From the NCBI RefSeq assembly GCF_030123505.1, contig NZ_CP126115.1, forward strand, positions 2,184,001 through 2,248,000: 64,000 nt of DNA. The letters run 5' to 3'. The notes beneath the pieces were generated by a model. That model made no database searches and was not told the DNA's origin. It worked only from the letters and a program-made list of their open reading frames with translations. Position numbers and translations under genes: made by a program. Shown piece by piece: positions 1 through 64,000 of the stretch; within the stretch, counting starts at the first letter, position 1; the number at the start of each line of letters is the position of its first letter. Origin of the DNA: Neobacillus sp. YX16 (GTDB lineage Bacteria; Bacillota; Bacilli; Bacillales; Cytobacillaceae).

Positions 1-660
1 ATGATTATGTTAATGTTTCTGATTTGCTTTGTGATAGTATTGGTAAGTGGAATGGGAAAAGGGGACTTCCGTCATTTATTGCCAATCGGCACTCACGGGA
101 TCGGACCGCTTCTAAAGGGTGCAGTCCCTTCGTTTTGGTTGTACTCGGGATATGAGCTTCTCCTGTACGCTTTTCCATTTGTAAGATCCCGCAAGAAGAA
201 GGATATCGTAATGGCAGTATCGGCCGCCAATGGATTTACGACCTTTTTTTATATGTTGATAACAGTCATTGTTACGTACAACTTCAGCGAAAGTCAATTG
301 AAGTCCATCCCGGAGCCGATGGTGTTCATTCTTCGTAAATTCAGATGGCCAGTCGTTCAAAGCCTCGATATTCTATTTATGACGATTTGGCTATCTGTGG
401 TTGCGGTAACGGTTTATGTTTATTTGTTTATGTCCGCCCGTTATCTGGCGTTCATTGGAAGTAAAGAAATCCGCAACCATCCTTTTTTGGTATGGATTAT
501 AGTGGTTGTTTGCTTCGGATTCGGATTAGGGGCCTCCGACCGGCAATGGCAGTCCCGATTTTCAGACTATCATAATATTGTTACTGCTATTATGATAGCT
601 ATTGTGCCGACAATTCTGCTTCTCATTTCTTTGGCACGGGGAAAGGCGGCAGGAGGATGA
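1..660 (+). CDS. GerAB-family spore germination permease, C-terminal part
   Basis: This is the C-terminal part of a spore germinant receptor B subunit, an inner-spore-membrane protein of the amino acid permease (APC) type that works with the A and C subunits to sense nutrients. The reading frame is already open at base 1, and 219 residues is well short of the roughly 360 usual for the family, so the real start lies outside the window. Five or six hydrophobic segments are visible, with short basic loops such as RSRKKKD near residue 62. The stop codon overlaps the start of the next gene in an ATGA arrangement, the normal translational coupling of gerB-gerC pairs. Which nutrient is sensed cannot be read from this part. 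Confidence 0.88.
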   Translation: MIMLMFLICFVIVLVSGMGKGDFRHLLPIGTHGIGPLLKGAVPSFWLYSGYELLLYAFPFVRSRKKKDIVMAVSAANGFTTFFYMLITVIVTYNFSESQLKSIPEPMVFILRKFRWPVVQSLDILFMTIWLSVVAVTVYVYLFMSARYLAFIGSKEIRNHPFLVWIIVVVCFGFGLGASDRQWQSRFSDYHNIVTAIMIAIVPTILLLISLARGKAAGG

Positions 661-1766
661 AAAAAGCGATAATTGCGATTTTGTTGGTGCTCTTCTTGAC
701 CGGTTGTTGGGATCGATTACCGCTGAAAACTCTTGGTTTGGTTGATATAGCTGGTATCGACCTGGATAATGAGAATGGTGACGTTTTGCTCCATTATATC
801 GTCACGGTGCTTAATAATGCCGGTCAAGGTAATGGGGAGCCGTCCTCTCAGATAACGGAGCTAAAAGGACATAGTTTAATCGAAGCTGTCGGCCAAGGTC
901 AATATACAGAAAAAGGTCCTTTCTTTGGGGTGCACACGGGAATCTATTTATTTAGTAAAAGTTTCGCAACGGATGATCCAGTTAATGAGCTTACTTTTTT
1001 ACTTAAAGCCCCCTATACGGCGATCAATTCTCCCGTAGTTATTTTAGAGGGGGACATGTTGAAGCTTTTGAAAAGTAAAATAGGTACAAATAAAAAATTT
1101 ACAAGTGATCTGGTCGATTTTGTTATGTCTTTAGAAAAGAATAAAAATGCACCAAACGTTAGCATGATGAAATTAATACTATCACGAAAAGATCCATTGG
1201 AATGTCTCGCGGTGCCTTTGCTGAAACAATCTAACTCGTCAATGGTATTAGGCGGCGCCCTATTATACCGTCAAGGTACGTATACTGGCAAGGAGCTAGA
1301 CAAAGACCAAGTCCAAATATTGATGTTGATGTTAGGGAAGATTACTGGAGGACAAAAGTTTACCGGAAATTTGTCGAGTAAAATTGAGGATAAAAACATC
1401 GATTACGCGTTTTCCATCAAAAAAATAAATTCAAAGATTATCACCCACCCCGAATCGGGCGAATTGCCGAAAGTCACCATCGGAGTCCGATTGCAAATTA
1501 ATGTATTCAAACTTGGCAAGTCAGCTCTAACACTTAAGCCCGATTACGTTAATCGAATAGAAAAAGAACTGAGTAAACATCTGGAAGAAAAAGCGGCAGC
1601 GACGATCGAGATTATGCAAAAAGCGAATTGCGACATTCTTGGCATCGGAAAGGAATTTAAGGCATACCATCCGAACATTTGGAAGTCTTTAAATTGGCGC
1701 AAAGACTTTCCGGAAATGTCGATCGAACCGAATTTCGACGTGCAGATCCTTAACTCGGATGAATAA
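657..1766 (+). CDS. GerAC-family spore germination lipoprotein
   Basis: This is the C subunit of a spore germinant receptor, a lipoprotein anchored to the outer face of the inner spore membrane. The N-terminus is a short hydrophobic signal ending in the lipobox LTGC, so Cys17 should be lipidated. It is followed by WDR, the typical GCWDR start of mature GerC proteins. The length of 369 residues is normal for the family, and the protein is otherwise soluble with an alternating alpha/beta character. It overlaps the B-subunit gene by four bases and has a strong AGGAGG ribosome binding site inside that gene. It is the last gene of the receptor operon, since hairpins follow it and the next gene has its own promoter region. 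Confidence 0.92.
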   Translation: MKKAIIAILLVLFLTGCWDRLPLKTLGLVDIAGIDLDNENGDVLLHYIVTVLNNAGQGNGEPSSQITELKGHSLIEAVGQGQYTEKGPFFGVHTGIYLFSKSFATDDPVNELTFLLKAPYTAINSPVVILEGDMLKLLKSKIGTNKKFTSDLVDFVMSLEKNKNAPNVSMMKLILSRKDPLECLAVPLLKQSNSSMVLGGALLYRQGTYTGKELDKDQVQILMLMLGKITGGQKFTGNLSSKIEDKNIDYAFSIKKINSKIITHPESGELPKVTIGVRLQINVFKLGKSALTLKPDYVNRIEKELSKHLEEKAAATIEIMQKANCDILGIGKEFKAYHPNIWKSLNWRKDFPEMSIEPNFDVQILNSDE

Positions 1767-1776
1767 TAGCTCGGGT

Positions 1777-1835
1777 GGGCGCGTACTCAGATTGGGGAAC
1801 GCGTCCAATGAGTGACCAAAAATTGGTTTTTTTTT
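1777..1835 (+). terminator. Terminator after the germination operon
   Basis: Two hairpins follow the gerC stop: GGGCGCGT pairing with ACGCGTCC (1777-1806), then ACCAA-AAA-TTGGT (1815-1827) running straight into a series of nine T residues. The second is short but has the T-run of a rho-independent terminator. Confidence 0.6.
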
Positions 1836-1943
1836 GAAGAATTCCTTGCAGAACTACTGTGTCTGTCGGAGAATAAAAATCAAGTGTAAAAGGTTTTCAT
1901 AGATTATAATTTGGATCGGTTTAGTTGATGTTGAGGTGATACA

Positions 1944-2843
1944 ATGAATTTTGAACAAATGGAGTATATTGTCAATGTTGCAAATGAGATGTCAATTACC
2001 AAAGCAGCAGAAAAGTTATTTATTTCACCTTCAGGGATGAGTCAATCCATAACACAGCTAGAAAATGAGCTGGGAATAAAAATCTTTAACCGAGCAAAAC
2101 AAGGAGTTACTCCTACTTTTGAAGGGAAAATAGTTATTTCCAAAGCAATCGATTTACTTAAGACCATTAAAGAACTGAACAAAGAAATTTATGATTATAA
2201 AAATAGTAATCAAACTAATTTAAAAATTATTACAGCTCCCACCTTTTCTTATGTAATTCAGGAAACAATGGTTAAGTTTAATTCAAGAAATCGTGATATT
2301 ACATTCGAAGTAGTTGAGCAAAACCCTACAGATATTATTCAGAATTTTAACAAAGAAAACTATGACTTCGCTTTAATCCATGCATCTTTAAATGAATTAA
2401 AAAGAGAAAAAAATATTTGTTTTGAACATATTCACGAGGGACACATTTGTATAGCGGTTGGTAAAAATTCACCTTATTATTCTTTCGATTTTGTAAGACT
2501 TAGTGATTTAGAGAATTCAAAATTTGTTATGTATAATTCATCGGATTATAAAAAGGTATTAAAATTAATAAAACTGAATCCCAATCAAGTTTTAATTAGA
2601 TCAAATAGCAGCAGCCTTCTTTTCGAGTTGGTAAAGGAAAGTCAAGCCGTTTTATTTTTGCATGATTTTTCTATTATACATAGTTCCATGGTTAAAGTTG
2701 GAGAAATAAAAATCATCCCTCTTAGGGAAGAAAATTATTTTCCAATTGATTTCTGGCTTATATATTTAGAAACAAAAGGTTTAACAAAGGTAGCGAAGGA
2801 ATTTATTGATGACTTTTTTAAAAACCTAAAAAATAGAAAATAA
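1944..2843 (+). CDS. LysR-family transcriptional regulator
   Basis: This 299-residue protein has the standard LysR layout. A winged helix-turn-helix occupies about residues 1-60 (FEQMEYIVNVANEMSITKAA, then SPSGMSQSITQLENELG), and a type 2 periplasmic-binding-like effector domain fills the rest. The start codon has GAGGTGA upstream. The gene is richer in A and T than its neighbours and uses many AAA, AAT and ATA codons, which hints at a different origin from the germination genes before it. It stands alone: the upstream operon is terminated and nothing obvious lies close downstream or divergent, so its target cannot be inferred from context. Confidence 0.88.
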   Translation: MNFEQMEYIVNVANEMSITKAAEKLFISPSGMSQSITQLENELGIKIFNRAKQGVTPTFEGKIVISKAIDLLKTIKELNKEIYDYKNSNQTNLKIITAPTFSYVIQETMVKFNSRNRDITFEVVEQNPTDIIQNFNKENYDFALIHASLNELKREKNICFEHIHEGHICIAVGKNSPYYSFDFVRLSDLENSKFVMYNSSDYKKVLKLIKLNPNQVLIRSNSSSLLFELVKESQAVLFLHDFSIIHSSMVKVGEIKIIPLREENYFPIDFWLIYLETKGLTKVAKEFIDDFFKNLKNRK

Positions 2844-3228
2844 AGCAACCCAGTTAAATAATCAAGCTAAAAATGAAATAGTGATTTGGTTTACTTGCTT
2901 ATAAGATTTTGGTGTAACAATCTTTTGATACATAAATATTAATTGGTCAAGTTCTTGACTAAGACTTCAAATAGTAGATTTCGTGGCGGAAACCGACCTT
3001 ACCGTCTTTTTTATTTGGATACAATGATTGAGTTTGCCTTGGTGGAAGACCATTTTACCGCCCTTTGCTTCGGCGCTCGGTTGTCTTTTTGTCAAATAGT
3101 CCTATGTATAGATTCAAATTATGTTTCAAATCCTACTAATAATATATAGCTATTATTTCGAAAAACATTTCTAGTTAGAAAAACAGTTGATTAAGTGAAT
3201 TGATTATGGTTTGGAGGAGTCGTTTATC
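2844..3228. other. 385-bp intergenic region without a convincing gene
   Basis: A weak hairpin (AAGATT at 2903-2908 with AATCTTTT at 2919-2926) could end the LysR transcript. From about 2970 to 3110 the base composition is clearly more GC-rich than its surroundings. A 68-codon reading frame spans 2943-3149 but has no ribosome binding site and no recognisable protein character, so I do not call it. The last bases carry the GGAGGAG site of the next gene. Confidence 0.5.
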
Positions 3229-4044
3229 ATGTTTAAAAAATATGTAAAGGCATGGTTCATTCTCTTTTCATTGATAGCTGTCGTTGGTTGTAACAGAGAT
3301 TCCAATATGTCCTCTTCATCTAAAAAAACAAATAGCGGTTCAGAAGAATCTGTAACACCACTTGCAAATCGCTCCAATTCTAATCAAAAAGTACCCATAA
3401 CAAAAGCTTCTTATATAAAACAGGAGAAGAGGCAGAATGGGAAAACGATCTATACCACGAAATATCCTGCATCAATAGCTGTTGTTGTAAACAAAAAAAT
3501 TTACCTGCCCAAAAATTATGTTCCAAACAATTTAGTTTATCCTAATACTTCTTTTATATTTAAGGAAAAAGTAGAAAAACGTAAATTGCGGAAGGAAGCA
3601 GCAGTTGCATTAGAAAAAATGTTTGCAGTAGCAAAACAGGATAAAATTTATTTGAGTGGAGTATCTGGATATCGTTCTGAGGTGACTCAAACGGCGGTTT
3701 TTAATCGATATGTAAAAAGGGATGGTTACGAAAAGGCAATAACCTATAGTGCTGTTCCGGGTACAAGTGAACACCAAACGGGATTGGCAATTGATGTTAG
3801 TGGAAGTACTGGGAAATGTGCAGCGGCTTCCTGCTTTGCCGATACAAAAGAAGCGAAATGGCTAGATAGAAATAGCGCTAATTTTGGATATATTGTACGT
3901 TATCCAAAAGGAAAAGAGCACGTTACGGGCTACAAATATGAGCCTTGGCACATTCGCTATGTTGGCCCTGATATAGCAAAAGATATGAAAAAACGTAATT
4001 TGACATTAGAAGAGTATTACGGTATTTTCCCTATTATTAGGTAA
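3229..4044 (+). CDS. VanY/DacB-type D-alanyl-D-alanine carboxypeptidase lipoprotein (M15B)
   Basis: This is a predicted zinc D,D-carboxypeptidase that trims the terminal D-Ala from peptidoglycan stem peptides outside the cell. It has 271 residues: a signal ending in VVGC with lipid-anchor Cys21, a Ser/Asn-rich linker to about residue 65, then the peptidase domain. The M15 zinc site is complete, with SEHQTGLAIDV giving the first His and Asp and EPWHIRYVG giving the second His. A GYRS motif upstream is also typical. ATG 3229 is chosen because GGAGGAG lies ten bases upstream; a TTG at 3211 has no such site. It is a single-gene unit closed by a perfect hairpin. Whether it acts in vegetative wall turnover or in spores is not shown. 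Confidence 0.88.
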   Translation: MFKKYVKAWFILFSLIAVVGCNRDSNMSSSSKKTNSGSEESVTPLANRSNSNQKVPITKASYIKQEKRQNGKTIYTTKYPASIAVVVNKKIYLPKNYVPNNLVYPNTSFIFKEKVEKRKLRKEAAVALEKMFAVAKQDKIYLSGVSGYRSEVTQTAVFNRYVKRDGYEKAITYSAVPGTSEHQTGLAIDVSGSTGKCAAASCFADTKEAKWLDRNSANFGYIVRYPKGKEHVTGYKYEPWHIRYVGPDIAKDMKKRNLTLEEYYGIFPIIR

Positions 4045-4070
4045 TCTGAGTTTTCACCGAGGTAAAACGT

Positions 4071-4108
4071 AAAGATTAGGTGGAGCTTTTACTCCACCTA
4101 ATCTTTTA
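4071..4108. terminator. Bidirectional terminator, perfect 15-bp stem
   Basis: AAAGATTAGGTGGAG (4071-4085) pairs perfectly with CTCCACCTAATCTTT (4092-4106) around a six-base loop. T-rich flanks occur on both strands, so it can serve both the carboxypeptidase gene on + and the converging yeiH gene on -. Confidence 0.85.
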
Positions 4109-4129
4109 AAACTAACACGAAAGGATTAG

Positions 4130-5170
4130 TTAAATATTAAAAAACGTTAGAAAAGACAAAAGCAAAGATGTAATGATAATGGCAATAAGCGGACGTATTG
4201 CTTTAGTACGTAATTCTTTTAGGCTAATATTTAATCCTAAGCCGGTCATAGACATCGTTAAAATAAATGATGTCAAAGTTGCAATATCAGACATAGTTGA
4301 ATTTGATACTAAAACCTCATGACCCATGATATAGGTCCCCACAAAGCTCATGACGATAAAACCAATTAAAAACCATGGAAACTCGAATTTTGCTTCTCCC
4401 TCCATTTTTCCATTCTTTTTCATCCAAAGCATTAGGATAAAACAAAGCGGAATTAATAGAAATACTCTTGAAAGTTTAGCGAGTAATGCGTGAGCAAGAG
4501 CGTCCTGCCCTGCTGGAACGGCAGCTAATGCAACATGACCTATTTCATGAAGGCTAATTCCAACCCAGGTTCCATAATCTATAGAACTAATAGGCAATAA
4601 AGGAAATAATAAGGTATAGATAATTGAAAAAACCGTACCTACTAATGCTATGATGCCGACGCCCATAGCCGTATCTTCATCTTTTGCTTTAATAATGGGA
4701 GATACGGCTGCGATGGCAGCAGCACCACAAATACCAGTGCCAACACTTAGTAATAGAGAAAGATTTAAATCTGCTTTCAGCAATTTTGCAATGAACATAA
4801 GAACAACAATCGAAAAAATAATTGTTAAGGCTCCTTTAAGCAATAGTGGAAAGCCCTCGTGAAAAATTACGATCATGTTAAGCTTTAATCCGTAAAGTAT
4901 AATGGCAAATCTTAAAAGCTTTTTTGCTGAAAATTGAATACCAGTACGTAATCTTTCTGGATATCCAAAAACCTGTCTATAAATAACAGCAAGTAAAATT
5001 GCACATGCAAGTGGTCCAATGCGATTTAGACCAGGTATTGCTGCCAAAAAAAAGCCAGACAGGGCTATGATAAACGTAAAACCTATTCCATATACCAACG
5101 ATACATTTAGGTTTTTTTTAGCTTTTTTTTCTTGATTAGGACTGGTCAATAGTAATGCTTTTTGTTCCAT
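4130..5170 (-). CDS. yeiH: YeiH-family (UPF0324) membrane protein, putative sulfate exporter
   Basis: This is a polytopic inner membrane protein of the YeiH/UPF0324 family (PF03601), usually annotated as a putative sulfate or sulfite exporter; the biochemical role is not well established. The 346 residues contain about ten hydrophobic segments. Conserved family stretches include GPLACAILLAVIYRQ, the GTGICGAAAIAAVSP loop and GISLHEIGHVALAA. Its ATG is preceded by a GAGGGGAT site. It is divergent from a LysR gene across about 118 bp that hold a perfect palindrome. In enterobacteria yeiH sits beside the LysR gene yeiE, and the same pairing here supports the assignment and suggests regulation by the neighbour. 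Confidence 0.85.
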   Translation of the reverse strand: MEQKALLLTSPNQEKKAKKNLNVSLVYGIGFTFIIALSGFFLAAIPGLNRIGPLACAILLAVIYRQVFGYPERLRTGIQFSAKKLLRFAIILYGLKLNMIVIFHEGFPLLLKGALTIIFSIVVLMFIAKLLKADLNLSLLLSVGTGICGAAAIAAVSPIIKAKDEDTAMGVGIIALVGTVFSIIYTLLFPLLPISSIDYGTWVGISLHEIGHVALAAVPAGQDALAHALLAKLSRVFLLIPLCFILMLWMKKNGKMEGEAKFEFPWFLIGFIVMSFVGTYIMGHEVLVSNSTMSDIATLTSFILTMSMTGLGLNISLKELRTKAIRPLIAIIITSLLLSFLTFFNI

Positions 5171-5242
5171 TGGTTTTCATCCCCTCGATTGCTTTATTTA
5201 TCATTATCGTATCGAATAATTTACAATAAGGAAAATAAATGA

Positions 5243-5260
5243 TTATTATAGTTATAATAA
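5243..5260. promoter_or_regulatory. Perfect palindrome between yeiH and its LysR neighbour
   Basis: TTATTATA-GT-TATAATAA is an 18-bp perfect dyad in the divergent promoter region, about 29 bp before the LysR start. Position and symmetry fit an operator for the neighbouring LysR protein, but AT-rich DNA makes chance palindromes more likely. Confidence 0.45.
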
Positions 5261-5288
5261 GTAAAAACGATATAAAGAAGGTGAACGT

Positions 5289-6173
5289 ATGGATCAACTA
5301 TTATCTGTATTTATTTCTGTAGCTGATAAAAGAAACTTTTCCAGAGCTGCCGAAGGGCTTCATTTGACGCAGCCTGCCGTTAGCCAGCAAATTCAACTAC
5401 TAGAAAAATATATAGGCGCAAAACTGTTTCTGCGAACAAACAAAAGTGTGAAGCTCACGAAAGCAGGTGAAATAGTCTATTTACATGCAAAAGAAATAAC
5501 AGGATTATATAAACGAATGTCTGTGTTAGTCAATGAATTATATAACGAGCCAACAGGACTATTAAAAATTGGTGCCAGTTATACTTTTGGTGAATACGTT
5601 TTACCCCATATACTCGCAAAACTGAGGAATTTATTCCCGAATATCGTTCCTTCGGTTCAGATAGGAAACACAAGAGATATTGCCAAAGCAATCATAAGTC
5701 ATGAGATTGATGTAGGGATCGTGGAAGGAGACATATCTCATAGCAATATGTATATTAAAACAGTTTCTACAGACCAAATGTATATTGTGGCAGGAGGTAA
5801 ATATCCAATTTATTATAATAAGGAAGTGACACCAAGTCAGGTTGAACAAGAGAATTGGATTGTCCGTGAAGAAGGCTCTGGAACAAGAGATGCAACAGAT
5901 AAATTATTTCAATCCTTGCAAATACGTCCTACAAAATTAATGGAGTTCGGAAGCACACAACTAATTAAAGAAGCAGTAGAAGCAGGGCTGGGTATTAGTT
6001 ACTTATCTGAGCTTTCTGTAAAAAAAGAAAGACTGCTTGGTACGATTCAATTATTAAATGTAAATGGAACACCGATAAAGAGGAATTTTTCAGTTATAAC
6101 GGAATCTCCTGAATTGCATACGAAATCTATGAACTTATTTATTGAGTTAATAGAAAATTATTTAAAGAATTAA
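5289..6173 (+). CDS. LysR-family regulator of the YeiE/CysL type
   Basis: This 294-residue LysR protein has an N-terminal winged helix (residues about 1-60: FISVADKRNFSRAAEGLHLTQ, then PAVSQQIQLLEKYIGAKLF) followed by the effector-binding domain. That domain carries the LLKIGASYTFGEYVLPHIL and VREEGSGTRD segments typical of the CysL/YeiE/CbbR branch, members of which respond to sulfur or reduced-nucleotide signals. Divergence from yeiH matches the enterobacterial yeiE-yeiH pairing, so control of the exporter gene is the simplest inference. AAGAAGGTGA provides the ribosome binding site. A strong terminator follows. Confidence 0.88.
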   Translation: MDQLLSVFISVADKRNFSRAAEGLHLTQPAVSQQIQLLEKYIGAKLFLRTNKSVKLTKAGEIVYLHAKEITGLYKRMSVLVNELYNEPTGLLKIGASYTFGEYVLPHILAKLRNLFPNIVPSVQIGNTRDIAKAIISHEIDVGIVEGDISHSNMYIKTVSTDQMYIVAGGKYPIYYNKEVTPSQVEQENWIVREEGSGTRDATDKLFQSLQIRPTKLMEFGSTQLIKEAVEAGLGISYLSELSVKKERLLGTIQLLNVNGTPIKRNFSVITESPELHTKSMNLFIELIENYLKN

Positions 6174-6189
6174 AGATAGTAAAAATGTA

Positions 6190-6229
6190 AAAGACAAAGC
6201 CTACTTTACTTGGGCTTTGTCTTTTTATT
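6190..6229 (+). terminator. Rho-independent terminator after the YeiE-like gene
   Basis: AAAGACAAAGCC (6190-6201) pairs with GGCTTTGTCTTT (6213-6224), followed by a T-run. It isolates the downstream catabolic island from the yeiH region. Confidence 0.85.
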
Positions 6230-6298
6230 TAGAAGTGAATGTAGAGAACATGGAAGCTCCAGCATGAACTTGGATATGTTGAACATTACTTTTGTATA

Positions 6299-6362
6299 TT
6301 AGCGATTGTTATATACAAGTTAAAATCTTTAATTTTATTTAATTATTATTTATGAGTATACT
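6299..6362 (+). promoter_or_regulatory. Island promoter copy A (LysR box, dyad, -10) for ligase-TauD1-MFS1
   Basis: The LysR-type box TTAGCGATTGTTA is at 6299-6311 (T-N11-A). The 17-bp dyad TAAAATCTTTAATTTTA is at 6321-6337 and a TATACT -10 is at 6357-6362. Box to dyad is 22 bp and dyad to -10 is 36 bp, identical to the five other copies in the island. There is no good -35, as expected for an activator-dependent promoter. Confidence 0.8.
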
Positions 6363-6395
6363 TAATGTAGTAATATTTAAAATATTCACAATAGT

Positions 6396-6411
6396 AAGCG
6401 TATAAACGCTT
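6396..6411. promoter_or_regulatory. 16-bp palindrome in the ligase leader
   Basis: AAGCGT-ATAA-ACGCTT is a perfect dyad about 40 bp downstream of the -10 and just ahead of the ribosome binding site. It resembles an imperfect CcpA cre site (11 of 14 consensus positions when read from 6393), in a roadblock position like the perfect cre of the cupin gene. Confidence 0.4.
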
Positions 6412-6440
6412 CTAAGTGAGGAAAAGGGGTGGAATTCTTG

Positions 6441-7955
6441 ATGAGTAATAATCTATACGAAAATCTGAAAAAAAGCGCAAGTAATTTCCCAGAAAGTATC
6501 GCTTATATCTATAGTGATAAAAGTGTTACTTATAGGGAACTAAATCAGCAGGTGGATCAATTGGCTGCTGGATTGTCTGCCCAAGGAATAGGGAAGGGAG
6601 ATGGAGTGGCTCTTTTATTAGGAAATAGCCCTGAATTTCTCATTGCGTACTACGGCATTTTACGACTAGGTGCATTTGTTATACCGATTAATCCTTTGTT
6701 TACCCAAGGGGAAATCAGCTACATATTAGATAATAGTCAAGCCAAAGCGGTCATTGCTCACGTATCCGTAGAGCCGAAGTTATCAGAAGTAAAGAAACAA
6801 TTGAAAAATCTAAAGTTAGTCATTTATACCGATGCCGAGAATCAGGAATGGACATGGGAACATCTCATGGCAACAAGCCTGAATGTTTGTGGAAGCCTTT
6901 ACATTGATCAAGAAGACCTTGCAGTCATTCTGTACACGTCAGGTACTACCGGGAAACCAAAGGGTGCGATGTTATCACATCGGAACTTAGCATCGAATGC
7001 AGACTCTATTTCAAAATTACTTGAACTCAATGAAAATGGCCGTGTAGTAGCTGTCCTGCCAATGTTTCATGTTTTCTGTATGACAGTTTGTTTGAATGCA
7101 CCAATTGCTTGTGGAGCAACAGTCCTGATCCAGCCTAGATTCAGCCCTGTCGATGTGGTCAACACCATTCGAGAAAGAAAGGCAACTGTGTTTGCAGGCG
7201 TACCTACGATGTACAGTTTTATCAATCAATTACCTGAAGCGATTGCGGAGGATTTCCAATCTATCCGCATTTGTATCTCTGGAGGTGCCTCGATTCCGGT
7301 CGAGCTGCTGCATAAATTTGAAAACAAGTTTAACGTTTCAATCTTAGAAGGATATGGACTTTCGGAAACAGCCCCTCTCGTTGCGATTAATCCATTAAAA
7401 GGAACTCGCAAACCAGGTTCTATCGGCCTGAATATTCCAGCTGTCCTAAGCAAAGTGGTAGATGAGTTCGGTAAAGAATTGCCGAGAGGTGAAGTCGGAG
7501 AGTTAGTTGTTCAAGGGCCAAATGTAATGAAGGGATATTTGGGGATGCCGAAAGCTACATCAGCAGCTTTTAAAGACGGGTGGTTTTACACCGGTGATCT
7601 CGCAACAATGGATGAAGAAGGATACATTTACATTGTTGACCGTAAGAAGGACATGATTATTGTTGGCGGTTACAATGTATATCCTCGTGAAGTAGAGGAA
7701 GTCCTGTATCAGCATCCTGCCATTGTCGAGGCGGCCGTAATTGGAGTTCCTGATGGAGAATACGGAGAAAGCGTAAAAGCATACGTCGTAGTTAAGGATG
7801 AGCAGATTACAATAAATGACATTATCCAATTTTGTAAGGAAAGACTCGTGAAGTACAAGCTTCCTAAACAAGTGGAGTTTTTTAAAGAGCTGCCTAAGAA
7901 CTCGACAGGGAAGATTTTGCGCAGAGAGTTAAGAGAATTGACCGAAGTAAAGTAA
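6441..7955 (+). CDS. Acyl-CoA synthetase (long-chain fatty-acid--CoA ligase family)
   Basis: This is an ANL-superfamily enzyme that activates a carboxylic acid with ATP to an acyl-AMP and then to the CoA thioester. It has 504 residues. Visible motifs are the P-loop YTSGTTGKPKGAMLSH near residue 165, EGYGLSETAP near 305, the YTGDLA hinge region near 380, DRKKDMIIVGGYNVYPREVE near 400, and the C-terminal catalytic lysine in PKNSTGKILRREL. ATG 6441 is preferred, with AAGGGGTGG eight bases upstream; GTG 6429 is in frame but poorly placed. It is the first gene of the unit that continues into TauD1 and MFS1. The acid it accepts is unknown; context suggests the island's own substrate. A second copy has decayed to a scar at 13826-13926. 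Confidence 0.9.
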   Translation: MSNNLYENLKKSASNFPESIAYIYSDKSVTYRELNQQVDQLAAGLSAQGIGKGDGVALLLGNSPEFLIAYYGILRLGAFVIPINPLFTQGEISYILDNSQAKAVIAHVSVEPKLSEVKKQLKNLKLVIYTDAENQEWTWEHLMATSLNVCGSLYIDQEDLAVILYTSGTTGKPKGAMLSHRNLASNADSISKLLELNENGRVVAVLPMFHVFCMTVCLNAPIACGATVLIQPRFSPVDVVNTIRERKATVFAGVPTMYSFINQLPEAIAEDFQSIRICISGGASIPVELLHKFENKFNVSILEGYGLSETAPLVAINPLKGTRKPGSIGLNIPAVLSKVVDEFGKELPRGEVGELVVQGPNVMKGYLGMPKATSAAFKDGWFYTGDLATMDEEGYIYIVDRKKDMIIVGGYNVYPREVEEVLYQHPAIVEAAVIGVPDGEYGESVKAYVVVKDEQITINDIIQFCKERLVKYKLPKQVEFFKELPKNSTGKILRRELRELTEVK

Positions 7956-7988
7956 GAAAATAACTAAATTATTATAGGGGGATTACTT

Positions 7989-9044
7989 ATGTCAACCATT
8001 TTAAAGGAAAAAGTTAAAGGTCCAGTAGGTTGGAAAGGCACTGACCTGGCTAAAGATGAATCATGGGTTTATTATTTGTCCGAAAAAACGATTGCTTCAC
8101 TTGATAACGCTTTAGCACATGTTAAACAAAAGGGTTTAAAAGCACCTGATTTTAACAAGGAGGACTTCCCGATTTCAGATCTCTTAGATGAAATCGATTA
8201 CTTTGTTGAAGAGCTGGAGAATGGGAGAGGATTTCTATTAATTCGCGGATTACCAATTGAAAGGTATACAGATGAAGAAGCCAGTATCATTTACTGGGGT
8301 CTCGGCCTTCATATGGGAACACCAGTGTCGCAAAACGCTAATGGTGATCTTTTAGGACACGTTAGGGATCAAGGTCTTAGCTTGGAAAATTCAAATGTAC
8401 GCGGTTACCAAACAAAACTGCATCTTCCTTTTCACGCGGATGGATCTGACGTTGTCGGATTGTTAAGCCTGCGAAAAGGGAAATCCGGAGGTTACAGCAG
8501 TATCATCAGCTCGATGACTGTTTATAATGAAATTCTGGAGAAGAACCCCGAATATTTAGGAATTCTCTGTCGCCCATTTAACTTTGATCGTCGTGGAGAG
8601 GAAGCGCCAGGAGAATCTCCAGTATTTACATCACCAATCTTCAGTTATTATGATGGAAAATTGAGCTGCCGATATGTCCGTTTATTTATCGAATCAGCCC
8701 AAGCGAAAACAGGTATCCAGCTGTCGAAAGTTGAAATTGAAGCATTAGACTTACTGGATTCCCTCCTTCATGATGAAAAGTTGCATTATAATATGTTGCT
8801 GGAGGAAGGGGATATGCAATTCGTCAATAATTATACGGTTCTTCACTCACGTACTCAATATGAAGACTATGAGGAACTGGATCGAAAACGTCATTTATTA
8901 AGATTGTGGCTTACGATGCCAAATGGACGGGAAATTTCCCCGGATTTCGCGATGTTTATTGATGAGAATACGGGGAAACCGGGTCGCGGCGGTGTACCTC
9001 CTCGTAAACAAACAGCTGGCGGTATTGTAGAAACTTTGAAGTAA
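7989..9044 (+). CDS. TauD/TfdA-family Fe(II)/2-oxoglutarate dioxygenase, paralogue 1
   Basis: This 351-residue predicted non-haem iron dioxygenase should couple decarboxylation of 2-oxoglutarate to hydroxylation or cleavage of an organic substrate in the cytoplasm. The facial triad is visible as His149-Ala-Asp151 (FHADGSD) and distal His286 (VLHSRT), with Arg305 (RHLLRLW) placed to bind 2-oxoglutarate. It is longer than classical TauD (about 280 residues), with about 75 extra N-terminal residues before GRGFLLIRGLP. An RGEEAPGESPV loop is shared by all three paralogues in this window. It lies 33 bp after the ligase and 95 bp before MFS1. The substrate is unknown, and nothing points to taurine specifically. 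Confidence 0.85.
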   Translation: MSTILKEKVKGPVGWKGTDLAKDESWVYYLSEKTIASLDNALAHVKQKGLKAPDFNKEDFPISDLLDEIDYFVEELENGRGFLLIRGLPIERYTDEEASIIYWGLGLHMGTPVSQNANGDLLGHVRDQGLSLENSNVRGYQTKLHLPFHADGSDVVGLLSLRKGKSGGYSSIISSMTVYNEILEKNPEYLGILCRPFNFDRRGEEAPGESPVFTSPIFSYYDGKLSCRYVRLFIESAQAKTGIQLSKVEIEALDLLDSLLHDEKLHYNMLLEEGDMQFVNNYTVLHSRTQYEDYEELDRKRHLLRLWLTMPNGREISPDFAMFIDENTGKPGRGGVPPRKQTAGGIVETLK

Positions 9045-9139
9045 TTTTGCTTCAACATTTCGTAAGAACGAGTGGGAACACCTTTTCAGATTTTAGGAAA
9101 ATGTGTTCCTTATATGGGAAAAAGTGAGGATATATATAT

Positions 9140-10429
9140 ATGTCAAGCACTCCAAAGTATTCTTGGATTATTTTATTATTTCTAGTTCTTTCCGGTATGA
9201 TCAACCAGGTAGATAAAATTATCATTGGTTTAGTTTCCGTTCCTTTAATGAAAGAGTTACATTTAAGTCCTTCGCAATGGGGAATTGTAGGAAGTTCATT
9301 CTTTTGGTTCTTTACCTTCTCCTCTTTCATTCTTGGAGGCATGGCCGATTCCAAAAACACGAAAAAAATGTTATCGTGGATTTCTTTGATTTGGTTGATT
9401 GTTCAATTTACAACCCCTTTCGTTTCTAGTTTGTCTCTGCTTGTGTTAACAAGAATGATTTTGGGAGCAGGTGAAGGTCCAGCTCCCGCTCTATCTACAG
9501 CAATCATAGGAAAATGGTTCCCTAAACATAGACACGGAATAGGCTTTGGTGCTGTTCTCTTAGGAACGACAGGGGGTTCAGCGATTGCTTCGCCATTATT
9601 AATCTCCTTGATTGAACAATATGGATGGAGATCTGCATTTATTGCCATGGGTATTCTTGGCCTGATTGTGTTAGTTTTATGGCAGATTTTCGGTAAAGAA
9701 AGTCCAAAAGAAATCGGGCTGTCTGACATTCATCAAAAGGAGCAACAGTCGTCTAGCCTCACTAAGGTTTCATGGCGTCAGTTTTATCCGCATCTTTTAT
9801 CTAAAAATTTTATTTTGACCGTTTTGTGCGGTGGGTGTGCTTATTGGTTATTGTCCGTTCAAGCGGTATGGTTTCCAGCTTACTTTGCCAAAATTCAACA
9901 GTTTAATGGTCAAACATTAAAACTAGCTGTGTCTTTACCTTTTCTTTTTGCAGCTTTTTGCCAATTTGGATTTGCTTTGCTTTCAGACCGGCTTTATCGT
10001 AAATCAGGAGATATTCGCAAAGCACGAATTAATCTTGCTGGTTTGATGATGGTGTTATCCGCTTTATGTATATATCTAGCAAATACCGTGACTTCAACGT
10101 CTATGTCCATAATATTCTTTACCCTTGCACCCGGTTTTGCGTATGTCATTCTTTCTCTCGCGCCCGCTATATTGATGGAGTTTTTTTCTCCTCAAAACAT
10201 TGGAAAGGCACAAGGGGCGTTCATTGCTCTTGCAAGTACAACTAGTATTATTGCTCCACTTGTCTTTGGATATCTTATCCAAAATGCAGGGACTGAGGCA
10301 ATAGGTTATGGTTATGCGTTTCAAGCCTCTTCTATAGGGATGCTGATTATCGGACTATTATTTTGGATCGGTGTACGTCCCGCAAAGCAAGGCCACACAA
10401 TGATTGAAGCAGAGGAGAAAATAAGTTAA
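9140..10429 (+). CDS. MFS transporter, anion:cation symporter type, paralogue 1
   Basis: This major facilitator protein of 429 residues and about 12 membrane segments resembles the anion:cation symporter family (hexuronate, phthalate, glucarate and similar organic acids). Typical features are the early DKIIIG segment, GGMADSKNTKKM as the loop 2-3 motif, and RMILGAGEGPAPALSTAIIGKWFPKHRHGIG, a hallmark stretch of that family, around residues 108-140. It follows TauD1 and probably imports the island's acidic substrate. MFS2 (15172-16461) is a close paralogue in the same position after TauD3, and the two upstream spacers share a recognisable stretch, so the dioxygenase-carrier pair was duplicated together. 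AGTGAGGA is a moderate ribosome binding site. Confidence 0.88.
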   Translation: MSSTPKYSWIILLFLVLSGMINQVDKIIIGLVSVPLMKELHLSPSQWGIVGSSFFWFFTFSSFILGGMADSKNTKKMLSWISLIWLIVQFTTPFVSSLSLLVLTRMILGAGEGPAPALSTAIIGKWFPKHRHGIGFGAVLLGTTGGSAIASPLLISLIEQYGWRSAFIAMGILGLIVLVLWQIFGKESPKEIGLSDIHQKEQQSSSLTKVSWRQFYPHLLSKNFILTVLCGGCAYWLLSVQAVWFPAYFAKIQQFNGQTLKLAVSLPFLFAAFCQFGFALLSDRLYRKSGDIRKARINLAGLMMVLSALCIYLANTVTSTSMSIIFFTLAPGFAYVILSLAPAILMEFFSPQNIGKAQGAFIALASTTSIIAPLVFGYLIQNAGTEAIGYGYAFQASSIGMLIIGLLFWIGVRPAKQGHTMIEAEEKIS

Positions 10430-10512
10430 AAATAATATTTTTATATAATTGAAAATAATTAAAGTACAAAAATAGTAAATTGGCAATAGTCCATTTTGAA
10501 GGAGGAGTTTTA

Positions 10513-11511
10513 ATGTCAATCATTTTAAATGAAAAAATCCAAGGGCGATCAGCATGGAAAGGTAGTGAACTAGCTAAAGATGAGTCATGGATTTATTATT
10601 TGTCCGAGAACACGATTGCTGCTCTTGAGAAGGCAGTATTGCATGTTCAACAAAAGGGATTAACAGCACCTGATTTTAAAAAGGAGGATTTCCCGATTAT
10701 TGATTTAGCTGACGAAATTAAATACTTTGTTGACGAGCTGGAGAATGGAAGAGGATTTCTATTGATTCGTGGATTGCCAATGGACCAGTTTACTGACGAA
10801 GAAGCGAGCATCATTTACTGGGGTCTCGGACTTCACTTGGGACTACCGATAATCCAAAGCAAAACTGGGGAACTCTTAGGGCATATCAAAAACGTAGGTA
10901 AAGACTTTAGTGATAATACAAAAGTACGTGGTTACCAAACGAATGTACATCTTGATTATCACACAGATCTCGCTGATGTGGTTGGATTACTATGTCTTAA
11001 GAAAGCGAAATCTGGCGGTTTAAGCAGTATCGCAAGTGCGATGTCGATCTATAATGAAATTTTGGAGAAGCACCCAGAGTACCTTGAAATTCTCTATCGT
11101 CCATTTGCCCATGATCTTCGCGGGGAAGAAGCACCTGGTCAATCTCCAGTAGTTCAAACACCGATCTTTAGCTATTACGATGGTAAATTAAGCTGCAGAT
11201 ATATTCGCCAATATGTCCAATCAGCACAAACGAAAACAGGGATCCCTTTGTCGGAAGAGGAAATCGAAGCATTTGATTTTATCGATTCCCTTACTCATGA
11301 TGAAAACTTCCATATTGATATGATGATGGAACCGGGTGATATGCAATTCGTTAATAATTATACCGTTTTTCACTCACGGACTCATTTTGAAGATTACGAA
11401 GAAGATGACAAGAAACGCCATCTATTAAGATTATGGCTCATGATGCCAAATGGCCGGAAAATTGCCCCAGATTTCGAGTTTTATATCGGCGGGGTACCTG
11501 TAGAAAGATAA
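10513..11511 (+). CDS. TauD/TfdA-family dioxygenase, paralogue 2, C-terminally shortened
   Basis: This is the second paralogue, 332 residues, with the iron site intact: His150-Thr-Asp152 (YHTDLAD), a distal His in VFHSRT and an Arg in RHLLRLWL. It is more diverged than paralogues 1 and 3, with ASAM and HDLRGEEAPGQSP in place of SSM/SSV and DRRGEEAPGESP. The protein ends at GGVPVER; the codons after the stop still read KAGGSI, matching TAGGI and TAGAI in the other two, so the tail was lost through an in-frame stop. About eight residues before that (DENTGKPGR) are also missing. ATG 10513 is supported by GGAGGAG six bases upstream. It has no island promoter of its own and probably relies on transcription from the ligase unit. 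Confidence 0.85.
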   Translation: MSIILNEKIQGRSAWKGSELAKDESWIYYLSENTIAALEKAVLHVQQKGLTAPDFKKEDFPIIDLADEIKYFVDELENGRGFLLIRGLPMDQFTDEEASIIYWGLGLHLGLPIIQSKTGELLGHIKNVGKDFSDNTKVRGYQTNVHLDYHTDLADVVGLLCLKKAKSGGLSSIASAMSIYNEILEKHPEYLEILYRPFAHDLRGEEAPGQSPVVQTPIFSYYDGKLSCRYIRQYVQSAQTKTGIPLSEEEIEAFDFIDSLTHDENFHIDMMMEPGDMQFVNNYTVFHSRTHFEDYEEDDKKRHLLRLWLMMPNGRKIAPDFEFYIGGVPVER

Positions 11512-11559
11512 AAAGCTGGTGGTAGTATTAAACACCATTATTTCTTATATCAAGTGAGA

Positions 11560-11602
11560 TGGTGATTTTATTCAACGAAATATGGTGGATAAAATCACCA
11601 TT
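11560..11602 (+). terminator. Hairpin between TauD2 and the hydrolase
   Basis: GGTGATTTTAT pairs perfectly with ATAAAATCACC around a 17-19 base loop, and ATTTTATG follows. The weak T-run makes it an attenuator or processing site as easily as a full terminator. Confidence 0.45.
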
Positions 11603-11691
11603 TTATGTATTTAAATGCCATATGACCGGAATAAAAGGTTAGGATATAGCCGAGTTATTTTTAAAATTAATTGAAGTGAGGATGATGCTCC

Positions 11692-12636
11692 TTGGTAAAT
11701 TTAGATCCGCAAGCAGAAAAATATTTACAAGCATTTAATCAGATGCGGCCTATTCATAAAATGGATCCTAAGACTGTTAGGGATTTACTTTCGAAAGCAC
11801 CGCGCCCTGCTGTAAAATTAGAACCTCTATCAAAGGTAGAGGATTTGATGCTTACAGTAAGCCTGGATGAAGAAATTAAATGTCGGGTGTACATACCAGA
11901 AGGGCAAGGTCCCTTTCCCCTATTTATATACTACCATGGTGGGGGATGGGTTCTCGGAGACATTGAATCGACGGATGCGAGCTGTCGAATGATCGCAAAT
12001 AGAACGGAAAGTATTGTTGTATCCGTAAACTATCGTCTTGCACCAGAGTATAAGTTTCCGACTGCAGTCGAAGACGCGTATGCGGCTTTGGAATGGGTGT
12101 ATGAAAAAGGGTCTTCCTTTAACGGAGATGTATCTAGATTGGCAGTCGGAGGGGATAGCGTAGGTGGAAATCTAGCAACAGTAGTTACGATGATGGCGAG
12201 AGACAGAAAAGGTCCCGACATCACTGCTCAGGTCTTACTTTATCCTCCGACAAACCTTGAGTGCAATACGGAATCCCATCAAACATTTGCAAAAGGATTT
12301 GGTCTGGATCGCGAACAGCTGATTTGGTTCCGTGATCATTATTTAAGGAATGAAGAGGACAGGTGTAATGAGTACGCTTCCCCCTTGGTCGCTGAAGATT
12401 TAAGTGGCCTCCCACAAGCATTAGTAATCACAGCGGAAAATGATGTGCTTCGGGATGAAGGAAGGGCTTATGCTGATCGTCTGAAAAAATTTGGTGTGCA
12501 GGTTGAATATGCATGTGAACCCGGTATGGTACACGGCTTTTTTGGACACATGGCTATTTTCTCTAACAACATTGAATCAACTGTTACTAAGATCGACAAA
12601 TTCCTACGTACAGCAAAATATTCGATAAAAATCTAA
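11692..12636 (+). CDS. Alpha/beta hydrolase of the hormone-sensitive lipase family
   Basis: This is a predicted carboxylesterase or lactonase of 314 residues from the HSL (family IV) group. The oxyanion-hole motif HGGG is in YYHGGGWVLGD (near residue 82). The nucleophile Ser is in GGDSVGGNLA (near 155), Asp in NDVLRDEG (near 248) and His in MVHGFFG (near 280). Translation starts at TTG 11692, with GTGAGGA eight bases upstream; the nearby ATG codons are out of frame. It follows TauD2 after a hairpin and is closed by a strong terminator. A role in hydrolysing an ester or lactone form of the island substrate is plausible but only inferred. Confidence 0.88.
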   Translation: MVNLDPQAEKYLQAFNQMRPIHKMDPKTVRDLLSKAPRPAVKLEPLSKVEDLMLTVSLDEEIKCRVYIPEGQGPFPLFIYYHGGGWVLGDIESTDASCRMIANRTESIVVSVNYRLAPEYKFPTAVEDAYAALEWVYEKGSSFNGDVSRLAVGGDSVGGNLATVVTMMARDRKGPDITAQVLLYPPTNLECNTESHQTFAKGFGLDREQLIWFRDHYLRNEEDRCNEYASPLVAEDLSGLPQALVITAENDVLRDEGRAYADRLKKFGVQVEYACEPGMVHGFFGHMAIFSNNIESTVTKIDKFLRTAKYSIKI

Positions 12637-12640
12637 ATGA

Positions 12641-12675
12641 AACGAGCCTCACAATTTAATGAGGCTCGTTTTTTA
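12641..12675. terminator. Terminator after the hydrolase
   Basis: AACGAGCCTCA (12641-12651) pairs with TGAGGCTCGTT (12660-12670), followed by T residues. Confidence 0.85.
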
Positions 12676-12742
12676 TATTATATATTTTCATAGACTATTA
12701 ATTGGCAATCTATGAAACAGTTAACAGTAACAACCAAGTATG

Positions 12743-13516
12743 TTAGAAATAAACGGTATTTCCAATGCCGCCAGTTACCGGAATAACATCGCCAGTAATC
12801 GATGCCGCCAAAGGTGAAGCCAGGAAGGTAACGACATAAGCAATTTCCTCTGCAGTTATCAAGCGGCCGAGGGAATTCAGTGATTCTACATGGCGTATAG
12901 CTTCCTCATTCGTGACCCGGCCTCTAAACGTTTCTGTATCGACGATCCCTGGATAAACAGCATTAACGTTAATTCCGTGCTTTCCTAATTCCAATGAGGC
13001 GGATTTCGTCATATGGACAACAGATGCATTACGCGGACCGGAACTAAAATAATTGCCGCCAATTCTAGCAGCCAGACCACTTATATTTATTATACGGCCC
13101 CATTTATTTTCTATCATATAAGGTGCAACCGCTCGGATACAGCGAAAATAGCCCATGTACTTTTCTTCAAAATCTTTCAAAATAAGTTCATCTTTAATAC
13201 TATAAAAATCCTCTGGCTCCTGGCCGCCAACACGGGCTCCGCTGTTGATTAATATATCAATGCTTCCCATTGCTGCTGCTGACTTTTCTACTAGATTTAA
13301 GATAGAGTTAGGATCAGTGGTATCTGCCACGATCGGATAGATATTTCGCTTCGTTTCTTGTGCCAATTCCTCTGCTGCGGTCTTTAGAGTGGATTCGGTT
13401 CTTGAACAAATCGTACAATCTACACCTTCTAGAGCCAGCTGGCGGGCAATAGCTTTACCAATACCACGACTTCCTCCAACAATAAGTGCCTTTTTTCCGG
13501 ATAACTTTAAGTCCAT
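12743..13516 (-). CDS. Atypical SDR-family protein lacking the YxxxK motif
   Basis: This 257-residue short-chain dehydrogenase/reductase-fold protein begins its cofactor site with VGGSRGIGKAIA (near residue 14) and has an NSGAR segment in place of the usual NNAG. The active-site region is unusual. After the NISG serine strand, the place where Tyr-x3-Lys is expected reads SGPRNASVVHMTKS, so Tyr and Lys are replaced by Ser and Asn in my alignment. The C-terminal PVTGG is normal. The protein either uses different catalytic residues or is a non-classical SDR. ATG 13516 is chosen because AGGAGGT lies five bases upstream; an extension to 13540 lacks this. It is transcribed away from TauD3 from its own copy of the island promoter. 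Confidence 0.82.
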   Translation of the reverse strand: MDLKLSGKKALIVGGSRGIGKAIARQLALEGVDCTICSRTESTLKTAAEELAQETKRNIYPIVADTTDPNSILNLVEKSAAAMGSIDILINSGARVGGQEPEDFYSIKDELILKDFEEKYMGYFRCIRAVAPYMIENKWGRIINISGLAARIGGNYFSSGPRNASVVHMTKSASLELGKHGINVNAVYPGIVDTETFRGRVTNEEAIRHVESLNSLGRLITAEEIAYVVTFLASPLAASITGDVIPVTGGIGNTVYF

Positions 13517-13592
13517 AGTTGACCTCCTGATTTGATTCACTAGTAAAAAGCTGATAGTGATTTTTTTGAATATTGATTCTTTTCTTTATTTG

Positions 13593-13656
13593 ATTCTACC
13601 TTTAAATAATATTTATATAAAATTAAAGATTTTAATTTGTACTTTAGTTGTACTAA
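13593..13656 (-). promoter_or_regulatory. Island promoter copy C (minus strand) for the atypical SDR
   Basis: Read on the minus strand: LysR box TTAGTACAACTAA (13656-13644), exact dyad TAAAATCTTTAATTTTA (13634-13618) and -10 TAGAAT (13598-13593). The 22- and 36-bp offsets are the same as in the other copies. Confidence 0.8.
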
Positions 13657-13710
13657 TATAAAATAATGTTGAAATTTTCCATTGTACATGGGGGCCACTA
13701 TTTTTATATA

Positions 13711-13774
13711 TTAGTATTATTTACATACAAGTTAAAATCTTTAATTTTATTTTACTGAAAATTATGAATATAAT
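13711..13774 (+). promoter_or_regulatory. Island promoter copy B for the TauD3 unit
   Basis: The LysR box TTAGTATTATTTA is at 13711-13723, the exact dyad TAAAATCTTTAATTTTA at 13733-13749 and the -10 TATAAT at 13769-13774. It stands back to back with copy C, 55 bp apart. Confidence 0.8.
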
Positions 13775-13782
13775 TAACATAA

Positions 13783-13800
13783 TGACTATTAACATAGTCA
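13783..13800. promoter_or_regulatory. Perfect palindrome at the likely TauD3 transcription start
   Basis: TGACTAT-TAAC-ATAGTCA is an 18-bp perfect dyad beginning nine bases after the -10. It could be an operator for a second regulator or a 5' RNA hairpin; no counterpart was seen at the other five promoters. Confidence 0.35.
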
Positions 13801-13825
13801 CAATGCTATTAAATATGTAAATAAA

Positions 13826-13926
13826 GGGGGGACATCGTTCAATAGTATTAATTGTATGAAGAAGATTTGTATAAGCGAGGGAGTCACTTTTTTAGTAGGA
13901 AACAACCCGAACATTGTCTACTACAG
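13826..13926 (+). pseudogene. Scar of a second acyl-CoA ligase gene
   Basis: The leader of TauD3 holds remains of a ligase like 6441-7955. AAAGGGG and the bases after it (13826-13870) align with the ligase ribosome binding site and first nine or so codons. Bases 13871-13924 then read ISEGVTFLVGNNPNIVYY, which lines up with IGKGDGVALLLGNSPEFLIAYY of the intact ligase (residues 50-71). So most of the gene has been deleted. It confirms that the ancestral unit was ligase-dioxygenase-carrier in both copies. Confidence 0.6.
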
Positions 13927-13962
13927 AAAAAAAGTGTATTAGAAAAAGAAGGAGGAGTATAG

Positions 13963-15018
13963 GTGCCGTCCATTTTAAAGGAAAAAATTCAAGGACCAGC
14001 AGCGTGGAAAGGTATTGATCTAACCAAAGATGATTCATGGATTTATTATTTGTCTGAGAAAACGATTGCGTCTCTTGAAAGCGCTTTATATTTTGTAAAA
14101 CAAAAGGGTTTAAAAGCACCAGATTTTAACAAGGAGGACTTCCCAATTCCTGATCTCTCTGATGAAATCGATTACTTTATTGGCGAGTTGGAAAATGGGA
14201 GAGGATTTCTGTTAATTCGTGGATTACCAATGGAAAGGTATACCGATGAAGAAGCAAGCATTATTTACTGGGGTCTCGGGGTACATTTGGGCATCCCGGT
14301 AACGCAAAACGCAAAAGGTGATCTATTAGGGCATGTCGTAGACCAAGGTCTGAACATTAATGATTCCAATGTACGCGGTTACCAAACGAATGCACATCTT
14401 CCCTTTCACCCAGATGGATCTGACGTAGTCGGATTACTAAGTCTACGAAAAGCTAAATCGGGGGGATTTAGTAGTATTGTTAGCTCGGTGGCTGTTTATC
14501 ATGAAATCCTGGAGAAGTACCCAGAGTACCTTGAAATTCTCTATCGTCCATACTTCTTGGATCGTCGTGGTGAAGAAGCCCCAGGTGAATCTCCAGTATA
14601 TTCATCACCAGTCTTTAGCTATTACAAAGGTAAATTGAGCTGCAGATATAATCGCGGATATGTCGAATCAGCACAAGCGAAAACAGGTATCCATTTGTCA
14701 AAGGAAGAAATAGAAGCATATGACTTAATGGATTCTCTCCTTCATGATGAAAACATGCATATCGATATGATGATGGAACCTGGTGATATGCAATTCGTAA
14801 ATAATTATACCGTTCTTCATTCACGAACTGTATATGAAGATTATGAAGAACCCGAACGCAAGCGTCATCTATTAAGATTGTGGCTCACGATGCCAAATGG
14901 GCGAGAAATTGCGCCCGATTTCGCTATGTTTATTGATGAGAAAACAGGTAAAGCGGGTCGCGGCGGTATTCCTATACGTGAAAAAACAGCTGGCGCTATT
15001 GGTGAAAGCATGAGGTAA
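13963..15018 (+). CDS. TauD/TfdA-family dioxygenase, paralogue 3
   Basis: This 351-residue dioxygenase is very close to paralogue 1 along its whole length. The iron ligands are His149-Pro-Asp151 (FHPDGSD) and the distal His in VLHSRT, with the 2-oxoglutarate Arg in RHLLRLWL. The middle residue of the HxD motif differs in each paralogue (Ala, Thr, Pro), as do neighbouring positions that would face the substrate, so specificity may differ. It starts with GTG 13963, five bases after GGAGGAG. MFS2 follows after 153 bp. It is transcribed from promoter copy B through a leader that contains the ligase scar. Confidence 0.85.
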   Translation: MPSILKEKIQGPAAWKGIDLTKDDSWIYYLSEKTIASLESALYFVKQKGLKAPDFNKEDFPIPDLSDEIDYFIGELENGRGFLLIRGLPMERYTDEEASIIYWGLGVHLGIPVTQNAKGDLLGHVVDQGLNINDSNVRGYQTNAHLPFHPDGSDVVGLLSLRKAKSGGFSSIVSSVAVYHEILEKYPEYLEILYRPYFLDRRGEEAPGESPVYSSPVFSYYKGKLSCRYNRGYVESAQAKTGIHLSKEEIEAYDLMDSLLHDENMHIDMMMEPGDMQFVNNYTVLHSRTVYEDYEEPERKRHLLRLWLTMPNGREIAPDFAMFIDEKTGKAGRGGIPIREKTAGAIGESMR

Positions 15019-15171
15019 TTGCTTTAATAAATATTAGGACTTTAAACATAGAAGATTTACCATTAAATACCTTTACTTAAGAAGACGAATTGCTTCATGT
15101 GATGGGAGTGCCTTGCAGATTTTACGAAAAGATGTTCTTTAAGTAGTAGATAAGAAGGGGAGAATTTTACA

Positions 15172-16461
15172 TTGAAAACACCAAAATATTCTTGGATTAT
15201 ATTATTAATTCTAGTTGCTTCCGGAATGGTCAACCAAATTGATAAAATTATCATTGGTTTAGTTTCCGTTCCCTTAATGAAAGAGTTACACTTAAGTCCT
15301 TCACAATGGGGAGTTATTGGAAGCTCATTCTTTTGGTTCTTTACCATCTCCTCTTTAATTATTGGTGGCATGGCCGATTCCAAAAACACGAAAAAAATGT
15401 TTACTTGGATCATGTTAGTATGGTTGGCTGTTCAATTTACCACACCTTTTGTTTCCAGTCTGTCTTTATTAATGTTTTCAAGAATGATCTTGGGAGCAGG
15501 AGAAGGTCCAGCGATTGCTATATCGACTTCTCTAATAGGAAAATGGTTCCCTAAACACAGACATGGTATAGGCTTTGGCGCTGTTCTCTTTGGAGCAGCA
15601 ATCGGACCAGCGATTGCTTCTCCATTATTAATCTCCTTGATCTCTCAAAATGGATGGAGATCTGCTTTTATTGCAATGGGCATTGTTGGATCTATTGTTC
15701 TAGTTTTATGGATGATTTTCGGAAAAGAAAGCCCAAATGAAATCGGGTTGCCTACAATTGAACATGAGGAAAAGAACTCATTCATCTCTTCTAAGGTTTC
15801 TTGGCGTCAATTTCTTCCACATCTTTTTTCAAAAAATTTTATGTTTACCGTTTTGTGTGCAGGTTGTGCCTATTGGTTATTGTCTGTTCAAGCGGTTTGG
15901 TTTCCAGCATACTTTACCAATGTTCAACATTTTGATGGAAAAACATTAAAAATGGCAGTGTCATTGCCTTTTCTTTTCGCTGCCATTTGCCAAATTGTCT
16001 TTGCCTTGATATCAGATCGGCTATATCGCAAAACAGGAGATATTCGAAAAGCACGAGTAAATCTTGCAGGTATTTCAATGATGCTATCCGCTATTTGTTT
16101 ATATCTTGGAAGTGTTGTGAATTCAAGTGCTATCTCCATCTTGTTCTTCATTCTTGCTCCAGGTTTTGCGATTGTTATTCTATCACTCGCACCCGCTATG
16201 TTGATGGAATTCTTTTCTACCAAAAACATTGGAAAAGCACAAGGGACATATGTTGCTCTATCAAGTTCAGCAAGTATTATTGCTCCAGTTATATTCGGGA
16301 ATTTTATCCAAAATTCAGGAACTGAGGTAATTGGATATGGTTATGGGTTCCTAGTAACTTCATTGGTTATGTTCGTTTTCGGATTATTTTTTTGGGCCAT
16401 TGTACGTCCTGCAAAGCAAACTGACACAACGATAAAAGCAGAGGAACAAGTTATTATATAA
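15172..16461 (+). CDS. MFS transporter, anion:cation symporter type, paralogue 2
   Basis: This 429-residue, 12-segment carrier closely matches MFS1. Shared segments include MVNQIDKIIIGLVSVPLMK, RMILGAGEGPAIAISTSLIG and KWFPKHRHGIGFGAVLF. Differences cluster in the segment after GEGPA and in the central cytoplasmic loop (around residues 185-205), where substrate range or regulation could diverge. Translation starts at TTG 15172 with AAGGGGAG upstream. The preceding spacer shares a GCAGATTTTACGAAAA-like stretch with the spacer before MFS1, which shows the duplication ran through the intergenic DNA. A very small CxxC protein gene follows. Confidence 0.88.
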   Translation: MKTPKYSWIILLILVASGMVNQIDKIIIGLVSVPLMKELHLSPSQWGVIGSSFFWFFTISSLIIGGMADSKNTKKMFTWIMLVWLAVQFTTPFVSSLSLLMFSRMILGAGEGPAIAISTSLIGKWFPKHRHGIGFGAVLFGAAIGPAIASPLLISLISQNGWRSAFIAMGIVGSIVLVLWMIFGKESPNEIGLPTIEHEEKNSFISSKVSWRQFLPHLFSKNFMFTVLCAGCAYWLLSVQAVWFPAYFTNVQHFDGKTLKMAVSLPFLFAAICQIVFALISDRLYRKTGDIRKARVNLAGISMMLSAICLYLGSVVNSSAISILFFILAPGFAIVILSLAPAMLMEFFSTKNIGKAQGTYVALSSSASIIAPVIFGNFIQNSGTEVIGYGYGFLVTSLVMFVFGLFFWAIVRPAKQTDTTIKAEEQVII

Positions 16462-16493
16462 AAAGTATGATTTAATCGAGGAGGGAAAGAAAT

Positions 16494-16667
16494 ATGTGTA
16501 AAAATAACAAGGCCATTAATGGAACTGATTGTTGTGTAGAATGTCATGAAGAATTAGCCATTATGGAGCGAAATCGCAGTAACTGCTGGAATTGTCAGGA
16601 TAAAATATCCGAGACTTACGCTGATGATCATATTGATGAAGAAGATGGAGTTAAATCGGTTGTATAA
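16494..16667 (+). CDS. 57-residue protein with two CxxC pairs, zinc-ribbon-like
   Basis: This short gene begins MCKNNKAINGTDCCVECHEE and ends at a TAA at 16665-16667. It has a strong GAGGAGGG ribosome binding site and lies 32 bp after MFS2, so it is probably translated from the same transcript. Two pairs, CVEC and CWNC, separated by 16 residues, look like the knuckles of a zinc ribbon or a small metal/redox site, and the C-terminal third is acidic (YADDHIDEEDG). I do not recognise a family. It could be a metal chaperone, an accessory factor for the iron dioxygenases or a regulator; none of these is shown. It is immediately followed by a strong terminator. Confidence 0.65.
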   Translation: MCKNNKAINGTDCCVECHEELAIMERNRSNCWNCQDKISETYADDHIDEEDGVKSVV

Positions 16668-16732
16668 TAGAAAATGAATCTATGATATGCGATGGATCTT
16701 GTCCATGGTACCAAAAACTAATAGATTCATAT

Positions 16733-16782
16733 AAAAAGAGAAGCTCTGCGTCCATTTCGGACGAAGTTGCTTCTCTTTTTTG
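16733..16782. terminator. Terminator between the TauD3 unit and the convergent LysR gene
   Basis: AAAAAGAGAAGC (16733-16744) pairs with GCTTCTCTTTTTT (16769-16781), with an inner GTCC/GGAC stem. A and T runs on both sides allow it to work in both directions. Confidence 0.85.
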
Positions 16783-16784
16783 TC

Positions 16785-17690
16785 TTAACTTTTTATCATT
16801 TCGGATTTTAGATAATGAATATATTTGTTGGCAAAAGCCGATAAATGCTTATTCTCTGATCGCACCAATCCTAAAGAAATATTTACTGTCGGATGATTTA
16901 CGAGATCAACTGGAATTATCTCACCATTCATTACATGGGGATAATTTTTCATTACGAAATCAGGAGCAAATGTAATGGCCAAATTTTCTCTGACTGCTTG
17001 GAGAACACCATCCATATTATTTGATGTAAATAGTATTTTTAAGGGCTTATATTTGTTAAAGAAATCTTGAACAAAATACTGCATAAATTCACCTTTATAA
17101 GTGACGAGAGTTTGGTCCAGTATATCATGCGGAGTAATGGTACCTAAGAATGCTAAAGGTGAGTGCTTTGAAACATATACTTTCTGCTTTCCTTCAATGA
17201 GTGCTTCAAAAGCTATTCCTTCCATGTTTACGTTCAAATCCGTTGAATATGTAATCAGACCGAAATCAGTTTTATGTTGTCGAACATCTTCAATTACAGT
17301 GGATCCACTTTTTTCTGCAACCTCCAAATTTACGTGTGGATAATCATGTCTAAACGCAGCTATAGCTTTTACTAGGAAAGTCATCAACCCTGGTAATGAA
17401 GATATTTTTAGTTCCCCAAGTTCAGTCGAAGTAAGTAAGTTGGCTGTCTCTTTTATTTCATCAAGTTTTTTCTGTACTTCATAGGCAAGCTTTAGAATGA
17501 TTCTGCCTTCATCGGTTGGGACAGCACCATGTCCCCGTGACCGTTTAAGAATTTTAATCCCTAGCTCCTTTTCAAAGTTGGTAATGGACTGACTGATTGT
17601 GGATTGAGTTACATGTAGATTCTGTGCCGCAATAGACAGAGAATTGTATTTAGCAACTTCAACGATATATAGTAATTGTTCAATATTCAT
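16785..17690 (-). CDS. LysR-family regulator, candidate activator of the island
   Basis: This 301-residue LysR protein has a winged helix at about residues 1-60 (IEQLLYIVEVAKYNSLSIAA, then TQSTISQSITNFEKELGIKI) and an effector domain that includes LGELKISSLPGLMTFLVKAI. It is the only regulator inside the catabolic island. It is divergent from an SDR gene, and the shared 142-bp region contains promoter copy D, whose LysR box lies only about 22 bp from this gene's start codon, as expected for an autoregulated LysR protein. AAGGGG precedes its ATG. Control of all six island promoters is an inference from position and motif type. Confidence 0.88.
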   Translation of the reverse strand: MNIEQLLYIVEVAKYNSLSIAAQNLHVTQSTISQSITNFEKELGIKILKRSRGHGAVPTDEGRIILKLAYEVQKKLDEIKETANLLTSTELGELKISSLPGLMTFLVKAIAAFRHDYPHVNLEVAEKSGSTVIEDVRQHKTDFGLITYSTDLNVNMEGIAFEALIEGKQKVYVSKHSPLAFLGTITPHDILDQTLVTYKGEFMQYFVQDFFNKYKPLKILFTSNNMDGVLQAVRENLAITFAPDFVMKNYPHVMNGEIIPVDLVNHPTVNISLGLVRSENKHLSAFANKYIHYLKSEMIKS

Positions 17691-17711
17691 TGCTGTACCC
17701 CTTTTTCAATA

Positions 17712-17775
17712 TTAGTAAAACTTATATACATATTAAAATCTTTAATTTTATTTCATTATAATTTATTAGTACAAT
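17712..17775 (+). promoter_or_regulatory. Island promoter copy D between LysR and SDR
   Basis: The LysR box TTAGTAAAACTTA is at 17712-17724, the exact dyad TAAAATCTTTAATTTTA at 17734-17750 and the -10 TACAAT at 17770-17775. A further 15-bp palindrome, AGATTTTTAAAATCT, lies at 17787-17801 before the SDR start. Confidence 0.8.
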
Positions 17776-17832
17776 CAATATCAATAAGATTTTTAAAATC
17801 TTTGAATATTCTTAATTAGGGGGAAATGTAAA

Positions 17833-18621
17833 ATGTCATTAAAACAATTGTTTGATTTAACCGGACAGACAGCAATCGTTACCGGAGGCGGAAGTGGTCT
17901 AGGGCGTGTAATGGCACTGGCTTTAGCAGAGGCAGGTGCAAATGTTGTAGTATGTTCTCGTCGATTAGAGGTTTGTGAAGAAGTTGTAAAAGAAATTGAG
18001 GCATTAGGAAAACAAGCACTTGCTCTAGTGGTTGATGTCACAAATCCTGAATCAGTCGTTCAAGGTTTGGAGAAAGCGGTTTCTCATTTTGGGAAAATCG
18101 AGATTTTAGTCAACAGCAGCGGAACGGTTTTTGAAACGCCTGCTACTGAAATGCCTTTAAATCAATGGCAAGCTATGCTTGATACAAATGTGACTGGTAC
18201 ATTCTTGATGTGTCAAGCTGTAGGAAAACAAATGATCGAAAACGCATACGGAAAAATTATTAACATTTCTTCTAGTATTGGTTTTAAAGGTGTTGACCCA
18301 GAAGCAGTAGATTCTGTAGGGTATACAACTAGTAAGGGTGCCGTTATGACTTTAACGAAGGATCTTGCAGTTAAGTGGGGTCGCCATGGAGTGTATGTAA
18401 ATTCCATTGCTCCTGGAGTGTTCACTACTGGAATGAATAACCCAGAAATACCGGGAACACTTGTACACAAAGCAGGTCCTTTCATTGCTTCCCAAGTTCC
18501 AGTTAGAAGGCTAGGCAATGACAATGATTTAGTAGGTGCTCTCCTATACTTTGCTTCAGCGGCTTCTAATTATTGTACGGGACAAATATTGGTTCTTGAT
18601 GGGGGCCTTGGGGCTAAGTAA
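17833..18621 (+). CDS. SDR-family oxidoreductase
   Basis: This classical short-chain dehydrogenase/reductase of 262 residues has TGGGSGLGR (near residue 18) binding the dinucleotide. An Arg-Arg pair after VVCSRR suggests NADP(H) preference. The catalytic Ser is in NISSSIG and Tyr-x3-Lys is complete in GYTTSKGAV. The C-terminus GQILVLDGG is standard for the gluconate-5-dehydrogenase-like and 3-oxoacyl reductase-like groups. It could oxidise a hydroxy intermediate of the island pathway. It might also supply acetoacetyl-CoA reductase activity, since no dedicated phaB gene accompanies the polyhydroxyalkanoate genes; neither role is proven. It has its own promoter (copy D) and a weak GGGGGAAAT ribosome binding site. 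Confidence 0.88.
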   Translation: MSLKQLFDLTGQTAIVTGGGSGLGRVMALALAEAGANVVVCSRRLEVCEEVVKEIEALGKQALALVVDVTNPESVVQGLEKAVSHFGKIEILVNSSGTVFETPATEMPLNQWQAMLDTNVTGTFLMCQAVGKQMIENAYGKIINISSSIGFKGVDPEAVDSVGYTTSKGAVMTLTKDLAVKWGRHGVYVNSIAPGVFTTGMNNPEIPGTLVHKAGPFIASQVPVRRLGNDNDLVGALLYFASAASNYCTGQILVLDGGLGAK

Positions 18622-18649
18622 ATTCCATCCAAATAACGAGCAGTGTAAA

Positions 18650-18713
18650 TTAATCAAACTTAATTGCACATTAAAAATGTTAATTTTACTTAGCTGAAAA
18701 TTAAAAATATACT
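18650..18713 (+). promoter_or_regulatory. Island promoter copy E for the cupin gene
   Basis: The LysR box TTAATCAAACTTA is at 18650-18662, the dyad variant TAAAAATGTTAATTTTA (14 of 17 matches) at 18672-18688 and the -10 TATACT at 18708-18713. It is the most diverged copy in sequence, yet the 22- and 36-bp offsets are kept exactly. Confidence 0.75.
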
Positions 18714-18750
18714 GAGATTATAAATTCGAAAAAGTTAATTAGCTGACTTT

Positions 18751-18764
18751 TGTAAGCGTTAACA
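18751..18764 (+). promoter_or_regulatory. Predicted CcpA cre site in the cupin leader
   Basis: TGTAAGCGTTAACA matches the cre consensus TGWAANCGNTNWCA at every position. It begins 43 bp after the start of the -10, downstream of the expected transcription start, where CcpA would act as a roadblock. This predicts repression of the cupin gene by preferred sugars. Confidence 0.65.
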
Positions 18765-18805
18765 GCATGCGAATTTAAAAACATATAATGGAAGAGGGAA
18801 TTTTA

Positions 18806-19282
18806 GTGAGTAATGTAAAAAATGTACAAGCAGCAGTAGCATATCATGCAGGAAATGTTAATGTAGATGAATTGCCTTGGGTTCCTTATTTCGGAGATGC
18901 GAAATTTAAATTGCTTAAAGCCAATCCTGTGACAGGACAGAATATTACCTTATTATATGTACCTGCGAAAATGCAACTTCCGGCACATTTTCATCCTGGA
19001 CAAGTCATTGTTTATACTGTTCAAGGATCTTGGAGATATCTCGAGGAGTCTTGGATCTCCAAACCTGGCGACATGGTTTTTGAACCTGCCGGCTCCACAC
19101 ATACACCTACAGCTGTAGGGGATGAAGATGTTATTACCTTCAATATTGTGGAAGGAACATTAGACTATTTGGGTGAGAATGGAGAAATTATTGCACGAGA
19201 TAATTGGGAATCATTCCTGAAAAGATACCTTGACTATTGTGAGGCTGAAGGAATTGAACCAGTTGATGTGACTGCGTTTTAA
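18806..19282 (+). CDS. Cupin of the 2,4'-dihydroxyacetophenone dioxygenase type
   Basis: This 158-residue single-domain cupin resembles 2,4'-dihydroxyacetophenone dioxygenase, a non-haem iron enzyme that cleaves the C-C bond between carbonyl and hydroxymethyl carbons of an aromatic hydroxyketone. The first metal motif is HFHPGQVIVYTVQG with two His. Glu residues follow 17-18 positions later in YLEESW, and a third His is in PAGSTHTP, giving the three-His-plus-Glu set of this cupin group. GTG 18806 is preferred, with GAAGAGGGA seven bases upstream; ATG 18788 has no site. It is a single-gene unit with promoter copy E, a cre site and a terminator. The true substrate may be another alpha-hydroxy or 1,3-dicarbonyl compound. 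Confidence 0.78.
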   Translation: MSNVKNVQAAVAYHAGNVNVDELPWVPYFGDAKFKLLKANPVTGQNITLLYVPAKMQLPAHFHPGQVIVYTVQGSWRYLEESWISKPGDMVFEPAGSTHTPTAVGDEDVITFNIVEGTLDYLGENGEIIARDNWESFLKRYLDYCEAEGIEPVDVTAF

Positions 19283-19297
19283 TTAATAAATCTGTAA

Positions 19298-19347
19298 TAA
19301 AAAGAGAAGCCCGGTGTCCAAGTGACGACGAGGCTTCTCTTTTTTTA
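19298..19347 (+). terminator. Terminator after the cupin gene
   Basis: AAAAGAGAAGCC pairs with GGCTTCTCTTTT, followed by a T-run. The outer stem is nearly the same as in the terminator at 16733-16782. Confidence 0.85.
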
Positions 19348-19407
19348 TGCGCAACTTTTATTAATTCTAGTAAATTAGAAAAATTGATAGTTTTCACTAT
19401 CACTATA

Positions 19408-19471
19408 TTAGTAATACTAACTTATATATTAAAATGTTTAATTTTATTTAATTTATACTAATGAGTATAAT
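19408..19471 (+). promoter_or_regulatory. Island promoter copy F for the third SDR
   Basis: The LysR box TTAGTAATACTAA, a perfect dyad, is at 19408-19420. The dyad TAAAATGTTTAATTTTA (one mismatch) is at 19430-19446 and the -10 TATAAT at 19466-19471. Spacing is identical to the other copies. Confidence 0.8.
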
Positions 19472-19533
19472 CAATAATATAATAATATTTATAAATTTTA
19501 GAATTTTCCAAACGAAAAGGGGCTAAAAAACAT

Positions 19534-20316
19534 ATGCCAACAGAAACAGTTTTGATTACAGGCGCTACTAAAGGGATCGGTTTGGAATTCGCAAAAGTTT
19601 TCGCTGACCATCGCTATAACTTGGTATTAGTTGCCAGGGACGCAACGTTGTTGGAACAACAAGCTGAAATATTACAAAAGGATTATGGAGTTCAAGTAAA
19701 TACTTTTGCCGGTGACTTAAGCAACCATGTAACAGTAGAGAACTTACATAAGTACTTGAAAAACGAAGGAATCAACATAGATATTTTGATTAATAATGCC
19801 GGGGCTGGCGGATTAGGGTTAATGACGGAATTGGATATTAAGAAAGAATTGGAATGCCTGCAGCTCAACATGATATCGCTTACATATTTAACCAGACTTA
19901 TAGCGGATGAAATGGTAAAACGAAAGCAAGGTAAAATTTTAAACGTGGCTTCAACAGCGGCCTTTCAGCCAACTCCAGGGATGTCGATGTATGGGGCAAG
20001 CAAATCGTACGTCTTAACCTTTTCAGAAGCGATTGCGGAAGAACTAAAAGGAACCGGAGTTCAAGTTAGTGTACTATGTCCCCCTTCAACCAAAACGCCG
20101 CTCACGGAAGGATTGGCCGCAACAGGAACAAAAATTTTCATTAAGAATTTGATGGAACCAGAAGCAGTTGTCAAGTGCGGCTTTGAAGGGTTAATGAAGA
20201 ATAAAACAGTGATCATCCCAGGCTTTAAAAATAAACTTATGGCTAAATCTGTGGGACTGCTGCCAAGGAAATGGGTAACCATCTATACCCGAAAGATGAT
20301 CGAGCAAAAAGTGTAA
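19534..20316 (+). CDS. SDR-family oxidoreductase, DltE/YqjQ-like
   Basis: This 260-residue short-chain dehydrogenase has TGATKGIGLEFA (near residue 9) at the cofactor site and VARD at the end of strand 2, suggesting NADP(H). ILINNAGAGG, NVAST and MYGASKSYV give the complete Asn-Ser-Tyr-Lys set. The C-terminus (LLPRKWVTIYTRKMIEQK) lacks the usual DGG ending. It resembles the DltE/17-beta-hydroxysteroid dehydrogenase-like branch, whose members often reduce or oxidise lipophilic ketones and alcohols. It is driven by promoter copy F and closed by a modest terminator. It probably handles a hydroxy/keto step of the island pathway. Confidence 0.87.
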   Translation: MPTETVLITGATKGIGLEFAKVFADHRYNLVLVARDATLLEQQAEILQKDYGVQVNTFAGDLSNHVTVENLHKYLKNEGINIDILINNAGAGGLGLMTELDIKKELECLQLNMISLTYLTRLIADEMVKRKQGKILNVASTAAFQPTPGMSMYGASKSYVLTFSEAIAEELKGTGVQVSVLCPPSTKTPLTEGLAATGTKIFIKNLMEPEAVVKCGFEGLMKNKTVIIPGFKNKLMAKSVGLLPRKWVTIYTRKMIEQKV

Positions 20317-20327
20317 ATAGCGATTTA

Positions 20328-20357
20328 ATTCCCATCCTTGAAAAGGTGGGAGTTTTT
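20328..20357 (+). terminator. Modest terminator after the third SDR
   Basis: CCCATCC pairs with GGTGGG (one bulge) around CTTGAAAA and is followed by AGTTTTTA. It probably separates the island from the following operon only partly. Confidence 0.6.
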
Positions 20358-20444
20358 ACAGCTATCTTCGAAATGAGCAATCGCTCGCTCAACATACACG
20401 GAAAAAATAGGATGCACAAAATATATTAAAAGAGGAGTCTAACA

Positions 20445-21584
20445 ATGAACTTTTTATTATCAGAAGAACACCAGATGATGCAAAAAATGGTGCGCGAGTT
20501 TGCACTGAACGAATGTGAGCCTACTGCAGCACAGCGAGATGAAGAAGAATACTTTGATATTAAGATTTGGCGGAAGATGGCAGAACTTGGCTTATGCGGA
20601 ATCCCTTGGCCGGAGGAATACGGTGGTGCCGGTGCCGATTATATGAGTTATGTGATCACGGTGGAAGAACTTTCCCGGGTGGATGCTTCCATAGGGACTA
20701 CTCTTGCTGCCCATTCATCGTTAGCCGGATGGCCGGTTTTTAAGTTCGGAACGGAGGCACAAAAACAAAAATATTTGCGAACCATGGCAGAGGGAAAAAG
20801 CATGGGTGCGTATTGCCTGACTGAAGCTGGATCGGGATCTGATTCCAGTGGAATGAAAACAACAGCGGTACTAAAGGGCGATGAGTGGATATTGAACGGT
20901 TCGAAGATTTTTATTACCAACGGTGGTTATGCGGATATCTATATTGTATTTGCCCAGACCAATCCGGAACTAAAGCATAAGGGGATTACCGCTTTTATTG
21001 TAGAAAAGGACTTCCCAGGGTTTTCTGTAGGAAAGAAGGAGAAAAAGATGGGCATTCGCTCTTCCGCAACAACGGAAGTGATTTTTGAGGACTGCCGTGT
21101 GCCAAAGGACAATCTCTTGGGACAAGTAGGTGAAGGGTTTAAGATTGCCATGATGACCCTTGACGGCGGTCGGAATGGAGTCGCTGCCCAAGCGGTGGGA
21201 ATTGCACAGGGAGCGTTTGATAAAGCTGTCGAATATGCGAAGGATCGAGTGCAATTTGGCAAACCGATTAGCGCGCTTCAAGCTATACAATTCAAACTAG
21301 CCGATATGGCTACCAAAATAGAAGCCTCTCGTTTATTGACATATCAAGCTGCCTGGCGTGAGGATCAAGGAATCCCTTATGGGCATCAATCTGCAATGTC
21401 CAAGCTGTTTGCCGGAGACACTGCAATGGAAGTTGCGCTTGAGGCTATTCAAGTATTTGGTGGATATGGTTATACAAGGGAATACCCGGTAGAACGTTAT
21501 ATGAGAGATGCAAAAATCACCCAAATCTATGAAGGAACTCAAGAGATTCAGCGACTTGTTATAGCTGGAAATCTGTTGAAATAA
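20445..21584 (+). CDS. Acyl-CoA dehydrogenase
   Basis: This 379-residue flavoprotein should introduce a trans-2 double bond into an acyl-CoA and pass electrons to ETF. Visible are the family signature [17 protein letters not shown] (near residue 125), a second signature around [20 protein letters not shown] (near 270), and the catalytic base Glu in [14 protein letters not shown] near the C-terminus, the position used by short- and medium-chain enzymes. It opens a long head-to-tail series in which the MaoC-type hydratase pair and EtfBA follow, so the electron acceptor is encoded in the same unit. Its ribosome binding site is AAGAGGAG. No copy of the island promoter precedes it. Confidence 0.92.
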
Positions 21585-21647
21585 TAGAGAAAATCAAAAT
21601 TTAATCAACGTAAGTAAGAAGCTACTATTTTAAAGAGGTGGAAGAAC

Positions 21648-22100
21648 TTGTCGGATGTGAAAGATTTACTTGGACTTGAGTTGGAACCTTACAGCATGGC
21701 AGTGGAAAAAGGGAAAATAAAAGAATTGGCCATCGCCATTGGGGATGATAACCCGATTTACTACAGCTTGGAGGCAGCCAAGAATGCAGGTTATGATGGC
21801 ATTCCCGTTCCGCTGACCTTTTTGCAAGTCATTGAATATCATGGCGGATATGGCTTTCAAGAAAAAATGGAAGTATTAAAATTAAACCCAGTTAAAATTT
21901 TGCATGGTGAACAAGAGTATGAATATCTTGGCGATATTTATGCCGGGGATGAGCTTCATGTTACGAGTAAGATTGTTCGGGCAGATACCAAAATCGGTTC
22001 TTCTGGCGGAATGGATTTTGTTACGGAAGAAACCAGATATACCAATCAAAAAGGCGAATTAGTGGCAATTGCTAAAATTACGTTAGTTCACCGCCATTAA
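21648..22100 (+). CDS. MaoC-type hotdog dehydratase, N-terminal-like subunit
   Basis: This 150-residue single-hotdog protein is related to the FAS1-type dehydratase/HadA N-terminal half. It has the typical opening LLGLELEPYSMAVEKGKIKELAIAIGDDNPIYY and the GIPVPLTFLQVIEY stretch. Subunits of this kind lack the catalytic Asp-His pair and bind the acyl chain, pairing with a second hotdog protein that carries catalysis. Here the partner is the next gene, 31 bp downstream. It starts with TTG 21648, with AGAGGTGG six bases upstream. Together they probably hydrate the enoyl-CoA made by the preceding dehydrogenase. Confidence 0.82.
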   Translation: MSDVKDLLGLELEPYSMAVEKGKIKELAIAIGDDNPIYYSLEAAKNAGYDGIPVPLTFLQVIEYHGGYGFQEKMEVLKLNPVKILHGEQEYEYLGDIYAGDELHVTSKIVRADTKIGSSGGMDFVTEETRYTNQKGELVAIAKITLVHRH

Positions 22101-22131
22101 ATAGCAGCTGATGATAGGGGAGAAATAAATC

Positions 22132-22539
22132 ATGTATTTTGAAGATTTGCAGGTGGGAGATTTATTCCCAGTTCTGAAAAAAGATCCGATTACACGAGTT
22201 CAGCTGGTAAGATTTGCAGGGGCATCCGGAGATTTTAATCCACTGCATACCGTTGAAGAGGTTGGGGAGCAAGCAGGCACAGGTATTATCGCTCACGGGA
22301 TGTTAATCATGGGGATGTTATCCCAAGGGGTTACAACTTGGATATCACGAAAAAACATTAAGAGAATACAAGTACGTTTTAGTAAAATGACGTATCCTGG
22401 AGAATCTATCGAAATTGTTGGCAGAGTGATAGAGAAAAAAGCTGACAACCTCGTGGTAGCTGAAGTACTGGCGAAAAACTGTGAAGGCGATATAAAAGTT
22501 TCTGGGATTTTTGAAGCCAAATTGCCATCAAGGGTTTAG
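22132..22539 (+). CDS. MaoC-type hotdog enoyl-CoA hydratase, catalytic subunit
   Basis: This 135-residue hotdog protein has the catalytic (R)-hydratase-2 signature: Asp in GDFNPLHT (near residue 43) and His in IIAHGMLIMGML (near 64). It should form a heteromer with the previous protein, as HadA/HadB-type pairs do, and convert trans-2-enoyl-CoA to a 3-hydroxyacyl-CoA. MaoC-type hydratases usually give the (R)-isomer, which is the form polymerised by PhaC encoded further downstream, so a direct feed into storage polymer is conceivable. The gene ends 190 bp before etfB. Its ribosome binding site is GGGGAGAA. Confidence 0.87.
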   Translation: MYFEDLQVGDLFPVLKKDPITRVQLVRFAGASGDFNPLHTVEEVGEQAGTGIIAHGMLIMGMLSQGVTTWISRKNIKRIQVRFSKMTYPGESIEIVGRVIEKKADNLVVAEVLAKNCEGDIKVSGIFEAKLPSRV

Positions 22540-22639
22540 TAGAGCAATCGAATTCTCCAAACTTACAACGTTTTTTATTTAAGAACGAAAATCCTTTTTG
22601 GGATCTATACCTATAAAAATACAGAAAAATCAAAATAGA

Positions 22640-22673
22640 GTGGGTTCAAACCGAAAAGCCGTATGGAACCCAC
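22640..22673 (+). other. Hairpin before etfB
   Basis: GTGGGTTC (22640-22647) pairs perfectly with GAACCCAC (22666-22673) around an 18-base loop. There is no T-run, so it is more likely an RNA stability or processing element than a terminator. Confidence 0.4.
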
Positions 22674-22729
22674 AAATCGTTTAACCCAGAGTGCCTTAAA
22701 AATATTACATCAGAAGGGGATACGAAAAA

Positions 22730-23494
22730 ATGAACATTTTAGTGTTGATGAAACAAACGTTCGATCCGGAGGAAAAAATTGCGTTCCAATACGGCACCGT
22801 TAGTGAAGAAGGGGTAAACTTCATCATCAATCCTTACGATGAATATGCAATTGAAGAAGCGCTTCAATTGCGGTCATTGCACGGTGGTGAAGTAACGGTT
22901 ATCACGGTAGGAACTGAACGTGAAGAGAATGGGCTGCGAACGGCGCTTGCTATGGGAGCGGATAAAGCGATTATCGTTAATAGCGAAGATTTAAATCTTG
23001 ATGAATACAGTACAGTTAAAATTCTTGAGTCAATTATTAAAAATCTGGAATTTGACATCATATTAGCCGGTAATGTGGGAGTTGATTATGGCAGTGGACA
23101 AATTGGTCCACGCCTTGCAGAGGAACTAAATATTCCACAAGTGACGACGATCACGAAGCTTGCGATTGTTGGAAACAAAGCTGTGATCGAGCGTGACGTT
23201 GAAGGAGATATAGAGGTTGTCATGGTATCGCTTCCAGTATTGGTCACAGCGCAACAGGGATTAAATGAGCCGCGTTATCCTTCCTTGCCTGGCATCATGA
23301 AAGCGAAGAAAAAGCCAATTGAGCGGATTGAGATTGATGATTTACATATCGAAGCAGTTCTAGAAGTAAAGACCATAACTACCGAGACATTTTTTGCGCC
23401 GAAAAAAGGAGCAGGACGTATCCTGGAGGGTGACATCAAAGCTCAAGTTTCTGAACTGGCTGTACTTCTTCGCAATGAAGTGAAGGCAATCTAA
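22730..23494 (+). CDS. etfB: Electron transfer flavoprotein beta subunit
   Basis: This is the beta subunit of ETF, which takes electrons from acyl-CoA dehydrogenases and passes them towards the respiratory chain. The 254 residues begin MNILVLMKQTFDPEEKI, and the family signature region VTVITVGTE, TALAMGADKAI and AGNVGVDYGSGQIGPRLAEEL is present, with AMP-binding residues expected there. Bacillaceae normally have a housekeeping etfBA elsewhere next to a fadR/fadB-like locus, so this may be a second, pathway-dedicated pair. It is followed by etfA after 20 bp and shares a transcript with the acyl-CoA dehydrogenase and hydratase genes. Confidence 0.92.
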   Translation: MNILVLMKQTFDPEEKIAFQYGTVSEEGVNFIINPYDEYAIEEALQLRSLHGGEVTVITVGTEREENGLRTALAMGADKAIIVNSEDLNLDEYSTVKILESIIKNLEFDIILAGNVGVDYGSGQIGPRLAEELNIPQVTTITKLAIVGNKAVIERDVEGDIEVVMVSLPVLVTAQQGLNEPRYPSLPGIMKAKKKPIERIEIDDLHIEAVLEVKTITTETFFAPKKGAGRILEGDIKAQVSELAVLLRNEVKAI

Positions 23495-23514
23495 CACACA
23501 GGAGGAAAACTAAC

Positions 23515-24483
23515 ATGAGAAAAGTACTAGTGGTGACGGAAGCTAAAGCTGGGAACCTAAGAGGTGTTTCACTGGAGGCGTTGTCAGCTGCACAGCGTAT
23601 TGCCGAAGGCGGAGAAATAATAGCTGTTGCTTTCGGCAGTGATGCTGTTCATTATGCAAATGTTTTAGGGAAACATGGGGCAAATAAAGTATATATTATA
23701 GGCAGCCAAGAACTCGATGTGTATACAACGGATGCATATTCTCAAAGCTTGAGACAGGTTATTAATGAAGTCGAACCAGAAGCTATTTTAATGCCACATA
23801 CATCAATAGGGAAAGATCTTGCACCGCGCATTGCAGCGCGTTTAGGGCTGGGACTTATATCTGACGTCATTGATGTTCAGGTGGAGGATGATGACGTTAT
23901 CTTTACACGTCCTGTTTTTTCCGGAAAAGCGTTTGAGAAAAAGAAAGTAGTATCGGGTATCCCATTCGCAACTGTACGTCCAAATAACATCTCGGTGGCA
24001 GAAATCAGCGGAACGATTGAGATTGTGCATTTTTATCCTGAGATAAAAGACTTACGGACAATTGTTAAGGAAGTAATACGTAAAACAACAGGCGGTGTAG
24101 ACCTATCGGAAGCGAAAGTTGTCATCTCTGGCGGGCGAGGGGTTAAATCGTCTGAAGGTTTTAAGCTGCTTCAGGAATTGGCTGAGGTCCTAGGTGGGAC
24201 GGTAGGTGCTTCCCGTGGTGCATGTGATGCTGAATACTGCGATTATTCACTGCAAATCGGACAGACGGGAAAGGTTGTCACCCCTGATTTGTACATTGCC
24301 TGTGGAATTTCAGGTGCCATTCAGCATTTAGCCGGGATGTCTAACTCAAAAGTTATCGTGGCGATTAACAAAGATCCGGAAGCCCCAATCTTTCAAATAG
24401 CCGACTACGGTATTGTGGGTGATTTGTTTGAGGTGGTTCCTTTACTAGCGGAAGAGTTCAAAAAAGTACTAGTAAACTCTTAA
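23515..24483 (+). CDS. etfA: Electron transfer flavoprotein alpha subunit
   Basis: This 322-residue alpha subunit carries the FAD-binding C-terminal domain: SGGRGVKSSEGF near residue 203, VGASRGACDAEY near 235, GQTGKVVTPDLYIACGISGAIQHLAG near 255, and NKDPEAPIFQIADYGIVGDLF near 290, all diagnostic for EtfA. It forms the ETF heterodimer with the preceding subunit. GGAGGAAA is the ribosome binding site. It lies immediately ahead of the carboxylase genes, which fits one operon for acyl-CoA oxidation followed by carboxylation. Confidence 0.94.
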   Translation: MRKVLVVTEAKAGNLRGVSLEALSAAQRIAEGGEIIAVAFGSDAVHYANVLGKHGANKVYIIGSQELDVYTTDAYSQSLRQVINEVEPEAILMPHTSIGKDLAPRIAARLGLGLISDVIDVQVEDDDVIFTRPVFSGKAFEKKKVVSGIPFATVRPNNISVAEISGTIEIVHFYPEIKDLRTIVKEVIRKTTGGVDLSEAKVVISGGRGVKSSEGFKLLQELAEVLGGTVGASRGACDAEYCDYSLQIGQTGKVVTPDLYIACGISGAIQHLAGMSNSKVIVAINKDPEAPIFQIADYGIVGDLFEVVPLLAEEFKKVLVNS

Positions 24484-24513
24484 ATAAAATTACAATTGGA
24501 AAGGAACTTGTAC

Positions 24514-25866
24514 ATGTTTAAAAAGGTTCTTATTGCTAATCGAGGAGAAATTGCTGTTCGTGTAATTAGGGCTTGCAAGGAAATGGGCATATCCACGGTT
24601 GCGGTTTATTCTGAAACAGACCGAGAAGCCCTGCATGTGCAATTGGCGGACGAAGCATATTGTATAGGACCCTCGGCATCTTCGAAAAGCTATTTGAAAA
24701 TTGCGAATATAATTAGCGTTGCTCAATTTACGAATGCGGATGCAATCCACCCTGGTTATGGTTTTCTGGCAGAAAACAGTACTTTTGCTGAAATTTGCGC
24801 GGATTACAATATTTCATTTATTGGGCCAGAAGCAGAAGCCATTAATAAAATGGGGGATAAAGCGGTCGCGAGAGATACGATGAGAAGTGTAGGAGTGCCT
24901 ACCGTTCCTGGAACAGATGGTCTAATTGAAGATCTTGAAGAAGCTGTTACGATAGCAAAGGAAATTGGATTCCCCGTCATTGTTAAGGCAACTGCTGGCG
25001 GCGGCGGAAAGGGAATGAGAGTAGCAGAGGATGAAGAGGAATTACGCAAAGCCATCCGTCAAGCCCAAAAAGAAGCAGAAACGGCATTTGGAAATGCTGG
25101 CGTGTATCTCGAGAAATACATTGAGGAACCACGTCATATTGAAATACAAATTATTGGGGACATGCTCGGTAATGTTGTCCATTTAGGGGAAAGAGACTGT
25201 TCCATTCAAAGACGGCATCAAAAACTTGTTGAAGAAGCTCCGTCACCAGCCCTTGAGCAAGAGATTCGTGAACAGATGGGTGCAGCTGCAATCGCCGCTG
25301 CAATAGCTGTTAACTATCATGGTGCGGGGACTGTTGAGTTTTTATTAGATAGGAATGGTCATTTCTATTTCATGGAAATGAATACCCGAATTCAGGTAGA
25401 ACATCCAGTGACAGAAATGATTACTGGCATTGACTTAATCAAGGAGCAAATTTTGGTGGCAGCAGGCTACCCTCTAACTTATAGACAGGAAGATATTAAA
25501 ATCAATGGCTGGGCAATTGAATGCCGTATCAATGCAGAAAACCCGGCAAAGAATTTTATGCCTTCTCCAGGGAGAGTTGAAATGTATCTTCCTCCTGGGG
25601 GGTATGGAGTACGAGTAGATAGCGCTCTTTATCCTGGATGCGAAATTTCTCCTTATTATGATTCAATGGCAGCAAAAGTGATCGTTTGGGGAAAAAATCG
25701 TGAAGAGGCGATCATGCGCATGAAAAGGGCACTTGATGAATTTGTTATTATTGGAATCAAAACAACTATTCCATTCCATCAAAAACTTTTTGAACACGAG
25801 AGTTTTGTAAAAGGACAGTTTAACACAAAATTTATTGAAACAAATCCATTACCGTTAGAAGTGTAA
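24514..25866 (+). CDS. Biotin carboxylase subunit of an acyl-CoA carboxylase
   Basis: This 450-residue AccC-like biotin carboxylase charges the biotin carrier with carboxyl from bicarbonate using ATP. The order is a biotin carboxylase N domain ([20 protein letters not shown]), an ATP-grasp with glycine loop [11 protein letters not shown] near residue 165, [15 protein letters not shown] near 290, and a C-terminal domain ending near [19 protein letters not shown] 24514 follows GGAAAGGA by eight bases; a TTG at 24496 is less likely. With the next two genes it forms a complete three-subunit carboxylase. It is a paralogue of the methylcrotonyl-CoA carboxylase subunit at 51229-52584. Confidence 0.9.
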
Positions 25867-25901
25867 TTCATCATGTTAACCATGATTAAGGAGAGATAGA
25901 G

Positions 25902-26444
25902 ATGTTTAAAATTCAAGAAATTAGAGAAATCATTAGACTAATTGATGATTCGACAGTAGACTGCTTAGAACTTGAAAAGGGAGATACTCGAATTTTCGTT
26001 AGAAGAAATTCAATGCTAAATCCTTCTGTAATACAAGATAATAAATCTATTAATCAGGCTATTCCTACTGTTTTGGATGCACCTGTTCTTGTAGCAGCAA
26101 CCAAGGCGAATGAAATTTCTGAAGCTTCAATTCAAGCAGCAGCGACGAAGGAAATTACTGAGAAAGAAGAAATAACACCAAAATACATGGGAACTGAAAC
26201 CCTATTAAAAATTGTTTCCCCTATGGTTGGGACGTTTTACATGGCACCAGGAGTCGATGTGGCTCCCTATGTAAAAATTGGGGATAGTGTTGAAAAGTCA
26301 ACAGTTGTCTGTATCGTTGAAGCCATGAAATTGTTTAATGAAATTGAAGCAGAAATGGATGGAGAGATCGTTGAAGTACTCGTCGAGAATGGTCAGCTCG
26401 TAGAATACGGCCAACCTCTTTTCTTAGTGAAGCAGACATCATAA
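25902..26444 (+). CDS. Biotin carboxyl carrier protein, AccB-like
   Basis: This is the 180-residue carrier of the carboxylase. The biotin domain is C-terminal, with the lysine to be biotinylated in [13 protein letters not shown] near residue 145 and the preceding SPMVGTFY typical of AccB. The N-terminal 30 residues ([24 protein letters not shown]) also resemble AccB of the acetyl-CoA carboxylase. A linker rich in Ala, Glu and Thr joins the two. This AccB-like architecture differs from the 70-residue carrier of the leucine operon at 52602-52814. It lies 35 bp after the biotin carboxylase gene. Confidence 0.9.
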
Positions 26445-26475
26445 CATAATTCGAACAGAGGAAGTGGAAATTCCA

Positions 26476-28026
26476 ATGAGTACAGTTTATGAGAAGATTT
26501 ATGATCTATGGGATCGGAAAAGTAAGATTGTGCTTGGCGGCGGTGACGAGCGAATTGATACCCAGCATAATCGAGGGAAACTTACTGCAAGGGAACGAAT
26601 TGATCTATTGTTGGACGAGGATTCCTTTGTGGAATTAAATTCTTTTATCAAACACCGTGCAACCAACTTCGGCATGGATAAATTGGAAAGTCCAGGCGAA
26701 GGTGTTGTGACGGGTTATGGTAAAATTCATGGCCGCCTAGTCTACGTATTTGCCCAAGATTTTACCGTTTTTGGCGGTGCACTAGGAGAGATGCATGCGT
26801 CTAAAATTTGCAAAATTATGGATTTGGCTGCTAAAAATGGGGCACCGATTATTGGTTTAAATGATTCAGGGGGTGCCAGGATACAGGAAGGCGTTGTTTC
26901 TTTAGACGGATACGGTCAAATTTTTTATCGAAATGCCATCTACTCTGGTGTAATCCCGCAAATATCAGTGATCATGGGCCCTTGTGCGGGTGGGGCAGTC
27001 TATTCTCCAGCCATTACGGATTTTGTGTTTATGGTGGAAAATACCAGTCAAATGTTTATTACAGGTCCAAAGGTCATTGAAACGGTTACCGGCGAGAAAA
27101 TTTCTGCGGAGAATCTTGGCGGTGCAAAGGTTCATTCTTCCATTAGTGGCTGTGCACATTTTATTGGAGTTTCCGAACAAGAGGTCTTAGAAGAAGTAAG
27201 AAAATTAATTACCTTTCTGCCCCAAAACAATATGGAAAATCCTCTGTCTTTGGAATGCATGAAAGAGGATGATTGGCGGGAAGATTTGCTGGACCTTGTG
27301 CCTCTCAATGCAACGAAGGTATATGATATTCGCAAGGTATTAGAGCAAGTATTAGATCAAGGGGATTTTATGGAAGTTCAAAAGGACTATGCGAAAAATA
27401 TCGTGGTTGGTTTTGGAAGAATTGATGGGAATAGTGTAGGAGTGGTTGCCAATCAGCCTAAAGTAATGGCTGGCGGTCTAGATATTAATTCTTCCGACAA
27501 GACTTCCAGATTCATTCGATTCTGTGACTCTTTTAACATCCCAATCATAACTTTTGAAGACGTTACAGGTTTTTTCCCTGGAGTCAATCAAGAGCACGGA
27601 GGTATCATTCGTCATGGTGCAAAGATTCTCTACGCCTATTCAGAAGCAACAGTTCCTAAAATAACCGTCATATTAAGAAAAGCATTTGGCGGGGCCTATG
27701 TCGCTATGAATTCAAAAGCAATTGGTGCGGACATTGTATTTGCTTGGCCAAATGCGGAAATTGCCGTAATGGGACCGGAAGGAGCAGCAAATATTATCTT
27801 TGCAAAAGAAATTAATCAAAGCAGTGATCCGGCAGCAACACGTTCGGAAAAAATTGAAGAATATCGAAATATGTTTGCGAATCCTTATGTTGCGGCTTCT
27901 CATGGAATGGTGGATGACGTGATCGACCCAAGAGATACAAGAAAAGTTCTGAAACAGTCTTTAGAGATGCTTAGAACAAAAAAAGAATTTAGACCGAAAA
28001 AAAAGCATGGAAATATTCCATTGTAG
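26476..28026 (+). CDS. Acyl-CoA carboxylase carboxyltransferase subunit, PccB-like
   Basis: This 516-residue carboxyltransferase moves the carboxyl group from biotin to an acyl-CoA. It has the full crotonase-like double domain: LNDSGGARIQEGV near residue 137 and GPCAGGAVYSP near 170 in the N half (acyl-CoA site), and FEDVTGFFPG near 360 and RKAFGGAYVAMNSK near 405 in the C half (biotin site). The sequence is closest in feel to propionyl-CoA carboxylase beta, not to the methylcrotonyl type encoded at 54603-56147, but specificity cannot be fixed by eye. ATG 26476 is preferred over GTG 26464 because GAGGAAGTGG is then correctly spaced. PhaR follows after 30 bp. Confidence 0.9.
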   Translation: MSTVYEKIYDLWDRKSKIVLGGGDERIDTQHNRGKLTARERIDLLLDEDSFVELNSFIKHRATNFGMDKLESPGEGVVTGYGKIHGRLVYVFAQDFTVFGGALGEMHASKICKIMDLAAKNGAPIIGLNDSGGARIQEGVVSLDGYGQIFYRNAIYSGVIPQISVIMGPCAGGAVYSPAITDFVFMVENTSQMFITGPKVIETVTGEKISAENLGGAKVHSSISGCAHFIGVSEQEVLEEVRKLITFLPQNNMENPLSLECMKEDDWREDLLDLVPLNATKVYDIRKVLEQVLDQGDFMEVQKDYAKNIVVGFGRIDGNSVGVVANQPKVMAGGLDINSSDKTSRFIRFCDSFNIPIITFEDVTGFFPGVNQEHGGIIRHGAKILYAYSEATVPKITVILRKAFGGAYVAMNSKAIGADIVFAWPNAEIAVMGPEGAANIIFAKEINQSSDPAATRSEKIEEYRNMFANPYVAASHGMVDDVIDPRDTRKVLKQSLEMLRTKKEFRPKKKHGNIPL

Positions 28027-28056
28027 GATGTGTTCCAATAAATAGGAGGAGAAAAG

Positions 28057-28470
28057 ATGGAAAACAACTTTTATGATATGTGGAAAAATTATTATTCAAA
28101 GTATAGTAATCTGTTAGATGATCAAGTAACGAAGGAATTTCCAACACAAGCGATCAGCCAGATATTGGAGATGAATCTTCAATTTAAAAAAATGTTGAAT
28201 GAAACAACTGAACGTTATTATGAATTTGCAAATCTACCATCAAGAAATGACCTTGCGCATGTTTCCTCTCAGATTGTCAATATTGATGCCAAAGTGGATG
28301 ATTTAGAAGAAGTTATACAAGAATCCAAGGATAATCAAAAAGATCCAGTAGAACTGCAACGTGAAATAACAAATTTGAAAAAGGATATGAAGAGTCTTGA
28401 TACAAAACTGAATCAAATCTTAACATTATTAAATTCGCCGAAAGTTACGAATATAAAAGGATCTGTGTAA
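28057..28470 (+). CDS. phaR: PhaR, small subunit of class IV polyhydroxyalkanoate synthase
   Basis: This 137-residue protein is the accessory subunit needed by PhaC of Bacillus-type (class IV) synthases. The recognisable part is MNLQFKKMLNETTERYYEF, LPSRNDLAHVSSQIVNIDAKVDDLEEVI (residues about 47-87), followed by a Gln/Lys-rich predicted coiled coil that ends near NQILTLLNS. It is somewhat shorter than PhaR of better-known bacilli. It has a strong GGAGGAG site and lies immediately before phaC, but unusually sits right after the acyl-CoA carboxylase genes and not in the typical phaP-phaQ-phaR-phaB-phaC cluster. Confidence 0.85.
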   Translation: MENNFYDMWKNYYSKYSNLLDDQVTKEFPTQAISQILEMNLQFKKMLNETTERYYEFANLPSRNDLAHVSSQIVNIDAKVDDLEEVIQESKDNQKDPVELQREITNLKKDMKSLDTKLNQILTLLNSPKVTNIKGSV

Positions 28471-28541
28471 CGGAGCAGTAAATAATGCGATTTGATAATG
28501 GCTTTATTTTATCAATTAAATATGGTAAGGGGTGGAGAGTT

Positions 28542-29630
28542 GTGAACAATCTTATGAAAAAAGAATATGAAAATTTTATCGAAATGGTACCTGAGGAGTA
28601 TCAACAGATGTATAGACGTTTAAAAAGTGTAACTCAAGTGTTAACGAAGGATGCCGAACCAGAGGTCGGCCCAACCCCGAAAGAAGTCATTTGGACTAGG
28701 AATAAAACCAAGCTATATCGCTACATATCAGAACATCCGAAAAAACATAAAACTCCGCTTCTCTTGATTTATGCACTAATTAATAAGCCCTATATTATGG
28801 ATTTAACAAAGGGTGGCAGTTTAGTTGAATATCTGGTGAATCAGGGCTTTGACGTCTATCTCCTTGAATGGGGAACACCAGGCATCGAAGATAAAAATAT
28901 GAAATTAGACGATTATATTATGGACTACATCCCACGAGCAGTACGTAAAGTCTTGCGAAAATCGAATGCGGATGCAGTGTCCATTCTTGGTTATTGCATG
29001 GGCGGTACAATTACTTCAATATTTGCTGCTCTGCACCCTGAATTGCCTATTCGTAACCTTGTCTTTATGACAACTCCGTTTGATTTTGAAGATTCAGGCC
29101 TTTATGGCGCTATGCTGGATGAGCAACATTTTGATATTGATAAAGTGGTGCAAACATACGGTAATATACCACCTGAAATGATTGACTTTGGAAATAAACT
29201 ACTAAAACCGATGGCAAACATTTATGGCCCTTATATTAGTCTTTTTGATCGTGCTGAGAATGAAAGTTTTGTAAAGAGCTTTAAACTTCTGCAAAAATGG
29301 TTAAACGACGGCATTCCATTTCCGGGTGAATCCTATCGTCAGTGGATTCGTGAATTTTATCAAAAAAACAAGCTGATTAAAGGGGAACTCGTTATTCGTG
29401 GACGTCAGGTTAGTCTTGCGGAAATCACAGCTAATGTCCTCAACTTATCGGGTGAAATTGACAACATTGCTCCACCGCATCAAGTAGAAGCATTAATGAA
29501 TCGCATATCCAGTAAAGACAAACAATATATAAACTTACCAGTTGGACATACGTCAATTGCTTTTGGAAGTAAAGCTTCAAAAATAACTTATCCAACGATT
29601 GGTGATTGGTTAGAAAAGAGATCAAACTAA
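28542..29630 (+). CDS. phaC: PhaC, class IV polyhydroxyalkanoate synthase
   Basis: This is the catalytic subunit that polymerises (R)-3-hydroxyacyl-CoA into storage polyester on the granule surface. The alpha/beta hydrolase fold carries the synthase lipase-like box GYCMGG with Cys152 as nucleophile, a catalytic Asp in SGEIDNIAPPHQ and His in VGHTSI. Starting at GTG 28542, with GGGGTGGAG just upstream, the protein is 362 residues, the usual class IV length. A farther ATG at 28485 would add 19 unsupported residues. It forms the PhaRC synthase with the previous gene. No phaB-type reductase is adjacent. Confidence 0.92.
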   Translation: MNNLMKKEYENFIEMVPEEYQQMYRRLKSVTQVLTKDAEPEVGPTPKEVIWTRNKTKLYRYISEHPKKHKTPLLLIYALINKPYIMDLTKGGSLVEYLVNQGFDVYLLEWGTPGIEDKNMKLDDYIMDYIPRAVRKVLRKSNADAVSILGYCMGGTITSIFAALHPELPIRNLVFMTTPFDFEDSGLYGAMLDEQHFDIDKVVQTYGNIPPEMIDFGNKLLKPMANIYGPYISLFDRAENESFVKSFKLLQKWLNDGIPFPGESYRQWIREFYQKNKLIKGELVIRGRQVSLAEITANVLNLSGEIDNIAPPHQVEALMNRISSKDKQYINLPVGHTSIAFGSKASKITYPTIGDWLEKRSN

Positions 29631-29874
29631 ACGTAAATACTGTCAAAAAGTGAAGAACTGTTTACAAGTTTAAGTAGATTTTGAAAGCTAAAATCTATTA
29701 GTTTAAAAGTATATTATTGAAACCACTCACAGACCCCGGTATTAATATTAGGGCGGTGCTAAACATAACAGGAGGTCTGTAAGGGTTTTCGATTTTACTT
29801 GACTTGCCAGAATCTGAAGTTGTCACCATGAAATAACAATTTAAGAGTCGGTTTAGGTATAGGTGGGAATTAGG

Positions 29875-31497
29875 TTGATTTTTTTAAACTACATTGTTAA
29901 TCTCTCAGTATTTTGCCTTTTTGTAATTATGCCTCTCGTTATCCGTTCATTTATTAATCATAAGCCAATTAACAAAGTGCGACTTTGGGTCGGTGTTTAT
30001 GCCGGAATGTTTACCATCATCCTAGTAATGCTATCTATAAAGCAACAAGGATTTGCTTATGATCTTCGATATGCAACAGTCATACTTGTTTTTGCCTATC
30101 TTGGGCCAATGGCGGGTATAATTACCGGGGGAATTGCATTGTTGGGAAGACTATTTGTAGGTGGTCAGTGGTACCAAGCCATTATTGGATTTACAATTGT
30201 CATGGCTAGTTTTTCTGTTTTACATCTATATATTTCTCGATTTACACCAATAAAAAAAGTTGTCCATCTATTTGGTACTTTTGTGTGTATGTATGTTTTA
30301 TATGTATCTATCTTTCACATTATTAATGATAATCTACTCTTTCATCTTCAGTATTTACTTTTTATGGTAGTAGGAGTAGTAATTGGTGCCTTACTAATTG
30401 AGTCCTATGTCAAACTGTATCAATTAAATTACCAATTGTCATACATGTATAAGAAAGTAGAGGAAAGTGAATCAAACTATCGACTGATCGCCGAGAATAC
30501 GGTAGACCTAATATCTATTATGGATAAAGAATTTGTTCTTCGTTACATCTCGCCTTCACATAAATATATTTTAGGGTACGAAGAATCTGACCTGACTGGG
30601 GTTGAATTATCTGCGTTAATTCATCCTGATGATGTTTGTACCTTAAAAAATAAATGGGATGGGATGTTTGAAATTAAACAATCACAATTGATTGAATTCC
30701 GTTTACAACACAAAAATGGGGACTGGATTGAAGTAGAATCCCGTTTTATGCCCGTAAAGGGCGAAGACGATTCCATTGAACATTTCGTCAAGATTAGCCG
30801 AGATATTTCTGAACGTAAAAAATCAGATGAAATTCTATTGCAATCTGAAAAGCTTTCTGTTGTCGGTGAATTAGCAGCCGGAGTAGCACATGAAATAAGA
30901 AATCCGCTTACAACCATAAAGGGGTTTGTTCAACTTTATAAGAATGAAAATAAATCTACTAAATATACTGAATTACTCTTAAGTGAACTGGATAGAATTG
31001 AAACGATTACGAGCGAACTTCTTTCTTTGGGAAAACCACAAGCTGTCCAACTAATTCGTATGAATGTAAAAGAACTAATAGAAAATACACTTGATATACT
31101 TACTCCTCAGTTTATTATGAATGATATTCAATTTCATCTGATTGTTGAAGAAACGCCTTTTTATATAACTTGTGAGAAGAACCAATTAAAGCAGGTATTT
31201 ATTAATATAATAAAGAACGCTATTGAAGCAATGAAAGGAGGAGGTGAAATATACATCAATTTAAGAAAAGGCAAAGATGGCGCATGTATAATTTCATTTC
31301 AAGATCAAGGATGCGGTATACCTGAAGAGCTGCTTCCTCGGTTAGGTGAGCCATTTTACACTTTAAATGAAAAGGGAACCGGACTCGGATTAATGATCTG
31401 TCATAAGATTATTAAACAGCACAATGGTAGTATTACCTACGTGAGTAGATTGAACGAAGGAACTTTAATTGAGATTACATTACCATCGGTTAGTTAA
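29875..31497 (+). CDS. Membrane PAS histidine kinase, orphan, sporulation-kinase-like
   Basis: This is a sensor kinase of about 540 residues. The N-terminal 180 residues form five or six membrane segments with the GPMAGIITGGIALLGRLFVGG stretch of the 5TM-5TMR LytS-type sensor. A PAS domain follows (YRLIAENTVDLISIMD to VKISRDISERK, about 200-315). The dimerisation/phosphoacceptor region is VGELAAGVAHEIRNPLTTIKG with His339, and the ATPase domain contains NIIKNAIEAM, DQGCGIPEE and GTGLGLMI. TTG 29875 has AGGTGGG seven bases upstream; GTG 29863 is an alternative. No response regulator gene adjoins. Kinases of this build in bacilli often feed the Spo0F phosphorelay, and its place between phaC and a phasin gene suggests a link between storage and development. 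Confidence 0.87.
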   Translation: MIFLNYIVNLSVFCLFVIMPLVIRSFINHKPINKVRLWVGVYAGMFTIILVMLSIKQQGFAYDLRYATVILVFAYLGPMAGIITGGIALLGRLFVGGQWYQAIIGFTIVMASFSVLHLYISRFTPIKKVVHLFGTFVCMYVLYVSIFHIINDNLLFHLQYLLFMVVGVVIGALLIESYVKLYQLNYQLSYMYKKVEESESNYRLIAENTVDLISIMDKEFVLRYISPSHKYILGYEESDLTGVELSALIHPDDVCTLKNKWDGMFEIKQSQLIEFRLQHKNGDWIEVESRFMPVKGEDDSIEHFVKISRDISERKKSDEILLQSEKLSVVGELAAGVAHEIRNPLTTIKGFVQLYKNENKSTKYTELLLSELDRIETITSELLSLGKPQAVQLIRMNVKELIENTLDILTPQFIMNDIQFHLIVEETPFYITCEKNQLKQVFINIIKNAIEAMKGGGEIYINLRKGKDGACIISFQDQGCGIPEELLPRLGEPFYTLNEKGTGLGLMICHKIIKQHNGSITYVSRLNEGTLIEITLPSVS

Positions 31498-31522
31498 ATG
31501 TGTCCTATTAGGAGGAAATGAA

Positions 31523-32092
31523 ATGACTGTAGTTAATAAAATCAAAAAAAATGGTTCATCAATAGACCAATTATGGAATCAAGCGATTCAAAAAATTGAT
31601 GATTGGGATGAAGGAGAGAATTTTCGAGAGGAAGTTATTCTGCAATCTTCAAAGCGATTGGCTGAAAATGTGAAACAAAATCAAACAAATGTAAGCGAAC
31701 TCATAAACCAAATTACAAAAGAACTTTTTGAATTGGAAGAAATGTCTCGAGAACAATTATTGACATCAACTACAGGCTTGCACAATCTAACCCTATTAAA
31801 TTCATTTGAGGAAATTAATAATCAAGTGGATCAAATTAAAAATCTATCATCAGAGCTCTTTAAAAGTCCTTTAGATAATCTATTAAATGGTAATTATTCT
31901 GAAACAATTATAAACACACTAGATAAATATATTGATAATAGACGAAATTATCGAAATTTGTATGTGAAAAATATAAAAGAAACATTTTCTATTATCCAAA
32001 AAAATCAGAGAACATTCCTTAATTTCTTTACAAATCCATTTGAGAATGTATTCTTTCCTTTAAATAAATATATGGTGCCTTCAAACGAATAA
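31523..32092 (+). CDS. phaP: PhaP-like polyhydroxyalkanoate granule protein (phasin)
   Basis: This 189-residue, hydrophilic, almost entirely helical protein is rich in Asn, Lys, Gln and Glu, has no membrane segment and no Cys. Heptad-like patterns run through NQITKELFELEEMSREQLL and INNQVDQIKNLSSELFK. Its length, composition and position next to phaRC fit the Bacillus PhaP phasin, which coats polyester granules. The match is by character and context more than by a sharp motif, so another coiled-coil protein is possible. ATG 31523 follows AGGAGGAAA. It lies 25 bp after the kinase gene and 32 bp before a small Cys/His protein. Confidence 0.65.
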   Translation: MTVVNKIKKNGSSIDQLWNQAIQKIDDWDEGENFREEVILQSSKRLAENVKQNQTNVSELINQITKELFELEEMSREQLLTSTTGLHNLTLLNSFEEINNQVDQIKNLSSELFKSPLDNLLNGNYSETIINTLDKYIDNRRNYRNLYVKNIKETFSIIQKNQRTFLNFFTNPFENVFFPLNKYMVPSNE

Positions 32093-32124
32093 ATGAATAA
32101 AAAAATTGTGAGAGAGGTGAGATT

Positions 32125-32325
32125 ATGTGGGTATGTAACACACATATGATACAAGCACTGCCATTTTTAGATGCTCCCCATGTTAGGAAAGCATCGTATC
32201 AAATTAAGTGTTCCCTTTGTGACACTCTTGCAGTTGCAAAAGTTTATTATAATTACCAAACTTACCATTTTTCAAAACAACCCATGTATTCTATGTCAAA
32301 AACTTCCTCGGAAAAATCAGGTTAA
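32125..32325 (+). CDS. 66-residue protein with CxxH and CxxC pairs
   Basis: I do not recognise this small protein. It has a good GAGAGGTGAG ribosome binding site and reads MWVCNTHMIQALPFLDAPHV before a CSLC pair. C4-x2-H7 and C29-x2-C32 together form a possible zinc site, and the region after it is Tyr-rich (AKVYYNYQTYHF) before a polar tail. Its place between the phasin-like gene and the thiolase gene in the same direction suggests co-expression with storage-polymer genes. A metal-stabilised adaptor or regulator is conceivable but not shown. Confidence 0.62.
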   Translation: MWVCNTHMIQALPFLDAPHVRKASYQIKCSLCDTLAVAKVYYNYQTYHFSKQPMYSMSKTSSEKSG

Positions 32326-32392
32326 TTAAAGTGAAGTGTCAAGTAAAACCGCGGACAAAACCGCTATTTTTAAGTAAAGTGGGGGATAGTGA

Positions 32393-33568
32393 ATGCAAAA
32401 TGTATACTTAGTTGAGGCACTCAGAACTCCGATAGGGAGTTTTGGTGGTTCATTGAAAGATGTAGGTGCTGTACAACTTGCAACGACTGTTGTTAAGGAG
32501 GTGTGGCAACGATCTGGTCTTTCGGGTGAAATTATTGATGAGGTAGTACTAGGTAATGTACTAAAATCAGGACTCAAAGGAAACCCAGCAAGACAAGCAG
32601 CAATTCATTCTGGGTTACCTGTGTCTGTACCAGCCATTACCATTGATAAACAATGTGCATCTGGATTGCGAGCAATTACATTAGCCTATCACCAAATTCT
32701 TGCAGGAGATTCAAATGTTGTGATCGCAGGGGGGACAGAAAGTATGAGTAATGTCCCACATTTGGTGATGAATGCAAGGTGGGGGCAGAAACTGGGAGAT
32801 TTACGGACAGTGGATGCACTTTTTCATGATGGACTTCACTGTGCATTAGAAGGTTACCATATGGGTAATACAGCTGAAAATTTAGCAGAACGCTATCAAA
32901 TTTCCCGAGAGGAACAAGATGTTTTTGCCTTAGGAAGCCAGCAAAAAGCTATCAAAGCTAAAGAACAAGGTAAATTCGAAAAAGAAATTATTCCTGTTGC
33001 TATTAAAAGCAAGCATGGTTCCACTCTATTTACGGAAGATGAGAATATAAAAAATACTAATCTGGATAAATTACTAACTCTTAAACCAGCTTTTAGAGAA
33101 AATGGGTCAGTGACAGCTGGAAATGCTTCGTCATTGAATGATGGGGCAGCTGCAGTCGTTGTTGCTTCTGAACAAGCTGTAAGGGAATACGACTTAAAAC
33201 CACTTGCCAAAATACGTTCTGTTGCTAGTGCTGCTGTTTCTCCTTCTATCATGGGTATTGGACCAGTCCCGGCGACACAAAAAGCCTTAACGAGAGCAAA
33301 TCTTACTATACAGGATATTGAATTGGCAGAGCTAAATGAAGCATTTGCAGCACAAGTGCTGGCAGTAAATAAGGAATTAGGTTTGCCAGAGGAGATTATT
33401 AATGTTAATGGAGGAGCAATAGCATTAGGCCACCCCATCGGATGTTCAGGTGCTCGGATTGTGGTTACCTTAGTTCATGAATTAAGACGTCAAAAGAAAC
33501 AAATTGGATTAGCATCCTTATGTGTAGGCGGTGGACAAGGAGTTTCAATCATTATTGAAGCAATATAA
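32393..33568 (+). CDS. Acetyl-CoA acetyltransferase (thiolase)
   Basis: This 391-residue thiolase II family enzyme joins two acetyl-CoA to acetoacetyl-CoA or runs in reverse in beta-oxidation. The acyl-accepting Cys is in DKQCASGLRA (near residue 88). The other catalytic elements are NEAFAAQVL (near 317), the His in GGAIALGHPIGCSGARIV (near 350) and the Cys in CVGGGQG (near 380). It ends the polyhydroxyalkanoate gene series, where it could supply the first step of polymer synthesis or the last step of the acyl-CoA oxidation encoded upstream. A strong terminator follows. Confidence 0.92.
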   Translation: MQNVYLVEALRTPIGSFGGSLKDVGAVQLATTVVKEVWQRSGLSGEIIDEVVLGNVLKSGLKGNPARQAAIHSGLPVSVPAITIDKQCASGLRAITLAYHQILAGDSNVVIAGGTESMSNVPHLVMNARWGQKLGDLRTVDALFHDGLHCALEGYHMGNTAENLAERYQISREEQDVFALGSQQKAIKAKEQGKFEKEIIPVAIKSKHGSTLFTEDENIKNTNLDKLLTLKPAFRENGSVTAGNASSLNDGAAAVVVASEQAVREYDLKPLAKIRSVASAAVSPSIMGIGPVPATQKALTRANLTIQDIELAELNEAFAAQVLAVNKELGLPEEIINVNGGAIALGHPIGCSGARIVVTLVHELRRQKKQIGLASLCVGGGQGVSIIIEAI

Positions 33569-33935
33569 TAGAGAATAGAACAATAATGAGAATGTGTTGG
33601 TTTGAAGATTCGCTTTACCGATAAACAATAACATTACCAAAAAGCATCAAACTTTAAATTAGGGTTGATGCTTTTTTATTTTTTATAAATAAATCAACTT
33701 ATTGGTAGATATTAAATTTTACAACAATTTTTAGGTAACGCTTTTTCTAGTGTGATGGACTATGAGGATATAACAGAGTTAGTAAAAAACCTAAACTATG
33801 AAAAAGGAGCTACCCTAATGGGCACTCCTTTTTGTATACATCATCAATTGGTTTTTCATTTAAAATGATGGGTCTCTGGCTATTAAACAAAAAATCCAAA
33901 ACTGACTTTTACCTAAGTAAGCCATTTAAATCATA
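33569..33935. other. Convergent intergenic region with two terminators
   Basis: Two terminators are placed between the thiolase (+) and the CoA-transferase (-). AAAAGCATCAA (33640-33650) pairs with TTGATGCTTTTTT (33665-33677), ending the thiolase. AAAAAGGAG (33799-33807) pairs with CTCCTTTTT (33824-33832), with an inner CCC/GGG, and probably serves both strands. Between them a short open stretch (about 33722-33865) has no ribosome binding site and was not called. Confidence 0.75.
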
Positions 33936-34589
33936 TTATCCAAATACCAATAGTTCTGGAGAAATTGTAAATGATGCTTCGGTTTTTTCCATTACATCCG
34001 TTACTGTAACACCGCTCGCTGTTTCAATGAGTACCATTCCTGATGGTGTAAAATCAAATACAGCAAGATCTGTGATTAAACGGTGAACGACTTTCTGTCC
34101 AGTTAATGGTAGAGTGCATTCTTTTTTAATTTTGCTTTCACCGGACTTATTTACATGCTCCATAATGACTACTACTCGTTTGGCACCGTTAACTAGATCC
34201 ATTGCTCCTCCCATTCCTTTGACCATCTTTCCAGGAATCATCCAATTAGCAAGGTCACCGTTTTCGGACACTTCCATGCCGCCGAGGATAGCTAGATCAA
34301 TATGGCCGCCACGAATCATCGCAAATGACTCAGCGCTATCAAAAAATGAGGATCCAGGGACAGTGGTAATCGTTTCTTTTCCTGCATTGATTAAATCTGG
34401 ATCTTCTTGACCATCGATTGGGTATGGACCAATACCGAGCAGACCATTTTCTGATTGCAATAATACATTTATATCAGTAGGAATTTCGTTTGCTACTAAA
34501 GTTGGCATTCCGATTCCAAGGTTGACGTTCATTTCATCTTGAATTTCTTTCACCGCTCTTTTGACAATGGTTAAACGTGTATCTTTCAT
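33936..34589 (-). CDS. scoB: 3-oxoacid/acetoacetate CoA-transferase subunit B
   Basis: This beta subunit of a class I CoA-transferase moves CoA between succinyl- or acetyl-CoA and acetoacetate. The catalytic Glu is in [12 protein letters not shown] near residue 50. [10 protein letters not shown] precedes it and [14 protein letters not shown] follows. Starting at ATG 34589, preceded by AAAGGAGAGG, it is 217 residues, the usual size. An extension to 34664 would run into the scoA coding end and is unlikely. With scoA it would activate or salvage acetoacetate, a product of the leucine operon further along and of polyhydroxybutyrate breakdown. Confidence 0.9.
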
Positions 34590-34611
34590 TTTTTTCCTCT
34601 CCTTTAATGAA

Positions 34612-35313
34612 TTATGCATGTACAACTGTCCGGCGTTCAATCCGTTTTTGATAATTAGTGCCAACTAGAATACGCTGCACGTAAATACCAGGCGTGTGGA
34701 TTTCATCTGGATCCAACACGCCTGCCGCTACAATTTCTTCTACTTCCGCAATCGTGATTTTACCTGCCATTGCAGCCAGAGGATTGAAATTTCGCGACGT
34801 TTTACGGTAGACTAGATTACCAAGAGTATCTGCTTTCCACGCTTTAACGAGGGAAAAGTCCCCAACAATCCCGCGTTCAAGGAGATACGTTTTTCCATCA
34901 AATTCTTTCACTTCTTTACCTTCTGCAATCGGGGTTCCAACACCTGTTGCTGTATAAAATCCTGGGATGCCAGCACCACCGGCTCTTATGCGCTCTGCAA
35001 GGGTTCCCTGAGGAGTCAATTCCACTTCTAGTTCACCGCTTAAAAATTGCTGTTCAAAAATTTTATTTTCTCCTACATAGGAAGACACCATTTTTTTAAT
35101 TTGCTTATTTGCTAGAAGTAGACCTAATCCCCAGTCATCAACGCCACAATTGTTACTCACAACAGTTAAATTTTTTGTTCCTTTTTCCTTCAATGCCTGA
35201 ATAGCTTTCTCTGGAATGCCGCTTAAACCAAATCCGCCAACAATTAATGTAGAACCATCACTGATATCTGAAACCGCTTCCGAAAATGAAGTTAATATTT
35301 TACTATTTTTCAT
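34612..35313 (-). CDS. scoA: 3-oxoacid/acetoacetate CoA-transferase subunit A
   Basis: This alpha subunit of 233 residues has the CoA-transferase 1 signature [13 protein letters not shown] near residue 27, followed by [14 protein letters not shown] and [16 protein letters not shown] (oxyanion/CoA site). It precedes scoB by 22 bp in the same direction, and both are divergent from a LysR gene across about 121 bp. The start has AGGAGGCAA upstream. The pair corresponds to ScoAB/AtoDA. Substrate direction (ketone-body use or acetoacetate disposal) is not visible in the sequence. Confidence 0.92.
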
Positions 35314-35434
35314 CCATTTTGCCTCCTGTAATCTGAATATTCTATACTTAATAGTTTACATGTTGAGGATTTATAAGTAAAATACATAAAAAGAATAAAT
35401 AGTATGAATATATGGAATAAATGGAGGGGCTAAC

Positions 35435-36307
35435 TTGGAACTACGTGATTTAAAATCTTTTATTGAAGTGGTGAAACATCAAAGCTTTACAAAAGCTGCT
35501 TCACATTCCTACCTTTCACAGCCTTCATTTAGCAAAGCTGTTAAAAAGGTAGAAGAAGAATTAAAGGTAGAATTATTCGACCGCTCTACACGCCATTTAC
35601 GGTTGACCGATGCCGGACAAATTGTTTATGAGCAAGCACAAAAAGCATTGGTTTCTTTGTCTGAGATCACATTCCTGCTTGACGACCTTAGGAACGTTGC
35701 AGTAGGTGAGATTAAAATAGGTATTCCACCACTAATTGGAACATTGTTTTTTCCGAATATTGCCAAACGTGTTCAGGAAAGTTATCCTAATGTTTCACTT
35801 CAGTTAGTTGAAAGAGGTGCAAAATTAATTGGTCAGCTGGTTGAAAACGGCGAGGTCGACCTTGGTATTGTAGTGCTACCAACCGACACAGCAAAGTTTA
35901 ATATGCTTCCATTTATATCAGATGAATTTGTTCTTTATGTACATAAAAAGCATCCTCTGGCTTTGAGAAGTGCTATTGATATCAGAGAATTAAAAGAAGA
36001 GAAATTCATTCTTTTTTCAGAAGAGTTTACGCTTCATGACTATATAAAAAGGGTTTGTATAAATGCAGGTTTTGTACCAGATATTTCCTATCAGAGTTCA
36101 CAGTGGGATTTAATTATTGAACTAGTTTCTTCTGAGTTTGGTGTAACTTTGTTACCAAAATCTATTTACCATAAACTAAATAACCCCAATGTACAAATTG
36201 TTCCTATAGCCGAACCAACATTGTACTGGAGACTCGGCATTATCACGAAAAAAGAGGCATATCACTCTTTTGCTTTGAGAGAAGTCTTAAAGATGCTAAA
36301 TGAATGA
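35435..36307 (+). CDS. LysR-family regulator divergent from scoAB
   Basis: This 290-residue LysR protein has its DNA-binding helix-turn-helix at about residues 1-60 (LRDLKSFIEVVKHQSFTKAA, then QPSFSKAVKKVEEELKVELF). The effector domain contains GEIKIGIPPLIGTLFFPNIA, typical of the CatM/BenM/CidR-like branch. Translation starts at TTG 35435 behind GGAGGGG. Divergence from scoAB is the classical arrangement for a LysR activator of its neighbour, so control of the CoA-transferase by an organic acid or acyl-CoA effector is the simplest inference. Confidence 0.88.
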   Translation: MELRDLKSFIEVVKHQSFTKAASHSYLSQPSFSKAVKKVEEELKVELFDRSTRHLRLTDAGQIVYEQAQKALVSLSEITFLLDDLRNVAVGEIKIGIPPLIGTLFFPNIAKRVQESYPNVSLQLVERGAKLIGQLVENGEVDLGIVVLPTDTAKFNMLPFISDEFVLYVHKKHPLALRSAIDIRELKEEKFILFSEEFTLHDYIKRVCINAGFVPDISYQSSQWDLIIELVSSEFGVTLLPKSIYHKLNNPNVQIVPIAEPTLYWRLGIITKKEAYHSFALREVLKMLNE

Positions 36308-36357
36308 TCCCTTGGAAGCATAAGTCGAAAAATCTGTTAGTACTATACAGCTAACTT

Positions 36358-36386
36358 AAAAGCACCAATTTTTAGGTGCTTTTTTC
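36358..36386 (+). terminator. Terminator after the scoAB-linked LysR gene
   Basis: AAAAGCACC pairs with GGTGCTTTT around AATTTTTA and is followed by a T-run. Confidence 0.85.
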
Positions 36387-36492
36387 CTTTGCCTTTAGGG
36401 AGCTTTGAACATTTATTGGTTAAATCATTTATATTAAAAAAGATGCAGGAAATTTGGCAGCCTACACCTTCTTTTTATTAAATAAGTGATGA

Positions 36493-37149
36493 TTATAGAT
36501 TTTTTTTCGCTAAAACATGGTATAGACGCTGTAGTGCTTTATTTAAATACCTATAGTAGGTTGATAAGGATAGATTTATTTTCTTGGCAACAAGTTCGTG
36601 TGGCCGAATCCCCTGTATAAAAGCATATTTTAATAGTTTCCCTAAAATTGCATCGTGCTCCGTCAATTAGTCGATTTTTCCACATTTAATATGTCCTCCT
36701 GGATATATTTCATGTTGCTCATTTTATCTAAATGAAGTTTTTACCTAAGAAGCGGGTTAAATCGTTCTTCCAATCGTATCTGATTTAAGGCTTTTAAGCT
36801 CATTTGCTCATAGGTTTGTAGTTTCCAAAGCATCATGTCTTCAAGTGTCCATGATCTTACCGTATCGTGAAGCATCCAGCCATCTTCTTTAATAAAAGGC
36901 AGCAGTGATAATTCGAACTGTTTCTTCGAATTGACCTAGCCATTCCTCCACGAAGCGCCAATTTTAAAAAGTATCAAGTAAATGAACAATATGACAGCCT
37001 TTTTGAGCACACCTGCGAATCATTCTGTTCACAATCTCCTCTTGATCTTTTTCTTCTTGGTCCCGTTTGCCTGCACTCCTAAGCTGAATGGCAAATTGAA
37101 CTAATTGCCTTTTTATATTTAATTTCAATTCATACTTTACGGGTAGGAA
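36493..37149 (-). pseudogene. Decayed gene with C-terminal helix-turn-helix
   Basis: On the minus strand several coherent protein stretches survive in different frames. 37149-36967 reads KYELKLNIKRQLVQFAIQLR and onward, ending in a stop after HLLDTF. Then come RFVEEWLGQFEETVRIITA, a frameshift, LPFIKEDGWMLHDTVRSWTL up to RFNPLLR, and, after another break, LTEHDAILGKLLKYAF then QGIRPHELVAKKINLSLSTY (about 36660-36496). The last part looks like a helix-turn-helix of sigma-region-4 or phage/transposon regulator type. At least two frameshifts and a stop show it is not functional. I do not recognise the family. Confidence 0.6.
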
Positions 37150-37238
37150 TTATTGGTTTATAATTAGGTTAATCTAATAATCAAATTATCAGTTGTTATA
37201 TTCAAGGGAAGTTTTTGAAAAATAAAGGAGTGTTACTG

Positions 37239-37421
37239 ATGAGGAAAAATGATGAAAAGAAGCGACAAAAACTTATCAATAAATTAATTTTCTTAAACGT
37301 ATACAACAAAGAAGACCAACAGCTTAATAATTTGCCACTTTCAAAATTAGAATATGAGTATAGAAGATTTAAATTACAAAACCATCCGCATGGTGAGTTT
37401 GGGTCCATTCAGTGGGTATAA
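37239..37421 (+). CDS. FbpA-like small basic protein (Fur-regulated basic protein family)
   Basis: This 60-residue basic protein reads KLINKLIFLNVYNKEDQQLN, then PLSKLEYEYRRFK, matching the pattern of the Fur-regulated basic protein A family (INKLL, VYK, QL, L-x-L-S-x-LE-x-EY). B. subtilis FbpA acts with the small RNA FsrA in the iron-sparing response. ATG 37239 has AAAGGAGTG upstream; a TTG at 37215 is possible. An imperfect AT-rich dyad (TAATAATCAAATTATCA, 37175-37191) with one perfect Fur half-site (ATTATCA) precedes it. A terminator follows, and katG with its own Fur/PerR-like boxes is next. Confidence 0.72.
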   Translation: MRKNDEKKRQKLINKLIFLNVYNKEDQQLNNLPLSKLEYEYRRFKLQNHPHGEFGSIQWV

Positions 37422-37443
37422 TATAAATATTTTTACGAGATAT

Positions 37444-37483
37444 AAGACTGTATGGTGTTTTCACACCTGCGGTCTTTTTTATT
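37444..37483 (+). terminator. Terminator after the FbpA-like gene
   Basis: AAGAC...GGTGT pairs with ACACC...GGTCTT around TTTC, followed by six T residues. Confidence 0.8.
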
Positions 37484-37693
37484 GTTTTTAGTTTAATTGT
37501 AAGACAGAATTAGAGCCCAATTACTGCAAAAAGAAGGAGGAGTGGTTACTCAAAATAAGTCTATTACTTTATTATATTTGTGCAGGACTCTCCGAATCGT
37601 TTCTCTAGAACAAGTATTCTTAAATGTTACAAATTTGTGATTATGATGGTTATTTTTTCAATTTTTAGTAATAGATTAGTAGAATAGAATATA

Positions 37694-39988
<2,295 letters not shown>

Positions 39989-40012
39989 AAATACAAAACC
40001 CGGAACTTCTTT

Positions 40013-40056
40013 GCCTGTCACTACCCGACATGTGGTGGCAGGTACTTTTTTTATTT
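40013..40056 (+). terminator. Terminator after katG
   Basis: CCTGTCACTAC (40014-40024) pairs with GTGGTGGCAGG (40032-40042) with two G-T pairs, followed by TACTTTTTTTATTTT. Confidence 0.85.
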
Positions 40057-40059
40057 TCT

Positions 40060-40242
40060 GGCTGTGTTAAAGGTAAATATTGATGTTAGAACCTGTTGAT
40101 TTGTGCGGAAGGCGCGAGACTCCTGCAGGAGGACGGGACAGGGGAGACCCCACAGGCGCTTAAGCGCCGAGGAGGCTTCCCGAACCGCCTGCGGAAAGCG
40201 AAGCGCATGGAGCACAAATCAACAGCCTAATTTAACACAGCC
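40060..40242. repeat. 183-bp palindromic interspersed repeat
   Basis: A GC-rich element is framed by nested inverted repeats: GGCTGTGTTAAA (40060-40071) with TTTAACACAGCC (40231-40242), then CTGTTGATTTGTGC (40093-40106) with GCACAAATCAACAG (40212-40225). Inside are an exact GGCGCTTAAGCGCC (40155-40168) and the CTCCTGCAGGAG, GCGGAAAGCGAAGCGC words familiar from dispersed repeats in Bacillus genomes. No reading frame inside looks genuine. It is probably a non-autonomous mobile or structured RNA-type repeat. The 150 bp after it hold only the promoter region of the next gene. Confidence 0.75.
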
Positions 40243-40393
40243 TATTTTTTCGAAATTTTACATACAATTGTCACTAAACGATCAAATGAAGGGACAAAAA
40301 CTTCAGTCAACTTCCATTAAAATAAAAGTGTAATCAATTTTTTAATAGCATTTGTGAATTATTTCACAAATAAACTTAATAGGGAGGTTTAAA

Positions 40394-42385
40394 ATGCAAT
40401 ACCCAAACTTATTTAAACAAGGTAAAATAGGCAATCTAACATTGAAAAACAGAGTGGTCATGCCGCCTATGGGAACGAATCTAGCTGGTCCGGAAGGGGA
40501 AGTCACTGATCAACTAATTGCATATTATGAAGAAAGGGCTAAGGGCGGGACTGGATTAATTATTGTTGAATTTACTTGTATCGATTATGAATACGGGAAA
40601 GGATTTATTAGACAATTAAGGCTGGACGATGATGTTTTCATCCCAGGTATACATCGTATAGCCAACGCGGTACATAAATATGGGGCAAAGGTTTTTGTAC
40701 AAATTCATCACGCAGGCAGGCAGTCAAATTCTTCGTTAATTAATGGTAAACAAAGCGTTGCACCTAGTAACATTGCCTGTGCTGCAGTAGGTGAAAAACC
40801 TCGGGAATTAACAAATGCAGAAGTAAAAGGGCTAGTCAATAAATTTGTTCAGAGCGCCATAAGATGTAAGCAGGCTGGCATTGATGGCGTTGAAGTTCAC
40901 GGTGCCCATGGTTATTTAATAAACCAGTTCTTAAGCCCTGAGGCAAATTTACGTACGGATGAATACGGGGGAAGCTTTAAGAATCGAATGAGATTTATCG
41001 AGGAAATCATTGTTGGAATTAGAGAAAAGTGCGGTATGGATTACCCTGTAACTGTTCGTCTCAGTGTCGATGAATTTATTGAAGGTGGAATAGATTTAGA
41101 GTTAGGTAAGGATATTAGTCGGTACTTAGAAACACTAGGAGTAGATGGACTGCATATTAGTTGCGGAACCTATGACTCTATGGACAAGATAATTGAATCC
41201 CCGTTATTTGAACAAGGCTGGAGAGTCTATTTAGCAGAGGAGATAAAAAAAGAAGTCAATATTCCAGTTATCACCGTTGGGTCAATTCGTGAACCACAAT
41301 TTGTAGAAAACATTTTATCTGAGGGGATGGCAGACTTTGTGGCCATAGGAAGGGGATTAATCGCTGATCCTGAGTGGGTAAACAAAACAATGGAAGGACG
41401 CGAAGCAGAAATAAGAAAATGTATTAACTGTCTCCATTGTATCCATTCAGTTATGGGTAATGCGCACGTTCTTTGTTCCATCAATGCTAGAGCAGGCCGA
41501 GAACTAGAGTTTAAGGAACTTCAGCACCTTCCTTATGATGAAAAACGTCATGTTGTAATCGTTGGCGGTGGGCCAGGTGGAATGGAAGCAGCACGAATTC
41601 TATCTTTAAAAGGTTTTGAGGTTACTCTTTTTGAAAAGGATAATAAGCTTGGCGGTCAACTGCACCTTGTAACGGACCCAATTTATAGAAAGAAAATGAC
41701 ATGGCATATTAATTACCTCAGTAGCGAAATGAAACGTTTAAATATAGATGTTCGTATGAATACAGAGGCTACCGTTGAAGTGATCACATCCTTAAATCCT
41801 TATGCTGTTTTATTGGCAACAGGCGGAAGACCAATGCTCCCACTGGTCGAGGGTAATGATTTAGAACATGTATATACGTATGAAGATGTAAAATTACAAG
41901 AAAAAGAATTTACTAATAGTAAAGTAACCGTTGTAGGAAGTGGTATGATTTGTCATGGAACTACTCGTCGCCTGGCAGAGGCCGGTAATGATGTCACATA
42001 TGTAGAAATTCCAACAAAAGCCAGCAATAGGATTGGACCTGATACGAGATTAAGACTTCTTGAGAAGCTTAAACAAGTACATGTAAATGTTGTTAAGGAC
42101 CACAAATTGGAAAGAATACTTCCGAGCAGTATAATCGTTAAGGACTTAGTTTCTGGGAAACGCTCAGAATTTAAATCAGAGTATGTCATTGTTGCTATGG
42201 GTGTAGAGGCATATAACCCATTAGAGGAAACATTAAAGGCACAGATGAAATATGTGTTTGTTTTAGGTGATGCAGCAGGCTATAGTTCCCTTGGTGACGC
42301 TACCCGTGACGGCTTTGAAAAGGCATATTTTCTTGAATCCATTGTTACACAACACAGGGAAGAAGAGGTTCCGCAAACAGTTTAA
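40394..42385 (+). CDS. NADH:flavin oxidoreductase of the 2,4-dienoyl-CoA reductase/TMADH type
   Basis: This 663-residue iron-sulfur flavoprotein has an N-terminal old-yellow-enzyme TIM barrel (residues 1-330; PPMGTNLAGPEGEVTD, HHAGRQSN, HGAHGYLINQFLSP). A [4Fe-4S] motif follows (C-IN-C-LH-C, then 11 residues, then C, about 341-359). The C-terminal FAD/NAD(P) domains contain VIVGGGPGGMEAARIL near 391 and VLGDAAG near 632. Relatives reduce dienoyl-CoA, dehydrogenate trimethylamine or act on bile acids. The iron-sulfur spacing CxxCxxCx11C is intermediate between the FadH and trimethylamine dehydrogenase patterns. The gene stands alone, so the substrate is unknown. GGGAGG precedes the ATG. Confidence 0.88.
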   Translation: MQYPNLFKQGKIGNLTLKNRVVMPPMGTNLAGPEGEVTDQLIAYYEERAKGGTGLIIVEFTCIDYEYGKGFIRQLRLDDDVFIPGIHRIANAVHKYGAKVFVQIHHAGRQSNSSLINGKQSVAPSNIACAAVGEKPRELTNAEVKGLVNKFVQSAIRCKQAGIDGVEVHGAHGYLINQFLSPEANLRTDEYGGSFKNRMRFIEEIIVGIREKCGMDYPVTVRLSVDEFIEGGIDLELGKDISRYLETLGVDGLHISCGTYDSMDKIIESPLFEQGWRVYLAEEIKKEVNIPVITVGSIREPQFVENILSEGMADFVAIGRGLIADPEWVNKTMEGREAEIRKCINCLHCIHSVMGNAHVLCSINARAGRELEFKELQHLPYDEKRHVVIVGGGPGGMEAARILSLKGFEVTLFEKDNKLGGQLHLVTDPIYRKKMTWHINYLSSEMKRLNIDVRMNTEATVEVITSLNPYAVLLATGGRPMLPLVEGNDLEHVYTYEDVKLQEKEFTNSKVTVVGSGMICHGTTRRLAEAGNDVTYVEIPTKASNRIGPDTRLRLLEKLKQVHVNVVKDHKLERILPSSIIVKDLVSGKRSEFKSEYVIVAMGVEAYNPLEETLKAQMKYVFVLGDAAGYSSLGDATRDGFEKAYFLESIVTQHREEEVPQTV

Positions 42386-42471
42386 ATTGGAAAAAGTAAT
42401 AAACTATGATTCCTAACAATTATGAGCGGATGCTTTAGGCATGGTATAATTATATTCCTTGGCAGGGGCAC

Positions 42472-44057
<1,586 letters not shown>

Positions 44058-44092
44058 CCTTCCGCCGCTAAATACGTTTAAAGAGACTAAAT

Positions 44093-44131
44093 CAAACCCT
44101 TTAAAAGGAATGGTTTGGTATAGTTTTTTTC
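44093..44131 (+). terminator. Terminator after the GH1 gene
   Basis: CAAACC with an inner CTTT pairs with AAAGG...GGTTTG, followed by TATAGTTTTTTT. Confidence 0.75.
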
Positions 44132-44154
44132 ATTGGGGATAGTAGGTTTAAACA

Positions 44155-44208
44155 CTAAAAAAGACTGAACCAAAAAGTAATAGTTACTAAAACTTTTGGG
44201 TCAGTCTC
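44155..44208 (-). terminator. Terminator for the M14 carboxypeptidase gene
   Basis: GACTGAACCAAAAAGT pairs with ACTTTTGGGTCAGTC with one mismatch. The A-run on its left side is the T-run on the minus strand. Confidence 0.8.
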
Positions 44209-44259
44209 AATGATACATTCTTCTTATGAGAATCTATCAGAATAATAATCGTTGATTAA

Positions 44260-45567
44260 TTAATCCCTTGTACTAGGGTCTTCAATTCTATTAGTTGATT
44301 CTGGAATGGCATCATAAATCGCTGGGTCCACATTATGAATCGATCCATCTGCAAGCCCTTTAAATACTTCAAATAATGGTACTTTTACTGTTTCCTTCAA
44401 CATACCGGCTTGTTTTTGTCCTAGTGTCTGGCTTTGTCCTTTGATTTCAATCAGCATGATGGCTGCGTCATTTAAAGCAAAGGCTCCAAGTGCTGTGCCT
44501 GGAAGGTTAACGTCAGGATACTTTTGAATGGCGCCAAAATGTGAGTTCCCTCTTTGAAGAGCAAGATTGGCCAGTGCATTAACTTGTTTGCCAAGCTTCA
44601 ATACATCTTCATCCACTTCATATTGCTTACCTGAGAATGGGTCAGTGTAAGGATCTGCCACTACAGCAGCTACTTGAACAGGAACGGATCGGTTGTCCTC
44701 ATCGGAAAGAGTATTAAATCCTCGGTGGTGAACATCAACAAAAACATCAGGTTTAAAGTCTTTAAAAACTTTTGTTACCGTACGTGATTCGGCTGTTACA
44801 TAGAAACCACCATAATTGCTGTTATTGGTTGCTTTATTATTCAGGAATTGTGCTATCTTGGCTGGATCTTCATTTTCCACCCTAAAATCCAAATTCGGAT
44901 TGTAGTCTCGGTTTTGGTCGTAACCAGGGATTCCATACACCACACGGCCATCATTTGCCTGACCTCTTTCACTGCCATCTGCGTTATAGTACCAAGGCGC
45001 CAAAGTACCTGCAGGTAGTGCTATATTTTCTGGAAGCCAGGTTTGGTGCGTATAACGAGTAGGGTACCATTTTCCTTCAAATGTATTATCTGATCCTTCT
45101 GGATTAATTCTTGGCATAATCCAAATAGACACTTTTTCTAGTATTTCATCGATTTCCTGCCCACCGCTTGATAGTTTTTGAATAATATCAATAGCAGCCT
45201 CTGTTCCAATTTGTTCGTTACCATGAATTTGCGTTGTAATTAAGATTCTTTTTTTATTTGGATCCGCATCTCCGAATTTGACAAGATACAAGGGATCTCC
45301 TTTTTCTGCTTCGGTCTTATATCCATCTAATGTATGGTTAGAATATCCGACAACTTCTAACTTCATTTTCCCTTTAGAAGATACTTCTAGTTTCTGTAGA
45401 GTTTTAGTTAATTCCTCATTTGACATGTAGCTTGATAAAGAGATATTTTGTTCCCCCTCAATATAGGGCCCGTTTGGATTAGATTGAGGTCCAGCCAATG
45501 CAGTAGATGAAAGTGTCATGGTTAATGCCATTGCGGCTGGAATAACTGCCTTTGAAAACTTTTTCAT
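44260..45567 (-). CDS. Secreted M14 zinc carboxypeptidase
   Basis: This 435-residue exported metallopeptidase has a classical signal peptide (MKKFSKAVIPAAMALTMTLS, then STALA) with likely cleavage after ALA at residue 25. The zinc ligands are His115 and Glu118 in QIHGNEQIG and a later His in DVHHRGF. The general-base Glu is in AIMLIEIKGQ near residue 365, and an Arg-rich GYDQNRDYNPN segment lies between. It should release C-terminal residues from peptides outside the cell. It is followed by a terminator, and 235 bp separate it from the next gene upstream. That space holds a bulged inverted repeat (TACCATT near 45594 with AATGGTA near 45625) that may be regulatory. Confidence 0.9.
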   Translation of the reverse strand: MKKFSKAVIPAAMALTMTLSSTALAGPQSNPNGPYIEGEQNISLSSYMSNEELTKTLQKLEVSSKGKMKLEVVGYSNHTLDGYKTEAEKGDPLYLVKFGDADPNKKRILITTQIHGNEQIGTEAAIDIIQKLSSGGQEIDEILEKVSIWIMPRINPEGSDNTFEGKWYPTRYTHQTWLPENIALPAGTLAPWYYNADGSERGQANDGRVVYGIPGYDQNRDYNPNLDFRVENEDPAKIAQFLNNKATNNSNYGGFYVTAESRTVTKVFKDFKPDVFVDVHHRGFNTLSDEDNRSVPVQVAAVVADPYTDPFSGKQYEVDEDVLKLGKQVNALANLALQRGNSHFGAIQKYPDVNLPGTALGAFALNDAAIMLIEIKGQSQTLGQKQAGMLKETVKVPLFEVFKGLADGSIHNVDPAIYDAIPESTNRIEDPSTRD

Positions 45568-45802
45568 AAAAATTCCCTCCAGTATGTAATAGATACCATT
45601 TTTATTATTTCGATTATAGAAATAAATGGTAGTTATTAAGTATATTACCAGAGGAGAGTGACTATATTAACTGAAAAATCTCTATATTTTGAAAAATGAA
45701 TCAATAGAACTTGTCCATCATTTCGTTTCGGACTATATTACCCAATGATTCTTTTTAAATAGATGGGCTTTTTATCCTGTTTTCAATATTTAATAGCTTT
45801 TT

Positions 45803-47635
45803 TTAGCTATTGTATTTCTGTAAGGTGTCTTTATCTTTTATATATTGATAGATGTTTATTGCTAAATGAATATTAAATAATGGTTGACTATCATTCAAGT
45901 CCGTTAATAGAATTTCCTCAATTCGTTTTAAACGATAGCTTAAGGTGTTTGTATGAATATGTAAAGAATCAGCCGTTTTCTTGATGTTTTGATTTTGGTC
46001 TAAATATACAATCAGTGTACTTAACAATTCGCCTTTTCTAGATTGTTCATACTGAATAAGAGGACCTAGTACTTCTTGGATAAAATCAAGCAATTCTTCC
46101 TGTGAATTTTGTAAAATAAACCTTTGAACGCCAAGGTCTGTATAACTAAGAATTCGATGATCAAATTGATAGTTTTTGAGAAACTTTATGCACTTTGTCG
46201 CTTCTACAAATGACTCATGGACAAGAGTAAGCCCTTGCTTCATTCTTCCAATACCAATCGATACGTCTATCTCACTATATTTATTTTTAATCTGCAGCTG
46301 TAACTTTCTTGCAAGTTCTTTTATTTCAGCAACAATATTGAACGAAGAAACTCTTGAATGCAAGGATAGAAGAGCAACAATTTGATTCTCATCCCTTACT
46401 GCTGTTACTTGAGAGTTCCCCCCAAGTAATGGCATATTGACCATATGGAGTAAATTCCTGATAACATAATCACCAAAAACCTTTTGCTCGTCTAACTTAT
46501 CTTCAAAATTAATAATAAGGGCAACATACTTCCAGTTAGGGTCAAAGTTTAAATTTTTTGCTTTCTGAATGAGTACTTCATCGATTTGTCCTGTAAACAG
46601 CTTCGTCACGAATTCCCCTCTTAATCGCTGCTGTGTTTCAAAAACGGCTTGCTCTTTTACCAGTTCAAGCGAAATGACAGTACATGCATGTTCAAGAGCT
46701 GCGATATCCACTTCATTCATTTTTTGCTTAGAAAGGATAATGAGCCCGCCTAGAGACTTAAGTTTGGACCCAAGCGATAATACAACCAAGTGATAGGTAT
46801 CATCATTTATCGTTATTTCGGAAATGGTATGTGAGTTTTCTAGTGTTAGAATAATTTGTTTTGCATACGCTTTCATATACTCGGTCATTTCAACCGAAAA
46901 TGTTGAATGGCAGGCGGAAGCCTTAAGTTCTCCAATCTCATCAAAGAGTAGCAGATGCTGTCCAATTGTATTATGTATTAAGTCCATTATCGATTGAATT
47001 CCTTCTCCATTTACAACAAGATTGGAAAGGTTTCTATGTATTTCAATTGAATGGGAAAGCTTTCGAACCATTAATTCCTTTTCATTGTAAAGACTGGATT
47101 TTTCCAAAGCAACAGCGGCCTGATGACCAATCGCTTCTAGAAGATTAATATCCTCTTGCTTAAACTGCAAAGATTGTTCAAAAGAATCAAGTGTAATTAC
47201 GCCGATACACTTTCCTTTTTGTAAAATAGGTGAAGAAATGACAGAAGTAAAATGAAAGTTACTCGGAATAGCTCGGTCTAATAAATCTCTGTTATCCGGA
47301 GTTAATGTAGACAGTGCCTGTTTAACTTCTACCTCATCCCAAAAAATGAGACACTTTTTTGCTGCAAAAGCCATCCCCGTCATGGATTCACCACTAACTA
47401 GTTTAATTTGCCTGAAAATCTGTGGATAAAATAATCCTTGAGCTGATTTTGCGATGAGTCGATTCTGGTTTTTGTCAAAAATCCATATAGAGCCTCCCCC
47501 AGCAGCTTCAACGACAGAGATTGTTTCATTCATGATTGATTCAAAAATGGTATCAATATCTAATTTGGAATTGATAACGTTGGACACATGGATTAAGGAC
47601 TTTAGCTGCCTATGAGTTAATGTATCTTGCATCAT
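45803..47635 (-). CDS. GAF-domain PucR/CdaR-type transcriptional regulator
   Basis: This 610-residue regulator has an N-terminal GAF domain (about residues 15-180, LIHVSNVINSKLDIDTIFES to GHQAAVALEKSSLY), a middle region of the PucR/GGDEF-like type, and a C-terminal PucR-type helix-turn-helix (TLIVYLDQNQNIKKTADSLH, then IHTNTLSYRLKRIEEIL). ATG 47635 has GGGAAAGG six bases upstream. It is divergent from the leucine degradation operon across about 285 bp, and proteins of this class commonly control neighbouring catabolic genes, so regulation of that operon by a small-molecule ligand of the GAF domain is a reasonable inference. It could instead act on the M14 gene downstream. Confidence 0.85.
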   Translation of the reverse strand: MMQDTLTHRQLKSLIHVSNVINSKLDIDTIFESIMNETISVVEAAGGGSIWIFDKNQNRLIAKSAQGLFYPQIFRQIKLVSGESMTGMAFAAKKCLIFWDEVEVKQALSTLTPDNRDLLDRAIPSNFHFTSVISSPILQKGKCIGVITLDSFEQSLQFKQEDINLLEAIGHQAAVALEKSSLYNEKELMVRKLSHSIEIHRNLSNLVVNGEGIQSIMDLIHNTIGQHLLLFDEIGELKASACHSTFSVEMTEYMKAYAKQIILTLENSHTISEITINDDTYHLVVLSLGSKLKSLGGLIILSKQKMNEVDIAALEHACTVISLELVKEQAVFETQQRLRGEFVTKLFTGQIDEVLIQKAKNLNFDPNWKYVALIINFEDKLDEQKVFGDYVIRNLLHMVNMPLLGGNSQVTAVRDENQIVALLSLHSRVSSFNIVAEIKELARKLQLQIKNKYSEIDVSIGIGRMKQGLTLVHESFVEATKCIKFLKNYQFDHRILSYTDLGVQRFILQNSQEELLDFIQEVLGPLIQYEQSRKGELLSTLIVYLDQNQNIKKTADSLHIHTNTLSYRLKRIEEILLTDLNDSQPLFNIHLAINIYQYIKDKDTLQKYNS

Positions 47636-47920
47636 TATCATCCTTTCCCTACGCAATTGGATTTTATTTTTACGTTTGATTCATTTTTAGTTTTTTGTGT
47701 AAAAGTCACAAATTTTTCATTCTAATCTTCATGGAAATGAACATAGCATTATTCTCCTAATAGTTATATTCTGATTATATGTAAAATTCGAAAGTATTGA
47801 TAGGGGGTCTGCAAAAGAGTTTTTAGGAGAGATTGAGATTTGCTGCAAAAAAATGGTCATTAAGATTAGAATTTTTTTTTACTAAAACAATCAGAATATT
47901 TGGAAAGGGGTTGTAGATAA

Positions 47921-49060
47921 ATGAATTTTGATTTAACGAAAGAACAAGAGATGATACGCAGTGTAATTCGAGATTTTGCTGATGCAGAAGTTGCTCCTGG
48001 AGCAGATGAACGTGATCGAACGGGGGATTTCCCTAAGGAAGCTTTTTCAAAGTTAGCAGATTTAGGAATCATGGGTCTTCCTTTCCCTGAACAATATGGG
48101 GGTGGAGAAGCAGACACAATCAGCTTTGCAATTGTTGTTGAAGAACTTAGTCGTGTATGTGCATCAACAGGCATTACCTATTCAGCACATATTTCATTAG
48201 GAGGGGCCCCTCTTAATTTATTTGGCACCCACGAGCAAAAAGAAAAATACTTAACACCAATTTGTACGGGAGAGTCCTTCGGAGCATTTGGATTGACTGA
48301 ACCGAATGCGGGGTCCGATGCAGGAGGAACGCAAACAACAGCTGTTCTTGATGGAGATGAATGGATCATTAACGGCTCCAAATGTTTTATTACAAATGCA
48401 AGCTATGCCAATCACCTTGCAGTGACAGCGGTAACAGATCGCTCAAAAGGAATCAACGGTATTAGCGCATTTATTGTCCCTACTAACGCTCCAGGATTCA
48501 CTGTAATCGACAACTACGAAAAAATGGGTCTTCATGCCTCAAATACAACAGAACTTATCCTAGAAAACGTAAGAATTCCTCAAGAAAATCTGTTAGGAAC
48601 AATTGGAAACGGTTACAAGCAATTTTTAGCTACTCTCGATGGCGGAAGGATTGGAATCGGTGCCATGGCTGTAGGAATTGCACAAGGAGCTTACGACAAA
48701 GCACTTCAATATGCAAAAGAAAGAAAGCAGTTTGGAAAAAGTTTATCCAACTTCCAGGCAATCCAATTTAAATTAGCCGACATGGCAATGAATATAGAAT
48801 TAGCCCGGAATATGGTTTTCAAAGCAGCTTGGTTAAAGGATCAAGGACGATCTTTTAAAAAGGAAGCAGCATTCGCAAAATTATTTGCTTCAGAAATATG
48901 CATGCGTGCCTGTGATCAGGCCGTTCAAATTCATGGCGGATATGGATATATGAAGGAATATCAGGTTGAGCGATTCTTCCGTGATGCAAAACTTTTGGAA
49001 ATTGGCGAAGGAACATCTGAAGTTCAACGAATGGTCATTGCTAAACAAATTGGATGTTAA
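47921..49060 (+). CDS. yngJ: Acyl-CoA dehydrogenase of the leucine degradation operon
   Basis: This 379-residue acyl-CoA dehydrogenase is probably the isovaleryl-CoA dehydrogenase step of leucine degradation by analogy to YngJ. It contains FGLTEPNAGSDAGGTQT (near residue 123) and [20 protein letters not shown] (near 265). It carries a Glu in EIGEGTSEVQRMVI near the C-terminus, the base position of short-chain enzymes, whereas mammalian isovaleryl-CoA dehydrogenase uses another position. It is first in a seven-gene operon with the same order as B. subtilis yngJIHGFE, which is under mother-cell sigma-E control there. GGAAAGGGG precedes the ATG. Confidence 0.9.
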   Translation: MNFDLTKEQEMIRSVIRDFADAEVAPGADERDRTGDFPKEAFSKLADLGIMGLPFPEQYGGGEADTISFAIVVEELSRVCASTGITYSAHISLGGAPLNLFGTHEQKEKYLTPICTGESFGAFGLTEPNAGSDAGGTQTTAVLDGDEWIINGSKCFITNASYANHLAVTAVTDRSKGINGISAFIVPTNAPGFTVIDNYEKMGLHASNTTELILENVRIPQENLLGTIGNGYKQFLATLDGGRIGIGAMAVGIAQGAYDKALQYAKERKQFGKSLSNFQAIQFKLADMAMNIELARNMVFKAAWLKDQGRSFKKEAAFAKLFASEICMRACDQAVQIHGGYGYMKEYQVERFFRDAKLLEIGEGTSEVQRMVIAKQIGC

Positions 49061-49104
49061 TGAATTTTATAGGTATTAACTAAAAATTGTAAAGGGGTCA
49101 TGAC

Positions 49105-51072
49105 ATGGATATCAGTGGAATTTTACAAGTGGTTTCAAATAGCAAACTCATTTATCCTGCAGAAGAAAAAGTGCGTTCAACCTCCATTGGGAGCAACGAA
49201 GCTTTCCAAGAACTTCTTAAATTATCCCAAGATGATCCTGCGGCCTTTTGGGATCGTGCAGCACGTGAACTTGATTGGTATGAACCATGGAATGAAACCA
49301 TTAGTGGGCAGCTTCCAGATTTTCGCTTTTTTTCAGGCGGCATTAGTAACCCAAGTGTAAATTTACTTGATCGGCATATAGCAAATGGGGCTGGAAACCG
49401 GACCGCTCTCATTTGGGAAGGTGAAAACGGGGACACCAAATTTTACACATATAATATGCTTCTTGCTGAAGTGAATCGATTTGCGAATGTTCTTAAATCA
49501 TTTGGTGTGAAAAAAGGTGATTGTGTCGCTATTTTTCTTCCGAATCTAGCCGAAGCCATTATTTCTGTTTTAGCTTGTTTTCGAATTGGTGCCATTTACA
49601 ATACGATTTTCTCAGGTTATTCCGAAAAATCATTGACAGACCGACTTATTAATTTTGAGCCTAAAGTATTGATCACTGCGGATGCAACTGAACGCAGGGG
49701 TAAACTCATTTCTTTAAAAGAAAAAGTTGATAATGTTGTACCATCTATTCCATCTATTGAAGCAGTTATTGTTGTAGATCGATTGGGATCAGAGGTTCAA
49801 ATGAAAGAAGGACGGGATTACTGGTGGCATGAGCAGACAAATGCACAAAGCATCGTATGTGAACCTGAGAGAATAGAAGCTAATGAGAGTGGTATTGTGT
49901 TTTATACTAGCGGTACGACAGGTAAACCAAAAGGTGTCGTGCATTCCGGTATGGCTTTTGTCATTCAGAATTACATATATGCGAAGTATCATATGGATCA
50001 CCGTAATGACGATGTCTTCTGGTGTACGGCGGATATTGGCTGGTTAACCATGCATATTTGGGGGATTACAGGTGCCTTAGCGAACGGTGTAACAACTGTT
50101 GTCTTTGAAGGGGCAGTTGATTATCCAACAAAAGACCGTTTTTATCAAATCATTGAAAAATACAGGGTAAACAAACTATTTACTGCCCCAACAGCATTAA
50201 GAATGTTAAAAAGTATGGGAGAAAAGGCGTTAGAGAAATTTGATTTATCTTGTCTCGATGTCATTTCCCTTGTGGGTGAACCTTTCGATCCGGAAACCTG
50301 GCAATGGACCTATGATGTTTTAGGAAAGAAAAAGGTATATATCAATAATACTTGGGGTCAAACCGAAACAGCGGGATCGCCAATAGCTGGAGCAGCTTGG
50401 CTGACACCCATGAAACCGGGTGCCGCGGGTACTGCCTTTTTAGGTGCTGTTATGGATGTAGTTGATGAAGAAGGCAATCCTGTTAAACCTGGCAGGTTAG
50501 GAAATCTGGTTATCCGAAAACCATTTCCGATGCTATGCCGAACTCTTTGGAAAGAACCTGAGCGATATTACGCATCCTATTTTAGCCAAGTAGATGGCTG
50601 CTATTATGCCAGCGATCTGGCATTAATAGATGATAATGGATATTTATGGGTAGTTGGCCGTTCAGATGATGCCTTTAATGTAGCAGGACATCGTTTAAGT
50701 ACCATGGAGATGGAAAGCGCTGTACTAGAAATTCAGGGTGTTGCTGAAACAGCAATCATTGGAATCCCTGACGAAATTAAAGGAGAAGTTCCACTCGTAT
50801 TTGTCCGTCTCGCTGATACCTATCAAGAAACAGAAGAATTAAGACAACAGATAAATGATCAGATTATTCAACAAATTGGTAAGATTGCAGCTCCAAAATC
50901 TATTATTTTTACTGATATGCTGCCGAAAACAGTCAGTGGAAAAATCATGCGACGTCTATTAAAGGAAATTGTTGTAACCGGAAAGGTTCAAGGTGACATT
51001 ACAGGATTAGAAGATCCAGCTACCGTAGCACAAATACAAAAACTACTTGCTGAAAAAGCATCAGTTAAATAG
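49105..51072 (+). CDS. Acetyl-CoA-synthetase-type acyl-CoA ligase
   Basis: This 655-residue AMP-forming ligase has an acetyl-CoA synthetase-like N-terminal domain (AFWDRAARELDWYEPWNETI). The nucleotide motif is YTSGTTGKPKGVVHS (near residue 270). W-x-TADIGWLTMHIWG, NTWGQTETAG, and PKTVSGKIMRRLLKEI with the catalytic lysine follow. It occupies the place of YngI in the operon but is longer and belongs to the ACS/acetoacetyl- or propionyl-CoA synthetase branch. It may re-activate acetoacetate or another short acid from leucine breakdown. It starts 44 bp after the dehydrogenase gene with AAAGGGG upstream. Confidence 0.88.
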   Translation: MDISGILQVVSNSKLIYPAEEKVRSTSIGSNEAFQELLKLSQDDPAAFWDRAARELDWYEPWNETISGQLPDFRFFSGGISNPSVNLLDRHIANGAGNRTALIWEGENGDTKFYTYNMLLAEVNRFANVLKSFGVKKGDCVAIFLPNLAEAIISVLACFRIGAIYNTIFSGYSEKSLTDRLINFEPKVLITADATERRGKLISLKEKVDNVVPSIPSIEAVIVVDRLGSEVQMKEGRDYWWHEQTNAQSIVCEPERIEANESGIVFYTSGTTGKPKGVVHSGMAFVIQNYIYAKYHMDHRNDDVFWCTADIGWLTMHIWGITGALANGVTTVVFEGAVDYPTKDRFYQIIEKYRVNKLFTAPTALRMLKSMGEKALEKFDLSCLDVISLVGEPFDPETWQWTYDVLGKKKVYINNTWGQTETAGSPIAGAAWLTPMKPGAAGTAFLGAVMDVVDEEGNPVKPGRLGNLVIRKPFPMLCRTLWKEPERYYASYFSQVDGCYYASDLALIDDNGYLWVVGRSDDAFNVAGHRLSTMEMESAVLEIQGVAETAIIGIPDEIKGEVPLVFVRLADTYQETEELRQQINDQIIQQIGKIAAPKSIIFTDMLPKTVSGKIMRRLLKEIVVTGKVQGDITGLEDPATVAQIQKLLAEKASVK

Positions 51073-51081
51073 TCGTAATTT

Positions 51082-51172
51082 GAGCCAGTTATTTGTCAGG
51101 AAAATGATTGGCAAATAACTGGTTCCATTTAGATATTACATATCTCCTCAACGGTAAAAGGTTAAGTTTCTA
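51082..51172 (+). other. Two hairpins inside the leucine operon
   Basis: GAGCCAGTTATTTG (51082-51095) pairs with CAAATAACTGGTTCC (51112-51126). A second pair, AAAGGTTA/TAACCTTT, lies about 51156-51193. Neither has a T-run. They may stabilise or process the mRNA between the ligase and carboxylase genes. Confidence 0.45.
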
Positions 51173-51228
51173 ATGAAGCTAATAACCTTTGGACCTATTT
51201 AGATAGAAGATAGAAAGGGTGGAAAGGC

Positions 51229-52584
51229 ATGTTCAAAAAAGTTTTAATTGCTAATCGCGGTGAAATTGCTGTTCGTGTAATCCGTACATGCAAAGACTTA
51301 GGGATCACTACGATTGCAGTTTACTCAGAAGCTGATAGTGATGCTCCACATGTAAAACTGGCAGATGAAGCCTATTTAATTGGAGGTTCTCGGGTAGCAG
51401 AAAGCTATTTAAATATCAATAAAATTCTAGAGGTCGCTCTATTCTCAGAGGCGGAGGCAATCCACCCGGGATATGGCTTGCTTTCTGAAAATGCTGAATT
51501 TGCCCGCCGTTGTGAGGAAGCAGGACTTATATTTATCGGACCTTCTCCAAAGGTTATTTCTAAAATGGGAAATAAGATTGAGTCACGCAAAGTGATGGAG
51601 GAAGCCGGTGTTCCTGTCGTTCCAGGAATTACCTACCCACTGGCAGATGCAGAGGAAGCGGTAGAAGTGGGGGATCGTATCGGTTATCCCGTTATGCTGA
51701 AAGCCTCCGCAGGAGGTGGCGGTATTGGGATGCAGGTGGTCCATAACGGGGATGAAATCCGTAAAGCTTTTGCGGGGAACCAAAAGCGGGCTACTGATTT
51801 CTTTGGCGATGGAGCGATGTATATCGAAAAATTCGTTGAAAATCCAAGACATATTGAGATTCAAATCTTAGCGGACGGTTTGGGTAACACCGTATACCTT
51901 TGGGAACGTGAATGTTCGATCCAGCGCCGTCATCAAAAAGTCGTAGAAGAAGCACCATCATCGTTTATAACTGAGAAGACTCGTACCAAGATGGGGGAGG
52001 CAGCAGTAAAAGCGGCCAAATCAATTGGGTATAAAAATGCAGGAACGATCGAGTTCTTAGTAGATGAAGAGCAAAATTTCTACTTTCTTGAGATGAATAC
52101 TCGTTTGCAAGTGGAGCATCCGGTTACGGAAGAAATTACCGGTTTAGACTTAGTTGAACAACAATTGCAAATTGCTGCAGGGGAAGCTCTTAATTTTACT
52201 CAAGAAGAGGTAAAACGTGAGGGGCATGCCATTGAGGTTAGAATTTATGCGGAGGATCCTAAAACATTTTTCCCTTCACCTGGGAAAATAACAAATTTAG
52301 AGTTGCCGAAAGGACCTGGAGTACGACATGAATTAGCTATTCACGGTCAATCCGTCGTCACTCCTTTTTATGATCCAATGATTGCTAAGCTAGTTGTTAA
52401 AGGAAGCAATCGTGAAGAGGCAATAAATCGTCTGCAAGATGCATTAGCTGATTATCATATTGAAGGGATTAAAACAAATATCCCAATGCTGAAAGAGGTT
52501 ATTGCCCATTCGGCTTTCCATTTAGGCGATACAACAACAGACTTTGTTAGCAAGTATATTAAAACCCAAAAAACAAAATCGTAA
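51229..52584 (+). CDS. yngH: Biotin carboxylase subunit of methylcrotonyl-CoA carboxylase
   Basis: This 451-residue biotin carboxylase has the N domain [20 protein letters not shown]. The ATP-grasp glycine loop reads AGGGGIGMQVV, with Ile where most relatives have Arg or Lys. [19 protein letters not shown] and [18 protein letters not shown] are standard. It corresponds to YngH and provides carboxybiotin for carboxylation of 3-methylcrotonyl-CoA. The biotin domain is a separate 70-residue protein encoded 17 bp downstream. AAAGGGTGGAAAGG precedes the ATG. Confidence 0.9.
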   Translation: MFKKVLIANRGEIAVRVIRTCKDLGITTIAVYSEADSDAPHVKLADEAYLIGGSRVAESYLNINKILEVALFSEAEAIHPGYGLLSENAEFARRCEEAGLIFIGPSPKVISKMGNKIESRKVMEEAGVPVVPGITYPLADAEEAVEVGDRIGYPVMLKASAGGGGIGMQVVHNGDEIRKAFAGNQKRATDFFGDGAMYIEKFVENPRHIEIQILADGLGNTVYLWERECSIQRRHQKVVEEAPSSFITEKTRTKMGEAAVKAAKSIGYKNAGTIEFLVDEEQNFYFLEMNTRLQVEHPVTEEITGLDLVEQQLQIAAGEALNFTQEEVKREGHAIEVRIYAEDPKTFFPSPGKITNLELPKGPGVRHELAIHGQSVVTPFYDPMIAKLVVKGSNREEAINRLQDALADYHIEGIKTNIPMLKEVIAHSAFHLGDTTTDFVSKYIKTQKTKS

Positions 52585-52601
52585 AAATAGGAGGAATAAT
52601 C

Positions 52602-52814
52602 ATGAGTGAAATCATTGCAAGTATGGCAGGAAGTGTATGGAAGGTATTAGTTAAAGCTGGAGATCAGGTAGAAGAGGGTCAAGATGTTGTGATTTTAGAA
52701 TCGATGAAAATGGAAATTCCGATTGAAGCTGAATTCGCTGGAACGGTGAGAGAAGTAAAAGTGAATGAAGGCGATTTTGTAAATGAAGGCGACGTCATTG
52801 TAGAAGTTGAATAG
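52602..52814 (+). CDS. yngHB: Biotin/lipoyl attachment protein (small biotin carrier)
   Basis: This 70-residue protein is simply a biotin domain. The target lysine is in LESMKMEIPIEAEFAG at about residue 33, flanked by the two half-barrel repeats (GSVWKVLVKAGDQVEEGQDV and GTVREVKVNEGDFVNEGDVI). Stand-alone carriers of this size are typical of the yng operon of Bacillus. It serves the biotin carboxylase before it and the carboxyltransferase four genes along. The GGAGGAA site is strong. Confidence 0.93.
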   Translation: MSEIIASMAGSVWKVLVKAGDQVEEGQDVVILESMKMEIPIEAEFAGTVREVKVNEGDFVNEGDVIVEVE

Positions 52815-52847
52815 AGCCTGGAAGTAAGGTGGAAAGGGGATGGAGCA

Positions 52848-53774
52848 ATGAAGTGGCCTGCAGGTGTAACAATTAAAGAGGTTGGTCCTCGTGATGGATT
52901 ACAAAACGAAAAAACTTTTATTTCAACTGAGGATAAAATCACTTGGATTAATCAATTGTCAGAAAGTGGACTAAAACATATTGAAATTACCTCTTTTGTT
53001 AATCCAAAATGGATTCCGGCACTTTCAGACGCAGTTGCCGTTGCAACGGGCATTAACAAAGTGCCTGGTGTCACCTATACAGCACTTGTTCCAAACCTTC
53101 AAGGTTTGGAACGGGCGTTACAAGCGAACATTGATGAAGTAGCATTGTTTATGTCAGCAAGTGAAACTCATAATCTAAAAAATATCAATAAAAGTATTGA
53201 ACAGACTTTCCCTGTGCTAAGAGATTTGGCCAGAGAATCTATTTCAGCAGGTAAATTCAGCAGAGGTTACGTTTCAACTGTTTTTGGCTGTCCATATGAG
53301 GGTCATGTTGATATAGAAGCGGTCATAAGAGTTTCCGAAGCATTATTTGAAATGGGGATTGCGGAGCTGTCTCTCGGGGATACAATTGGTGTCGCAAATC
53401 CAAAGCAAGTTCAAGAAGTTTTGGAAGTCTTATTAAAAAGATTTCCAGCAGATAAGTTAGCTATGCATTTTCATGATACAAGGGGAACTGCATTGGCTAA
53501 CATCTTAGTTTCATTAGAAATGGGGATTACCACTTTTGATTCTTCCCTTGGCGGATTGGGAGGATGTCCGTATGCACCTGGAGCAGCAGGAAATGTAGCG
53601 ACAGATGATTTACTCTATATGCTTCATGGGATGGGCATCCACACTGGAGTTGATCAGCAAAAGTTACTTCATGCCTCCCAATTCATTCAGGACAAGATAG
53701 GCAGAACATTACCTAGTAAAAGTTTTCAAGCTGCAAGCGCCGGGCTGAGCGGAAAGCTTGGAAATACCATATGA
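52848..53774 (+). CDS. yngG: Hydroxymethylglutaryl-CoA lyase
   Basis: This enzyme cleaves 3-hydroxy-3-methylglutaryl-CoA into acetoacetate and acetyl-CoA, the last step of leucine degradation. The 308-residue TIM barrel contains the metal-binding start EVGPRDGLQNEK (Asp near residue 17), SLGDTIGVANP (near 177) and the HFHDTRG metal ligands (near 205). The signature GLGGCPYAPGAAGN carries the catalytic Cys near 239. It corresponds to YngG. The acetoacetate formed could be used by the scoAB CoA-transferase and the thiolase encoded elsewhere in the window. Confidence 0.95.
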   Translation: MKWPAGVTIKEVGPRDGLQNEKTFISTEDKITWINQLSESGLKHIEITSFVNPKWIPALSDAVAVATGINKVPGVTYTALVPNLQGLERALQANIDEVALFMSASETHNLKNINKSIEQTFPVLRDLARESISAGKFSRGYVSTVFGCPYEGHVDIEAVIRVSEALFEMGIAELSLGDTIGVANPKQVQEVLEVLLKRFPADKLAMHFHDTRGTALANILVSLEMGITTFDSSLGGLGGCPYAPGAAGNVATDDLLYMLHGMGIHTGVDQQKLLHASQFIQDKIGRTLPSKSFQAASAGLSGKLGNTI

Positions 53775-53792
53775 AAAAGGTGAAATCAAATC

Positions 53793-54575
53793 ATGAGTAA
53801 AACCATATTAGTTAACAAGATGGAAAACGGAATCGTGATGATTACTTTAAATAGGCCAGAAGCTGCCAATGCTTTATCAATAGAGATGTTAGAGGGTCTC
53901 CGTGATGCACTTCTTACATGTAAATATGATCGAACAGTCCGCTGTATCGTCATTACAGGTTCTGGGGAGAAAGCTTTTTGTGCAGGAGCTGATTTAAAAG
54001 AAAGAGCTGGAATGGATAGTGTTCAAGTGAGGAAGACGGTTTCTTTAATCCGCGAAAATATAAACTCTCTAGAATCATTACCCCAACCGGTCATAGCAGC
54101 TGTAAACGGCGTTGCTTTTGGCGGAGGAACTGAACTTGCGCTCGCTTGTGATATCCGAATTGCCTCTGAAACTGCTAAGCTTGGTCTTACGGAAACATCA
54201 TTGGGAATTATTCCTGGTGCTGGTGGAACTCAGCGATTACCAAGATTAGTAGGAAAGGGACGTGCCAAAGAGCTCATTTTCACTGCTAGAAGAATTGATG
54301 CAAAGGAAGCCCTTGAGATTGGATTAGTAGAGTTTACGGTCCCTTTTGCAAGCTTAATAGATAAAGCATTAGAAATTGCACGACAAATTGTTCGGAATGG
54401 TCCAATTGCCGTAACACAAGCAAAGTTCGCAATCGATAAAGGCTATGATGTTGATCTAAACACTGGTCTAGCAATCGAGCAAAATGCTTATGAAGTGACG
54501 ATTCCAACAAAAGATCGGTTAGAAGGATTGCAGGCTTTTAAAGAGAAACGTACTCCGAATTATATTGGAGAATAA
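53793..54575 (+). CDS. yngF: Enoyl-CoA hydratase family, probable methylglutaconyl-CoA hydratase
   Basis: This 260-residue crotonase has the oxyanion loops AFCAGADLKERAGM (near residue 63) and NGVAFGGGTELALACDIR (near 107). The two catalytic acidic residues typical of hydratases are in GGGTELAL and TETSLGIIPGAGGTQRLPRL. By position it corresponds to YngF and should hydrate 3-methylglutaconyl-CoA to HMG-CoA, which the preceding lyase then cleaves. AAGGTGA precedes the start, 18 bp after the lyase gene. Confidence 0.9.
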   Translation: MSKTILVNKMENGIVMITLNRPEAANALSIEMLEGLRDALLTCKYDRTVRCIVITGSGEKAFCAGADLKERAGMDSVQVRKTVSLIRENINSLESLPQPVIAAVNGVAFGGGTELALACDIRIASETAKLGLTETSLGIIPGAGGTQRLPRLVGKGRAKELIFTARRIDAKEALEIGLVEFTVPFASLIDKALEIARQIVRNGPIAVTQAKFAIDKGYDVDLNTGLAIEQNAYEVTIPTKDRLEGLQAFKEKRTPNYIGE

Positions 54576-54602
54576 GAAACTTACATGAATCGAGGAGGAA
54601 AA

Positions 54603-56147
54603 ATGACTGTGGATATGAAACCTCTCCAACAAACTTTAAATGATAGAGTTGAACAAATTAAAAAGGGTGGACCTCCTAAATATCACGAGAAAAACCAAGA
54701 GCAAGGAAAACTGTTCGTCCGCGACCGTTTATCATTATTATTCGATTCTGACCTTGAACTAGAGGAGGGTCTATTTGCCAACTGTATGGCGGGGGATCTT
54801 CCTGCAGATGGTGTTGTGACAGGGATGGGCAAGATCAATGGCCAGCAGGTCTGTGTAATGGCCAATGATTCTACCATTAAAGCTGGTTCTTGGGGAGCTC
54901 GTACGGTAGAAAAAATCATTCGAATCCAAGAAACGGCTGAAAAGCTGCGAGTGCCATTATTATACCTAGTAGATTCAGCTGGAGCGCGGATAACGGATCA
55001 GGTGGAAATGTTCCCAGGGCGCCGTGGTGCAGGAAGAATCTTTTACAATCAAGTAAAACTTTCGGGTAAAATTCCTCAAATCTGTATTCTGTTTGGACCA
55101 TCTGCTGCAGGCGGAGCCTATATTCCAGCATTTTGTGACATTGTCATTATGGTTGATAAAAATGCATCAATGTACCTGGGATCACCAAGAATGGCTGAAA
55201 TGGTTATAGGTGAAAATGTAACCCTGGAGGAAATGGGCGGGGCTCGCATGCACTGTTCGGTTTCGGGCTGCGGTGATGTTCTTGCAAAAAATGAAGAGGA
55301 AGCTATTTCAATGGCTAGAAACTATCTATCTTATTTTCCGGCTAATTTTTCAGAGAAACCGCCAGTTCGTGAGGCAGTGGATCCTAAAGAATTGAAGAAA
55401 CCATTAGAAGAACTGATTCCTGTTAATCAAAATTCACCATTTAATATGCATGATCTAATTGGTGGGATTATTGATGAAGGTTCCTTCTTTGAGATAAAAA
55501 AACTTTTTGCGGGCGAGCTTATTACCGGACTTGCACGCATGGACGGAAAACCTGTCGGAATTATTGCCAATCAGCCTCGTGTTAAAGGCGGGGTATTATT
55601 CCACGATTCAGCAGATAAGGCCGCAAAATTTATTAACCTTTGTGATGCCTTCCATATTCCACTTTTGTTTCTAGTTGATGTGCCTGGATTTATGATTGGT
55701 ACAAAGGTAGAAAGGGCAGGAATCATTCGCCACGGTGCGAAAATGATTTCAGCGATGTCTGAAGCAAGTGTGCCAAAAATCTCTGTTATCGTACGTAAAG
55801 CTTATGGCGCTGGTCTTTATGCAATGGCTGGCCCTGCATTTGAACCGGATGCTTGTCTTGCTTTGCCTTCTGCATCCATTGCGGTTATGGGACCAGAAGC
55901 AGCGGTTAATGCCGTTTATGCGAATAAAATTGCTGCACTTCCCGAAGAGGAGCGAGCAGCTTTCATCGAACAAAAACGTGAAGAATATAAAGAGGATATT
56001 GATATTTATAATTTGGCTTCCGAAATGGTGATTGACGGTATTATCCCAGCAAACTCATTACGTAAGGAACTTGTAAATCGTTTTGAGGCTTATTCTTCAA
56101 AATATCTTATCTTCTCAGAAAGAAAACATCCAGTATATCCGGTTTAA
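54603..56147 (+). CDS. yngE: Methylcrotonyl-CoA carboxylase carboxyltransferase subunit
   Basis: This 514-residue carboxyltransferase ends the leucine operon and corresponds to YngE. It contains LVDSAGARITDQVEMFPG (near residue 122), FGPSAAGGAYIPAF (near 163), LVDVPGFMIGTKVE (near 358) and RKAYGAGLYAMAGPAF (near 398). The KAYGAG wording is typical of methylcrotonyl- and related acyl-CoA carboxylases, and differs from KAFGGA of the first carboxylase in this window. ATG 54603 has CGAGGAGGAAAA directly upstream, so the six-codon extension to 54585 is rejected. A GGGGACGGTTCT hairpin follows 30 bp after the stop. Confidence 0.92.
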   Translation: MTVDMKPLQQTLNDRVEQIKKGGPPKYHEKNQEQGKLFVRDRLSLLFDSDLELEEGLFANCMAGDLPADGVVTGMGKINGQQVCVMANDSTIKAGSWGARTVEKIIRIQETAEKLRVPLLYLVDSAGARITDQVEMFPGRRGAGRIFYNQVKLSGKIPQICILFGPSAAGGAYIPAFCDIVIMVDKNASMYLGSPRMAEMVIGENVTLEEMGGARMHCSVSGCGDVLAKNEEEAISMARNYLSYFPANFSEKPPVREAVDPKELKKPLEELIPVNQNSPFNMHDLIGGIIDEGSFFEIKKLFAGELITGLARMDGKPVGIIANQPRVKGGVLFHDSADKAAKFINLCDAFHIPLLFLVDVPGFMIGTKVERAGIIRHGAKMISAMSEASVPKISVIVRKAYGAGLYAMAGPAFEPDACLALPSASIAVMGPEAAVNAVYANKIAALPEEERAAFIEQKREEYKEDIDIYNLASEMVIDGIIPANSLRKELVNRFEAYSSKYLIFSERKHPVYPV

Positions 56148-56176
56148 ATTTTAAAAAAACCGAGGGAAAAAACCGA

Positions 56177-56220
56177 GGGGACGGTTCTTCTGGTCAAAAA
56201 AGACCGGAAGAACCGTCCCG
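56177..56220. repeat. GGGACGGTTCT hairpin repeat, copy 1
   Basis: GGGACGGTTCTTCTGGTC (56178-56195) pairs with GACCGGAAGAACCGTCCC (56202-56219) around AAAAAA, with one mismatch. It lies between the leucine operon and gltC, which converge, and may act as a terminator for both. Confidence 0.75.
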
Positions 56221-56233
56221 TTTGAGTCAATTC

Positions 56234-57139
56234 TCATTGTTTATACTGTTCCAACCTGCTGAAATATTGGATGAGGAATTGATAGAAATTCTTCTCGGAT
56301 GGTCCAATTTCTCTATGTTTTGGAATAATAACTCCAACTGTTCGCATGGCTTTTGGTGTTTCAATCGGTACTTTGACTGTGAACCGGGGAACAGAGTCAT
56401 AGAAAGTACTCTCAGGTAATAGGCTAACACCAATTCCTGCGGAAACAAGCCCTTTTAATGCATCCATATCCTCCCCTTCGGACGCAATGTTCGGTTCAAA
56501 ACCAGCCTCATGACAGGCGTCTACAGCAATTTTTCGAAGAATATATCCATCTGGAAATAAGACGAATCGATCCGTCCGCAAGTCACTTAAATATAGACTT
56601 TTTCGATCAGCCAAGGGGTGATGCTCAGGAATTAATGCAACGATATTTTCCATAAATAAAATTTTTGCCTCCAAATCTGGTTCCTTCATGGGGACAGGGC
56701 CGAGAAAGGCTAAATCAATTTCTCCGTTTTTAACTGCATCAATTAAGAAGGCATAGGAGCCATGCCGCAAATGGAAATTAACATTTGGCGCAACTTCCTT
56801 ATAAGCCGAAATAAGATTTGGTAGCCAATAGATGGAGAGACTTGAAGGATATCCAATATGAAGCGTACCTCCTAGTGGATTGAGATATTCTTCTACTTTT
56901 TCCTTTCCCTCTTCTAATGTTTTTAAAGCCCCTTTTGCAAATTCTAAAAAAATATTTCCGACCTGTGTAATCTTAATATTCCTGCCAACCCTTTCTAATA
57001 ACTTAACCCCTAACTCCTCTTCCAGTTTGGTAATTTGATAGCTAACTGCTGATTGTGCCACGTTTAGATTGTCCGCTGCCTCTGTAACATGCTGCCGTTC
57101 CGCTACTTCGATTAAATAACGTAATTGACGAAGCTCCAT
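56234..57139 (-). CDS. gltC: GltC, LysR-type activator of glutamate synthase
   Basis: This 301-residue LysR protein is clearly recognisable as GltC. It begins MELRQLRYLIEVAERQHVTE, the mid-protein has GTLHIGYPSSLSIYWLPNLISA, and SEGEDMDALKGLVSAGIGVS with LLPESTF sits near residue 235. The C-terminus FLIQYFSRLEQY matches too. In B. subtilis GltC activates gltAB and senses the 2-oxoglutarate to glutamate balance through glutamate dehydrogenase RocG. Here it is likewise divergent from the large-subunit gene across 133 bp, which must hold the shared operators. GGAGGAATAAC precedes the ATG. Confidence 0.95.
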   Translation of the reverse strand: MELRQLRYLIEVAERQHVTEAADNLNVAQSAVSYQITKLEEELGVKLLERVGRNIKITQVGNIFLEFAKGALKTLEEGKEKVEEYLNPLGGTLHIGYPSSLSIYWLPNLISAYKEVAPNVNFHLRHGSYAFLIDAVKNGEIDLAFLGPVPMKEPDLEAKILFMENIVALIPEHHPLADRKSLYLSDLRTDRFVLFPDGYILRKIAVDACHEAGFEPNIASEGEDMDALKGLVSAGIGVSLLPESTFYDSVPRFTVKVPIETPKAMRTVGVIIPKHREIGPSEKNFYQFLIQYFSRLEQYKQ

Positions 57140-57272
57140 TGTTATTCCTCCTTTTATTTATATAAAAATTAGATTGATTTGATATAAATTATATATTGTT
57201 TGTATTAATTAGAAAACCTAAAATAGTTCATATAAATATATCGATAATTCAACAAACAGGGAGAGATTTGAA

Positions 57273-60200
57273 ATGACGTACCATCAACTACCAAAAGCAC
57301 AAGGTCTCTACCGTCCAGAATTTGAACATGATGCCTGTGGAATCGGCTTGTATGCTCACATAAAAGGAAATGCCACACATGATATTGTGGCAAAAGGACT
57401 AAAAATGCTTTGTCAATTGGATCATCGCGGAGGACAGGGGAGTGACCCACTTACAGGCGATGGCGCTGGACTTATGGTTCAAATACCGGATCTGTTTTTC
57501 CGTCAAGAATGTTCATCAATAAATTTACCTGAAAAAGGGGAATACGGCGTAGGGATGCTGTTTTTCTCTAAGGATGACGGTGAACGAGAAGAAATTGAAA
57601 ACTATATCAATAAAATGGTCGAACAAGAGGGGCAAACGGTGCTTGGCTGGAGAACGGTTCCGGTCAATGCCGAAACAATAGGGGTAACAGCACAGGAAAG
57701 TTGTCCTGTTATTCGCCAGTTATTTGTTGGTGACAGCGAAAATACGGATTCATTAGCATTTGAACGGAAGTTGTACGTAATTAGGAAACAAGCGGAAAAA
57801 TGGGCAAAGGATTCTGAATATCGGTTTTATTTTGCTAGTTTTTCTAGCAGGACGATTGTATACAAAGGTCTGTTAACGCCAGAGCAAGTAGATCAGTTCT
57901 ATTTGGATCTGCAGAATGAGAATTTTGTCTCTGCGTTTGCTTTAGTGCACTCGCGCTTTAGTACAAATACATTTCCGAGCTGGGAAAGAGCACATCCAAA
58001 CCGTTATTTAATTCACAACGGCGAGATTAATACACTTCAGGGAAATATTCACTGGATGAAGGCGCGGGAAAGTCAATTTGTTTCAGAGGCGTTTGGAACG
58101 GATTTGGAAAAAGTACTGCCAATCCTTGATACAGATGGAAGTGATTCATCGATTTTAGACAATGCGCTTGAATTTTTAGTGCTTGCCGGCCGAAAGCCAG
58201 CACATGCAGCGATGATGCTTGTCCCAGAGCCATGGTCTGAAAATCCTCATATCACAGAGGAAAAAAGAGCTTTTTATGAATTTCACAGTACTTTAATGGA
58301 GCCTTGGGATGGACCGTCCGCTATTTCTTTCACTGACGGAAAACAAATTGGTGCTATTTTGGATCGGAATGGACTACGTCCGGCACGTTATTATGTTACA
58401 GAAGATGATTACATTATTTTTTCATCAGAGGTTGGAGTTATCGATGTAGAGCCAGAAAAGGTATTGTACAAAGAGCGTCTTCGCCCAGGGAAAATGCTAT
58501 TGATTGATTTAGAAGAAGGAAGAATTATTTCCGATGAGGAAATTAAATCACAGTTGGCGAGTCAACAGCCGTATCAGCAATGGTTAAATGATCAGCTTGT
58601 TCGCTTGGAAGCGAGTGTAGAGGCTGAGGGAGAGAGTCGGGCTGATTTACTGACCCTTCAAAAAGCCTTTGGATATACGTATGAAGATATTCAAAAATAC
58701 ATCCTTCCAGCCGTGACTGAAGGCAAGGATCCTCTAGGCGCAATGGGGAATGATATGCCGCTTGCTGTTTTATCAGACCGTCCTCAAACTTTGTTTAACT
58801 ACTTTAAGCAATTATTTGCCCAAGTAACCAATCCGCCAGTTGACTCGATTCGTGAAGCAATTGTTACTTCAACCATTTCCTATTTAGGAGCAGAAGGTAA
58901 TTTACTTCACCCATCGGCAGAAAATAGTCGTCGGATTCAGTTGGAAACACCAGTTCTAACCAACAGCCAGCTTGAAGATTTAAAGACGAACGATTCATTT
59001 AAAAGCAATGTAATCGACATCCTGTTCGCAGAGGATTTAGAGAATAGCCTTAAGGAAATTTGCTGTCAAGCAGATAAAGCAATTGCAGACGGAGCAAGCT
59101 TAATTATCCTGTCTGATCGAAATATCAATGAAAAAGAGGTTGCAATACCATCGTTATTGGCAGTGAGCACCCTTCATCAACACTTGATTCGTGAAGGATT
59201 AAGAACGAAGGCGAGTATCCTAATTGAAACAGGGGAAGTAAGAGAAGTTCACCATTTTGCGGTACTGCTCGGATATGGTGTTGATGCGATTAACCCTTAT
59301 CTTGCGTTCGCTACCTATCAGCAGGCTATCGCGGAAGGAACTTTACCATTCACCTATCAAGAAGCGGTGAAGAAGTATATCTATGCCATGACTGAGGGCG
59401 TTGTGAAGGTCATGTCAAAAATGGGGATTTCAACCGTGCAAAGTTACCGTGGCGCACAAATTTTTGAAGCTGTTGGGATCAGCTCTGTGGTTATCGATAC
59501 CTACTTCACTGGAACAGTTTCCCAGCTTGGTGGGATTGGTTTAGACACTATCGCCCAGGAAGCGAAGCTGCGACACGCGGAGGCTTTTGCTGGATCACCC
59601 GACAAGACCTTAGAATCAGGAAGTAATTTTCAATGGAGACATGATGGTGAACACCATGCCTTTAATCCTGGAACTATCCATACATTGCAATGGGCTTGTC
59701 GTAATGGTGATTATGAATTATTTAAAAAATACTCGACGCAGGCAAATGAAGAAAGACTTGGCTTCTTACGCAACCTATTCTCCTTTAATGGAACCCAACA
59801 AGCTGTGCCGATTGAGGAAGTAGAGTCAGTAGATTCAATTGTCCGCCGCTTTAAGACTGGTGCAATGTCGTTTGGATCTATTAGTAAGGAAGCACATGAA
59901 ACATTGGCGATTGCCATGAACCGATTAGGCGGAAAAAGCAACTCCGGTGAAGGCGGGGAAGATTCAAGCCGTTTTGTTATAGATGAAAATGGCGACAACA
60001 GAGGAAGTGCGATCAAGCAGGTTGCTTCCGGCCGTTTTGGAGTAAAAAGTCATTATCTTGTTAATGCCGAAGAGCTGCAAATTAAAATGGCACAAGGAGC
60101 AAAACCTGGTGAAGGCGGCCAGTTGATGGGTACGAAAGTATATCCATGGGTTGCCGACGTTCGTGGGGCAACGCCGGGAGTCAGCTTAATTTCGCCTCCG

Positions 60201-61817
60201 CCGCACCATGATATTTATTCCATCGAGGATTTGGCGCAGCTGATCCATGATTTGAAAAATGCCAATCGTGATGCCCGTATCAGCGTTAAGCTTGTTTCAA
60301 AAGGCGGGGTAGGAACAATTGCTGCAGGTGTGGCAAAAGCAGTAGCAGATGTGATCGTGATCAGCGGTTACGACGGTGGAACGGGTGCCTCCCCGAAAAC
60401 GAGCATTCAGCACGCCGGTTTGCCGTGGGAACTTGGATTAGCAGAGGCTCACCAAACGCTTATGCTAAATGGTTTGCGCGATCGGGTTGTGCTTGAAACA
60501 GACGGAAAATTAATGACTGGCAAGGATGTAGTTATGGCGGCTTTGCTCGGAGCGGAGGAATTTGGCTTTGCAACCGCACCGCTGGTTGTCCTTGGCTGTG
60601 TCATGATGCGTGTGTGTCATTTGGATACATGTCCAGTTGGGATTGCCACTCAAAACCCTGAGCTTCGCAGAAAGTTCACGGGAGAAGCAGATTATATCGT
60701 TAACTTTATGCGATTCATTGCACAGGAAGTGCGTGAACTTATGGCTGAGCTTGGTTTCAGAAGTGTTGAGGAAATGGTCGGCCGTGCAGATGTATTATCA
60801 GTAAGTGAGCGGGCAAAATCACATTGGAAGGCACAGCATTTGGATTTAACATCGTTACTTTATAAGCCTGAAGGACACCGGACCTTTAAAACTCCACAAA
60901 ATCATAGAATTAACGAATCGCTTGATATTAAACACATTCTTCCGGCTGTTCAACCAGCTATAGAGCGTGGAACACCTGTAGATCTAAGCTTTCCAATCTC
61001 AAACATCAACCGCGTGGCGGGAACCATCGTCGGAAGTGAAGTTTCCAAACGGTACGGTGAAGATGGACTTCGGGAGGATACAATTACCTTACGATTTACC
61101 GGTTCTGCCGGACAAAGCTTTGGTGCCTTTGTACCAAAAGGAATGACTCTTGAACTTACCGGGGACGCGAACGATTATGTTGGTAAAGGTCTATCTGGCG
61201 GAAAAATTATTGTTAGAGCAGAAGAGCATATGAAAATCGCCTCTGGAGAAAACGTTATTGCTGGGAATGTCGCCTTTATCGGTGCAACTAGTGGTGAAGC
61301 TTATATTAATGGTCGTGCAGGCGAACGTTTTGCTGTTCGTAACAGCGGTGTAAATGTTGTTGTTGAAGGAATAGGTGACCATGGCTGTGAGTATATGACT
61401 GGCGGGCGTGTTGTTATTTTGGGTGATGTTGGTAAAAATTTTGCAGCTGGAATGTCCGGCGGAATTGCCTATGTTTTAGCGGAAGACAAGGATGCATTTA
61501 AGCATTTGTGTAATCAAGAATTAATTGAATTTGAATCGGTATCAACTACTGCCGACCAGGATGAGCTAAAACTGTTAATCGAAAACCATTTCCGTTACAC
61601 ACAAAGTGTAAAGGCTAGCTGTGTTCTAGAAGACTGGGAAAAGTGTGTTAGAAAATTTGTCAAAGTCATTCCGAAGGATTATAAACGGATGATTCATTTG
61701 ATTGAAGAGCAAAAATTAGCAGGATTATCTGAAGAAGAAGCAGTAATGAGCGCCTTTTTAGCGAACTCCTCTGCAAAACCAAAATCATCTAAACAGCAGG
61801 AAGCTGCAAATCGCTAA
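57273..61817 (+). CDS. gltA: Glutamate synthase (NADPH) large subunit
   Basis: This 1514-residue large subunit converts glutamine plus 2-oxoglutarate to two glutamates. A 21-residue propeptide precedes Cys22 (FEHDACGIGLYAH), the N-terminal nucleophile of the class II glutamine amidotransferase domain (to about residue 430). The central domain follows. The FMN-binding synthase domain contains SNSGEGGEDSSRF, KPGEGGQLMGTKVYPWVAD, the GYDGGTGASP loop and the 3Fe-4S cysteines in CVMMRVCHLDTCPVG (about 1108-1122). The C-terminal GXGXG beta-helix is seen in the Gly-rich GKGLSGGKIIV and TGGRVVILGDVG repeats. GGGAGAGA precedes the ATG, and the small subunit follows after 17 bp. Confidence 0.97.
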   Translation: MTYHQLPKAQGLYRPEFEHDACGIGLYAHIKGNATHDIVAKGLKMLCQLDHRGGQGSDPLTGDGAGLMVQIPDLFFRQECSSINLPEKGEYGVGMLFFSKDDGEREEIENYINKMVEQEGQTVLGWRTVPVNAETIGVTAQESCPVIRQLFVGDSENTDSLAFERKLYVIRKQAEKWAKDSEYRFYFASFSSRTIVYKGLLTPEQVDQFYLDLQNENFVSAFALVHSRFSTNTFPSWERAHPNRYLIHNGEINTLQGNIHWMKARESQFVSEAFGTDLEKVLPILDTDGSDSSILDNALEFLVLAGRKPAHAAMMLVPEPWSENPHITEEKRAFYEFHSTLMEPWDGPSAISFTDGKQIGAILDRNGLRPARYYVTEDDYIIFSSEVGVIDVEPEKVLYKERLRPGKMLLIDLEEGRIISDEEIKSQLASQQPYQQWLNDQLVRLEASVEAEGESRADLLTLQKAFGYTYEDIQKYILPAVTEGKDPLGAMGNDMPLAVLSDRPQTLFNYFKQLFAQVTNPPVDSIREAIVTSTISYLGAEGNLLHPSAENSRRIQLETPVLTNSQLEDLKTNDSFKSNVIDILFAEDLENSLKEICCQADKAIADGASLIILSDRNINEKEVAIPSLLAVSTLHQHLIREGLRTKASILIETGEVREVHHFAVLLGYGVDAINPYLAFATYQQAIAEGTLPFTYQEAVKKYIYAMTEGVVKVMSKMGISTVQSYRGAQIFEAVGISSVVIDTYFTGTVSQLGGIGLDTIAQEAKLRHAEAFAGSPDKTLESGSNFQWRHDGEHHAFNPGTIHTLQWACRNGDYELFKKYSTQANEERLGFLRNLFSFNGTQQAVPIEEVESVDSIVRRFKTGAMSFGSISKEAHETLAIAMNRLGGKSNSGEGGEDSSRFVIDENGDNRGSAIKQVASGRFGVKSHYLVNAEELQIKMAQGAKPGEGGQLMGTKVYPWVADVRGATPGVSLISPPPHHDIYSIEDLAQLIHDLKNANRDARISVKLVSKGGVGTIAAGVAKAVADVIVISGYDGGTGASPKTSIQHAGLPWELGLAEAHQTLMLNGLRDRVVLETDGKLMTGKDVVMAALLGAEEFGFATAPLVVLGCVMMRVCHLDTCPVGIATQNPELRRKFTGEADYIVNFMRFIAQEVRELMAELGFRSVEEMVGRADVLSVSERAKSHWKAQHLDLTSLLYKPEGHRTFKTPQNHRINESLDIKHILPAVQPAIERGTPVDLSFPISNINRVAGTIVGSEVSKRYGEDGLREDTITLRFTGSAGQSFGAFVPKGMTLELTGDANDYVGKGLSGGKIIVRAEEHMKIASGENVIAGNVAFIGATSGEAYINGRAGERFAVRNSGVNVVVEGIGDHGCEYMTGGRVVILGDVGKNFAAGMSGGIAYVLAEDKDAFKHLCNQELIEFESVSTTADQDELKLLIENHFRYTQSVKASCVLEDWEKCVRKFVKVIPKDYKRMIHLIEEQKLAGLSEEEAVMSAFLANSSAKPKSSKQQEAANR

Positions 61818-61834
61818 GAAAGGGGAGAGGAACA

Positions 61835-63298
61835 ATGGGGAAACCAACTGGGTTTATGGAATATTCCCGCGAAAAAGTGGGAGAAAGAAATCCGCTAACA
61901 CGCCAAAACGATTGGAAAGAGTATACAGTTCCTTTTTCTGATGAAAAGTTACGTACACAGGGGGCGCGGTGCATGGATTGCTCCATCCCCTTCTGCCATA
62001 CCGGAATGGAGATTCAAGGAGCAACATCTGGCTGTCCGATTCACAACCTGATCCCAGAGTGGAATGATCTAGTCTATCGCGGTCGTTGGAAAGAAGCGCT
62101 TGATCGGCTGTTGAAGACAAATAATTTTCCTGAGTTTACAGGAAGGGTTTGTCCGGCTCCATGTGAAGGTTCATGTACATTGGCGATTTCCGACCCAGCG
62201 GTTACAATCAAGAATATTGAACAAGCCATCATTGATAAAGGCTTTGAAAACGGATGGATTACACCAAGGATTCCAAGGTCACGGACTGGTAAGAAAGTGG
62301 CGATTATCGGTTCAGGTCCTGCTGGTTTGGCAGCAGCTGATCAGCTTAATCAAGCAGGCCACTCCGTAACGGTTTATGAGCGTGCCAACCGTCCAGGTGG
62401 ATTGCTGATGTATGGAATTCCGAACATGAAGCTTGAAAAAGAAGTAGTAGAACGCCGGGTTCGTTTATTGACACAGGAAGGTATTGACTTTGTTACGAAT
62501 ACAGAAGTGGGTAAAGATATCACAGCTGCAGAACTACAAGCACAGTTCGATGCGGTCATCCTTTGTACAGGTGCTCAAAGGCAGCGGGACTTAGTGATTG
62601 AAGGTCGTGAAGCTAAGGGAATTCACTTTGCGATGGATTATTTAACTCTAGCGACAAAAAGTCTATTAGACTCGAACTTTGAGGATGGTCAATTTATCGA
62701 TGTAGAGGATAAAGACGTCATCGTTATCGGCGGTGGAGACACAGGTGCCGACTGTGTGGCAACAGCGCTTCGTCAAAAAGCCAAGAGTGTTGTGCAGTTT
62801 GGCAAGCACCCGCAATTACCTGGTCAACGTACATCAGCTAATTTATGGCCAGCTTATCCTAACGTCTTTACTATGGATTATGCATATAAGGAAGCAGAAG
62901 CCAAATTTGGCGATGATCCACGTCAATACTCGATTCAAACAAAGAAAATCGTTGCCGATGAGAATGGGAATCTTAAAGAACTTCACACCATCCAAATGGA
63001 GAAGCTAAAGGATGAAGAAGGTCGTTATTATTTTAAAGAAATCCCAGGCACGGAAAAAGTATGGCCAGCTCAATTCGTATTTATTGCAATCGGCTTTGAA
63101 GGTACGGAACAGCCTCTATTAAGCCAATTCGGTGTAAAGGCAGTCAACCAAAGGGTTTCTGCTAAATACGGGGAGTTTACAACCAACGTAGAAGGAGTAT
63201 TCGCTGCAGGCGATGCTAGAAGAGGCCAAAGCCTCATCGTTTGGGCGATCAACGAAGGCCGGGAAGTGGCAGCGGAAGTTCACAAATATTTGATGTAA
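61835..63298 (+). CDS. gltB: Glutamate synthase (NADPH) small subunit
   Basis: This 487-residue subunit passes electrons from NADPH through FAD and iron-sulfur clusters to the large subunit. Cysteine clusters CMDCSIPFC and GCPIHN (near residues 47-67) and CPAPCEGSC (near 107-115) bind the [4Fe-4S] centres. The FAD site is VAIIGSGPAGLAAADQL (near 152), the NADPH site DVIVIGGGDTGADCVATAL (near 295), and the C-terminal GVFAAGDARRGQSLIVWAI completes the FAD domain. It is translated from the same transcript as gltA with GAAAGGGGAGAGG upstream. The operon ends at a GGGGACGGTTCT hairpin. Confidence 0.97.
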   Translation: MGKPTGFMEYSREKVGERNPLTRQNDWKEYTVPFSDEKLRTQGARCMDCSIPFCHTGMEIQGATSGCPIHNLIPEWNDLVYRGRWKEALDRLLKTNNFPEFTGRVCPAPCEGSCTLAISDPAVTIKNIEQAIIDKGFENGWITPRIPRSRTGKKVAIIGSGPAGLAAADQLNQAGHSVTVYERANRPGGLLMYGIPNMKLEKEVVERRVRLLTQEGIDFVTNTEVGKDITAAELQAQFDAVILCTGAQRQRDLVIEGREAKGIHFAMDYLTLATKSLLDSNFEDGQFIDVEDKDVIVIGGGDTGADCVATALRQKAKSVVQFGKHPQLPGQRTSANLWPAYPNVFTMDYAYKEAEAKFGDDPRQYSIQTKKIVADENGNLKELHTIQMEKLKDEEGRYYFKEIPGTEKVWPAQFVFIAIGFEGTEQPLLSQFGVKAVNQRVSAKYGEFTTNVEGVFAAGDARRGQSLIVWAINEGREVAAEVHKYLM

Positions 63299-63305
63299 TC
63301 AAATC

Positions 63306-63356
63306 AAAGGGGACGGTTCTCCTGGCCAAAAATGGCCAAGAGAACCGTCCCCTTTG
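63306..63356. repeat. GGGGACGGTTCT hairpin repeat, copy 2
   Basis: Bases 63306-63328 pair with 63333-63355, from AAAGGGGACGG to CCGTCCCCTTT, giving a long stem with a four-base AAAA loop. It resembles copy 1 at 56177-56220 and lies between two convergent genes, where it can terminate transcription on both strands. Confidence 0.8.
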
Positions 63357-63359
63357 TCT

Positions 63360-63938
63360 TCACTGGGTATCCGCCACGTTAGATAATTCATCGGGTCTTT
63401 GCCCATCTTGTAAATCGGCAATTGTCAGTCCAAAATCCATTTGGAGATGTGGATAATCTTTAAAATTTTTCCAATCTCCGCCCCACTCAAACCCCAATGA
63501 CTTTGCGATTTGCACTACCTCGGACCAATCGGACTTTCCATTTTCATTTCGATCATATTGACGATCCCAAATGACATCTCCTGAAGGAGTTTCAAGTGCA
63601 AAATCAATCGCAAGCCCATAATTATGATAGGATTCTCCACCTTTTGCATTCGTAACAATATTTCCCTCTGCTGTTCTTCCTTGTTCATAAATGGTATTCT
63701 GCTCCTCTGTACTGCGGAAACCGTCAGTAACCAAAACGACAATTCCTTTTTTTGCTGCTTGTTGGACTAATTGGTCGCTTCGTTCCTTTACTATGGGATG
63801 GAGTTCGGTTGGTAAAGGTACAACTTTCTCTTGTTCAATGCCTGTTGCTTTAGACGGTGTGGTTTCGTTGTCTTTAAATATCAAAATAGTACTAATCCCT
63901 AGAACAATTAGAAAAAGTAACCATTTAATCCTTTTCAT
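63360..63938 (-). CDS. CwlK/VanY-like M15 peptidoglycan peptidase
   Basis: This 192-residue peptidase has an N-terminal membrane anchor or uncleaved signal (KRIKWLLFLIVLGISTILIF) and a short linker, then an M15C-type domain. The zinc site is His and Asp in ESYHNYGLAIDFAL and a second His in KDYPHLQM, and the GFRSTEEQN and GFEWGGDW stretches are typical of the L-alanyl-D-glutamate endopeptidase CwlK and phage Ply500 group. It probably cuts peptidoglycan stem peptides at the outer membrane face. It differs from the VanY/DacB-type carboxypeptidase at 3229-4044, which has the PWH form of the second motif. GGAAGATGCACC precedes the ATG. Confidence 0.88.
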   Translation of the reverse strand: MKRIKWLLFLIVLGISTILIFKDNETTPSKATGIEQEKVVPLPTELHPIVKERSDQLVQQAAKKGIVVLVTDGFRSTEEQNTIYEQGRTAEGNIVTNAKGGESYHNYGLAIDFALETPSGDVIWDRQYDRNENGKSDWSEVVQIAKSLGFEWGGDWKNFKDYPHLQMDFGLTIADLQDGQRPDELSNVADTQ

Positions 63939-64000
63939 GGTGCATCTTCCTTCCGTGTTTAGAAGACTACTAAACTCTTTCTAAGCCGAGCTTTCGTCCT

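Follow-up and report, generated by a model that had tools for sequence, protein, structure and literature searches.

The LysR-type protein encoded on the minus strand at 16785..17690 of the analysed stretch of DNA from the soil bacterium Neobacillus sp. YX16 (64,000 nucleotides, hereafter the window) very probably controls at least seven catabolic transcription units through a rigid bipartite operator and tetramer-type activation, as judged from sequence comparison. The regulon appears to be of the familiar LysR kind, relatives carry as many as eight matches in one genome, and the occurrence of the same switches in related bacteria suggests that it is real.

Each operator-promoter combines a 13-bp box, a 17-bp dyad and a -10 hexamer. 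The sequence-only reading had located six of them, with boxes at 6299, 13711, 17712, 18650 and 19408 on the plus strand and at 13656 on the minus strand, and had given box-to-dyad and dyad-to--10 offsets of 22 and 36 bp; each position was checked and found correct, and the offsets are exact in 6/6. All six are genuine, but the genome total is seven, because an extra site, G, precedes an SDR paralogue some 5 kb upstream of the window and keeps the same geometry (7/7 sites of the genome). Operator A (6296..6365, plus strand; box 6299-6311, dyad 6321-6337, -10 TATACT at 6357-6362) precedes the acyl-CoA ligase operon. Operator B (13708..13777, plus; box 13711-13723, -10 TATAAT at 13769-13774), before dioxygenase C and a carrier, stands back to back with operator C (13590..13659, minus; box 13644-13656, -10 TAGAAT at 13593-13598), before an SDR gene. 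Operator D (17709..17778, plus; box 17712-17724, -10 TACAAT at 17770-17775) lies between the LysR gene and an SDR gene, operator E (18647..18716, plus; box 18650-18662, -10 TATACT at 18708-18713), the most divergent copy, before the cupin gene, and operator F (19405..19474, plus; box 19408-19420, -10 TATAAT at 19466-19471) before another SDR gene. Each of the seven sites points to a gene, and the start codon of that gene follows the first base of the -10 by 62-194 bp. A degenerate operator-like stretch (10405..10471, plus; 8.0 bits) precedes dioxygenase B, a place occupied by a full operator in genome G013 and by weaker ones in two Peribacillus loci.

With the first base of the -10 placed 12 bp ahead of the transcription start, the box and dyad are centred at about -64 and -40, in agreement with the earlier placement near -65 and -40. 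The box, running from T to A, is an imperfect palindrome of the T-N11-A type at the expected distal position, and the dyad, centred at about -40 in all seven sites of this genome, is a putative second site at or near -35; as centred, the dyad forms no T-N11-A palindrome of its own in our reading. The exact box consensus proposed earlier, TTAGTNNNACTAA, holds for C and F and fails in the other four (2/6), and the consensus over 95 sites is closer to TTAGTAATACTTA. The conserved block is longer than its three elements, extending over the same 95 sites from offsets of about -3 to +66, with TACA at 15-18. An arrangement of two overlapping dyads as a sliding track was dropped, as copies B and E do not keep the pattern.

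The distinctness of the sites was evident from a profile scan of the 6.23-Mb genome, in which the six sites score 48.6-60.1 bits, G 61.8 and the next candidate 14.3, the profile having been built from the seven sites themselves and 150 of 3037 first-look candidates scored. Within the window, an 85-bp matrix gives 72-94 bits for the six sites versus 10.6 for the next place. When each of the six was left out of the matrix in turn, the omitted site scored from 31.6 (E) to 73.3 bits, and non-sites reached at most 13.7 among the nine matches listed per round. The seven-site matrix attains a maximum of 4.5 on 6.2 Mb generated by a first-order Markov model with window statistics and 15.1 on 1 Mb with operator-region statistics. 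A chance origin of the sites is rejected by these matrix scans, the genome-wide gap and the Markov controls. The single elements behave differently: the dyad pattern, by which G was first picked up, is insignificant by count (15 matches versus 12 in the control), and when the site is omitted, the box by itself gives the top rank to the correct place in 3/7 (B and C are outranked by the neighbour's box, E comes second and A falls outside the first three) and the -10 by itself in 4/7. Specificity resides in the combination of elements; neither box nor -10 is diagnostic alone.

The operator recurs in other Bacillales, as the scan of relatives showed, and 97 of 100 retained sites from 18 genomes have the exact geometry, a figure slightly biased to exact spacing by a penalty of 4 bits per spacing change and including the six window sites entered by hand with exact spacing, besides 94 from the scan with scores of at least 38. 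Site D of L085 and L086 (Peribacillus) has one extra base between box and dyad, and the weak site L083:18444 differs by 2 in the spacing before the -10; the spacing is near-fixed and not absolutely invariant across relatives. Left out of the 100 were L086:17979 and L089:14718 (both below 38) and the E-type site L086:9049, which scores 40.8 bits in another scan and is absent from the scan of relatives, where its dyad probably failed the first cut. Genomes G022, G056, G125 and G453 stand outside the 18, L088 and G375 are counted once, and the regulator-bearing genomes G082, G160, G240, G244, G312 and G358 of the order sample were outside the mapping; several mapped genomes are covered for part of the island. 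Base counts rest on 95 of the 97 exact sites, those with full 140-bp stretches. The regulator itself led to most of the 18 genomes, and orthologous sites do not count as independent. Gene order around the operators is rearranged in some relatives.

The choice of 16785-17690 as the regulator gene, made in the sequence-only reading, is favoured by its co-occurrence with the sites, by a paralogue control and by two nearly bare loci. Its product carries the Pfam domains of LysR-type regulators, HTH_1 at the N-terminus (58.1 bits, cut-off 26.6) and LysR_substrate at the C-terminus (95.3 bits, cut-off 28). It belongs to the same family as the NCBIfam LysR equivalogs CidR, GltC, CysB and AlsR, CidR being the best model, and is not shown to be any of these, since its scores of 131, 103, 97.5 and 84.5 bits lie far below the respective curated cut-offs of 415, 350, 436 and 430. 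A literature search found no published description of this regulator, which is not proof of absence in print. As lower bounds (in searches spanning more than 40 genomes the filters were tighter and only a limited number of candidates was scored in each genome, 71 for the genus and 11 and 5 for the order), all eight genus genomes with an orthologue carry at least 6-8 sites, and 2 of the 53 without it carry one each, before a decayed SDR gene and beside another LysR gene, respectively; in the order sample of 397, 11 of the 12 genomes with the regulator have at least 4-7 matches, the twelfth has a single weak one, and 13 of the 385 without it have only weak matches (E 2.4e-5 to 0.0099). This co-occurrence partly reflects joint inheritance, because regulator and sites usually share one island.

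In the nearly bare loci, of Lysinibacillus xylanilyticus (L090) and G453 (L143), no island genes besides the regulator and the cupin were recognised near the site, except for one SDR match of 35% identity in G453. The weaker site there precedes the cupin, none adjoins the regulator, and that of G453 (20 bits) is below the pass in the matrix scan of relatives. As for the paralogue, a LysR gene of the same genome with 45% identity (G000:C1:2150947-2151828, with a divergent ligase paralogue) is rejected as reader of the operators by its distribution in the genus: it was found (E ≤1e-90) in 10/61 genomes, 7 of these 10 having no site match, and is missing from 5 of the 8 site-rich genomes.

That another regulator of the island reads the operators, for instance the LysR gene at 5289-6173, is very improbable. 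This gene sits directly before operator A, and three relatives keep it in the corresponding position (L147, L152 and, in part, at the edge of L079). Yet in G375 (L145, L146) six operators persist and a gene matching 4130-5170 still adjoins site A, with no 5289 orthologue within the 36 kb examined (best match 25% identity); the nearly bare loci L090 and L143 also have no match, although several loci end short of the expected place. The gene was rejected as reader on these grounds. Slightly less credible still is that the shared element forms no functional regulon and represents a promoter cassette, mobile or duplicated, that was copied together with its genes. D and G, the most alike pair, serve paralogous SDR genes, A and B precede similar dioxygenase-carrier units, and in G022 a 94-bit site persists next to a gene that has decayed, which shows that a copy can temporarily survive the loss of its function. 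However, the seven promoters are pairwise 60-87% identical inside the motif versus 15-52% in the 60-bp flanks, and the element is recognisable across genera, where drift is seen in the interval separating the divergent operators B and C but not in the internal spacing; copying was rejected on this flank-to-motif difference and cross-genus conservation. An extended, activator-free promoter for an alternative sigma factor is the least plausible of all, for although the element has a conserved -10 and extends as far as the -35 position, and an ORF which we take to be an ECF sigma factor look-alike (L090:7619-8209) lies about 4 kb from the site in L. xylanilyticus, the element is about 70 bp long, extends up to -73, shows dyad symmetry at a long distance upstream of the contacts of a core promoter, and tracks a single LysR gene in its distribution.

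Under control by the 16785-17690 protein, from the architecture of the sites we infer that one dimer of a LysR tetramer would bind the distal box (centre about -64) and the other the dyad (about -40) in place of a -35 element, and that the inducer-bound regulator would recruit RNA polymerase to the -10. The regulator gene is divergent from its neighbouring target, the box of operator D starting 22 bp from the LysR start codon; this distance is 21-23 bp in the relatives compared and 448 bp in Sporosarcina globispora. A candidate promoter of the LysR gene itself (17755..17784, minus; TTGATA-N18-TATAAT), found in 13 of 17 sequences examined and missing in 4, overlaps operator D. Since D covers it, an occupied D should repress the regulator, as in classical LysR autoregulation.

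Such a layout agrees with a published account of LysR promoters, which describes a T-N11-A motif often near -65, a target of 50-60 bp and a regulator gene commonly divergent from its target (PMC8407307). The report on BhbR1 of Pigmentiphaga gives a footprint from -75 to -22 (PMC12016517); ahead of the -10 region the conserved block here covers, by our reckoning, about -73 to -24. Classical LysR promoters and BhbR1 share with the present operators a palindromic distal site near -65, a second site over the -35 and a 50-60 bp target; unlike these, seven separately controlled units here each have a full bipartite operator. The BhbR1 paper assigns high affinity to the distal and low affinity to the proximal site (PMC12016517), whereas conservation of the proximal dyad here equals or exceeds that of the distal box (1.22 versus 1.01 bits per base over 95 sites), conservation not being affinity.

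The AMP-forming acyl-CoA ligase (6441..7955), TauD/TfdA-family dioxygenase A (7989..9044) and MFS carrier a (9140..10429) are followed by dioxygenase B (10513..11511) and an alpha/beta hydrolase (11692..12636; Abhydrolase_3, above the LipP1 cut-off), all on the plus strand. Operator C serves an SDR gene on the minus strand (12743..13516), and operator B serves dioxygenase C (13963..15018, plus), followed by MFS carrier b (15172..16461, plus); by reading of the translations, dioxygenases B and C resemble A, and carrier b resembles carrier a. Further on the plus strand lie the SDR under D (17833..18621), the cupin (18788..19282; Cupin_7, with PDB sequence relatives including 2,4'-dihydroxyacetophenone dioxygenase) and the SDR under F (19534..20316), which is followed by acyl-CoA dehydrogenase and beta-oxidation-type genes. 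This enzyme set suggests that a small substrate, carbonyl or carboxylic, is broken down oxidatively. The operator precedes 3-oxoacid CoA-transferase or thiolase genes as well in some relatives, which suggests a flow to a 3-oxoacyl-CoA. The single pathway proposed in the sequence-only reading would be consistent with the co-regulation and the gene families.

The 45% paralogue has an architecture similar to that of the present system, its box centre lying 52 bp from the -10 in all nine genus members (identity about 80% or more), and differs in box and dyad sequence; its operator is absent among the 23 matches of the site profile in this genome. The palindrome at 52 bp is the best-scoring one in eight of the nine members and tied best in one, and exactly 52 bp arises in 16 of 4000 random AT-rich sequences; the nine are mutual orthologues, worth about one event. 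Elsewhere, 52 bp is found in L139/L164 (one locus, 36% identical to the regulator) and 53 bp in L165, and the Priestia plasmid locus L170 (46%) has it only as the third-ranked palindrome. L167 (43%) has no box palindrome at 52, and carries a 17-bp dyad identical to that of site F, 36 bp before TATAAT. No fit was obtained in L163 (50%), L040 (42%), L041 (35%) or L042 (33%). It is a tentative and rather doubtful idea that this LysR group changes box and targets while keeping a fixed ruler of 52 bp from box centre to -10 and a strong conserved proximal dyad, and it is held somewhat less probable than before because L163, the closest relative examined, lacks the 52-bp box.

Dimer sliding is described for other LysR regulators. 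If the fixed ruler were true, activation may proceed without it, and seven or eight promoters of the present regulon would each have received a copy of the ruler. For the regulator, operator and gene set are now predicted and conservation is recorded in several Bacillales genera, which opens its binding, inducer and pathway to direct tests. With as many as eight natural operators of the same spacing per genome, and a same-spaced but differently sequenced paralogue, the regulon would be well suited to testing whether LysR regulators need a rigid distance between their two sites and whether dimer sliding takes place.

The sequence-only reading had described six LysR-regulon promoters in the window, with boxes starting at 6299 (A), 13711 (B), 13656 on the minus strand (C), 17712 (D), 18650 (E) and 19408 (F); the positions of the boxes (13 bp, T-N11-A), 17-bp dyads and -10 hexamers were borne out, with offsets of 22 bp (box to dyad) and 36 bp (dyad to -10) in 6/6. 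The six sites score 72-94 bits with an 85-bp matrix as compared to at most 10.6 bits anywhere else in the window, and each site, when omitted from the matrix, still scores at least 31.6 bits, against at most 13.7 for non-sites among the matches listed. As for chance, the top score with a seven-site matrix was 4.5 bits in 6.2 Mb of random sequence with the first-order statistics of the window, and 15.1 bits in 1 Mb of AT-rich random sequence with operator-region statistics.

The count of six holds for the window, whereas the genome total is seven. Site G, detected via the dyad pattern about 5 kb outside the window, precedes an SDR gene resembling that under D, and scores 88 bits in the six-site matrix, i.e. 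out of sample. In the genome profile scan that had been proposed as a check, which used a profile built from the seven sites and scored 150 of the 3037 first-look candidates, these sites reached 48.6-61.8 bits and all else at most 14.3. The dyad pattern with up to two mismatches has 15 matches in the genome (6.23 Mb, one contig), six being sites A-D, F and G; the dyad alone is not significant by count, because the reversed pattern gives 12, whereas the full element is. Single elements are weak guides, ranking the right place first in 3/7 (box alone) and 4/7 (-10 alone). Inside the motif, any two of the seven promoters are 60-87% identical, as compared to 15-52% in the 60-bp flanks. Sites D and G may be of common descent, as may A and B, whereas C, E and F stand before other genes. 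A related gene pair (51% identity), which look like D-Ala-D-Ala carboxypeptidases, lies near the island start (3211-4044) and adjoining site G (L016:13190-13936). A degenerate operator-like stretch (10405-10471) precedes dioxygenase B, and a full operator occupies the matching place in relative G013 (L149:9578).

The regulator was searched in genome contigs (12 loci), 61 genomes of the genus and 397 of the order, and sites were mapped on the available stretches of 18 genomes, including Neobacillus, Peribacillus, Gottfriedia, Sporosarcina globispora and Lysinibacillus. The exact geometry extends to relatives: 94 scanned sites and the six window sites, added manually, make up a retained set of 100, of which 98 keep the box-dyad distance, 99 the dyad--10 distance and 97 both. 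Conservation covers a block from about offset -3 to +66 and declines beyond it. The box starts of divergent operators B and C are 51-104 bp apart across the maps (111 in S. globispora when a weak site left out of the count is included), and this variability serves as an internal control for the fixed spacing inside operators. Operators remain with their genes in rearranged loci L089 and L141.

The regulator (16785-17690, minus strand) occurs in 8/61 genus genomes (E ≤1e-100), all with 6-8 site matches; 2 of the 53 without it carry one match each. That of G022 (L138:7878-8308, 94 bits), where the regulator was not found, precedes an SDR gene surviving as broken pieces and is a relic of the regulon; the weak match of G056 starts 19 bp from the beginning of another LysR gene (36% identical). 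In the order sample, which shares at least three genomes with the genus sample (G000, G010, G011), the regulator occurs in 12/397 (E ≤1e-90; five candidates scored per genome), with 4-7 matches in 11 and one weak match (E 0.0024) in G453; weak matches only were recorded in 13 of the 385 without it (E 2.4e-5 to 0.0099). In L. xylanilyticus (L090) and G453 (L143), regulator and cupin lie amid other genes, and the cupin is preceded by a site that scores 40.5 bits with the matrix in L090 and is weak in L143; G140 holds two regulator copies, each with its own divergent operator.

Other LysR proteins were considered as readers. A 45% paralogue, divergent from a ligase paralogue (69%) at G000:C1:2150947-2153453 (L154:4947-7453), fails as a predictor, 7/10 genus genomes holding it having no site; its promoter has the regulon's operator spacing with a different operator sequence. 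The LysR gene at 5289-6173 has counterparts in matching places in L147, L152 and L079 (partial); no orthologue was found in L090, L143 or the 36 kb examined of G375. This gene and a divergent one, presumably of YeiH type, apparently form a separate regulator-target pair (4130-6173).

Nine genus orthologues of the 45% paralogue (at least about 80% identity), which count as about one event, have a box palindrome of different sequence centred 52 bp upstream of the -10, the distance found in the regulon; it is the best palindrome in eight and tied in one. The spacing is mixed among other LysR relatives, the closest examined (L163, 50% identity) showing no fit; a ruler shared among LysR paralogues is a lead, not proof. 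In L167 (G050), the promoter divergent from a LysR gene with 43% identity to the regulator carries the 17-bp dyad of site F, 36 bp upstream of a TATAAT, and a clear box was not found there. A plasmid-borne LysR gene sharing 46% identity with the regulator (L170, Priestia megaterium, NZ_CP085434.1) diverges from acyl-CoA dehydrogenase, CoA-transferase and AMP-binding genes.

If the -10 begins 12 bp before the transcription start, the box is centred at -64, the dyad at -40, and the conserved block before the -10 region spans about -73 to -24, matching the LysR promoter layout in PMC8407307 and PMC12016517. The latter assigns high affinity to the distal site and low affinity to the proximal one, whereas conservation of the proximal dyad here equals or exceeds that of the distal box (1.22 and 1.01 bits per base), conservation not being affinity. 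A candidate promoter on the regulator's strand, TTGATA-N18-TATAAT (present in 13/17 sequences), overlaps operator D, which starts 22 bp from the regulator start codon; regulator bound at D would repress its own gene.

The presumed units behind the operators hold an acyl-CoA ligase, three TauD-family dioxygenases, two MFS carriers, an alpha/beta hydrolase, the cupin and four SDRs, one of them outside the window. Acyl-CoA dehydrogenase genes lie downstream of the SDR under F. Among solved structures, the dioxygenase is closest in sequence to FrbJ (5eqn) and a predicted hydroxylase (7n7v), and the nearest relatives of the cupin include 2,4'-dihydroxyacetophenone dioxygenase. In 5/7 mapped genomes with CoA-transferase genes next to the regulator or to carrier b, these genes have an operator upstream (with: L081, L082, L084, L147, L152; without: L085, G013), and G013 has one before a thiolase gene; operators before thiolase or 3-oxoacid CoA-transferase genes lie at L149:3482, L081:12566, L084:12570 and L152:15618. 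No site was found at the window's CoA-transferase genes (33936-35313). At 28057-29630, a small protein, which we take to be possibly of PhaR type, adjoins a class III-type PhaC (polyhydroxyalkanoate synthase), preceded by acyl-CoA carboxylase-type genes. The element is real and conserved, the operator set is rigid and uniform, and, in line with the earlier reading, it very probably constitutes a LysR regulon; the pathway would flow to a 3-oxoacid and acetyl-CoA.
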